DNA of 43,387 nt. Origin: Methylophilales bacterium BACL14 MAG-120910-bin43 (lineage in GTDB: Bacteria; Pseudomonadota; Gammaproteobacteria; Burkholderiales; Methylophilaceae). Below, one piece after another: positions 1 through 43,387 of this stretch (positions within the stretch are counted from its first letter, which is position 1; each line of letters opens with the position of its first letter). The notes under the pieces were generated by a model. The model was given only the letters and a program-made list of their open reading frames with translations, ran no database searches and was not told the origin of the DNA. Location: assembly GCA_905181685.1 (NCBI GenBank), contig CAJIYK010000004.1:121337-164723 (forward strand). Reading direction: 5' to 3'. Both the position numbers and the translations under genes were made by a program.

Positions 1-978
1 TCAACTCCTTTCTTGTATCCCCATAATTCTGCGCAAGCCATAAAAAAGATACGCCATCTTTGAAGCCACATTTCTCCATCCTTTTCGCCATAAGTTTCCT
101 TTAGGATGGGCAATACACGCGTTTTATTTTTATCTAGGTTTTCAAGCCACGCATTGGCTGTTTTTTCATAATGAGTCCCAGACCAGTCCCATTGTGATAA
201 AAGTTTCATTTGATCTTGGAAGTAGAGGGGGAGGTCTTTTGATGGCATCATTCCTCCTGAAAAAAAGTATTGACTCATCCAGTCATCATCTCCCTCAACT
301 TCAAATAAATAGGGTTGTGATTGATGAACAAATATATGCATAAAGAACATCCCCTTGGGCTTTAACCAGCTTGCGATGCTCTTAAAAAGCTTTTTATGGT
401 TCCTCATATGCTCAATCATCTCAACTGAAACTACACGATCAAACTTATCTTTTATAGAAAATTCATTCATGTCTGCGGTAATTACCTTGACGTTTCTCAA
501 CTTCCTTTTTTTTGCCTCAGATAATATATATACCTTTTGAGATTTAGAGTTAGAAACAGCCGTAATTTTACTTTTTGGATATTTTGAAGCCATCCAAAGT
601 GTTAAAGACCCCCAGCCACAACCTAACTCAAGGATTGACTGTCCATCTTTGAGGTGGGCATGGTTGGCAGTCAATGCAAGCGCCTCACTCTCTGATTGAT
701 TTAAATTCTTTGTTTTATCGGTCCAATAACAAGAGCTATATTTCTTATGTTTTCCTAAACAATAATCATAAAATTTTGAAGGCACCTCATAATGCTGTTC
801 GTTCGCCAGTTCTGGAACAAGTGCAATGGTCTCTTTATTCATTGCCTTCTATAAAATTCATTTTGTGCCGATGGTTAATTTCCGTATCTTGACTGACGAG
901 CGAAGCTACCCTTTTTTTTAGAAGGTGCCTAATTCCAAATCTGATTAGGCAATCAGGAAGTAGCTGATTTTCAGACAT
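1..978 (-). CDS. cfa: Cyclopropane-fatty-acyl-phospholipid synthase-like SAM methyltransferase (3' end cut off, one frame slip)
   Basis: The product is a class I SAM-dependent methyltransferase of the CFA-synthase/mycolic-acid type, which would methylenate unsaturated acyl chains of membrane phospholipids. After frame correction the protein has the glycine-rich SAM site ILELGCGWGSLTLW, the KITAVSNSKSQ stretch, VISVEMIEHMRNHK-like active-site surroundings, and a C-terminal FFMACAELWGYKKG segment typical of the family. The start ATG at 978 begins MSENQLLPDCLIRFGIRHLL. That frame ends at a stop at 835-837, whereas the conserved IALVPELANEQHYEVPSKFY segment continues in the neighbouring frame, so a one-base slip lies at about 835-850. 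The last roughly ten residues lie beyond the left edge. A palindrome sits just upstream at 1009-1026. The family assignment is secure; the acyl substrate is not determined. Confidence 0.82.
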
Positions 979-1008
979 TTTGATAAGTAATTTAATCATA
1001 TTGTTCTT

Positions 1009-1035
1009 AGTTCATGATAATGAACTCTAGTTCAT
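1009..1035. promoter_or_regulatory. Palindromic operator candidate between cfa and mscS
   Basis: AGTTCAT (1009-1015) is followed after GATA by its exact reverse complement ATGAACT (1020-1026), and a third AGTTCAT copy follows at 1029-1035. The 7-4-7 inverted repeat lies 31 bases upstream of the minus-strand cfa-like start and in the divergent space shared with the plus-strand channel gene. The geometry fits a dimeric repressor or activator site. The regulator is unknown. Confidence 0.45.
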
Positions 1036-1201
1036 TAAAGCTATAAGTAATAAGTTATTAATTTTAGGGTTTTTAGAAATCTTATTTAATTATAAGGCAA
1101 TTGGAACTTCTAAGATTTACTATTTAAATTTTTATTTATAAATTTAGGTATAATTTATAAGAAAATTTGTGATTAAATATTGATAAAAAAGGGTTATTTA
1201 A

Positions 1202-2471
1202 ATGTTAGATGAAGTTATAGAGTTTTACAGTTTCCTAGACTTGAATTTTGAGTTGACAGCATTTTTATCTGTTCTTACAGTTATTTTAATTATTTTTAGC
1301 TTAGCTTTTTTTGCTCATTTTGTGACCAAAAATTATATCGTAAAGTATCTAAGACACACTATTCTCTCAAAAGAAAAATATATTCCTCAAGCTTTTAAAA
1401 AATATAAACCTTTTGAGAAATGGCGCATTTAGTTGCGGCAATTATAATTTATTCGTTAGCTGACTTGATGACTACAGATGACTCAATGATTACATGGCTT
1501 AACGAGTCTATTGAATGGTTAGAGGACGGGGGCGTAATCTACGCAACATTAGCTATTATCTGGTTCCTGTTAGGACTTCTAAATGTATTAAGTACATACT
1601 TATCAAGAATATAAGAAGCCACATCAGCCATCGATTAAGGGCTATATTCAATTAGTAAAAATTATCATTGTAGTTACAGCGGCAGTATTGATTGTCTCAA
1701 TGATGCTTGATAAATCACCCTTGGCTTTCTTAACAGGTTTAGGTGCAGCTTCTGCAATTATTATTTTGGTTTTTAAAGATACCATTTTAGGATTTGTTGC
1801 CAGTGTGCAGGTAGCCTCTTATGACATGGTAAGGATAGGTGATTGGATCACAATTAAATAATTTAAAGGTTGATGGAGATGTTGAAGATGTTTCACTGAA
1901 TACGGTGAAAATTAGAAATTTTGATAAAACAGTAACAACTATCCCAACATCATCCCTTATCACAAATGGGGTCCAAAATTGGCGCGGTATGGAAGAAACA
2001 AAGGGCAGAAGAATTAAGCGGGCTATTAATATTGACATCAAAACTATTAAATTTTGTGACGAGACTTTATTAGATAAACTATCAAAAGTGACGACTTTGA
2101 CAAAATACATCAAGGATAAAATAGAAGAAATTAATTCTCAAAATGCAAAAATTAATTCAAAAAGTGAAGATCTTAATGGGAGAGCATTAACAAATATTGG
2201 GTTATTTCGAAAATATATTTATAACTATTTAACTGAAAGTGAGCATATTAGAAACGACTTAACGTTTTTGATTCGACAACTCCAACCTGGTCAAAGTGGT
2301 ATCCCAATTGAAATTTATGTATTTACAAATGATACTAACTGGATTAATTATGAAAACATTCAGAGTGACATCTTTGATCATTTACTGGCTGCTTTACCAA
2401 TGTTTGAGTTAGCTGCCTTTCAAATTATTTCTGATACTAATGAGCATACCAAATCAGGTACCGATAAGTAA
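1202..2471 (+). CDS. ybdG: MscS-family mechanosensitive channel, YbdG/MscM type (three frame slips)
   Basis: This is a small-conductance mechanosensitive channel of the inner membrane that releases solutes on osmotic downshock. The locus reads in four frame segments that join into one protein of about 420 residues, the usual length for YbdG (about 415). Segment 1 (1202-1432) gives the N-terminal membrane helix. Segment 2 (1420-1614) gives further helices. Segment 3 (about 1630-1860) gives the pore helix with LTGLGAASAIIILVFKDTIL and VRIGDWITI. Segment 4 (1839-2471) gives the cytoplasmic beta domain with VDGDVEDVSLNTVKIRNFDK, TTIPTSSLITNGVQNWRGM, GRRIKR and the C-terminal FTNDTNWINYENIQSDIFDH. 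These last motifs match E. coli YbdG as I recall it. Slips lie near 1425, 1612 and 1855 (the last in an A/T run). A ribosome-binding AAGGG precedes the ATG. Confidence 0.85.
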
Positions 2472-2513
2472 TCATTTTTACGATAGATTAACGTTGGGTA
2501 TAATTTAATAAAT

Positions 2514-2693
2514 ATGGATTATTCTGGGCTTCAATTAATAGGTGCATTTATTCTCATTGGGATGATCATTTTTTTTTATCGACGATCCATATTTGAAATA
2601 TTTAAGACACCCAAAGAATCTATTATTCTTTCCATCCCAATTATTTTATTGGGAGTTATGTTTTACTTCTTTTTTAAATTTAAAGGTTTTTAA
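2514..2693 (+). CDS. Small two-helix membrane protein (59 aa)
   Basis: A short open frame starts MDYSGLQLIGAFILIGMIIF and ends YFFFKFKGF. Two hydrophobic helices (about residues 7-21 and 39-55) flank a basic loop with RRS and KTPKES, the arrangement of a small inner-membrane protein. It follows the channel gene by 42 bases and could be co-transcribed with it. There is no strong ribosome-binding site and I do not recognise a family, so existence as a gene is plausible but unproven. Confidence 0.4.
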   Translation: MDYSGLQLIGAFILIGMIIFFYRRSIFEIFKTPKESIILSIPIILLGVMFYFFFKFKGF

Positions 2694-2781
2694 TGAAGGA
2701 TTAGTTGTGTCGCAATTAGATAACTGACGTCGTATTTTATTGTCTTTTGTTGTTTGTATCAGAGCTATTCTAATAAAAAAT

Positions 2782-3330
2782 CTAAAAACATTTTTTTCTT
2801 AACCTATTACCTTTATTTCTAATATCTCCTTCGTCCACATTACACATTTCATTTGTTGGAGCTAAATTAGTTCCATTAGCTACAAAAGCATCAAATGCTT
2901 CAAAAGCCAGTAATATTTGTTTTTTGCACTTACCGGTGAAGTCAATATTTGTAAAATATCCTTTTTTCTTACATTCATTTGTTTCTCTTTTGGTTGTATA
3001 TATTGTCTCATCAATAAGATTAATAGATAAATCATGACCGACTACACTGCAACTGCTTTTGCTTGGAGCTTCTGTATAAACCGTCATTGCTGATATTGAG
3101 TCTTTATCTTTTATATAGCTGCCTTCAAAACGAGCAGATTTGCCATTGTAATATGTTTCATCTTCAGCTCTTATAGACGCCTTTCTAACCTTTACAACTA
3201 TGGATTTCTTGATTCTAAAGACATCTGAATCACTTTTAGTCAATAGTTGTTCGCCTTCACATAACAACTTAAACTCTTCAGCGTGGCTTAAAGTCGTTAT
3301 TAACAAAGTATATATAAGTAGTTTTTTCAC
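2782..3330 (-). CDS. Hypothetical exported protein with CEGE motif
   Basis: The 182-residue product begins with a signal peptide (MKKLLIYTLLITTLSHA, probable cleavage after SHA), so it should be periplasmic or outer-membrane associated. The mature part starts EEFKLLCEGEQLL and holds seven cysteines, several of them paired in the second half (SSCSVVG, NECKKKG, GKCKKQ, NEMCNVD), suggesting disulfides. It is predicted to be soluble and mostly beta. I do not recognise the family. The opening LxCEGE motif recurs in the exported protein encoded at 12066-12441, so the two may be paralogues. A small lipoprotein gene lies just upstream on the same strand. Confidence 0.6.
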   Translation of the reverse strand: MKKLLIYTLLITTLSHAEEFKLLCEGEQLLTKSDSDVFRIKKSIVVKVRKASIRAEDETYYNGKSARFEGSYIKDKDSISAMTVYTEAPSKSSCSVVGHDLSINLIDETIYTTKRETNECKKKGYFTNIDFTGKCKKQILLAFEAFDAFVANGTNLAPTNEMCNVDEGDIRNKGNRLRKKCF

Positions 3331-3357
3331 TAAGTACTTTTAGATTAGAGTTATTCT

Positions 3358-3498
3358 TTAATCAGAATTTACATCGCTTTCACTCACTGACTCGCATTTT
3401 TCTCCAGCTTTGTCACACTCTTTATCTGCTTCTTTTGCAACAAAAACACAACCTGTAACAAGAACAGCTAATACCAACATAGCTAATAACTTTTTCAT
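3358..3498 (-). CDS. Small lipoprotein (46 aa)
   Basis: The frame begins MKKLLAMLVLAVLVTGC, with the lipobox LVTGC placing the lipidated cysteine at residue 17. The short mature tail is acidic and has two further cysteines (KECDKAG, EKCESVS). A good ribosome-binding sequence, AAGGAAAG, precedes the ATG by a few bases. The size and layout resemble entericidin-like or YgdI-like small lipoproteins, but the sequence is too short for a family call. It is transcribed towards the CEGE-motif gene, 27 bases away. Confidence 0.6.
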   Translation of the reverse strand: MKKLLAMLVLAVLVTGCVFVAKEADKECDKAGEKCESVSESDVNSD

Positions 3499-3591
3499 CT
3501 ACTTTCCTTTTTTTAACTTAAAATATTTAAACATCATATCATATAGTAATAACAATACATTTTTAATATGTGAGAAGCAATATGTATAGAT

Positions 3592-3619
3592 TTGATTCCT
3601 AAAAATTATTTCTTAATAT
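3592..3619 (+). promoter_or_regulatory. Candidate sigma-70 promoter for the porin gene
   Basis: TTGATT (3592-3597) and TAATAT (3614-3619) are separated by 16 bases and lie about 60 bases upstream of the porin start. The surrounding sequence is very AT-rich. This is a pattern match only. Confidence 0.35.
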
Positions 3620-3676
3620 AGTATTTAGTTGAGAAAATTTTAAAGCTTTAAAAATTTTTAAATCAGGGCGAAATAA

Positions 3677-4906
3677 ATGAATAACAAAATAAAAACAGCA
3701 GTAGCAGGTGCGTTACTAGCATCAGCTTCAGTGTCTAATGCCGGTATCACCTGGGACGCAGGTGAATGGACTGTGGACATGACCGGTTACGTGTCTGCAT
3801 TCGCAATTTTTTCTGACGCAAAAGATACAACTGGACCAAAAGGTGGCCTAGCTGCTACTCAACGTAGTATTGATGCAGATAGCGAAAGTGTTTCGATCTC
3901 TACAGGTGTTCTACCAGACTGGTTAGGCTTCACAGCAACGACTCGTCAAAATGACATCGATACTTCGGTAACAATCTCATTCCAACCGGACGCTGGTGGT
4001 AACGCGGCACTACAGGGTGGTGGTAACGCTGGAAACTGGCAAGCATTCTTAACATTTGGTGATAAATCATGGGGTTCTGTTAAAGTGGGTAAAGATATGG
4101 GTATCTTTGCTTCAACAGCAGGTATGAATGACATGACACTATTAGGTGTGGGTGCAACAGGCGGTACTGTGGGTAACGGTGTTAATAGATCTAGTGAAGG
4201 GGCCGATACTACTATGGGTGGTATCGGTACAGGTTATCTATATGCTGACTGGAAAGGTCAAATTGCATATACAACACCAAACATGAACGGCTTCTTAGCA
4301 ACTGTGGGTATTACACAGCCATGGAATGCGGAAGGTGATGGAGTAACATCTGCACGTTCTACAGGTGGTTCTGATAACTTTGCTTACGAAGGGCAAGCAT
4401 CTTATTCATGGACTGGTGATTTCGCTGGTAAAGCATGGGTTGGTGCATTCTATCAAGATGTAACAGGTCTTACAGCTGCTAACCTTGATGAAGATGCACA
4501 AGCTTTTGAAGCGGGTATAGCAACAACTGTTATGAATATTGGCCTAACAGCTTACGCATACAGTGGTGAAGGTGTGGGTACAACAGGTATGTTAGTGCGC
4601 GGATTTGACGCTACTGGTTCAGCACGTGATTCTAATGGTGGCTATCTTCAGGCGACATACACGACCCCAATGTTTACTAAGTTGGGTGTGTCATACGGTG
4701 TTTCAAAACTAGATGATAACACTGCAGATGCAGGTAAAAATTTAGTTAAAGAAAACAATAGAATAACTGTTGGTGCTTACCAGCCGTTAACTAAACACCT
4801 AATGATAGTTGCTGAATTCTCACATGTTGAGTCAGAGTCTCACTTATCGACTCAGAGTGATTCAGAACAAGACATTATGTCTGTAGGTGGGATCTTATTC
4901 TTCTAG
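3677..4906 (+). CDS. General outer-membrane porin
   Basis: The 409-residue product is a Gram-negative 16-strand-type general porin for diffusion of small hydrophilic solutes. It has a signal peptide ending ASVSNA, followed by GITWDAGEWTVDMTGYVSAF as first strand, alternating beta strands throughout, WGSVKVGKDMGIFAS (the strand and turn before the constriction loop), and a terminal phenylalanine (GGILFF) as needed for insertion by BAM. The coding sequence is intact and visibly more GC-rich and codon-biased (GGT, GCA, AAC) than its neighbours, which fits high expression. The ATG is preceded by CAGGGCGA. There is no convincing terminator before the next gene. Solute specificity cannot be read from the sequence. 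Confidence 0.85.
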   Translation: MNNKIKTAVAGALLASASVSNAGITWDAGEWTVDMTGYVSAFAIFSDAKDTTGPKGGLAATQRSIDADSESVSISTGVLPDWLGFTATTRQNDIDTSVTISFQPDAGGNAALQGGGNAGNWQAFLTFGDKSWGSVKVGKDMGIFASTAGMNDMTLLGVGATGGTVGNGVNRSSEGADTTMGGIGTGYLYADWKGQIAYTTPNMNGFLATVGITQPWNAEGDGVTSARSTGGSDNFAYEGQASYSWTGDFAGKAWVGAFYQDVTGLTAANLDEDAQAFEAGIATTVMNIGLTAYAYSGEGVGTTGMLVRGFDATGSARDSNGGYLQATYTTPMFTKLGVSYGVSKLDDNTADAGKNLVKENNRITVGAYQPLTKHLMIVAEFSHVESESHLSTQSDSEQDIMSVGGILFF

Positions 4907-4934
4907 GATTTAATTTAAAAATAACGTAATACTT

Positions 4935-4988
4935 AAAAGGGTTTTCTATGACGATTTTAAAAAAAGGGTTTTCTATGACGATTTTAAA
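4935..4988 (+). repeat. Perfect 27-bp tandem duplication covering a ribosome-binding site and start codon
   Basis: Bases 4935-4961 and 4962-4988 are identical. Each copy holds an AAAAGGG ribosome-binding sequence, an ATG (4948 and 4975) and the next four codons. Because 27 is a multiple of three, both starts are in the same frame. Confidence 0.9.
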
Positions 4989-6940
4989 GCTTTTCCTGTT
5001 AACTTCACTGCTACTGGCCTTCAACTCATATGCTGTTCCAGTTGACTTCAATGTTCTTGTTGAGTCAGCTAATAAACCTGTTGCAAATGCCGATGTTAAA
5101 CTCATGCAGGCAATCCCAAACCAACAATCGAAGGTTATAGCAAAGGGCCGCAGTTCATCAGAAGGCAACATCAGCTTTACCGGTCTGCCAAAGTTGGAAA
5201 GCGGTTTTTATTACCTCGTAGCAGACGGCGGAGAAATCAGTGGTTTCGAAGTCCGCTCTTTTCGATTAATGGCAGCGCTTAATAACGAGCAGAATGGAAG
5301 TGTAGTCGTAAACGAGCTGAGTACGATTGGTTCAGTGTGGCCGCTTGCTGCTCAAACGTCGGGCTCTGGCGTCATTGTAGGCTCAAACACCGGTCTGCTG
5401 ATAGGCTCTAGCCACATCCAAAATCTGGTCGATACCTCAACGGGAAATTTTGGGAAACTTGTGCTCGATGGAAATAACCTCACATTTTCAGAAACCGTTG
5501 GGCGAATGAATACTTTAGCCACATTAGTCGCGTCATGTGGTGGGTATTATCAAGCTAATACCTGCAAGAAATTTTTAGATATCGCTGATGCAAAAGATAC
5601 ATTGGAAGCTTTACGTAATATTGCAATTGAGCCGTATAAAAACTCCTCAGAGTTATTCAATTTATTCACTACTGCGTTTCCTTATCCCAAAGGAGAAGGC
5701 GTTCGGCCAACAGAATTTGTCCCATATCTAGAGTGGGCACCTAAAGACTTTTCATTGATGGTTCGTATCACGGGTGGAGGGCTGTATTCGGCAGGTCGAA
5801 TGATGTTTGATAATCAAGGGCAGCTATGGTCAGGGCAAAACTGGATCCCCGGTACCCAGGCTAATCTAAGCTCATCTATAGGCGGCGGAGTTTCACGAGT
5901 AGATGCAAGTGGTACAGCGACTTCACCTCCTTTGACGGGATACAATCGACAGGGGCTTGATGGCATTGGGTGGGGCACCACTGTTACTGTTAATAAAGTT
6001 TGGGCAAGCAGCTTTAATTCTAAAATAGGGGTACTTGATCTCGATGGTAATGCACTAGGCCCAGCCACGGTTGATGGAAAAAATGGCGCATTGCAGGGTC
6101 TGGCGACGGGGCCTGATGGTGATGTCTGGGTCTGCGACAATCAGCTAAACCAACTCATTCGGTTTCCCAAGGGCGATCACACTAAAGGTGAAAGTTGTTA
6201 AGGTTGCAGGCTTAAATCGCCCATTTGCAGTTGCAATCGATAATACTAATCATGTTTGGGTTACGAATAATGGGTTTGACACTGTCACCAGATTCCCTGC
6301 TGATTCGCCAGATAAGGCACAGCAGATAACCCTTGGTGGCATTGCTCCCAGAGGCATCGCTATAGATTCAGTAGGTAACGTGTGGGTGGGTAATAACTTT
6401 TCAATGGGTTACCCCATAGCGAAGATCCCGCCTGGGGCATCCATTATCGAAGAGTTTAAACTCAATCTTCAAAAGGTTTTAGCGGACCAAAAGAAAGGTG
6501 TAGTCACAAAATCGGGTAACCTGACCCTGATATCATCTAAAGGTAAGGTGCTTCGAAAGGGCATACTTGAAGGCATTGTAAACGGTGCCTGGGGCGTCAG
6601 CATCGATGGTCAAGATAATGTATTTGCGAGCGACTTCCTTGGATCAGGGTTTGCTAAAATATGTGGCACAAGCGAAGACAATTGCCCAGCGTACCATGCA
6701 ACCGGAGATCTGATTCACCTTTATCAATCTGGTATCATTCAAAAAGTCACAGACACTATGATCGATGATGCTGGCAATGTTTGGATAGCAAATAATTGGG
6801 ACTACTTGCCGGCACTCGTAGATGCTGACCCTGACCGTAGGATGGCTACTCGTGGCGGTGGTACGGGAATTACGGTTATTTACGGGATTGCGTCCCCCGT
6901 TCTGAATCCGCTAATTGGACAGGTTCGACGGCCTGAATGA
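4948..6940 (+). CDS. Exported beta-propeller (NHL/Vgb-like) protein with N-terminal carboxypeptidase-regulatory-like domain (one frame slip)
   Basis: The protein has a signal peptide (MTILKLFLLTSLLLAFNSYA, counted from the second ATG at 4975), an Ig-like domain at about residues 25-90 (VDFNVLVESANKPVANADVKL), a middle region with three cysteines, and a C-terminal beta-propeller with repeats such as GLATGPDGDVWVCDNQLNQL, VAIDNTNHVWVTNNGFDTVTRF, GIAIDSVGNVWVGNN and DDAGNVWIANNW. The repeats resemble NHL or streptogramin-lyase (Vgb) blades. Function is likely extracytoplasmic binding or lyase activity; the substrate is unknown. The first frame ends at 6201 (KGESC), while the propeller continues from about 6188 in another frame, so a single slip lies at 6180-6200. 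Either duplicated start (4948 or 4975) could be used; the second gives the cleaner signal peptide. Confidence 0.65.
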
Positions 6941-7019
6941 CGAATACTGGCAAGGCGAATAAAGTGGCATACTATGTAAAAGAGTAATTCACTTTTAGAC
7001 TTTCGGCGTTAATTTTGGA

Positions 7020-7614
7020 ATGAACACAATGAGACTTCATGGCTGGCATATCACTTACTGGACTATCGGCCTAATACTGCTTGCCGTGATGCTATTTCTT
7101 GCATCTTCTCCATGGAATGCAGACAGCATAAAAATAGCCATACGATCCACAGGAAGAAGTTCGTTATTCTTATTCTCAATTGCCGTTACTGCGTCCAGTG
7201 TATACTATTTCTGGAAGGCGCCTTTTTCAAAATGGGTTCTACAAAATAGGCGCTATATCGGCGTAAGCTTCGCTGCCTCCCACTTCATTCCATCTCGGCC
7301 TTATTGCTTTAGTATCAATAGTTTTTCCTGAACCGTTCCTCGAAGATCAAGCACGAAGCCAGTGGATATTTGGTGGCATAGGCTATGTCTTTGTTGCTCT
7401 GATGGCACTGACCTCATCAGACAAAGCCCAGCACTGGTTAGGCATGAAAAATTGGAAAAAACTTCACCTCATTGGTGTTTACTACCTTTGGTTTGTTTTC
7501 TTTATGACCTATGTCAAACATACCAAAATCGATCCCAGTTTTTATGCACCATTTCTCGTCTTCACCGTTGCTGTTTTATCACTGCGCTTAATCAAACACT
7601 TTAAAGTTAGATAA
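7020..7614 (+). CDS. Ferric-reductase-like transmembrane protein (one frame slip)
   Basis: After joining two frames the product has about 195 residues and six hydrophobic segments. Histidines lie where haem-binding helices of ferric-reductase-like (FRD/MsrQ-type) domains carry them: GWHITYW in helix 1, SFAASHF followed by HLGLIAL in the middle, and KKLHLIGVYYLWFVFF near the end. It would be an inner-membrane haem protein passing electrons across the membrane. The family usually partners a soluble redox protein, which is not seen here. The first frame ends with SINSFS near 7329; the family-like continuation HLGLIALVSIVFPEPF is one frame over, so the slip is near 7290. The last 70 residues (from 7402) are open to the stop at 7614. 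Confidence 0.62.
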
Positions 7615-8112
7615 TTCGACAAATATTGACTCAAGAGAAATTAAATCTTATTAGACTAATTTTTCCTTAAATTTATGCCTTTGAAACCCTTGATATCAGT
7701 GGCTCTCAGAAGGGCAAAATAGGGGTTTTTAGCTAGTTTGTAACTATGTAAAAGTGCCCCTCTACCACCCTTTAATAGCAAGGGATTTGAAGGTGCTATT
7801 TTTGGCATTTCTCTAGTTTGTTTTTGGGTAGGCTACCCTAGCTTGGAGGACAAAGATGGCTGAGAGAGGACACTTATTCACAAAATCTGAGGATAAAGGT
7901 GAGGGCAGATATTAACTTCTTAATGATTGAATAGCTGTAATCAAAATGCTTAATTTATATACAATTGTTTGTAGTAATATATATAAAAAATAGTCAGTGG
8001 GGGGTAGTCCTAGCAAATGCCAAAGTAGTGATATATGTAGTGATATATGCTATATTTTGAAGGTTTGAATTGACTATATTGCAGTGTTTATAAGGTATGT
8101 AGAGCAGATAAG
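7615..8112. other. Gene-poor stretch next to tRNA-Glu
   Basis: This region of almost 500 bases has no open frame that looks coding. It lies at the 3' side of tRNA-Glu. It contains an exact 12-bp tandem repeat, TAGTGATATATG, at 8026-8037 and 8038-8049, and a G-run (ggggggt) at about 7999-8005. A short frame beginning MAERGHLF at about 7856 has no family signature. The position, downstream of a tRNA 3' end, is a common integration site, but no integrase or second att copy is visible. Confidence 0.4.
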
Positions 8113-8188
8113 TGGCGTCCCCAAGGGGATTCGAACCCCTGTTGCCGCCGTGAAAGGGCAGTGTCCTAGGCCTCTAGACGATGGGGAC
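8113..8188 (-). tRNA. tRNA-Glu (anticodon UUC)
   Basis: The minus strand folds as a 76-nt cloverleaf. The acceptor arm GTCCCCA pairs with TGGGGAC, the D arm is CGTCTAGAGGCCTAGGACA, the anticodon stem and loop CCGCC-type region carries CTTTCAC with anticodon TTC, the T arm is AGGGGTTCGAATCCCCT, and the CCA end is encoded (8113-8115). Confidence 0.95.
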
Positions 8189-8350
8189 ATCCAGAAGGCG
8201 TAATTCTACTATATTTTATTAATAAATAAAGAAAATTTCATATATAAATTCTTACAAAAAAATAAATCTTGTTTACCTTTGAATTTTTAATTACTATATT
8301 CTACAAAGTTTTTTTTAAATAGTTACAAAATAAAATTAGGGAGCTTTTAA

Positions 8351-9883
8351 ATGACATCAGAAATTAATAAACTTAAAGATGAGGTCAGTAAATTAAAAGC
8401 TTTACTAGAATCTCAAAAAACTTCATTAGAAGATAAAGTATCTATGATAGAAATAAAATACCATCTGACGGCTGTAGTGCAGAGCAGAGTGAAAACTTTC
8501 ATTGAGGATGAGATACTTTTAGATGTGGCTCCTGCACTCAATACATCATCTTATGTAAATGTTCGCTTGGAGGCACAAGAACAAGAACTCGCACTTAAAG
8601 GGCCTGGAAGTTAATATTGCAGATCAAACGGTTTATCCACAATCTTTTAAAATACATGACACATGCGTCAACATGATTGCCAAGTTATGGAATTGCCCGG
8701 AGCCTGATGATTTTGATGATTATGGTTGCTACCCTGGTGCTTGCACTGTAGGGTTCAACAGAGGCATGCCTTCTAGCAGGATTGGCACTAAAATTTAGAT
8801 GGCGAAAGTGGTATGCAAAGTCAAATAATCTAAGCGAACAAAGAGTCTTTGGGGAGAGGCCTAATATAGTTATTTCGACCTGCTTTCAGGCTGCCTGGGA
8901 AAAGTTAATTAAGTACATGGATATTGATGCAAAATTTATTCAGCCCTCCTATAAAGACTTTAAAATAAATACTGATGAGATTAGCAGTGCTATTGATGAT
9001 CACACCATTGGTGTCGTAGCGATTATGGGGAATCATTATGGGGGTCAATATGATCCTGTATGGGAGATAAATGATATCGTTGAAAAGGTAAATAAAGATC
9101 GAGGGTTTCAAGTAGGAATTCATATTGATGCAGCCTCTGGTGGTTTTATCGCTCCGTTTCAAGAAGATCTCCCTGACTGGGACTTTAGGCTGAAAAATGT
9201 ATTATCCATCTCAGCAAGTGGGCATAAATTTGGAGAATCCTGTATTGGGACAGGTTGGGTAGTATGGCGTCAGCGTGAAAATTTAAGCGATCACGTGGCT
9301 ATATCGGTCAGTTACTTGGGCGGAATGGGAGAATCTTATAACTTGAATTTTTCCAGACCTGCAAGTGGGATTTATGTCCAATACTACAAGTTTTTAAGGT
9401 ATGGAATTTCGGGCTATCAAAAAATTTGTGAGCATATGATGATCCACGCCCAAAAAATCCGAGAGAGGCTTAGAAAAAATGAAATTTGAGGGTAAGCCTA
9501 GATTTATTATTCTCGATGATGGAGATAAGAATTGCTTACCAGTCGTGACAGCCATGCTTAATCCAGAATGTAATTTTGAATATGATGATATTGACTTACA
9601 GCATGCTATTTCAGAACATAATTGGTATGTCAGTGGTTACAAGATGAATTTTGAGGATCCAATTACAAAGCAAGACAAACCTATTTTTACGGATCAAGAC
9701 GGCTCAAAAACAATGTTTAGAGTTGTGGTTAAAAATAATATAAACTCTGTCATGGTCGACAATCTTATAGATTCTTTTGGTAAGACTTTAGAAATGCTTG
9801 ATTCAATTGAGTTTAAAAATAAGGCCAATGGGCCTTATAAGGGAATGCACAGAAAAAAGAATTTATTCTCAAAACACTGTTAA
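8351..9883 (+). CDS. Glutamate decarboxylase, PLP-dependent group II (three frame slips)
   Basis: The enzyme converts glutamate to GABA and CO2, consuming a proton. The corrected protein has about 510 residues. Residues 1-45 form a charged heptad-like extension (INKLKDEVSKLKALLES). The decarboxylase core follows: LNTSSYVNV, VNIADQTVYPQSFKIHD, GCYPGACTVGSTEACLLAGL, NHYGGQYDPVWEI, HIDAASGGFIAPF, then the PLP-lysine segment SISASGHKFGESCIGTGWVV, and near the C terminus DIDLQHAISEHNWYVSGYKM. Slips lie near 8600 (an extra G in GGGCC), near 8753 (an extra base in GGGTTC) and near 9478 (an A run). There is no adjacent gadC antiporter, so a role in acid resistance is not supported by context; GABA/nitrogen metabolism is equally possible. 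The ribosome-binding sequence is TTAGGGAG. The family call is firm. Confidence 0.85.
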
Positions 9884-9959
9884 TCAAATCTATAATCTTG
9901 AATGAATAATTCTTATTTAAAATTCGCAAAATATAATTTTTTTAATCACAGGAGTTTAA

Positions 9960-10628
9960 ATGAAATTTACTAAATTAGTATTAGCTTTAGCACTTCCATT
10001 TACCATGATTTCTCAATCTCTCGCATGCGAGAATAAAGTGATCAATGATCTAGCAGAGACAACGATATTTAAAAATGTTGATTGTTGGACCTTACTTGTC
10101 GATGAAGATAACTTTAGATCTTATGGATATAACAATCCAGATCTCAGCCTGAGCTCATATAACTCAGTATTGTTAGATGAAATAACGATTGAAGAAAAAG
10201 CAGATAGCACAGTGACTGCTGAGCTACTTACTAGAATTAAAAATACGGCGAGAACTAAGATTAGAGATGAAGTCAGAGCATCATACTCATTAGCAAGTTC
10301 AGCTGAGCCCAATGTGATGAGAATGCAAGTGAACTTCAGAGACGCTGACCTAACAGGAGAAGAGATGGGTGTACTTGACTTCTTACCTATAAAAGCCGCT
10401 TGGAACCTAGGTAAAAAAATTACCGATAATAATACTAAAGTACCTTTCATGGTGTTTGAATCTAGAATTAGCGATAGCGTCTCTGGTGAGCTAATTAGAG
10501 CAAGAATTTTTGTATTTAGAGGGGAGGGCTTTGAAGGTGATATGGCACCTAATACCTTTGAATCTTTAGTAGTTAATTCGATTGATAAGGCATTTGAAAA
10601 AAGTGACTTTAAACAGTATGGATATTAG
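9960..10628 (+). CDS. Exported DUF3313-like protein
   Basis: The 222-residue product has a signal peptide (MKFTKLVLALALPFTMISQSLA). The mature part shows the pattern I associate with DUF3313: a short lead ending LSSYNSVLLDEITIEE, a middle helix (ELLTRIKNTARTKIRDEVRA), a beta strand VMRMQVNFRDADL, and SRISDSVSGELIRARIFVF. DUF3313 members are periplasmic or lipid-anchored proteins of unknown function. Here the cysteine follows SLA, a poor lipobox, so simple secretion is more likely. It has an AGGAG ribosome-binding site and is followed by a clear intrinsic terminator, so it is probably a single-gene unit. Confidence 0.62.
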   Translation: MKFTKLVLALALPFTMISQSLACENKVINDLAETTIFKNVDCWTLLVDEDNFRSYGYNNPDLSLSSYNSVLLDEITIEEKADSTVTAELLTRIKNTARTKIRDEVRASYSLASSAEPNVMRMQVNFRDADLTGEEMGVLDFLPIKAAWNLGKKITDNNTKVPFMVFESRISDSVSGELIRARIFVFRGEGFEGDMAPNTFESLVVNSIDKAFEKSDFKQYGY

Positions 10629-10654
10629 TTCTTTATAAAGTCTTTTACATGTTT

Positions 10655-10684
10655 AAAAAGCCAACTTTTTGTTGGCTTTTTTTA
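10655..10684 (+). terminator. Rho-independent terminator after the DUF3313-like gene
   Basis: AAAAAGCCAAC (10655-10665) pairs with GTTGGCTTTTT (10671-10681) around a five-T loop, and the stem runs into a T tract. It lies 27 bases after the stop codon. Confidence 0.9.
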
Positions 10685-10769
10685 TCAAAATTAAAATATT
10701 TGGCTTCACTAAATAGGGTAATCCCGTGTATTATTTAGAAAAGATTTAATATTAATTTGTGAGGTAATT

Positions 10770-10970
10770 ATGCATACAGAAGAACATACCGCAATGCTTA
10801 TTGAAATTGCAACGCTCCTTGATGTGGAGTTAGAGGAAGTAAAAAAATTCGTTGAATTAATGATTGATGGCTATAACTTTGAGGATGGTGTTAATGGCTG
10901 CCATTTAACCTCAGGAGAATGTAAGCTTGTTCTTGATGAGATTCAAAAAAGGAAGCCAGACGCTTCCTGA
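10770..10970 (+). CDS. Small acidic hypothetical protein (66 aa)
   Basis: The frame starts MHTEEHTAMLIEIATLLDVE behind a GAGGTAA ribosome-binding sequence. The product is acidic and predicted helical, with two cysteines (NGCHL, GECKL) and no signal peptide or membrane helix, so it should be cytoplasmic. It lies tail-to-tail with the glycine-zipper lipoprotein gene, 10 bases apart. No family is recognised. Confidence 0.55.
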   Translation: MHTEEHTAMLIEIATLLDVELEEVKKFVELMIDGYNFEDGVNGCHLTSGECKLVLDEIQKRKPDAS

Positions 10971-10980
10971 ATAAACTTTT

Positions 10981-11454
10981 TTATTGATCTAGTTGTACTC
11001 GCGTCGTTCCGTTGGATGAGGTGAGTACCCTTACCTTATCACCCGCCCTTAGCGGACCAACATTCTTATCAATCTCTTGAGTGACGACTATTAAAGTATC
11101 GTTCGAAAGCCTGATGGTTATTTCTTGGCCATTAAGTGTATTTACATTCTTTTCAATTTTATCACCAACGATACCCCCAGCCACCGCACCAACAATAGCA
11201 GATACTAAAGACATTTTACCGCCACCGACATTAGAAGCGGCTATACCACCAATTGCTCCCCCTGCAAGTGCACCGATTCCACCTTCTCCAGCTTTTATCT
11301 CTACACCCTTAACACTTTCAATTTGACCCATTTTCAAAGTCTGTGCCTTTCTTGCTTGATTTCCAGAATAGGAATCACCCGTCATCGTCTGTGAGGCGCA
11401 CCCAAATAAAAATAGACTCATTATCGCGATTAACAGAAAATTAATTTTATTCAT
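10981..11454 (-). CDS. Glycine-zipper lipoprotein (SlyB/17-kDa antigen-like)
   Basis: The 157-residue product has a lipoprotein signal with lipobox LFGCAS (cysteine at residue 19), then a glycine-zipper two-transmembrane region GALAGGAIGGIAASNVGGG and VGAVAGGIVGDKI, and a C-terminal beta domain (ITIRLSNDTLIVVTQE, RAGDKVRVL). This layout is that of SlyB/Pcp outer-membrane lipoproteins (Rick_17kDa_Anti/2TM glycine zipper), which contribute to envelope integrity. The neighbouring PepSY gene is on the same strand 18 bases upstream, so the two may be co-transcribed. Confidence 0.8.
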   Translation of the reverse strand: MNKINFLLIAIMSLFLFGCASQTMTGDSYSGNQARKAQTLKMGQIESVKGVEIKAGEGGIGALAGGAIGGIAASNVGGGKMSLVSAIVGAVAGGIVGDKIEKNVNTLNGQEITIRLSNDTLIVVTQEIDKNVGPLRAGDKVRVLTSSNGTTRVQLDQ

Positions 11455-11472
11455 TATTTCATTTATCCTTTT

Positions 11473-11991
11473 TTAAAAAGTTCGATTAGGGCCAATTTGA
11501 TATAGCTCTTCTTCTACACCAATGATTGCTCCATTTTCAGCATCAACGGTAATCTCAGTCTGCATATTCTTGCCTTGATTATAAATGTCGAAAGAATAAA
11601 AAGGTTTTCCACTTACAAAGCCATATTCCCTTGCAACTATCACGCCACTATACTTATCAATTGCTGCTTTCTCAGCCTCTGTGACAGATATCTTAGCCTT
11701 AGCTTGAAAGTGTGGATCTTCTGAATGTGTTTCAAGTTGAAAGCCACTTAATTGACTCGTTGTGGCATCACATTCAATCTCGATAAAAAAATCAGTGCCA
11801 TTAACGTTCGTATCGATATCAAATTCGTAGCTAATAACACCATTCTCTGACTCTACCTCCATAGACATAATTTGCCCTGGGTAATCTTTTTCAATGTTAT
11901 CAACACATGTTTGCAGTGTCTTATATTCAGCTGCGAATGAAATCGATGAGATTGAGGTTAGCAGTGTAAATAGTGCAATTTTGAGTTTCAT
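11473..11991 (-). CDS. Exported PepSY-domain protein
   Basis: The 172-residue product has a signal peptide (ISSISFA) followed by two PepSY-like repeats. The second is clear: KISVTEAEKAAIDKYSGVIV, then FYSFDIYNQGKNMQTEITVD and ENGAIIGVEEE. PepSY domains are small periplasmic modules often linked to peptidase inhibition or calcium/metal-linked signalling. The gene heads a probable two-gene unit with the glycine-zipper lipoprotein. The family is reasonably clear; its precise job is not. Confidence 0.72.
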   Translation of the reverse strand: MKLKIALFTLLTSISSISFAAEYKTLQTCVDNIEKDYPGQIMSMEVESENGVISYEFDIDTNVNGTDFFIEIECDATTSQLSGFQLETHSEDPHFQAKAKISVTEAEKAAIDKYSGVIVAREYGFVSGKPFYSFDIYNQGKNMQTEITVDAENGAIIGVEEELYQIGPNRTF

Positions 11992-12065
11992 CTACTTTTT
12001 CCCTTTATTTTTATATGATCGATGCTAAGCTACAATCTTATCACCTTCATTAAGAACACCCAAAC

Positions 12066-12441
12066 ATGAAAAAATTATTCTTATTTATACTTCTACCAAG
12101 CCTTTTATGTGCAGAACCTCTAAGTGTAGACCTTATTTGTGAGGGAGAGTTAACGTTATTTTGTGAGGATGGAACACCATGCGTAAAGGAGCCTGCCATT
12201 GAAAAAATAAAAATATCAGGCAGCACGCTTATACATAAGCTCCACGGCAATCATTTCTTGAATGTTGATGAGAGCTCAGTCAGCTCTAGAAGAGTTAGAT
12301 ACAGATGGGTCAATAGGCTTTTCTTTCTTTATTGATCGAAAAACGGGTCAAATTAAGATTATCAGTGGGTGGCAAAAGCCCTATGAATACAGTGGTGTTT
12401 GTAAGGTAGAGCCATTACCAGAGCAGCTAAGCATTGATTAG
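12066..12441 (+). CDS. Hypothetical exported protein with CEGE motif (one frame slip)
   Basis: The signal peptide MKKLFLFILLPSLLCA is followed by EPLSVDLICEGELTLFCEDG. The frame in use at the start ends at 12335, but the adjacent frame reads ALEELDTDGSIGFSFFIDRK, then TGQIKIISGWQKPYEYSGVC, and ends at a TAG at 12441. The two join near 12285 into a protein of about 124 residues with five cysteines. The opening LxCEGE and size class resemble the exported protein at 2782-3330. The family is not recognised. Confidence 0.5.
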
Positions 12442-12814
12442 GATAAGTTATTTTAAAGAGAATTATTTAGAGATTGTTTTAGCTCTTTTGTATCTAAATG
12501 CTGCACTCCTCATTCTGAGAATTTTATGCATACTTTAGATTCATCATGTATTTGTTAACGATAGCGCTGCTTTTCGTAAGATGGGGTGTTCTTACAGTAA
12601 ATATATTGTTCTCATTTTTATATTTTTATTGATAGATAATCCTATATATATTATAGACTTAAGAAGCTTTGTTTGGGTAATTTATGATGTATTAGTAATG
12701 CTTTTTTATCTCTTGGCATCTTATCAAAAAAACTAGCTCAAATTAATCCTATTTTTAGAAACTTTTGATGATTCAAGTTGCCATACAAATTAATTCAATA
12801 AATGCAGGCATATT
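12442..12814. other. Mostly non-coding interval with one marginal small ORF
   Basis: The only plausible frame is 12581-12736 on the plus strand, 51 codons beginning MGCSYSKYIVLIFIFLLID and ending LASYQKN, with two hydrophobic stretches. It lacks a ribosome-binding site. Nothing else structured is seen. Confidence 0.3.
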
Positions 12815-13255
12815 ATGAAATACTTAATCATCTCTGATAGGGCTTTGTTTGTCTCTTTCTTGTCTATGCTGATGATCATAAAACCAATACGCAAAAAGAA
12901 TACTTTGATAATGGAAACCTAAGTTCGAAGTGACATACAAGAATGGGAAAAAAAATGGGAAAGAAATTTTTTGGTATGAAAACGGCAATAAAATGATGGA
13001 AAGTTTTTTCGTAGATAACCATGAGGAGGGTCTTTGGCAGCAGTGGTATCCAAATGGGCAAAAGAAGATTGAAGTTAATTACATCAAGGGTAAGTATAAC
13101 GGCCTATGGAGACAATGGTATGACAGACGGACAATGAAAAAAAATGTTAAATTTGTTGATGGAAAAAAAGTGGCAAAGAAGTTAACTGGAAAAAAGACGG
13201 AACGATCAAATCTGAGGTAATTTACGAAGATGGAAAAATTATTAAAAGGCTTTAA
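12815..13255 (+). CDS. MORN-type/YwqK-like repeat protein (several frame slips)
   Basis: The locus encodes tandem repeats of the form EYFDNGNL, VTYKNGKKNGKEIFWYENGN, DNHEEGLWQQWYPNGQ, YIKGKYNGLWRQWY, VKFVDGKK-SGKEVNWKKDGT and VIYEDGKIIKRL, which is the beta-hairpin repeat of MORN_2/YwqK-antitoxin-like proteins. The start MKYLIIS and a hydrophobic stretch VCLFLVYA indicate a signal peptide. Frame slips are needed near 12840, near 12925 (after LSS), probably near 13120 and at the A run at about 13165. The repeat class is certain; whether the copy is functional is not, because several corrections are needed in about 440 bases. YwqK-type annotation as antitoxin is historical and no toxin is adjacent. 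Confidence 0.6.
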
Positions 13256-13350
13256 ATGAAAAGCGCTATAGAATTAAGACTCCCTGCTTTATTGAGAGGT
13301 AAAATAGACCAATAATAATACCTAGCAGTATTAAAAATATGGTGCTAGCT

Positions 13351-13503
13351 TTAATAAGTATTTTTTCGAAAGGCTTTATCGTAAATCAGGGAATAAATTG
13401 CGGTCACAAGGAATAGAAAACCGATAACAAGAAAAAATCCAGTCACACTGAGGACAAGGATATTTAAACCCATCATCCAATTAATTATCTGATCAATTGT
13501 CAT
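13351..13503 (-). CDS. Small membrane protein (50 aa)
   Basis: The frame begins MTIDQIINWMMGLNILVLSV, continues through a long hydrophobic span (TGFFLVIGFLFLVTAIYSLI) and ends YDKAFRKNTY. It is a single- or double-span inner-membrane peptide with a basic C-terminal tail. The ribosome-binding site is weak and no family is recognised. Confidence 0.4.
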   Translation of the reverse strand: MTIDQIINWMMGLNILVLSVTGFFLVIGFLFLVTAIYSLIYDKAFRKNTY

Positions 13504-13599
13504 ATCAAATTGACTATACCAAATGTTTTCTTAAATAAAATTTTTTAAAATTTATGATGTAAAATTAAGTTATTCAAATTACATATTAAGGCTTAAGTC

Positions 13600-14136
13600 A
13601 TGCACAAACTAACACACTTCATTGCAGCAATTTTATTGGTATTTTCTCAAACTGGTTTCACTGCATCCAAAGCAGAAATAGATGCAGAAATAAAAGCGGC
13701 TCTTGATCAGTTATATAAAACAACGCCAGCTGCAAAAGAGCTTGCCTCTAAAGCTAAAGGAATACTCGTTTTTCCAAGTATTGTAAAAGCGGGTCTTGGT
13801 ATAGGTGGTTCATTTGGTGAGGGCGCATTAATTATCGGAGGTAAGAAGGTTCAGTACTACAACAATATCGCTGGATCAATTGGTTTTCAAATAGGTGTTG
13901 AAAAACGCTCTGAAGTTTATATGTTCCTTAAAGCAGATGCACTTAAAGAATTCAGGAATGCGAGTGGATGGAGTGGTGGTGGAGATGCGAGTGTCGCTGT
14001 GGCGGTATGGGGTGCAGGTGGCGTTGCTAACGTAGAATCAATTAAAGAGCCTGTTGTCGCATTTGTATTTTCTCCAAAAGGCTTAATGTACAACCTCACA
14101 CTAGAGGGAAGTAAAATAAATAAAATTGATAAATAG
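13600..14136 (+). CDS. Lipid-binding SYLF/Ysc84-domain protein, exported
   Basis: The 178-residue product has a signal peptide (SQTGFTA), then a SYLF domain: LYKTTPAAKELASKAKGILV, FPSIVKAGLGIGGSFGEGAL, YNNIAGSIGFQIGVEK and a glycine-rich C-terminal half (SGGGDASVAVAVWGAGGV). Bacterial members (BPSL1445-type) are small outer-envelope proteins proposed to bind phospholipid. The coding frame is intact. It is convergent with the DASS transporter, and no clear terminator separates them. Confidence 0.82.
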   Translation: MHKLTHFIAAILLVFSQTGFTASKAEIDAEIKAALDQLYKTTPAAKELASKAKGILVFPSIVKAGLGIGGSFGEGALIIGGKKVQYYNNIAGSIGFQIGVEKRSEVYMFLKADALKEFRNASGWSGGGDASVAVAVWGAGGVANVESIKEPVVAFVFSPKGLMYNLTLEGSKINKIDK

Positions 14137-14152
14137 TTTAAGAGACTACTTT

Positions 14153-15607
14153 TTAAAAGAGTTTTTCTAAAGATGCTGGTAAGAGATAGTGACTTACCAG
14201 TGCAATAATCAGAATGCCAATCAAATTTAGAATAAATCCGGCCTTAATCATATTGCCAATCGTAATCTTCCCTGAGCCATAAACAATGGCGTTGGGTGGT
14301 GTCGCCACAGGTAGCATAAATGCCAAGCTTGACGCCAAAACGAGTGGGATGGCAATCGATATAGGGGCAACTGAAATTGCAACAGCAATTGATGTGGCAA
14401 TTGGCAGAAAAGTGGACGTGGTAGCTGTATTTGAAGTTAGCTCGGTAAGGAAGACAATGAAGGTTGTGATTAATAGAATAATCAACCAAGGCTTGAGTTC
14501 CACTAACAAACTAAATGACGTCCCTAACCACTGACCTAACCCTGAGCTGCTAATAGAGCTTGCTAAAGAGAGACCGCCACCAAATAACAGCAAAAGTCCC
14601 CAGGGTAATTTTTTTGTTTCATCCCATTCTAAAAGATTACTTTTCTTGTTATCAGACGGTAAGATAAATAAAATAATGGCCGCTAAAATGGCAATACCTG
14701 CGTCAGTCAGTCCTAATAGCATTTCATGATATTTCAAATAGGGCCTGCCTATCCATAAGCTCGCTGCAATCAAAAAGATAATAAAAACTTTTTTTTCATC
14801 TCGACTAATGTCCCTAATTTTTTCAAGGCCTGATTTATTTTACTTTTGGTCGCAGTATTAATTTCAAACGTGGATGGATAAATAATTTTTGTCAGAATGA
14901 TGAAGGACGCTACTAGCATCATTAACCCAATGGGGAGTGCAATTTTCATCCAGTCCAGAAATGAAATATCGATATTGTAATTTTCTTGCATAAAGCCTGC
15001 GAAGACAATATTAGGGTGCTGTGCCAATCAAGCTTGACATCCCACCAATGGAAGAGGCATATGCAATGCCTAAGAATAGTGCAATTTCAAAGTTTTTGAT
15101 CTGTTTGTTTGCCAATCCTGGCAAAGCTTCTTTTATATTGACGCAGATAGCCAAACAGATAGGGAGAAGCATTAGAGTTGTTGAGGTATTCATCACCCAC
15201 ATGCTGATAAAAAATGAGATGCACATAAAAGCACCCACAATATAACTAGCCGATGTATTTACTTTTGATACCACCGATAAGGCAAGTCTCTTATGCAAGC
15301 CTGATCTTTGAATAGCTAATGCCAATATAAAACCACCTAAAAATAAAAAAATGTGGGGGTTTGCATAAGATATAGCCGTCTCTTTAAGTGATGAAATTTG
15401 AAGCAGAGGAAAGGCAGCAAGCGGAACTAGAGCTGTAACAGGCAAGGGCACTGCTTCTGTTCCCCACCAAGCGGCCATCAGGAGTGCAACAGCAGCAACG
15501 TGCCAGCCTTCAATAGACAATGATTCTGGTGTGGGATTTAAAATAACAGAAAAGAACAAAAGCAAACCAATCCAAAAACCTAATTTTCTATAAGACTGAT
15601 TATGCAA
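14153..15607 (-). CDS. DASS/SLC13-family sodium:anion symporter (two frame slips)
   Basis: The corrected product has about 485 residues and roughly twelve membrane helices. Signature features include AAWWGTEAVPLPVTALVPLA, HIFLFLGGFILALAIQRSGL, the first SNT-type motif as MSSLIGTAPN (residues at the frame junction), and the second half ELTSNTATTSTFLPIATSIA plus LPVATPPNAIVYGSG, which are the two substrate/sodium-binding SNT and TPPN motifs of the DASS family. It would import di- or tricarboxylates or sulfate with sodium. Slips lie near 15013 and between about 14820 and 14845. It is the last gene of the dhaL-dhaK-DUF6356 unit, 9 bases after DUF6356, so the cargo may be connected with C3 metabolism (inference). 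Confidence 0.85.
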
Positions 15608-15616
15608 AATAATTCC

Positions 15617-15799
15617 TTACTCGGCTTTTTTTAGTAAGTATTTAACAAGCTTCAGGCTGGTGAATTTGAAGAAGCAGGGAAATATTGCATGGATGATAGA
15701 GGTGATGCCTGCATATAAAAGAATAAAGCCTGCAATAAAAGCAAACTTAAAGTGCGTCCAGTAAGTTTTTCCTGCTTCATTTAAATGTTTCTTAAACAC
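15617..15799 (-). CDS. DUF6356-family small membrane protein
   Basis: The 60-residue product starts MFKKHLNEAGKTYWTHFKFA, then has one membrane helix (FIAGFILLYAGITSIIHAIF) and a basic end. The pattern HLxEAGxTYWxHFKFA followed by SIIHAIxP is what I know as DUF6356. It sits 4 bases after dhaK and 9 bases before the DASS transporter and must be translated from the same message. Its role is unknown. Confidence 0.72.
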   Translation of the reverse strand: MFKKHLNEAGKTYWTHFKFAFIAGFILLYAGITSIIHAIFPCFFKFTSLKLVKYLLKKAE

Positions 15800-15803
15800 G
15801 CCC

Positions 15804-16808
15804 TTAATACCCCCATCTAAGATTTGATGTTAGAACAGATGAGTCCCAATGTTTTTTAATTTCATCATCCAGCAAGCACATAGTAATTGAAGCACCAGCC
15901 ATATCTAAAGCTGTTGTGTAATTCCCGACAAGTGAGCGAGAGATCTGAATTTGTTTCTCTTTAAGTTTCTCGGTAACGGCTTGATAAATTAAATATAGCT
16001 CTGATAAAGGGGTACCTGAAAATCCATTCACTAACAATATTATTCCATTAGGATCCTTAAGATCTAATGATTTCTCATCGAAGTCCTTTAAGATAGCTGA
16101 AACCATATCCTCCACAATATGATTCGCCATTTTAATTTTTTCTCGCTTTCTGCCAGGTTCCCCATGAATGCCGACACCAAATTCAATTTCATCAACACCG
16201 ATATCAAAGGTTGGCTTACCTGCAGCAGGAATAGTGCAGCTGGATAGTGCCACGCCAATGCTTGAACAATGATGGTTAACCCTATCTCCAAGCTGTTTGC
16301 ATGATGATAAATCTCCACCTTCCTCAGCCAGGCTGCCGACAACTTTCTCAACAATCAATGTCCCAGCAACACCTCTTCGGCCTGTTGTATAACTTGAATT
16401 GATAACAGCGGCATCATCATTCGTTAAAACCGTTTGATTTTCAAATTCGATCATTTCAGATGCCATTTCAAAATTCATAACGTCACCAGAATAATTTTTT
16501 ACGATAAATAAGATGCCTGACTTGGGCTGACATTTTTCAACTGCAGCAATCATTTGATCTGGGGTAGGAGAGGTAAAGACATGGCCAGGGCAAGCTACAT
16601 CCAGCATTCCCTTACCAATATAACCTGTGTGAAGCGGTTCGTGTCCAGATCCACCGCCTGAAACCAATAGAACTTTGTTCGGATTGATCTCTTTTCGTGT
16701 CACAAAAATTGGATCAAGGTTGAGCGCGACTATATCATCGTGAGCTTTAGCAAAACCCTTTAAGCTATCAATGATGAAGTCGTCTGTTTTATTTATAAAT
16801 TTTTTCAT
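15804..16808 (-). CDS. dhaK: Dihydroxyacetone kinase, substrate-binding subunit DhaK
   Basis: The product (334 aa, normal for DhaK) binds dihydroxyacetone covalently as a hemiaminal through a histidine. Visible features are the glycine loop VSGGGSGHEPLH (residues 50-60, including the His of GSGH), VKNYSGDVMNFEMA, and GIHGEPGR with the presumed catalytic histidine at residue 215. The frame is intact. It lies 12 bases after dhaL. No dhaM (PTS phosphoryl donor) is found in the window, so phosphate could come from ATP with the DhaL partner, or from a DhaM encoded elsewhere. Confidence 0.92.
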   Translation of the reverse strand: MKKFINKTDDFIIDSLKGFAKAHDDIVALNLDPIFVTRKEINPNKVLLVSGGGSGHEPLHTGYIGKGMLDVACPGHVFTSPTPDQMIAAVEKCQPKSGILFIVKNYSGDVMNFEMASEMIEFENQTVLTNDDAAVINSSYTTGRRGVAGTLIVEKVVGSLAEEGGDLSSCKQLGDRVNHHCSSIGVALSSCTIPAAGKPTFDIGVDEIEFGVGIHGEPGRKREKIKMANHIVEDMVSAILKDFDEKSLDLKDPNGIILLVNGFSGTPLSELYLIYQAVTEKLKEKQIQISRSLVGNYTTALDMAGASITMCLLDDEIKKHWDSSVLTSNLRWGY

Positions 16809-16820
16809 ATGACTTTAACT

Positions 16821-17447
16821 TTATTTGATTTTTTTAAGTTCCTTACACACCGTACTGATAATTATTTGGCAAGTTTTAGCGCCTGGATCAATATGACCTA
16901 CGGCTCTTTCTGCTAAGCCAGCTGACCTTCCTTTTGATGGCATCATATCTTTTGTTGCCATCACCCCCGCCATCGCAACCAAATCAATTTCTTTAATTAA
17001 TTTTTGTATCTCACATCCCTCGTTAGCTAGTGATTCAAGCTTTTTTGAAACAGGAATCAATACATCAAGCATTGTTTTATCACCTAATTTTGACTTACCC
17101 CTATTCATAATTGATTCTACGCCAGAAGTAAAACCTTTACTAAATTGCTGAAGATTGCTTTCACCTGAAACCTCCTTGGCCAAGGCCAGAAAGAAGCTGG
17201 CAAATAAAGGGCCCGATGCACCCCCAACAGAGGTCATTATTGTCATGCCTATCTTTTTGAAAGCTTGATCGGGTGTTAAGGTAGCGAGTTCTGATTCGAT
17301 TGACTGAACAGCTATGCTACCTCTTTTTATATTGATATAGTGGTCACCATCACCGATAGCCCTGTCTAAGGACTCTATCTCCTCCTCAGCATTAAGGATT
17401 GTTTTAACGACGCTATTAATACATTTAATAATAAAATCGTTGGCCAT
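16821..17447 (-). CDS. dhaL: Dihydroxyacetone kinase, nucleotide-binding subunit DhaL
   Basis: The 208-residue product carries the metal-nucleotide motif LDRAIGDGDHYINIKRG with aspartates 28, 33 and 35 positioned like the Mg-ADP ligands of E. coli DhaL, the SVGGASGPLFASFF segment, and the C-terminal SKGRSAGLAERAVGHIDPGA typical of the DhaL domain. It is the first gene of the minus-strand operon dhaL-dhaK-DUF6356-DASS. In PTS-type systems DhaL keeps a permanent ADP that is re-phosphorylated by DhaM; in ATP-type enzymes the same domain exchanges nucleotide. Which applies here cannot be told from sequence alone. Confidence 0.92.
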   Translation of the reverse strand: MANDFIIKCINSVVKTILNAEEEIESLDRAIGDGDHYINIKRGSIAVQSIESELATLTPDQAFKKIGMTIMTSVGGASGPLFASFFLALAKEVSGESNLQQFSKGFTSGVESIMNRGKSKLGDKTMLDVLIPVSKKLESLANEGCEIQKLIKEIDLVAMAGVMATKDMMPSKGRSAGLAERAVGHIDPGAKTCQIIISTVCKELKKIK

Positions 17448-17541
17448 AAATCAAACTTAAAATAGATAAAATCCTAGTATAAATGAATCTTTTAGCTTGA
17501 ATATAGTCTTTTAATTTTATAGATAATAAGGATGAATTGAC

Positions 17542-17670
17542 ATGGTTGGTAAAAATGAAAAAGAAGAATGTCCTGCACACAAATGTAAGCCCTTTATGCT
17601 GATGTCATATGTAGCCGCCGTATTTTTGATCTTAGGTATCTGTGCATTTTCAAAGTATCTTTTCTTTTAA
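17542..17670 (+). CDS. Small membrane protein (42 aa)
   Basis: The frame starts MVGKNEKEECPAHKCKPFML and ends in one hydrophobic helix (SYVAAVFLILGICAFSKYLFF). A TAAGGAT sequence lies 8-14 bases upstream. A cytoplasmic-side CPAHKC pair could bind a metal. No family is recognised. Confidence 0.45.
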   Translation: MVGKNEKEECPAHKCKPFMLMSYVAAVFLILGICAFSKYLFF

Positions 17671-17699
17671 ATTTAATCTAATTTTTGAACCCCAACAAA

Positions 17700-17874
17700 T
17701 TATTTAAATTTTTTCCACGTACCGCCGTACTGATAGGTACTCTCATGTTTTGATTTAATATCAAGCAAGCATTGCTGGCATAAGAAAACCCAATCATTTT
17801 GCTCATATTTACAACGATAAAGGATTCTATGCTCAGAATTGCAACTAAAGCATAACTTTGATCTAGTTCTCACG
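17700..17874 (-). CDS. Small zinc-ribbon protein (one frame slip)
   Basis: From a GTG start the frame reads VRTRSKLCFSCNSEHRIL, then after correcting a T4 run at about 17819-17822 continues YRCKYEQNDWVFLCQQCLLD and TYQYGGTWKKFK. The C-x2-C ... C ... C-x2-C spacing and the YGGTWK tail match a small zinc-ribbon family seen in marine gammaproteobacteria (from memory). Without the correction the frame stops after about 20 residues. Confidence 0.5.
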
Positions 17875-17923
17875 GCTACACTTCATGAAAAAGGTTAAAT
17901 AGATTTAAGCCTATTTAAGTTTG

Positions 17924-18064
17924 TTACTTCGGTAAATATAGATAAGCAACCACGACTACAATCGCTACCACTGCAAGTATAAGAATTTTCTTTGAACCAC
18001 CCCCTGATTTTCCGAGTAATCCATTTTTCCATTGCTCTAGCTCTTTTTGATCGTATGCAGCCAT
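17924..18064 (-). CDS. Small membrane protein (46 aa)
   Basis: An AGGTGG ribosome-binding site precedes the ATG. The product starts MAAYDQKELEQWKNGLLGKS, has a GGGSKK linker and ends in a C-terminal membrane helix (ILILAVVAIVVVVAYLYLPK). It resembles a tail-anchored small protein. No family is recognised. Confidence 0.5.
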   Translation of the reverse strand: MAAYDQKELEQWKNGLLGKSGGGSKKILILAVVAIVVVVAYLYLPK

Positions 18065-18124
18065 AATAAATCCACCTGTAATTTAAATATAATTATATAT
18101 AATCATTATTTGAGGTAAAAAACA

Positions 18125-19132
18125 ATGACAAGAGTAATTTATTTAAAAGCAGGTGGGGGGTACGATAACGTATTCTTAGGTAATCAGGATATATCTAATC
18201 CCATGAATGATGAGGCCCAAATTCGCCTGCACGCAAGCTCATTAAATTATCATGATTACGCAGTTGTATCAGGGGTTTGGGGACCTTCTGAGCAGCGTAT
18301 CCCGATGGCAGACGGCGCAGGCGAAGTTATTAAAGTCGGTGGAGCTGTAAAAGAACTTAAAGTGGGCGATCATGTTTGCACCACATTTTTCCCAGGCTGG
18401 CTCGATGGTTCACCGAATGTACAAGGTTTTGAGACAGTGCCGGGTGACGGTATCGATGGATATGCACGAGAACTTGTAAACCTTCAGGCTGGCTCATTAA
18501 CATTAGCACCTGATCAATGGACTCATGAGCAATCAGCAACCTTAACCACAGCCGGCCTTACTGCATGGCGAGCTTTATTTGAGGATTATGATCTAAAAGA
18601 AAAGCATACCGTTCTGATACAAGGGACGGGTGGGGTATCTATATTTGCGCTACAGTTTGCAAAGTCGATAGGGGCCAAGGTAATAGCGACGTCTTCATCA
18701 GATGAAAAAATTAAAAAGCTCAAGGCATTAGGGGCTGATTATTGCATTAACTATAAAAAAAATTCGAAGTGGTCTGAGGAGATTTTAAGTTTTACAAAGG
18801 GGCAGGGCGTAGACCATGTGATTGAGGTTGGAGGTCCAGAGACACTGGATGAATCGATTAATTCAGTTAAGGTTGGGGGTCATATCTCAGTCATCGGAAT
18901 TTTATCGGGCTTACAAGGAAATTTAGATTTTGTTAACGCATTACTAAAGCAAGTAACATTGCAGGGCATTTTGGTTGGCAGCAGGGCCCAACAGGAGAGA
19001 ATGATTACCTATATTAACCAGACTAAACTCTTCCCAATCATTGATCGCGTGTTTGAATTAGAGGATATTGTTTCTGCTTTTCAGTACCAAGAAACTAACC
19101 AACATTTTGGAAAAATATGTTTAAAAATATAA
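18125..19132 (+). CDS. MDR-superfamily NAD(P)H-dependent dehydrogenase/quinone-reductase-like
   Basis: The 335-residue intact product has the GroES-like N-terminal domain (ASSLNYHDYAVVSG, IPMADGAGEVIKVGGAVKEL, VGDHVCTTFF) and a Rossmann domain with nucleotide motif GTGGVSIFALQFAKSIGAKV, then GADYCINYKK and GVDHVIEVGGPETLDESI. The four-cysteine structural-zinc loop of classical alcohol dehydrogenases is absent, so this is a zinc-poor member of the MDR group; databases often still label it zinc-dependent alcohol dehydrogenase family. The substrate is unknown. It has its own GAGGT ribosome-binding site and stands alone. Confidence 0.82.
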   Translation: MTRVIYLKAGGGYDNVFLGNQDISNPMNDEAQIRLHASSLNYHDYAVVSGVWGPSEQRIPMADGAGEVIKVGGAVKELKVGDHVCTTFFPGWLDGSPNVQGFETVPGDGIDGYARELVNLQAGSLTLAPDQWTHEQSATLTTAGLTAWRALFEDYDLKEKHTVLIQGTGGVSIFALQFAKSIGAKVIATSSSDEKIKKLKALGADYCINYKKNSKWSEEILSFTKGQGVDHVIEVGGPETLDESINSVKVGGHISVIGILSGLQGNLDFVNALLKQVTLQGILVGSRAQQERMITYINQTKLFPIIDRVFELEDIVSAFQYQETNQHFGKICLKI

Positions 19133-19207
19133 TAAAAACAATATATTATAAAGTTAATTTAAAGTTAAAATTGAAGTTAAAAAACTAAATATTTACGTGA
19201 ACACTCG

Positions 19208-20277
19208 TTAGTTATTCAAAGAATAGTTATTAATGACTTCTTCAATATCCTTATCTTGAATTATTTCGCCATTAATATGTTCATCTGCCATCATAAAGAG
19301 CTTACTCCAAAGTGGTTCGGCATTCTGCGGCGGCTTTAGTTTAAAGGTTAAAGAATTATCTAGCTTGTTATTTATAATACTCCTTACTCGTTTCCAAAAA
19401 TCGCTCGTTTCCGCCCAATAATCAAAGCCTACCTGCCAATCAAAGTCCTTAATTCTTTCATACCTAGCGATACCAATTTCCTTGGCAAGTACAGCTTGAT
19501 TCGATGTAATCACTTTTTTATTATTTTGTTCATGAACCCAGCCTGTCGGTGTAATAGTTTGAGTGTTAGTTCCGATCATCACATCATAATCGTCCCTTGT
19601 TGAATATTCTCTTCTCGGCAATGGTCGCCATGTTTCATAGCCTTCCCATGAGGAAAAATTAGGTTGATGAATCCAATTACCATAGCCTTGATATCTCGGT
19701 GTGTCATCAACCTGATAGACGGATTGAGACCAACTGCCTATTTTCTTATTCGAAGGAATTTTATTGTATACCCACGTGTTATTGCCGACGTATATGTTGA
19801 TTTTACTATCCTCATACTTCCAATCCTGCCTCCAGTGCTTCATCACCATTGGCTCAGAGGTTTGGCCATCGGCCTGTTTGAAATACATGACCGTGATGTG
19901 TTGCAAGCTAATGAAGTCTTTTTCATCCTCGATGACTTTGACGTATTCAGTAGCCCAGGATTGATAGGGCTGGGTTGGGATATAACCTTCGACGAATCCC
20001 ATGGTTTCCATGAAGTCAAAATAAACTCTGTACCTTCCTTCCATTGAAAGAATGGCTAGCCTATCTTTTTCAAATTTTGTTAACTCTGGGTTTTGTAGTT
20101 TTCCATAAGTCATTTGGCTCTTTATCAAGTCGTGACCTTCTCACCGACGGATGTTCCACCCCTGGGTTTTTTTAATTCAGCGTCTTTTAATTGAGTCCAA
20201 CCGAAAACATAATTTGAATCATTACTATATGAAGAAAGGCTTACAAAAAGGAGGACAATAAATACTAAATTTTTCAT
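19208..20277 (-). CDS. DUF6607-family exported protein (two frame slips near the N terminus)
   Basis: The body (19208-20128) reads TKFEKDRLAILSMEGRYRVY, SWATEYVKVIEDEKDFISLQ, VMKHWRQDWKYED, and many tryptophans (TGWVHEQNN, FDWQVGFDYWAETSDFWKRV), a pattern I match to DUF6607. The N-terminal part lies upstream in other frames: a signal peptide MKNLVFIVLLFVSLSSYS, then YVFGWTQLKDAELKKPRGGT and VTLDKEPNDLWK. Slips at about 20132 and 20105 join these into one protein of about 355 residues. The true start is therefore at 20277. Function is unknown. Confidence 0.68.
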
Positions 20278-20375
20278 ATATTAAGACTTACTAAGCTTTA
20301 AAAAGTTTCTTTAAACCCAATCGTATAAATGACATTGTATAATATATTGCTAAAGACATTATAAAAGGAGAGGGT

Positions 20376-20741
20376 ATGCCATTTGTAACAATTAATGTTC
20401 TAGAGGGGAAGGGCAAGGATTACATAAAAAAAGTTTCTGACAGTATTAATGAGGCGGTAATAGAAACAATGGCTTTTCCAGATGATGATCGATATCAGGT
20501 CGTTAATCAACTATCAGAGGATTGTATGCAATACCAAGGTAGGCAAGAGGAAAGAATTATGATGCACCTTGTCATGCGATCAGGACGTCCAAATAAAGCC
20601 AAACAAGCTTTTTACAAAAAAGTTGTCGAGTACTTACATGAGAGGGTAGGTGTTAAGCCTGAGAATATTTTTATTACCATCACTGAAAATCACGATGTTG
20701 ATTTTTCATTCAAAGATGGCATCGCGCAGTTTGTTGTTTAA
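20376..20741 (+). CDS. Tautomerase-superfamily protein
   Basis: The 121-residue product starts MPFVTINVLEGKGKDYIKKV, giving proline as the first residue after Met removal; this proline is the catalytic base in 4-oxalocrotonate tautomerase-type enzymes. The body is a beta-alpha-beta repeat (MMHLVMRSGRPNKAKQAFYK, VGVKPENIFITITENHDVDF), long enough to hold both halves of the MIF/MSAD-like fold. It likely isomerises keto-enol compounds. The next gene, an SDR, follows after 21 bases, so the pair may act on one substrate. A GGAGAGG ribosome-binding site precedes the start. Confidence 0.78.
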   Translation: MPFVTINVLEGKGKDYIKKVSDSINEAVIETMAFPDDDRYQVVNQLSEDCMQYQGRQEERIMMHLVMRSGRPNKAKQAFYKKVVEYLHERVGVKPENIFITITENHDVDFSFKDGIAQFVV

Positions 20742-20762
20742 CTACATTAAGGGATCAAAATT

Positions 20763-21474
20763 ATGAAATATTAACTTATAGCAGGATCATCAGGAGCCAT
20801 TGGTGGAGAATTTGTCAAGCAGTATACTGATGACCCGAATGTAGAAAAAATTATCGCGCTATCTAGGAGGTCAATTAATAACGATCACGATAAAATTCAA
20901 TCAGTTGAAATTGACTATAACGATGAAGCAACATTAAAAAATCTTGATGCGATATCACAACTAGACTCAATTAGTAAAATCATCATCGCGACAGGGATTC
21001 TTCATACAGACCATATAAAGCCAGAGAAATCAATCGATGGAATTGATGAAGGGAATATGAAGGCGATATTCCAAGTAAATGTATTTGGACCGATCTTGTT
21101 GGTCAAAAAACTTCTACCTCTGATTAAAAAAGCAAAAGGGGTGAAAATTGTCTTCTTAACTGCAAGAGTTGGGAGTATCTCTGATAATGAGCTGGGTGGG
21201 TGGCATAGTTATCGTAGTTCAAAAATCTGCACTCAACATGATGATTAAAAATCTTTCTATAGAATTAAAAAGGCTAAACAAAGAACATTGTGTGATTGGG
21301 ATTCACCCTGGCACAGTCAAAAGTCATCTATCAGAACCTTTCTTGAGACATGTCAAACATGATGTATTTAGCCCAAAAGAAAGTGTTGAATTTATGAGTA
21401 AAGTAATTAATGAAATTACCCACAAGGATTCAGGGAAGTGTTTTGATTTTTCAGGAAAAGTAATAGAGCCATAA
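20763..21474 (+). CDS. Short-chain dehydrogenase/reductase (early stop codon and one frame slip)
   Basis: The frame reads MKY, a TAA at 20772-20774, then LIAGSSGAIGGEFVKQY, the NAD(P)-binding loop of an SDR of the C-factor/CsgA kind. It continues with IIIATGILHTD, FQVNVFGPILLVKKLLPLI, IVFLTARVGSISDNELGGWH and the catalytic YRSSK. After that lysine the frame is lost in an AAAAA run (about 21220); the next frame gives SALNMMIKNLSIELKRLN, GIHPGTVKSHLSEPF and FDFSGKVIEP to the stop at 21474. The fourth codon is ILE or similar in relatives, so the TAA may be a miscall. The product would be about 237 residues. Confidence 0.72.
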
Positions 21475-21530
21475 AAAAACATAAAATGTTAAGCTTAGAT
21501 GGCTTAAAAAAATTTAAATAAGAGGAGAAT

Positions 21531-21923
21531 ATGATGATTGCAAGATTGATATCTGCGTCGATTGGTTTAGTTCTACTTAGCTCGGCATTTCGATGGACCT
21601 TAGATCCTGAATCTGCTGCAGCGGGTTTAGCCATGGCATTAGTTGAAGGACCAGGAGATACAACTATGGGTATGAACACACAAATAGGAGATTTTACTGC
21701 TTTCTTTTTTACCGCAGGCCTGATGGCTTGCATAGGCGCATATAAAAATCAACATGTCTGGTTATATACAACATTAAGCCTGTTGGGTTCTGCTGCATTT
21801 TTTAGAATTTATGCCGGATTAGTTCATGGCGCAGACTTACTAATTAAGGCAATAGCTATTGAGGTCATTGTTTCTTTATTTTTAGTCTTGAGTATTTATC
21901 TAATGAAGAAATCAGATTCCTAG
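21531..21923 (+). CDS. DUF4345-like four-helix membrane protein
   Basis: The 130-residue product has four hydrophobic segments (ISASIGLVLLSSAF, DFTAFFFTAGLMACIGAY, LYTTLSLLGSAAFFRIYAGL, AIEVIVSLFLVLSIYLM), with GMNTQIGDFTAFFF and RIYAGLVHG as the most recognisable parts. Size and layout match DUF4345 integral membrane proteins, a family of unknown function. A good AGAGGAG ribosome-binding site is present. It follows the SDR gene by 56 bases. Confidence 0.6.
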   Translation: MMIARLISASIGLVLLSSAFRWTLDPESAAAGLAMALVEGPGDTTMGMNTQIGDFTAFFFTAGLMACIGAYKNQHVWLYTTLSLLGSAAFFRIYAGLVHGADLLIKAIAIEVIVSLFLVLSIYLMKKSDS

Positions 21924-21971
21924 TTAATTTATAAAAGATGATGTGAGCTATGGAGTTATTATAGGCACTTT

Positions 21972-22510
21972 ATGAATGTATCTATTTTTATTGATGACGC
22001 CCTTAAAACTATTCAACGTGGAACTGTGGACCGAAAGTCGCCTTTCAAGCTACCCGCTTTGTCTACTTCAACTGATAATAAGGTTTTTCAAAGAATTGTG
22101 GTTGCTAGAAGATTCATCGAGCATGATCAGTCTTTAATAATCTATACCGACCATGAAAGCCAAAAATATCATCAATTAAAAACTAACCCTTCCTGTTCCT
22201 TACTTTTTTGGGATCCAAAAAAAAGGCTTCAAGTCCAGGTAGCTGGAGAAGCATCTTTTTTAGACAACAAAATTGATTACTGGGATAAGTTGAATGAAAA
22301 TCAGAAAAAAGACTATGTGATTAATCCATTTCCAGGGACAGAAATTTCCTCTGCTGATGCTATAGTTATGACAGTGCTGAGATAGGTTTGAAGTAATATC
22401 TATTCACTTTAAAACTCTTAGATGTTCTTGAATTATCTCCAGACGGACATCGAAGAGCTAAAAGTATTTTGAATAAAAATGAGCGAGAAGATTTTTGGTT
22501 AGCGCCCTGA
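21972..22510 (+). CDS. Pyridoxamine-5'-phosphate-oxidase-like FMN-binding protein (two frame slips at the 3' end)
   Basis: The product begins MNVSIFIDDALKTIQRGTVD, then shows the split-barrel FMN-binding pattern VFQRIVVARRFIEHDQSLII, YTDHESQKYHQLKTNPSCSL and LFWDPKKRLQVQVAGEASF. The initial frame ends at 22385. The C terminus continues in other frames as FEVISIHFKTL and then VLELSPDGHRRAKSIL, ending FWLAP at 22510, which resembles the usual PNPOx C-terminal substrate loop. Slips lie near 22380 and 22425. Members oxidise flavin- or pyridoxal-linked substrates; this one belongs to the broad PNPOx-related group and not to canonical PdxH. Confidence 0.7.
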
Positions 22511-22813
22511 TAAATACGCATCAAAAGTAGCATTATATAAGACTTATAAAAAATATTCTTTATAAACAATAAGTTAGACTATTGATGAATCTTAAATATT
22601 GCTATATACTTAATTTAAGACTGTTCACATAACATTATCCATTGTTAACTACGGTCAATGTAATTCATGACCAAAAGTCTTCAAAAAACAAATCACGACC
22701 AAAAGTCTTCTTGTTTTAAAACCTGATAATTAAATCACGTTCAATCAAATAAAAGATTTGACGTTATTTACTTTAATTATCACTTTTTATTTAAACAATT
22801 TAAGGAAAAGATA
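22511..22813. promoter_or_regulatory. Leader of panB with direct and inverted repeats
   Basis: A 17-base element ending GACCAAAAGTCTTC occurs twice with one mismatch, at 22666-22682 and 22694-22710 (period 28). GGTCA (22653-22657) can pair with TGACC (22668-22672), and AAGACT (22617-22622) with AGTCTT (22676-22681). Further on, TCAAAT (22745-22750) and ATTTGA (22756-22761) form a perfect six-base stem with loop AAAAG. No open frame is seen. This could be a regulated promoter region or a structured leader; no known riboswitch class is recognised. Confidence 0.4.
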
Positions 22814-23626
22814 ATGAGCGTATTAGAAAGTTTTAAACAGTTAAAAGCAGAAGGAACAAAAATTGTAGTTGTTACTTCTCATGAGTACTGGAGTGCCAAG
22901 ATTCTTAACGACACAGATATAAATGGAATTTTAATTGGTGATGATTTAAATATGGTTGTACATGGACATGAAGATACTTTGAGCTGTGATGTGGAAACAA
23001 TTGCAATGCACACCAGAGCAGTAAAAAAAGGAGCAAAAGATAAGTTCCTAATCGCTGGTATGCCATTCATGGCAAATAGAAAGGGTTTAAAGGATTCATT
23101 GGATAACGTTGAAATCTTAATCAAGGCTGGGGCAAATGCTCTTAAAATAGAAGGTGTTGATGGAAACGAAGAGCTTTATGCTCATCTTTCCCAATCCGGT
23201 ATTCCAACAATTGGACATATTGGCCTTACACCGTCTCACCATAATGCAATTGGTGGATTTAAAGCTCAAGGTAAAACCAAAGAAAGTGCACTTAGTATCG
23301 TTGAAGAAGCTAAAAAACTTGATCAACTTGGGTGTATTGCAATCGTTTTGGAAGCTGTTCCGCAACATGTAGGTGCGGCAGTTAGTAAAGCAGTTTCTAT
23401 CCCAGTTGTAGGTGTTGGAGCAGGGCTTGATGTGGATGGCCAAGCATTGGTTCTTCCAGATATGCTAGGTTTTTCTACAGACTTCAAGCCTAAGTTTGTC
23501 AGGACATACATGAATGGGGCAGAGCTGATAAAAGATGCTGTAAATCAGTTCGCAGCCGATGTGCATGCAAAAGCATTCCCAGGGGCAGCAGAAACTTACG
23601 CACCGGGTAAGGATCAACTAAAATAA
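22814..23626 (+). CDS. panB: 3-methyl-2-oxobutanoate hydroxymethyltransferase (PanB family), one metal ligand changed
   Basis: PanB makes ketopantoate from alpha-ketoisovalerate and methylene-THF, the first step of pantothenate synthesis. The 270-residue intact product follows the family throughout: IGDDLNMVVHGHEDTLSCDV (first Mg ligand, Asp43), MHTRAVKKGAK, KIEG (Lys111, Glu113), GHIGLTPSHHNAIGGFKAQG, VLEAVP (catalytic Glu), and VGVGAGLDVDGQALVLPDML. However, the segment ADLPFMAY of E. coli, whose Asp84 is the second Mg ligand, is here AGMPFMAN, with Gly82 at that position. The change is one base (GGT for GAT). The enzyme may be altered, or this may be a divergent paralogue. No panC is adjacent. 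The next gene acts on folate one-carbon units, which fits the co-substrate. Confidence 0.85.
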   Translation: MSVLESFKQLKAEGTKIVVVTSHEYWSAKILNDTDINGILIGDDLNMVVHGHEDTLSCDVETIAMHTRAVKKGAKDKFLIAGMPFMANRKGLKDSLDNVEILIKAGANALKIEGVDGNEELYAHLSQSGIPTIGHIGLTPSHHNAIGGFKAQGKTKESALSIVEEAKKLDQLGCIAIVLEAVPQHVGAAVSKAVSIPVVGVGAGLDVDGQALVLPDMLGFSTDFKPKFVRTYMNGAELIKDAVNQFAADVHAKAFPGAAETYAPGKDQLK

Positions 23627-23722
23627 GAAATATTTAATTTGAGGAAGTTGATATAGAGGGTGATAAGGGATGATAATAAATTTATATAATCTAACTTGTT
23701 ACCCTCTCTTATCGTCATTATT

Positions 23723-24289
23723 TTGAAAAAAGATACAGTAAGAAAGATATATTTAAAAAAGCGTCAAGATCTGTCTTCATCAGAATTTGAAGAAAATTCA
23801 TCACTTCTCATTCAAAACACAATCGAGCTTATAAAAAAATATGAGCTTAAATTTATCCATTGCTTTTTACCAATCCATACAAAGGATGAAATTAATACTT
23901 CACCAATCGTTCAGTATTGTTGGAAAAATAATATAAAGGTTGTTGTCCCTGTGAGTAACTTTGAAGAGGGGACAATGAGAAATGCAGCATTTAGTCCAGA
24001 TACCAAAACCAAACAAGCTAAATATAATATTACCGAACCAATTAATCCTATTTGGATAGAGAACGATAAAATCGATCTAGTAATCACACCACTTTTAGCC
24101 TTTGATCTGAAAGGCTATCGAGTGGGCTATGGAAAAGGTTTTTACGATCGTTTTTTTGCTTCTTTACATAAGGATGTAAAAAAAATTGGCATCAGCCTTT
24201 TTATGCCTTGCGAGCTCATAGAAGATACAAACGAACATGATGTCCCTTTGACGTGCTGCGTTACTCCCAATAAAAACTATTCTTTTTAG
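23723..24289 (+). CDS. ygfA: 5-formyltetrahydrofolate cyclo-ligase
   Basis: The enzyme converts 5-formyl-THF to 5,10-methenyl-THF with ATP, recycling folate. Motifs are RKIYLKKRQDLSSSEFEENS at the N terminus, FLPIHTKDEINTSPIVQYCW, ITPLLAFDLKGYRVGYGKGF followed by YDRF (the conserved GxGKGxYDR signature), and CCVTPNK near the end. There is no ATG; an in-frame TTG at 23723 gives a start at LKKDTVRK that fits family length (about 188 aa), and another TTG at 23696 would extend it by nine residues. It is in the same orientation as panB, 96 bases downstream. Confidence 0.82.
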   Translation: MKKDTVRKIYLKKRQDLSSSEFEENSSLLIQNTIELIKKYELKFIHCFLPIHTKDEINTSPIVQYCWKNNIKVVVPVSNFEEGTMRNAAFSPDTKTKQAKYNITEPINPIWIENDKIDLVITPLLAFDLKGYRVGYGKGFYDRFFASLHKDVKKIGISLFMPCELIEDTNEHDVPLTCCVTPNKNYSF

Positions 24290-24362
24290 GTAGTTGGAGA
24301 TAAGCTAGTTGCTCTATAAACCTCTATGTAAATCCTTATAAAAAGCTATAAGTATATTTAAA

Positions 24363-26061
24363 TCAATATACTTCTTCACGGCTTTTTTCTTTTCCCCTTG
24401 GGTCAGAGGCAACTTCAATTTTATTATTTTCTTGATCCCAAGTAATTATCTGCATATTACCAAACTGCCTATTTGATTTTTTAAATATATGTCCCATACT
24501 TTCCAATTCATCGATCTCGCTCGACATAAATGCTTCTTCCTCATAGAGCACATAATCTGGATGATATTGATGATGAAATCTTGGCAAAGAGACCATAGAT
24601 TTAGCATCTCCTCCATTTATCCATTCCAATGTTGCAAGTAGAATCATACTTATAATCCTTGAGCCTCCTGGGGTTCCTAAAATTACAAAGCCTCTATCTG
24701 ATTCAAGAAAAGTTGGTGTCATACTGGATAACATCCTTTTTCTAGGCTCCACTGCATTAGCGTCATATCCAATTAATCCATAACCATTCTCAGTTCCAGG
24801 CTTGATAGAAAAATCATCCATTTCATTATTCAGCAAAACACCCGTCCCTTTGGGAACAAAGGCAGACCCAAACCAAAAGTTGATAGATTGCGTGACTGCA
24901 ACACGATTACCAAATTTATCGATTACTGCAAAATGCGTTGTATCGTTACCTTGCCCTTGGTATGGTGGGTCAGCGAACTCGAGAGTTTGATTATCTGTTG
25001 CATAATTAATGTTAAGACTTTCTCTTTGTTTTGCTGCATAACTAGGAGTTAAAAGAAATTCAAGGGTATTATCCATAAAATCTGGGTCTCCCATTTTTAA
25101 GGCTCTTTCATAATACGCTCGCCTTAGAGACTCAATAATTAAATGTTTTTGGGTGGTAGGACTAAGTTTATCCAATTCATATCCTGCTAATATATTTAGG
25201 GCATTAGATAGAACCAAACCTCCTGAGGATGGAAGTCCTGGGGCGATAATTGAAATTCCTTTGTAGGTTGATCGAACTGGTTCTCGCTCAAGAACTTTAT
25301 ATCTATTTAAATCTTCTTCGCTCCAAATACCGCCATTATTTTGAACAGATTCAACCATTTTTTTAGCAAAGCTTCCTGTGTAAAAACTTCTGTGGCCATC
25401 CTTCATTAATTTTTTTAATCGTCCTTGCTAGATCAGTTTGTTTTAGGATCCATCCTTTTTTTGGCACTTCGCCTTTATGTAAAAAAATTGCTTCCGTTTC
25501 TTTATATTTTTTCAGCCATTTCTTTTTATATTTTGCTCCTTTTAAATATCTTTCATTTACAGGAAATCCATTGATCGCTGCCTCATAGGCAGGATCTAAA
25601 AGGGTACTTAATTTTTTTGAACCGTATTTATCATTGACGTAGCTTAATACCGCAGGGATACCTGGTATTCCTGCAGACAATGGTCCAAGCGTAGACATAT
25701 TTTTTATAACGTTCGCATTTTCATCTAGATACATATTTTTATGAGATTGAAGCGGAGCAGTTTCTCTGGCATCTAACATTGTATATTTCTTACTTTTAGC
25801 ATCATATATTAACCAGAATGCGCCTCCTCCAAGACCTGATGCAAATGGCTCTACTACAGAAAGCATTGCACTGATTGTTGTAGCAGCATCATAAGCGTTA
25901 CCACCTTCAGCTAAAATTTTTTCTCCTGCTTTAGTTGCCAGAGCATTCGAAGTTACTACCGCACCCTTGGGTTGAGTTAGTTCATTGGGGAAAATACTTC
26001 CAGAATAAAATAATATAAATAATAGATAAAGCCAATGATTAGAAATTATGAATATCTTCAT
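24363..26061 (-). CDS. ggt: Gamma-glutamyltransferase (one frame slip)
   Basis: This periplasmic enzyme hydrolyses or transfers the gamma-glutamyl group of glutathione. It has a signal sequence (MKIFIISNHWLYLLFILFYS), the large-subunit core (AVVTSNALATKAGEKILAEG, NAYDAATTISAMLSVVEPFA, SGLGGGAFWLIYDA, MLDARETAP), and the autoprocessing site GQGNDTTHFAVIDKFG, where the first threonine of TTH is the nucleophile of the small subunit. The small subunit shows MDDFSI and MLSSMTPTFLE plus GTPGGSRIISMI. The two frames join as KKINEGGHRSFYTGSFAKK if one base is removed at about 25398. Full length is about 566 residues, normal for the family. Confidence 0.88.
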
Positions 26062-26160
26062 TTATAAAAAGTCTTGTTTTTGATTTGTAATTCATTATTA
26101 TATTTTTTGAAACATATTTAATTATTTTACTTTAACCCTTAAATCAATATTTACATAAAC

Positions 26161-26982
26161 ATGACAAATAATAAATTATATAAACTTTTTTCTATTTTAT
26201 TCTTTTTAACAATATTACTTGGTTGTGGTAATTCAGATACTAGCCAGGTTATTGATAAAGCCCTAGAGGCTGAACATAGAACGCCTTCTTATGTTGAGCG
26301 TGATAAATATCGCCATCCAAAAGAAACATTACTCTTTTTTGGCCTGAATCCGGAACAGTCTGTTGTTGAAATTACTCCGGGATATGGTTGGTATACAGAG
26401 ATTTTAGCTCCCCTGATGCGTAATAAAGGGCAGTACTCTTATGCCTCCCTAGAACTGCATGAAAAAATAAATCCTTACTTTGTTAAATTAGAACGAGCAT
26501 TTAAAGAAAAGATGGAAAAAAATCCTGATATTTACGACCAACTCCGTTGGGTTCATTTTGATCCAAAACAACCTGAATTTTCTCCGAATAGCCCTGTTGA
26601 TATGGTTCTTACATTTAGAAACGTTCATAATTGGGCGAAAGCAGGATCAGCTGAAGCGATGTTTGCTGGTTTTGCAAAAGCCCTTAAGTCTGGAGGAGTT
26701 CTTGGAGTAGTAGAGCACAGAGCAAAGGCAGGAACGCCCTTAGATAAACAGATTGAAAGTGGTTATATGACAGAAGAATATGTTATTCAGATGGCAACAG
26801 ATGCCGGATTCAAGCTTGATGCTAAATCCGAAATCAATGCAAATCCTAAAGATACTGCTGATCACCCAAAGGGTGTATGGAATTTGCTACCCAGCTTAAG
26901 GGGGGTTGAAGATGATGATAAGGCAGATATTATATCAATTGGTGAGTCGGATCGAATGACTTTACGATTTATTAAGGAATAA
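26161..26982 (+). CDS. Lipoprotein-anchored SAM-dependent methyltransferase-like protein (COG4798 type)
   Basis: The 273-residue intact product has a lipoprotein signal (FFLTILLGCGNSD, cysteine at residue 22), so it is exported. The mature part reads HPKETLLFFGLNPEQSVVEI, TPGYGWYTEILAPLM, VDMVLTFRNVHNWAKAGSAE, ALKSGGVLGVVEHRAKAGT and GYMTEEYVIQMATDAGFKL, the pattern of predicted periplasmic methyltransferases in COG4798. The SAM-loop GxGxG is changed to TPGYGWY, as usual in this group. Its substrate is unknown, and use of SAM in the periplasm is puzzling for the whole family. Confidence 0.78.
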   Translation: MTNNKLYKLFSILFFLTILLGCGNSDTSQVIDKALEAEHRTPSYVERDKYRHPKETLLFFGLNPEQSVVEITPGYGWYTEILAPLMRNKGQYSYASLELHEKINPYFVKLERAFKEKMEKNPDIYDQLRWVHFDPKQPEFSPNSPVDMVLTFRNVHNWAKAGSAEAMFAGFAKALKSGGVLGVVEHRAKAGTPLDKQIESGYMTEEYVIQMATDAGFKLDAKSEINANPKDTADHPKGVWNLLPSLRGVEDDDKADIISIGESDRMTLRFIKE

Positions 26983-27018
26983 TAAACGGTCAATCTAAGG
27001 CCTATTTGATCAAAGAAT

Positions 27019-27094
27019 TGGTGGAGGTAAGCGGGATCGAACCGCTGACCCCTTGCATGCCATGCAAGTGCTCTCCCAGCTGAGCTATACCCCC
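27019..27094 (-). tRNA. tRNA-Ala (anticodon GGC)
   Basis: The minus strand gives GGGGGTA pairing with TACCTCC, including the G3.U70 wobble that identifies alanine tRNAs. The anticodon loop is ATGGCAT (anticodon GGC) closed by CTTGC/GCAAG, the T arm carries GGTTCGATCC, and CCA is encoded at 27019-27021. Confidence 0.95.
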
Positions 27095-27100
27095 GTGAAA

Positions 27101-27548
27101 TTATCCTCGATAATTTTTTTCAGAATCAAATTGACCTAAATCGATTTTAGGCTTTGGATTCCAACCTGGCTTAGAATGTTCAGCAACCACATTAGTAAAA
27201 ATACCACCTCTAACAAAGAATTTGGCAGTTAATCTCATAAATCTAGGGTCTGTTGCCTGAACAAGGTCATCTAAAATACTGTTAGTAACTGCTTCATGAA
27301 AGCATCCCTCATCTCTGAATGACCAGATATAGAGTTTTAGACTTTTTAGTTCCACACAAGTCTTATCGGGGATATAATCAAGGTACAAAGTAGGCGAAGT
27401 CAGGTTGGCCTGTTTTAGGACACAAACAGGTAAACTCTGGAATTTGCATATGGATATGAATATCTCTTTTAGCGTTGGGATTTTCGAATGTCTCTAGTGT
27501 TTTGGTGGGTTGGGCTGTTGGCTTTCCACCGAGTGAATTTTGATTCAT
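27101..27548 (-). CDS. queF: 7-cyano-7-deazaguanine reductase QueF (one frame slip)
   Basis: QueF reduces preQ0 to preQ1 with NADPH in queuosine synthesis. The N-terminal frame (start 27548) reads [36 protein letters not shown] and [10 protein letters not shown], where the CP cysteine is the nucleophile. The continuation [34 protein letters not shown] is in another frame, with the QueF motif ELKSLKLY. Removing one base at about 27392 joins them as [13 protein letters not shown], as in relatives. The total of about 149 residues fits the short (unimodular) QueF type. It ends 7 bases from tRNA-Ala. Confidence 0.88.
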
Positions 27549-27633
27549 AACTTAAGCTTAAATTTATTTGAAAGATGACATTATACTGCCTTGAACAAAT
27601 TCTTTTTCAACAAAATCCAAAGATTGATAACAA

Positions 27634-30600
27634 TTGAAACTTAAAGAGATTAAATTAGCTGGCTTTAAAACATTTGTTGACCCAACAACAATAAAAGTTG
27701 ACGCACAATTAGCAGGCATTGTGGGACCAAATGGTTGTGGTAAATCAAACGTAACCGAATCTATTAAATGGGTTTTAGGATCTTCCTCAGCTAAAGAGTT
27801 GCGAGGAGGAACGATGGAAGATGTCATCTTTTACGGAAGTGATACTCGCCAGCCCGTTTCTAGAGCAAGCGCTGAACTTTTCTTTGATAATTCAGAAGGG
27901 ATGGCACCACAAGCATGGGCTAGTTACGCTGAAATATCTGTCAAGAGGGTCATTGAAAAAGAAAAGGGATCAAGTTATTACATTAACAACACTCAAGTGA
28001 GAAGAAAAGATGTAGCTGACTTATTTCTTGGTACTGGCTTAGGCGCTAAAGGTTATGCAATCATTGGGCAAAATACAGTCTCACAAATTATTGAAGCAAA
28101 GCCAGAAGAGCTAAAAAACTTTCTTGAGGAAGCTGCTGGTGTCAGTCAATATAAAGAGAGAAGAAAAGAAACAGAATATCGACTGCGTGATACAAAAGAG
28201 AACCTATCACGAGTTGAGGACCTGTTAAGGGAAATCAATCAACAAATCACCAAGCTTGAATCACAAGCAGAAACTGCTAGCAAATATAATAAGCACCAAG
28301 AAAATTTAAAATTCCAAGAAGCGCAGGTTTGGGCATTAAAGAAGAGGGATGCGAATGAGTCTTGGGACCAAATAAAAACACTTATTACTAACCAACAGAC
28401 TGAATTAGATCAATTTACAACAGCATTAAGAGATATCGAAGTAAACGTTGAGAATGCCAGGCAAGAGCACGCTGATACATCTAACGAAATTAATTCTGCG
28501 CAGGCTAAATTTTATGAGGTAAATGCCCTTGTATCTGATGCAGAAAATGCTCTAAATAATATTAAAAATAATTTAGAGAGATTGAAGGTTACATTGGTTG
28601 AGAGTGAGGAAAAATTGAAATCTCATACCACTTCAATCGATGAAATTGAAAAAGCGATAGAAGAAAATCAAAATTTAATACAAATCGAAAATGAAAAACT
28701 TTCTCAGCACCAACAAAATGCAGTAGCTGATAAAGCCAGTCTCGTGAAGGTAGAAGCTGAATATAGGGCAGCTGTTGAGAAGTTAGAAGTTCAGCAAAGC
28801 GAAAATCAAAAAATATACGAGTTAATTAATTTAGAATCAACTCGAATTGATTATATTAATAAAGGCATTGAGGATTTAGAGGTAAGAAAAAAACAACTTC
28901 ATGACGAATCCTTGGCAATTAAAGAGAAGGGAGGAAGTCATGACAGCACCTCTCCAGACCACATAGGAGATATAGATAATCAAATAACGCTCGCGGATAA
29001 TGAGTTATCAGAGAAAAAAGAATTGCTTAGATAAGTTAGAAAAAGAAACAGACAGCCTCAACTTGAGAAAAGATGAGCATCTTAAAAATTTTCAGCAGAC
29101 TGAAATACAAATCTCGACCCTGTCGAGCTTTGTGGAGAGCGAAATGAATGATGAGCATACCAGTGAATTTCTTAATGAAGCAGGTATTGATAAAGAAAGG
29201 AATATATTTAAAAGAGTTGATATCGAAAAAGATTGGCAAAAAGCTGTTAGCTTTCTTCTTTCAGAGTATGCCAGCGCCTATGAAAGCAAAAGAATATCCC
29301 CTAAATCACTTAAAGAGATACCAACAAGCATAGCTGTTGTATATGAGGGAAGTTCAAACAAGACAATTACGCATAACGCAAAACTCACGCCACTGCTTTC
29401 AAAAGTATCTTCTAAAATACCTAATATAAATAATGTATTAACAGAATGGCTTTGTCATGCCTATATTACAAATGAACAAGATCTAGAGGGTAATCTTAAA
29501 GATCTTAACTTTGGTGAAATATTGGTTGATCAGTCTGGAAATATTCATGGTAAAAACTTTCAAGTATTTCGATCTGAAAATAAAACAAAATCTAACAAAC
29601 TTACTAATCTTAAGCTGCTTGAAGACCTAAAGAAAGATTTACCCGGATACAGGAGTGAGCTAGATAAAACTATTAACAAAACAGATGAACATGTAGAAAA
29701 TTTAGCGACAACAAAAAAAGAAGTTGAGCTTTTATCTGAGAAAAAATTTAATCTTATTGAAGAGAAAAATTCAATTAATTTAGAGGTAAATAAACAGCAA
29801 CAAATTGAAATTCATAGGCAAGAAAGAATTGTCAATATAGGCATCGAGCTTGAAGAGGCTGATAAAAAAATAAGTAGTTTTATGGAGGAGCTTAGTCAAA
29901 AACAAAAGAGTCTCGACGAACATAGTAAAGACAAATTAAATTTACAAAACAAATTAGAGGAATTATTGAATGACAAAAAAACCTCTGAGGTAAAATTTGA
30001 ATCAGAAAGAGAAAAGGTATTTGCAAGAGATAAAACAGAGCAAGAGCTTTTATTCAATCTAAAAATTCATCAGAACAAACATGAAGATTTCGTTGAAAAA
30101 TTAACTCACAATACCAACGAAAAGCTTCGCTTAGAAAAATTAATAAATGACTCCCATACCCAATTAAATGAAAAAAACTCTGAAAATCAAGAATCAATTC
30201 TTAAAGAAAGCCTTCAAGAAAAAGAACAGGCAGAAAAAAATCTTATTAAAGCAAGAGAGGATCTTTTGACGAAAGAAACTAATCTGAAAAATTTAGAAAG
30301 CAAAAGACTGGAAAAGCAACACTCACTGAATCCACTTACTGAAAAAGTCCAAGAATCTAAAATTTTAGAAAGAGAATCACAGATCCTATTCCAGCAATGC
30401 TGCCAAGAAATTGAAAAAACCTCTTTCGATGAAAGTGCTTTGCTTGATGCAATCGATGATGACACAAATGTCGAATCGATAATAGAGAAGTGTGATGCAC
30501 TCCGCCTTAAAATGGAACGTCTTGGTCCAGTTAACCAAGCTGCTATCGATGAATTAAATTCCATCCAAGAAAGAAAAAATTATCTACAAAAACAATCTGA

Positions 30601-31138
30601 TGATTTAACTGAAGCGATGACGACACTTGAGAATGCAATTAAAAAAATCGATAGTGAAACAAAGGAAAAATTAGATACAACATACAAAGAAGTTAACAAA
30701 AATTTCAGTGAGTTTTTTAAAAGATTGTTTATGGGAGGAAGGGCAGAGCTTCAATTGATGGGAGATGAAATTTTAGATACAGGTCTCCAAGTATCAGCGC
30801 AACCCCCTGGTAAAAAAAATACAACGATTAATCTTTTGTCAGGTGGGGAAAAAGCATTAACAGCAATATCACTTATATTTGCATTATTTAAATTAAACCC
30901 CTCTCCGTTTTGCGTTATGGATGAAGTAGATGCACCATTGGACGATACCAATACAGGTAATTTTTGTTCTTTAGTAAAGGAAATGGCAGAAAAGACACAG
31001 TTTTTAATCGTTACACACAACCGAATTACCATGGAGATTGCAGAACAATTAGTCGGCGTTACTCAGCAAGAACTTGGAGTTTCAAGGATTGTCGAAGTAG
31101 ATATGAGGGATATTGACGATATGGAGCTAGCTTACTAA
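27634..31138 (+). CDS. smc: Chromosome segregation ATPase SMC (one frame slip)
   Basis: SMC organises and segregates the chromosome. The start is TTG (MKLKEIKLAGFKTFVDPTTI). Walker A is GPNGCGKSN at residues 31-39, followed by a long coiled coil, a hinge-like globular region at about residues 490-680, a second coiled coil, then the ABC signature LLSGGEKALTAISLIFA, Walker B PFCVMDEVDAPLDDTN and the D-loop. The length of about 1,168 residues is normal. The frame breaks once at about 29030-29034: ELSEKKELLR stops, and the next frame continues as DKLEKETDSLN. Removing one A restores a continuous coiled coil. It heads the smc-zipA-ligA-TPR unit. Confidence 0.93.
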
Positions 31139-31140
31139 AT

Positions 31141-32223
31141 ATGAATGATGTTCAACTTGCACTATTAATTACGGGCGTAGCCATTATTTTTGTGCTAATC
31201 ATCTACAATTGGAGTGAATTAAAAAGATTAACAAAGAAACAAGCCAGCCTCACAAAACCTAACAACTCTATTAGCGAGGACAACGATCCACTTTTTCATA
31301 ACTTTAATGATCTAGAAGTGACTCCTGAAGTTGTTGAGCCTTTTGAACCCATAGAAAAAGAGGTTAATGAGAATTTAACTGGTTCAGAAAAGATAATTAA
31401 TTCAAATTTGCCTGATGGCATTGACAGAGACATTGAAACCGTAATTTCAATTACATGTAAAAAGATTCAAGAGTCGAGCAGTGGATTACTTTTAGATAAA
31501 ATTAAATCGATGCCAGGTGTCAGAGTTTATATTAGAAAAGATAATGATTTGTGGGCAACAGAATCAGCAATTTATGACTCTATTAATTACAACCAGGTTC
31601 TCTTAGTTTTGCTGCTCGCAAGTAGGAAATATACTTTAGATACCAAAGCCATCCAGGATTTTAAGCAGCTTGCGAATGATATTTCATCAAATGTTGATGG
31701 ACCAATATTTTGGTTATCTAATCAGGATATTGAAAAAGAATCTTTTCATTTAAGTAAATTTAAAAAAGATGTTGATCACTCATTGATTCTTCAGGTTTAT
31801 CCGAAGTCTGACCCAACATTTCACGCAGGGCCTTTGATAGACTTTTTTAAACAACCTATCTTTAAAGTCAATAATAAATCGTTTCACGAATTAATACACC
31901 AAGATTCAGGCCAAAAGATCTGCGTGCTGACTTCACTAACTGGGAAGCCACTAAATATAAGTCATGAAACATTCCTTCAAGGAATTATTTTCAAAATGGA
32001 CATCCCAAATACTATGAAAATTACAACAGCATTCAACGAACTTATTCTTATAATTAAACAATTCAACACTAAGCTTAATGGAGTGCTTGTTGATGTTAGC
32101 AGAAAGCCTTTAAACGATGATCAAATAAGCCAAATTTATGTGCATTTAAAAAAACTAGAGAAAATAATGCAAGAAAAGAAAATTCCATCGGGCTCGAAAA
32201 TTGCTCAAAAAATGTTCAATTAA
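31141..32223 (+). CDS. zipA: Cell division protein ZipA
   Basis: ZipA anchors FtsZ to the inner membrane. The 360-residue intact product has an N-terminal membrane helix (VQLALLITGVAIIFVLIIYN), a charged and variable linker (about residues 30-95), and a C-terminal globular domain (about 215-350) with HAGPLIDFFKQPIFKVNNKS, FHELI, FKMDIPNTMKITTAFNELIL and NDDQISQIYVHLKKLEKIM, the FtsZ-binding ZipA fold. It starts two bases after the smc stop, the classic smc-zipA-ligA arrangement of Gammaproteobacteria, which supports the host class. It looks longer and more divergent than the E. coli protein. Confidence 0.85.
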   Translation: MNDVQLALLITGVAIIFVLIIYNWSELKRLTKKQASLTKPNNSISEDNDPLFHNFNDLEVTPEVVEPFEPIEKEVNENLTGSEKIINSNLPDGIDRDIETVISITCKKIQESSSGLLLDKIKSMPGVRVYIRKDNDLWATESAIYDSINYNQVLLVLLLASRKYTLDTKAIQDFKQLANDISSNVDGPIFWLSNQDIEKESFHLSKFKKDVDHSLILQVYPKSDPTFHAGPLIDFFKQPIFKVNNKSFHELIHQDSGQKICVLTSLTGKPLNISHETFLQGIIFKMDIPNTMKITTAFNELILIIKQFNTKLNGVLVDVSRKPLNDDQISQIYVHLKKLEKIMQEKKIPSGSKIAQKMFN

Positions 32224-34245
<2,022 letters not shown>

Positions 34246-34247
34246 TA

Positions 34248-35108
34248 ATGATTAAACAATTAACATTAATTTTATCTTTTATATTATTGTATTCAAACAA
34301 TATTTTTGCTTATAATGTGAATAATGAATGTGAGAAACAATTAAATAAAGGTAAGTTTGAGGAGGCTTTAAAAGCAGCGAATTCAGTTAAAGACAAATAT
34401 GACTCTAACTTTTGTAAGGGTAAAGCTAATTTTCGTCTTAGAAATAATGATCAGGCAATTAAAGACTTTGAAATAGCCGAAAAGGAAGCTTCTATCCAAG
34501 CTGATCAAATGCAAGCAATTCTTTTCAAGGGCATTACACAGAGGGATTCTGGAGACTTTAAAGGGTCTAATAAGACATTCACTTATGGATTTCAGACAGC
34601 AGAATTGGGCAACAGTAAATACCTTCAATATGAACACCGTTTTTTGTATCAATTAGGTATTAACATGCTTAGGACTAAAGAATTTTTAGATGCTCAAGAT
34701 TACTATACAAGAGCTTTGGTATTGGCCTCAAATGATAATGAGCGAGCTGTTTGTTATGAAGGCTTAGCTCAAACATACTTCTATAGAAATAAAGCCTCAA
34801 AAGCAGTTGAATATGGCTTAAGAGCAACATTAATGTTTCAAAAGACTGGAATGCTGGGTGAATACGCTGATAGCAGCATTGAACTTTCAAGATACTATTA
34901 CCTAGATAAGAACCAAACAAAAGCAATCGAAACACTGAAGAAGCTTGAAAAGTTTTGTATTGATAATGGTGGAGAATATTATCTAGCTAAAACACTGATT
35001 GCTCAAGTTGAGCTATATACAAAAATTGGAGATGAGAAGGCCGCTGCAGAAAGCAAAAAAAATGCGGAGATAGTGATGCAAAGATTGGGTATCGAAGACT
35101 TTGACTAA
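34248..35108 (+). CDS. Exported tetratricopeptide-repeat protein
   Basis: The 286-residue product has a signal peptide (ILSFILLYSNNIFA) and then a chain of helical TPR-like repeats: CEKQLNKGKFEEALKAANSV, ANFRLRNNDQAIKDFEIAEK, AQDYYTRALVLASNDNERAV, and ETLKKLEKFCIDNGGEYYLA. It likely mediates protein contacts in the periplasm. It starts two bases after ligA, so it is the last gene of the smc operon. Its last 63 codons recur as a diverged copy at 37424-37633 (see that entry), with identical final residues IEDFD. Confidence 0.78.
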   Translation: MIKQLTLILSFILLYSNNIFAYNVNNECEKQLNKGKFEEALKAANSVKDKYDSNFCKGKANFRLRNNDQAIKDFEIAEKEASIQADQMQAILFKGITQRDSGDFKGSNKTFTYGFQTAELGNSKYLQYEHRFLYQLGINMLRTKEFLDAQDYYTRALVLASNDNERAVCYEGLAQTYFYRNKASKAVEYGLRATLMFQKTGMLGEYADSSIELSRYYYLDKNQTKAIETLKKLEKFCIDNGGEYYLAKTLIAQVELYTKIGDEKAAAESKKNAEIVMQRLGIEDFD

Positions 35109-35151
35109 ATTATTTTTTTGACATACGTTGATATTGTTGCTTTGTAGAGCG

Positions 35152-36480
35152 CTATCTCTCAAACTCTAATGCGCCATCATCAACTTTACTCAATTTGAAT
35201 ATAATATATTCCACAAAATAATTCTGATAAAACTTATACGTCCTGTTTGGAAACTTATCCATAGCCCTTAATACGTAATTAGCCTGTATTGATGGCGTAG
35301 TCTTTTCTCCCAAATACTTAGCGGTACAAGTACTTAATTCTTTTTTCTTCATATACTTAATTGTTTTACAAATGCGTTGACTGACTATTTCACATCTCGC
35401 AGTCCAACTAAAATTTATGTATCCTGCGTGCGCAAAAAGGTTTGGCAACCCACTAAACATCATTCCTCTGTACCAACTCGTATCGTGGATATTTATTTTC
35501 TTATCATTAACAAAAATATCAATGCCACCCAATAATTGTGCATTACCGCCTGTAGCCATTACAGTTAAATCACTATGGATAACTTTCCCATCCTGCAGCT
35601 TGACTCCTGTTGCCTCCCAATTACTTACTCCTTGGCGCTCAATTTTTACCTTGCTTGACTCAACAGCCCTAAAATAATCCTGATCTAAACTAGAAGCAGG
35701 GCGCTGGTCCCAAAAATCATATGATGGAGTGGTTTTATCGTTATAATATGGATCTGCTGCGATAATTTTTTTTCTAAGTGATTTTTTAAAAAACCTACTA
35801 GATATATAGTCTTTTAAGACTTGAAATGTTTTGTAACCACGTGATGATTTTTCTTGGCTATCAATATTAATAATCCATGCAGGGCTACGCTGAACTAATG
35901 TTACTTTCTTAGCCTCTTTTATAATTGAAGGTGCCATGGTAATAGCGGTACAGCCACTTCCGATAATAGTTACACTTTTACCTTTAAAGTCTGTATCCCC
36001 CCAGTTTTGCGTGTGTACAATTTTGCCTTTGTACTTACTTTCCCCTTTAAACTTAGGTAGGTGAGGGTTATTACGATCACGTGACCCAGTACAGCAAATA
36101 ACGTACTGACTCGTATAATTTTTTTTATCGGTTTTTGTTGTCCATAAATTATCCTTCCAAGATAGTGCCGATACCTGCGTATTAAATACTATATTTTTTT
36201 TGATTTTAAATTTGTTTGCTGTTTGATTTATGTACCCTCTGATATCCGCGCCATTTCCTATTATTGAGCCTTTCCATGGATTGAAACTAAATCCATAGGT
36301 ATACATATCGTTATCTGCGCGAACACCAGGAAATTTCATCTGATCCCAAGTTCCACCCGCAGAGCTCCTCGAATCGAGTATCTTGTAGCTGACGCCTGGA
36401 AAATTTTTCTGCAAGTAATATGCTGTAGTAATTCCAGCAATACCCGCACCAATAATAATTACATCTATGTTATCTTGCAT
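35152..36480 (-). CDS. Flavin-containing monooxygenase (Baeyer-Villiger type)
   Basis: The 442-residue intact product has an N-terminal FAD loop IIIGAGIAGITTAYYLQ, the GGTWDQMKFPGVRADNDMYT segment seen in Baeyer-Villiger monooxygenases, the fingerprint YKGKIVHTQNWGD, and a second dinucleotide loop VTIIGSGCTAITMAPS for NADPH. It would insert oxygen into ketones or oxidise sulfur/nitrogen compounds. It ends 43 bases from the TPR gene and begins 7 bases after the broken EamA copy, suggesting an EamA-FMO unit. It lies between the two halves of a duplicated block and may have arrived with it. Confidence 0.82.
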   Translation of the reverse strand: MQDNIDVIIIGAGIAGITTAYYLQKNFPGVSYKILDSRSSAGGTWDQMKFPGVRADNDMYTYGFSFNPWKGSIIGNGADIRGYINQTANKFKIKKNIVFNTQVSALSWKDNLWTTKTDKKNYTSQYVICCTGSRDRNNPHLPKFKGESKYKGKIVHTQNWGDTDFKGKSVTIIGSGCTAITMAPSIIKEAKKVTLVQRSPAWIINIDSQEKSSRGYKTFQVLKDYISSRFFKKSLRKKIIAADPYYNDKTTPSYDFWDQRPASSLDQDYFRAVESSKVKIERQGVSNWEATGVKLQDGKVIHSDLTVMATGGNAQLLGGIDIFVNDKKINIHDTSWYRGMMFSGLPNLFAHAGYINFSWTARCEIVSQRICKTIKYMKKKELSTCTAKYLGEKTTPSIQANYVLRAMDKFPNRTYKFYQNYFVEYIIFKLSKVDDGALEFER

Positions 36481-36487
36481 AAAAAAC

Positions 36488-37368
36488 TCAGCTTTTACTT
36501 TTTAATTTTCTAGAAACAAATATACCAAAAACAATTAATACCAAGGCTACCATATTTTGCCACAAAACTGGCTCGCCTAATACAAAAGCACCTAAAGTAA
36601 AGGCATAAACTGGTATCACATAGTTCATATTTGATAGAAAGGCTGCGCCAGCATTATTTATCAAATTAAAGTAAATTAAGGCACCTAACCCTGTAGAAAG
36701 CAAACCAAGTGCTAACATATTTAATAATGTTCTAATTGGCACGCCATCAAGTGATAAGTTAATAATGTCTGGCCATAACAAAAATGCCAAAAGACTTGCC
36801 AGCGTTGAAGAGCAGGTGGCCGCCACAAGTGGGTCATATTTAGGAAGCTTCTCAACAATAACGCTATTAATGGAATAAAAAAAGGTTGCGCCTAGTATTA
36901 GCAAAATTCCATACAATTCATTATTACCATCGCTTATTGAAGGTCCTAAAATAAATAAAACACCAGATATACCTAGGATAAAACCTATAATTTTAAATCT
37001 ATTTAGTTCATTATTAGGAAGAAAAATATGCGCAAGAACAATTGTCATTAGCGGCACAAATGCCATTAGTAGCCCGGCCATGCCTGATGTAATAAATAAC
37101 TGGCCTTGGGTTATCAGTAGTTGCTAATGATCCACCAAAACACTGTAAAGAAGAAATGCAGCCTGTTAATTAATTTAAAGTATTTGGAAATTTTTAAGAA
37201 TAATCATCATAATTAATAAGGTCGATATTAACCCCAAGATAATGAAGTAATATACTGGGTCGGGGAGAAGTACCCACCATTTAAACATTCGAATATCATT
37301 GCAAATGATGATCCCCAAATTACTATAAGTAATCCAAGGTATTGATAATTTCTTAATGAACTCTGCAT
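36488..37368 (-). pseudogene. EamA/DMT-family transporter, copy 1 (broken N-terminal half)
   Basis: The C-terminal part (from MAGLLMAFVPLMTIVLAHIF to VFGIFVSRKLK) is intact and matches the transporter at 37641-38516 at roughly four residues in five. The N-terminal part is recognisable in pieces: MQSSLRNYQYLGLLIVIWGS, SFAMIFECLNGGYFSPTQ, then other frames and stops with FIILGLISTLLIMMII and LLITQGQLFITSGM. At least three frame changes and a stop lie between about 37090 and 37250. Relatives are ten-helix metabolite exporters. Either several sequencing errors cluster here, or the gene is decaying while its homologue next door stays intact. The ATG at 37368 aligns with the start of copy 2. Confidence 0.72.
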
Positions 37369-37423
37369 ATACTAATTTGCTTAAATAATTCTTAATGTCA
37401 AGTAGAGCGATAAATTCAAATAA

Positions 37424-37633
37424 AGTTTAAATGAAAATGAAGTAAAAGCCATTGATACATTGAAAAAGCTTGAGAAATTTTGTATTGACAATGGTGGTGA
37501 ATATTATTTAGCTAAAACATTAATCGCACAAGTTGAGCTTTACACTAAGATTGGTGACGATGAAGCTGCAGCAGTAAGTAAGAAAAATGCAGAAATGGAG
37601 GTGCAATGGTTAGGGATTGAGGACTTTGATTAA
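37424..37633 (+). pseudogene. Detached 3' fragment of the TPR gene
   Basis: The frame reads NENEVKAIDTLKKLEKFCID, NGGEYYLAKTLIAQVELYTK, then ends LGIEDFD at a TAA at 37631-37633. Over 63 codons it differs from 34920-35108 by 40 bases by my count (about 79% nucleotide identity), yet only 8 of 62 residues change. There is no start codon or 5' part. It stands tail-to-tail with EamA copy 2, seven bases apart. Confidence 0.85.
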
Positions 37634-37640
37634 TACAAAA

Positions 37641-38516
37641 CTAGGCTTTTCTTCTAGATACAAATACACCAAAGACAATTAAAATTAAGGCTAAGATATT
37701 TTGCCATAAGACAGGCTCGCCCAACACAATGGCGCCTAAAGTAAAGGCATAAACGGGAATGACGTAATTCATATTTGAAAGAAAAGTTGCTCCAGCGTTT
37801 TTAATCAAATTAAAGAAAATTAATGCGCCTAAACCGGTTGGTAACAGGCCAAGAGCTAGCATATTTAAGGATGTGCTGAGTGGAATACCCTCTAAATCCA
37901 AATAAATCATATCTGGCCAAATTAAAAATGCTAAAAGACATGCAAGTACTGAAGAGCATGTTGCTGCAACTACGGGGTCATATTTTGGAAATTTCTCAAC
38001 TACAACACCATGGCTAGCATATCTTCTGCAAGCTCCTAAGATTAAAAGAATACCAAATAACGTGTTATTGCCATCATCTATAGATGGGAAAAGTATAAAC
38101 AACACACCAGATATCCCTAGAACAAAACCAAGGATCTTATAACGATTTAATGCATTGTTTGGCAGAAAAATATGTGCTAATACCATGGTTACCAAAGGTA
38201 CGAAAGCCATCAGAAGACCTGTCATGCCAGATGTTATATGCATTTGCCCGCGAGAAATAAGTAAGAAGGGGACAATGTTACCGATCACAGCATATATGAA
38301 GAAATGTACCCATGGGGTTAACGTTTTAGGAAAGCTTTTCCTATAAAAAAAACAGGCAATTAATAATACAACTGATCCTATAGCTAATCGATATCCCACT
38401 GTTTGTTCAGGTGTAAAATGTCCACCAACTAAACACTGATGCATCATTGCAAAGGATGATCCCCATATAATGATGATTAGGACAAGATACTGGTAGTTTC
38501 TTAGGGTGCTCTGCAT
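37641..38516 (-). CDS. EamA/DMT-family transporter, copy 2 (intact)
   Basis: The 291-residue product has ten hydrophobic helices in two EamA repeats: VLIIIIWGSSFAMMHQCLVG, VGYRLAIGSVVLLIACFFY, GMTGLLMAFVPLVTMVLAH, then PVVAATCSSVLACLLAFLIW and NYVIPVYAFTLGAIVLGEPV. It would export a metabolite or amino acid by proton exchange. Compared with copy 1, the short stretch GACRRYASHGVVVEK is odd where copy 1 has GATFFYSINSVIVEK; two compensating indels could explain this. It is the intact member of the pair. Confidence 0.84.
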   Translation of the reverse strand: MQSTLRNYQYLVLIIIIWGSSFAMMHQCLVGGHFTPEQTVGYRLAIGSVVLLIACFFYRKSFPKTLTPWVHFFIYAVIGNIVPFLLISRGQMHITSGMTGLLMAFVPLVTMVLAHIFLPNNALNRYKILGFVLGISGVLFILFPSIDDGNNTLFGILLILGACRRYASHGVVVEKFPKYDPVVAATCSSVLACLLAFLIWPDMIYLDLEGIPLSTSLNMLALGLLPTGLGALIFFNLIKNAGATFLSNMNYVIPVYAFTLGAIVLGEPVLWQNILALILIVFGVFVSRRKA

Positions 38517-38655
38517 ATTTGCCTTTATTCTACTTAACCACTTACCAAAAGTTGTTTTTTGTATTTAAACACAATAATTGTATTATTAGTTTAATAATTT
38601 ATTTCATTTAACATAATATACATTATACGAAGTAATATATTAAAGCACTTGGGTG

Positions 38656-39469
38656 TTATCGATTAAAGGGGCTGTAATGTGGGTCATAAACCCTGATATC
38701 ACGGTTATTACTTCTTAATGAACTAAATGTATCTGAAGTTGTGCCAAGCTGATAAGTGAGGTTAAGTGAAAACCGCGTATTAAATCCATTATCGTAGGAA
38801 ATATTAGGGGCTAATGCCAATTGATCATTTATTTTATAATCCAACCCAGCCTTAACTCCAGACCCAACCGTTCCCCCTGATGTATCGCTATCCTGGTAAT
38901 AGTAACCTAACACTGTGTTAAGAGAATCGTTAATGACATAACTCATATCTAAACCATAAGTATGTAATGCGATTCCCTCATAGGTATTATTCAATCTTTT
39001 TTCTGTTGTTAAAGGACCTAGTTGAGTATCAGGATCCATACAATATGTCATCAACAATAATAACGGCACTGTAGGCTAGTTGATGATAAACAACATTCTT
39101 TTTATCAATGACATTAACGCCATTATCCGCATTCCCTGTTTTCATATAACGCGTGTCATACCCGGCATTAAAATCAAAAACATAGTTGTTTGAACTCCAG
39201 CTTTGACCAACCCGAAGTGATGATGAGGCACCGATACCTGAAACCTTGGTGTCCTTTAGGCTAGATTCGTTACCGATATCCGAAAAACTGGCTTTGGCAA
39301 TCCCATCAAAATAAAACCCCTCACTGCCAAGAGGGATAAACGCCCCTATTCCCGCTTGATTCGGTGTCCCAGCTGCTTGGCTCTGCGCATCTATACGCCA
39401 GTCAATCGCCTTATCTTCTGCAATGCTTATTGTTGGAATCATTAATAATAGTAAAAGTAGTTTCTTCAT
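38656..39469 (-). CDS. Outer-membrane beta-barrel protein (frame slip in the middle)
   Basis: The N-terminal frame (39469-39029) has a signal peptide (LLLMIPTISIA) and amphipathic strands (IGAFIPLGSEGFYFDGIAKA, SFSDIGN, YVFDFNAGYDTRYMKTG). The continuing frame (to 38656) has TYEGIALHTYGLDMSYVIND, LNTVLGYYYQDSD, KAGLDYKINDQLALAPNISY and FSLNLTYQLG. The alternating aromatic strands and Tyr/Asn-rich turns point to a barrel of about ten or more strands. It may resemble the inverse-autotransporter barrel class, but I would not name it further. The slip is at about 39030-39060. A palindrome lies upstream at 39499-39522. Confidence 0.6.
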
Positions 39470-39498
39470 ATCACCATCCTGTGTTTATATTTCTTTAA

Positions 39499-39522
39499 GT
39501 ATCTTATATTCACGTAAGATAC
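39499..39522. promoter_or_regulatory. Perfect 8-bp inverted repeat in a divergent promoter region
   Basis: GTATCTTA (39499-39506) and TAAGATAC (39515-39522) are exact reverse complements around an eight-base spacer. The element lies 30 bases upstream of the beta-barrel start on the minus strand and 89 bases upstream of the deacetylase-like gene on the plus strand. It is not followed by a T tract, so an operator is more likely than a terminator. Confidence 0.4.
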
Positions 39523-39610
39523 CTTTAACAAGTGCGTTTACAGGGGATGAAACGTAAAGGGAATTTGTTTTTGATTTTACATACAACATTTTAAGTATAA
39601 TTAATTGTAT

Positions 39611-40651
39611 ATGAAAAAAATAAATTTTTTTACCTTTTGTCTTGCAATGATTATGGGAATATTAAGTAATATTTCTTCTGCGAATGATAAAAAAGTTGGC
39701 ATTTTTTATGATGAAAGATTTCTGTTGCACGACACAGGTCCAAATCATCCAGAAAATCCTGAACGTTTAATTCCTGTCATTCGTGATCTTAAAAATAATG
39801 ATCAAATAACATTAAATACCATTTGGCCTAATTTTGAAGCAGCAACTACTGGAGGAATTAAGTTTAGCTCATTCAAAGGAATATATTGAGCTAGTAGATA
39901 GGCAAGTTTCTCAATTAAACAACAATATGAGCCTTATTTAAGTACTGGCGATACCCCTATTTCCAAAGATTCCAATCTTGTCGCAAAATTAGCTGTAGGG
40001 GCAGGTCTAGAAGCCGTTGATCAAATAATGGCTGGTAATTTATCCTCTGCATTCGCGCTAGTCAGGCCTCCTGGGCATCATGCATCATCCTCAATGGGGA
40101 TGGGTTTTTGTGTTTATAACAGCATTGCTGTTGTCGCAAGATACTTACAAAAGAAATATGGATTAGAGAGAATTCTTATTGTCGATTTTGATGTTCATCA
40201 TGGGAATGGAACACAAGATATATTTTATGAAGATAATCGTTTTTTACTTTAGTGTTCATCAACATCCTTTTTACCCTAAAGCTGGTCGCCCAAGTGAAAC
40301 AGGTAATGGTGAAGGTAAAGGATTTACATTAAATGTAGAGCTTCCTAAGGTTCAGGGAATAATGAATTATTAGATGCTTTAATAACAACTTAAGACCAGC
40401 TATGGATAATTTAACCAGAATTTATTCTTGTCTCTGCTGGCTTTGATGCTCACTAGGGAGATTTATTAGGGCAGTTAAATTACACTGTCAAGTGGCTATA
40501 AAGAGGTTGCTTTCATGATTAAAGATATTGCTCAAAAATATGCTCAGGACGAACTTTATATGCTTGAGGGCGGATATGTTGAAGAAATATTTCTAATTCA
40601 GTTAATGAAATATTAGATGTTCTAATAAAAAAAACTATTAGTATTAATTAA
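39611..40651 (+). pseudogene. Exported histone-deacetylase-family (acetylpolyamine-amidohydrolase-like) gene, heavily broken
   Basis: The start has a signal peptide (MKKINFFTFCLAMIMGILSN, ISSA) followed by VGIFYDERFLLHDTGPNHPE. Later pieces in changing frames give SKDSNLVAKLAVGAGLEAVD, ALVRPPGHHASSSMGMGFCV, YNSIAVVARYLQKKYGLERI, LIVDFDVHHGNGTQDIFYED, SVHQHPFYPKAGRPSETGNG, ILVSAGFDAH and MIKDIAQKYAQDELYMLEGG. The zinc ligands (DFDVHH, GFDAH) and the RPPGHH active site are visible. Frame changes occur near 39880, 39935, 40248, 40360 and after 40400, and in-frame stops appear (for example after GFDAH). This many defects suggests a true pseudogene, though sequencing error cannot be excluded. Exported HDAC-like enzymes are uncommon. 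Confidence 0.78.
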
Positions 40652-40663
40652 GTAAAAGATTAT

Positions 40664-40739
40664 GGGGGATTAGCTCAGTTGGTAGAGCAGTTGACTCTTA
40701 ATCAATTTGTCGCGAGTTCGAACCTCGCATCCCCTACCA
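40664..40739 (+). tRNA. tRNA-Lys (anticodon CUU)
   Basis: GGGGGAT pairs with ATCCCCT (one G.U at the end), the D arm is TAGCTCAGTTGGTAGAGCA, the anticodon stem GTTGA/TCAAT encloses CTCTTAA (anticodon CTT), the T arm is CGCGAGTTCGAACCTCGC-like, and ACCA ends the gene. Confidence 0.94.
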
Positions 40740-40740
40740 A

Positions 40741-41245
40741 TTAGTCTATATCTGCTGCGAGATCTGAATATTCAGACTCTAAGATTCCAATAATTTCATG
40801 CTCTCCACAAAGCAGTCCGGGTTCAAAAACAATCTTAAAATAATAATTTTCTTCAATAAACTTATAATCACCTTCATATTTACAAGCACCGCCTAATCCT
40901 GTGACAGGTAAACTTAAACTCCACCCGACCTTGGTTGCTAATTCATAAGTCCCTGGTTTAACTGTGGTTTGAATTTTTGTACTATAGGAGAGCTCCCCTA
41001 CTTCATCATCATCAACATATAACTCAACATCTTGACCAATGGTCAAAGGATCAGCTGGCCTAACAAAATATAAATTTATTTGATCTACTTTAACTTCTTT
41101 AAATTCATTGGCCTCATTAGATATTCATCTTATTTTCTTCTTTGTCATCACCAAGTGGATCAGTGATATTTTTGATGGATTCACAGCCACCCAAAAATAA
41201 ACAAAGAGGCAATAAAAAAGCAATCGTAACTTTAGAGATTTTCAT
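40741..41245 (-). CDS. DUF2846-like lipoprotein (one frame slip)
   Basis: The upstream frame (start 41245) gives a lipoprotein signal MKISKVTIAFLLPLCLFLGG ending at Cys21 and SIKNITDPLGDDKEENK. It stops near 41117. The adjacent frame continues NEANEFKEVKVDQINLYFVR, PADPLTIGQDVELYVDDDEV, KIQTTVKPGTYELATKV and CKYEGDYKFIEENYYFKIVF to the TAA at 40741-40743. The order of strands (YFVRP, a short beta-hairpin naming a value, then TxVxPGTY) is that of DUF2846/PEGA-like periplasmic lipoproteins. Total is about 167 residues. Confidence 0.62.
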
Positions 41246-41304
41246 GTTTAATCCAAGACAAAATTAATATTTAATCCTACGCTTAATGATTCAGATCAAC
41301 AATC

Positions 41305-41886
41305 TTATATCTTGAATATAAGAAGAAAAAAGATAATTAATAAAACCATACCCCAAACAAGTTTACCCATGTGCTTTCTGATTAAATCATCTGCCTGCTT
41401 TCCAAACATAATGACAAACAATGCAACTAAGTAAAACCTAGCGCCTCTCCCTATAATTGAAGCCAAGAATAAACGGCAGGATTGGCATTAAGAGAGCGCC
41501 TCCTGCAATCGTAAATACTTTATAAGGTATAGGTGAAAATCCAGCAATAAATATAGCCCAGAAACCCCACTCCTCAAACCACATCACTGCCCTTTCGTAG
41601 GCTGGCATATATCCCCAATCATATAAATAAGGCTCAATAAATCCAAACGCATAAACACCTATGAGGTAACCGATAATACCCCCAAGGACTGAACCAACCG
41701 TTGTAATAAGGGCAAACTCTCCATGCTTTTGTTGGGTTTCGATAAGCACATGGGTAACAACATCACATCGGGTGGAATTGGAAAAAAAGAAGACTCTGAG
41801 ACACTTAAAAGAAATAAATAATATTTAGCTTTTGCATGGCTTGCTAGCTTTAAGACGTACTCATATAACTCTAGAAATTTATGCAT
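41305..41886 (-). CDS. YqaA/DedA-family membrane protein (two frame slips)
   Basis: The corrected product of about 193 residues begins MHKFLELYEYVLKLASHAKA, then SVSESSFFPIPPDVMLLPM, VGSVLGGIIGYLIGVYAFGF, EEWGFWAIFIAGFSPIPYKV, FTIAGGALLMPILPFIL and ends SIIGRGARFYLVALFVIMFG, QADDLIRKHMGKLVWGMVLL. These are the signatures of the DedA-like (SNARE-associated/VTT) YqaA group, thought to act in lipid flipping or membrane homeostasis. Slips lie near 41740 and 41470. It begins 5 bases after the MFS gene stop and is likely co-transcribed with it. Confidence 0.8.
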
Positions 41887-41891
41887 ATAAC

Positions 41892-43134
41892 CTATTTAGC
41901 TTTTGATGAAAAATATGTAGCTATTAGAGATATTATAGCGGCAAGTGCTAGGTAATAACCCACGTAATGCACACCAAAATTACTCGAGAGCCAGAGTGCG
42001 ATAAATGGAGCAAATGAAGCTCCCACAATGCCAGCGAAATTAAATGATAAAGATGAGCCTGTGTACCTTACATTCGTCGGATAAAGTTCTGATAGGATAG
42101 TCCCTAAAGGACCATAGGTAAATCCCATTAAAGCCATCCCTATAGAAAGAGTTAAAAGAAGGCTGGTATCTAGTAATGGGCCAAGTGCCATTCCGAATAA
42201 AATAATGCCCAGTGATGCCATAATTAAAATTAACTTTCTTCCATAGCGGTCAGCAAGAACTGCTGAAATAGGAATAAATACAGCAAAGAGTAGAACAGAT
42301 TCAATTTGATTGCCTAAAAAATCTTCACGATTAATATTTAGGTCTGTAATCGCCCAACTCGCAATATAAACAGTCATTAAGTAAAACAGTACGAACGTTG
42401 CTAATGCGATAAATGTTCCTAGAATCATGGGTGTCCTATAATTCTTAAACACCTCAACAAATGGAACAGCTATAGGTTTTTTTATTCTTTTGGTTCTCTA
42501 TAAATTCTGGCGTTTCTAATATTGTTAGCCTCACATATAGACCAATTAAAATTAGAACAGAGCTCAAGAGAAAAGGTATTCTCCAGCCATAATCAAAGAA
42601 TTCAGCTTCCGTCATTGTGCTCGATAAGTATAGAAAAATACCGCCTGAGAGGATCAGTCCGATGGGAGCCCCTAACTGAGGGAACATGCCATACCAAGCT
42701 TTTTTCTCAGGAGGGGCATTCTCAACAGCTAGTAAAACGGCACCACCCCACTCTCCTCCCAGACCAAAGCCTTGACCAAAACGACAAATAACTAAAAGAA
42801 TCGGGGCAAAAATACCAATGGATTGATATGTTGGGAGTAAGCCAATCGCAACGGTTGAAACACCCATGGTGAGTAATGCAGCTACTAGGGTTGTTTTTCT
42901 ACCAATACGATCACCAAAGTGACCAAAGAATGCAGAACCTAATGGCCTCGCAAAGAAGGCAACAGCAAAGGTGGCAAGTGATTGGAGCATTTCTGTTGAC
43001 TGAGTTGATGCAGCAAAAAAAAGTGAGGGAAATACTAAAACAGCTGCGTTTGCATAAATATAAAAATCAAAGAATTCAATAGTGGTGCCTGCCAAACTTG
43101 CGAACTAAACTTTAGCAGGAGAATTTTTTTTCAT
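41892..43134 (-). CDS. MFS transporter, metabolite:H+ symporter (MHS) type (early stop and one frame slip)
   Basis: The product would be a twelve-helix importer of organic acids or compatible solutes. Family marks are FASLAGTTIEFFDFYIYANA, VAFFARPLGSAFFGHFGDRI and GRKTT (the MFS loop 2-3), RFGQGFGLGGEWGGAVLLAV, YGWRIPFLLSS, and in the second half ADRYGRKLILIMASLG plus ELYPTNVRYTGSSLSFN. The probable ATG at 43134 is followed by a TAG at codon 10 (in V-stop-FASLAG), where relatives have a sense codon, and the frame slips near 42455-42480. The start overlaps the end of the MEKHLA gene by 23 bases. The specific substrate cannot be read. Confidence 0.8.
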
Positions 43135-43387
43135 AATTTATTGATTTATATATGATGACGGCTTGTCCGATTTTGATTGATTCTTTATCAACGATATTCC
43201 AAATGGTGGCATCTTCAATCTGAAATAACTCTCCATCAGAGGCTACACGAATACCCTTATAGTTCTCTATAAAGCCATGAGAGTTTACTTGATTTAATAA
43301 CTCATTTCTTTCTTTTTGTTCAGATTCTGGAGCCGTCATTGTCGTTGGTTGACCTATCACTTGATCTAAGGTCACTTTAAAAAGTGA
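43112..43387 (-). CDS. MEKHLA-domain protein (5' end beyond the window)
   Basis: The visible part starts at the right edge with SLFKVTLDQVIGQPTTMTAP, then ERNELLNQVNSHGFIENYKG and IRVASDGELFQIEDATIWNI, VDKESIKIGQAVIIYK. This is the C-terminal part of a MEKHLA domain, a PAS-like module; its (V/I)W(N)(I/L) core and IEDAT are diagnostic to me. The bacterial proteins are single-domain and their ligand is unknown. It is upstream of, and overlaps, the MFS transporter, so a role connected with its substrate is plausible (inference). Confidence 0.72.
   Translation of the reverse strand, partial: SLFKVTLDQVIGQPTTMTAPESEQKERNELLNQVNSHGFIENYKGIRVASDGELFQIEDATIWNIVDKESIKIGQAVIIYKSINYEKKFSC

Follow-up and report, generated by a model that had tools for sequence, protein, structure and literature searches.

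The window analysed here is a stretch of 43,387 nucleotides of contig C4 of genome G000, which belongs to a marine methylotrophic bacterium. Its segment at 34248-38516 contains, in order, a complete TPR gene, an FMO gene, a damaged EamA gene, the 3' fragment of a TPR gene and a second, open EamA gene; the mosaic described in the initial annotation thus stands with small corrections. Pfam gives TPR, FMO-like/Pyr_redox and EamA matches for these genes, while NCBIfam yields matches only for FMO (best 25 of 76) and EamA, all below the curated cut-offs, and none for TPR or for the halves of the membrane-protein gene considered below. The segment follows ligA (DNA ligase; 32227-34245, plus strand) and begins with the complete TPR-repeat gene (34248-35108, plus strand, 286 aa). 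The FMO-like flavoprotein gene (35152-36480, minus strand) is open and encodes 442 aa. It is followed by EamA transporter copy 1 (36488-37368, minus strand), by a stretch at 37369-37426 that comprises the upstream part of this copy and the left junction (about 37415-37427), and by what we call copy 2, i.e., the TPR fragment (37427-37633, plus strand) and the second EamA gene (37641-38516, minus strand, 291 aa).

The layout was compared with that of five relatives having the same locus, all OM43-like Methylophilaceae of the same genus as G000, and two haplotypes were found. In G018, G022 and G016 the order is ligA-TPR-FMO-EamA-dif; in G021 and G023 it is ligA-TPR-EamA, and FMO is absent from the locus. 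A FMO-like match at 74% nucleotide identity lies on another contig of G023.

The background of the window is of the G018 type. Contig C4 has a median identity of 94.4% to G018 over 1-kb bins, counted in the 157 of 165 bins with an alignment of 500 bases or more to a 218.8-kb stretch of that genome; the lowest of the 157 are C4:158001 (68%) and C4:159001 (78%). These low bins and the comparison with five relatives speak against a chance arrangement. Identity to G018 is 97-100% at 29.7-35.1 kb of the window. The ligA product has 98% amino-acid identity to that of G018, and the complete TPR gene has 98.1% nucleotide identity and a silent distance of 0.094; both genes pair with G018 in trees (support 100/100 and 100/99, respectively). 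Both are resident genes. G018-like DNA makes up most of the contig, including 27.5 kb on the left side of 35.1 kb (8000-27000 and 29733-35108 of the window), which again makes the TPR gene look resident. The FMO gene has 90.2% nucleotide identity to its G018 counterpart, and its silent distance is 0.475 vs. 0.05-0.09 for ligA and TPR.

Copy 2 is related to the other haplotype. Over 37427-38555 it agrees with G023 in 1090 of 1129 bases (96.5%), including a last similar stretch at 38517-38555. Taken separately, the TPR fragment has 94.1% and EamA copy 2 has 96.8% nucleotide identity to G023, and each pairs with G023 in its tree (support 100/99 and 95/97). The grouping of EamA copy 2 with G018 and G022, named after the first tree had been seen, is rejected by the AU test (p 0.0009). 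The initial annotation correctly gave 7 bases between the tail-to-tail genes, and the same spacing is present in G023 and G021. The DNA at 27331-35108 has an average identity to G023 of only 76% and a maximum of 86.6% in 67 overlapping 1129-base windows; the ligA genes of the two lineages are 75% identical at the DNA level. It is this difference that marks copy 2 as the imported part. Copy 2 appears to come from a lineage with no FMO at the locus, and the TPR gene is native. The import of an allelic block that had been proposed earlier is partly supported: it is right in kind, with the block being copy 2 rather than the part that carries FMO. An FMO gene beside TPR is the layout of G018, G022 and G016, and we reject its joint import with copy 2, FMO being absent here from the G023/G021 haplotype.

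The TPR fragment is present as described earlier, in frame from about 37427, although its length is 68 codons and a stop rather than 63 codons. In the BLAST alignment of the two TPR 3' ends 150 of 190 bases match, which gives exactly the 40 differences counted by eye. The 54 identical residues are also found, of 63 rather than 62. Within the 189 bases of the last 63 sense codons there are 42 differences, 32 silent and 10 replacements; the differences are indeed mostly silent. The fragment groups with G023 and the complete gene with G018, in agreement with the earlier idea of alleles from different lineages rather than a local duplication. EamA copy 2 has a dN/dS of 0.20 relative to G023 vs. 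0.04-0.07 relative to the other four relatives. This may reflect weaker constraint on the gene, or the value may be inflated by one dense patch of mismatches with G023, where Ala-Ala-Ser is replaced by Cys-Arg-Arg.

EamA copy 1 is damaged: codons 1-40 (37249-37368) and the tail, open from codon 85 onward (up to 37120), are in different frames, and the stretch between them is scrambled and contains stops. Codons 85-289 have 70-72% nucleotide identity to copy 2 and to each of the five orthologues sampled. Relative to the expected G018-type allele the identity is 70% and silent sites are saturated. Considering this and the import of copy 2, neither EamA gene looks inherited from an ancestor shared with G018. 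The earlier question of which half is native is therefore answered for the TPR gene (native) and copy 2 (imported), while EamA copy 1 is not of the G018/G022 type either. Its grouping with G018 and G022 is not rejected by the AU test (p 0.12). Among 187 genomes of the family, its best match beyond its own genome has 79% amino-acid identity and is found in G016; outside the genus, matches in the same genomes reach at most about 31%. The gene and the DNA upstream of it thus stem from an unsampled lineage. A phage origin of EamA was considered and rejected: 113 stretches of viral_contigs matched a pattern, and none of the 113 encoded a relative. The 25-mer of the left junction has no exact match in viral_contigs.

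The similarity to G023 does not extend past 38555 and ends before dif, the XerCD site of the chromosome's terminus, which lies at 38606-38633 on the minus strand (ACTTCGTATAATGTATATTATGTTAAAT). The 28-mer differs in one position from the site of Thiobacillus denitrificans, in one from that of Nitrosomonas europaea and in two from that of Methylobacillus flagellatus, as these sites are given in PMC2731167. It is present once in 23 of 31 genomes of the genus and is absent from eight; estimated completeness does not exceed 81% in seven of these and is 91% in the eighth, G023. In 20 sampled pieces of G018 the GC skew is plus just before dif and minus just after it, and is noisy elsewhere. A match to proteobacterial dif, the single copy, the intergenic position and the nearby skew switch together identify a chromosomal dif. 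No second dif-like copy was found in G000, and none of the 31 genomes has more than one site at up to 3 mismatches. An Xer-integrated element (IMEX or dif module) is an insert bounded by two dif-like sites; such an element is ruled out, as G000 has only one.

Gene content also changed on the far side of dif. An outer-membrane beta-barrel-like gene (38656-39469, minus strand, two overlapping frames) occupies the place of acetolactate decarboxylase in G018, G022 and G016, and a remnant of the decarboxylase is left (39488-39571, minus strand, codons 3-30, 89% at the amino-acid level). No protein of the 30 other genomes of the genus matches the N-terminal half of the membrane-protein gene; at the DNA level, 38640-39469 has only matches of 30-43 bases, at the start of the gene, in G028, G027, G004 and G013. 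The histone-deacetylase-like gene (HDAC; 39605-40639, plus strand) is broken, with several indels relative to the relatives, in a contig-end region of doubtful quality. HDAC was not found in G023. In G021 its contig starts 0.7 kb upstream of HDAC, and this stretch matches none of the reference proteins used. The sampled contigs of the donor type stop near dif (G023 at 132 bases beyond EamA, G021 at dif); hence, the right half of the imported segment is visible in no donor.

We presume, with fair though not full confidence, that G023-like DNA entered beside the resident genes with an illegitimate join on the left, a one-sided event of the kind known as homology-facilitated illegitimate recombination. 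The resident locus would have been ligA-TPR-FMO-EamA-dif-acetolactate decarboxylase-HDAC, like that of G018. The donor would be a G023-like cell, another species of the genus, which brought a TPR end, EamA and possibly the flank of its own dif. The left end would have been joined with no visible homology in codon 219 of the donor TPR, at a point some 50 bases upstream of EamA copy 1. The right end would have been joined at an unseen place, perhaps with dif or HDAC as the region of homology. The 3' end of the donor TPR would then have remained as a scar, with the donor EamA as the open copy, presumably the working one. At the left junction, 37301-37440 has no word of more than 11 bases in common with the G023 contig on the same strand, the parent of EamA copy 1 being unsampled.

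The same lack of a longer word means that an assembler had little to jump on between the left junction and the G023 contig, with the same reservation about copy 1. This argues against an assembly chimera, in which an artificial join near the contig end linked sequences from at least two co-occurring strains, or noisy reads were badly corrected. We consider such an artefact unlikely, though likelier than the other rivals. In its favour, the contig stops 4.8 kb beyond dif; 39488-43387 is rich in indels (25 sites vs. G018 and 24 vs. G022); the HDAC, DedA and MFS genes, whole in G018 and G022, are broken here; both EamA copies contain dense mismatch patches; four of the six 1-kb bins below 85% fall in the contig's final 7 kb; and G000 is estimated to be 51% complete. 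On the other hand, 29733-36481 differs from G018 by two short indels only, both intergenic (three more lie at 36482-36508), and no other TPR or EamA locus was found in G000, which is itself incomplete.

The order of events could also be the reverse, with a G023-type TPR-EamA pair present first and a TPR-FMO-EamA block entering later by homology on the left, so that the older TPR 3' end and EamA were pushed downstream as orphans. New genes followed by a displaced 3' fragment and the older partner gene are the layout of the Vibrio effector-immunity model, as presented in PMC5361080. Nonetheless, this order seems improbable to us, since the G018-like DNA to the left of 35.1 kb and along most of the contig makes TPR look resident, and a prior gain of the G023-type pair would be required. 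A local tandem duplication of TPR-EamA with subsequent decay would explain why the TPR 3' ends and the EamA genes are each present twice, in like order and orientation; we reject it in view of the TPR trees and the counts at silent sites, and it retains hardly any credibility. The TPR copies group with different species and so are not each other's closest relatives, and silent sites between the copies are saturated or nearly so, with replacement sites conserved. Sister copies, named earlier as the refuting outcome, are absent for TPR; the pairing of the EamA copies is not the best tree, yet taken alone it is only marginally disfavoured and not firmly rejected (AU p 0.057).

It is tempting to propose that in OM43-like genomes short allelic segments land preferentially in the flanks of dif, although we hold this for a rather doubtful extension. 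Genes would accrete from TPR to dif and from dif to HDAC with no second dif, and breaks at dif during dimer resolution would perhaps start one-sided recombination with incoming DNA. If the import from a G023-like cell is real, the locus preserves a readable trace of genes exchanged between species of streamlined marine methylotrophs: the sequence is enough to name the donor lineage, the recipient and the left break. It also suggests dif flanks as sites at which to count such events. The process is already known and its understanding is unchanged; the example is unusually legible.

Xer-using mobile elements and dif modules are similar in the gene turnover directly beside dif, and differ in that a single dif is present here. 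The flexible genomic islands of OM43 belong to the same family, Methylophilaceae; PMC10872708 describes replacement islands with raised silent divergence at their borders, a feature our locus resembles, and small insertions throughout the genomes. Its main text contains none of the words dif, terminus and ligA, and a few kilobases beside ligA and dif are not recognisable among the three main islands as presented there. Homology-facilitated illegitimate recombination (HFIR) of foreign DNA is a known process, described in PMC3240628, in which one end is joined with no visible homology, as may hold for the left end here. Its product is foreign to the resident locus, and 37427-38555 is G023-like in a G018-like background; a difference is that the event here is natural. 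Candidate anchors for the other end are dif and HDAC; donor-type contigs end at or before dif. HFIR was proposed for the orphan immunity arrays of the Vibrio cholerae T6SS (PMC5361080). No effector/immunity function is suspected in our case, and the partner is a tail-to-tail transporter gene with one copy damaged; in both systems, however, a 3' gene fragment adjoins an extra partner allele of another lineage.

The mosaic at 34248-38516 is real as sequence. The open reading frames, strands and protein families proposed for it in the initial annotation agree with our ORF calls and family matches. A complete TPR gene (34248..35108) downstream of ligA is followed by FMO (35152..36480), a damaged EamA (copy 1, 36488..37368), a TPR 3' fragment (37427..37633) and an open EamA (37641..38516), the last two forming copy 2; the fragment measures 68 codons, not the 63 originally counted. 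The window covers 121337-164723 of contig C4 (164,723 bases), its final 43 kb; the assembly (G000) totals 795,014 bases and is estimated to be 51% complete. The genus genomes compared are 0.7-1.4 Mb each. Seven EamA loci were found among GTDB genome contigs, the four closest being Methylophilaceae, Nitrosomonadales (two) and Methylobacillus sp. The host is therefore an OM43-like marine methylotroph; we infer the name OM43.

The ancestry profile (identity to same-genus relatives per 250-base bin) changes repeatedly across this region. It stands at 97-100% to the relative G018 at 29.75-35.0 kb, falls from 92-94% to 85-87% along FMO, is 65-79% against every relative in the EamA copy 1 bins (36.5-37.25 kb), and reaches 95-99% to another relative, G023, at 37.5-38.5 kb. 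At 38.75-39.5 kb there is no match in G018, G022 or G016, the three relatives reaching there (the G021 and G023 contigs have already ended), and from 39.5 kb onward the window is again like G018 and G022 (72-98% per bin). Copy 2 is identical to G023 at 1090 of 1129 bases; across 67 overlapping 1129-base windows in 27331-35108, identity to G023 has a mean of 76% and a maximum of 86.6%. In 1-kb bins, the median identity of the whole contig to the G018 stretch compared with it is 94.4% (157 of 165 bins, each with at least 500 bases aligned), and the mosaic region accounts for the two bins with the lowest values, 68% and 78%. Identity to G023 is about 76-77% across much of the window, but not throughout: 8011-10464 is 93% identical to G023 and 92% to G018, and is possibly another exchanged block. 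The preceding 5 kb or so (2700-8090) has no alignment over 2 kb, and almost none at all, to the same G018 stretch (C4 bins 124001-128001), which points to a strain-specific insertion.

In the trees, the TPR fragment groups with G023 and the complete TPR gene with G018 (support 100/99 each), while EamA copy 2 groups with G023 (95/97). EamA copy 1 has no firm position: on a tree whose outgroup branch is very long, it branches outside the other six (76/90), its grouping with G018 and G022 is not rejected (p 0.12), and rejection of its grouping with copy 2 is not quite reached (p 0.057). Its damage is at a single site, where a scrambled stretch with stops separates two recognisable parts, codons 1-40 and codon 85 onward. 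The silent distance (NG86) between G000 and G018 is 0.05 for ligA, 0.09 for TPR and 0.48 for FMO; that of FMO between G018 and G022 is 0.70, and therefore a fast or much-exchanged FMO is not peculiar to the window. For EamA copy 2 it is 0.09 to G023 and 1.2-1.9 to the other four relatives. We conclude that EamA copy 1 acquired its differences in a separate lineage while under selection, rather than by plain decay from a G018-type gene, because its silent sites are saturated or almost so against all, its replacement distance is 0.14-0.16, and the EamA silent distance between G018 and G022 is only 0.41, close to that of ligA between G000 and G022 (0.36). The TPR fragment differs from G023 by 5.5 silent changes and 6.5 replacement ones, and EamA copy 2 has a dN/dS of 0.20 against the same relative; either the imported block is less constrained or there is local error, although the numbers are small. 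A dense mismatch patch at 38010-38035 in EamA copy 2 replaces Ala-Ala-Ser, found in all five full-length orthologues, with Cys-Arg-Arg, possibly a local sequence error.

A close relative of the window's EamA occurs in 6 of 31 genus genomes, including the window's own, every time at this locus. G018 and G022 have the order ligA-TPR-FMO-EamA-dif-acetolactate decarboxylase-HDAC, which G016 follows as far as its contig end inside HDAC; G021 and G023 have ligA-TPR-EamA with a TPR-EamA spacing of 7 bases, as in copy 2. Since only these six genomes carry EamA here, while TPR adjoins dif (0-36 bases) in 18 others among the 24 with a ligA match (7 of 31 lack one), EamA and later FMO look like gains of a single clade, in an order that we infer. 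In other genus members, the genes right of TPR are four larger ORFs, the first of 451-452 aa (loci L071 and L081), one 121-aa ORF (L073 and L074), or three long ORFs in a row of 501, 546 and 378-379 aa (L079 and L088).

The dif site is a 28-mer at 38606-38633 (minus strand ACTTCGTATAATGTATATTATGTTAAAT). Of 31 genus genomes, 23 have a single copy and 8 have none. Compared with the sites given in PMC2731167, it has one difference from that of Thiobacillus denitrificans, one from Nitrosomonas europaea and two from Methylobacillus flagellatus. The G018 skew is positive immediately before dif and negative immediately after, and 20 other 12-kb samples are noisy. Left of dif, the gaps are tight: in all 24 genus genomes ligA-TPR is -5 to 11 bases and zipA-ligA -2 to 6, and smc-zipA is -1 to 20 bases in the 22 of 24 measured. 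The window's smc (27634-31138) reads as a pair of ORFs that differ in frame and overlap around 29000-29034. Of 23 genomes, 18 have a TPR-dif gap of no more than 36 bases, while in the other 5, which belong to a single clade, it is 966-3500. For dif-HDAC, 11 of 24 genomes have 1-71 bases and 9 have 189-5103 (the 189, in G009, coming from a weak partial match close to a contig end); in 4 the gap could not be measured. HDAC-MopB, a gap away from dif, is 4 bases in 4 of the 14 measured and 296-4789 in 10; it is as variable as the gaps adjoining dif, which counts against a special role for dif. These counts leave out a twenty-fifth genome, of another genus, and come from related, non-independent genomes.

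Right of dif, a gene resembling an outer-membrane beta-barrel by weak Pfam matches under the cut-off (38656-39469) occupies the acetolactate decarboxylase place of G018, G022 and G016, and a remnant of the latter gene (codons 3-30, 28 codons) lies at 39488-39571. The N-terminal half of the beta-barrel-like gene has no protein match in the other 30 genus genomes. Both remnants would be accounted for if one segment had come in that ran from the TPR 3' end, past dif, as far as this gene; its putative right half is seen in no sampled donor because the G023 and G021 contigs stop at or before dif. Relative to G018, 39488-43387 shows 25 indel sites, and relative to G022 it shows 24. HDAC, DedA and MFS genes are broken there, and the quality of the contig-end sequence is doubtful.

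The simplest account would be that DNA of a G023-like cell was taken up, with a non-homologous left join (about 37415-37427) and a right join that was homologous or of an unseen type. An imported allelic block carrying FMO, as initially proposed, was right in kind, copy 2 being G023-like in a G018-like background, and wrong on what entered. The events may also have happened in the reverse order, which fits badly with that background. The rival to be taken seriously is an assembly chimera: the contig stops 4.8 kb beyond dif, that end holds the indel sites, and dense mismatch patches lie within both EamA copies. However, around the left junction the longest same-strand word common with the G023 contig is not over 11 bases, and the rest of the G000 assembly, itself incomplete, yielded no further locus for TPR or EamA.

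With this assembly caveat, we believe that the mosaic is a clear case of known recombination. The locus is in no title among the matches listed for OM43/Methylophilaceae recombination, dif or XerC, and may nonetheless have been reported. PMC3240628 describes homology-facilitated illegitimate recombination (HFIR) in E. coli at low frequency as well as in three competent species. For the orphan immunity genes of Vibrio, PMC5361080 proposes an origin by the same logic as we apply to the mosaic of the window.
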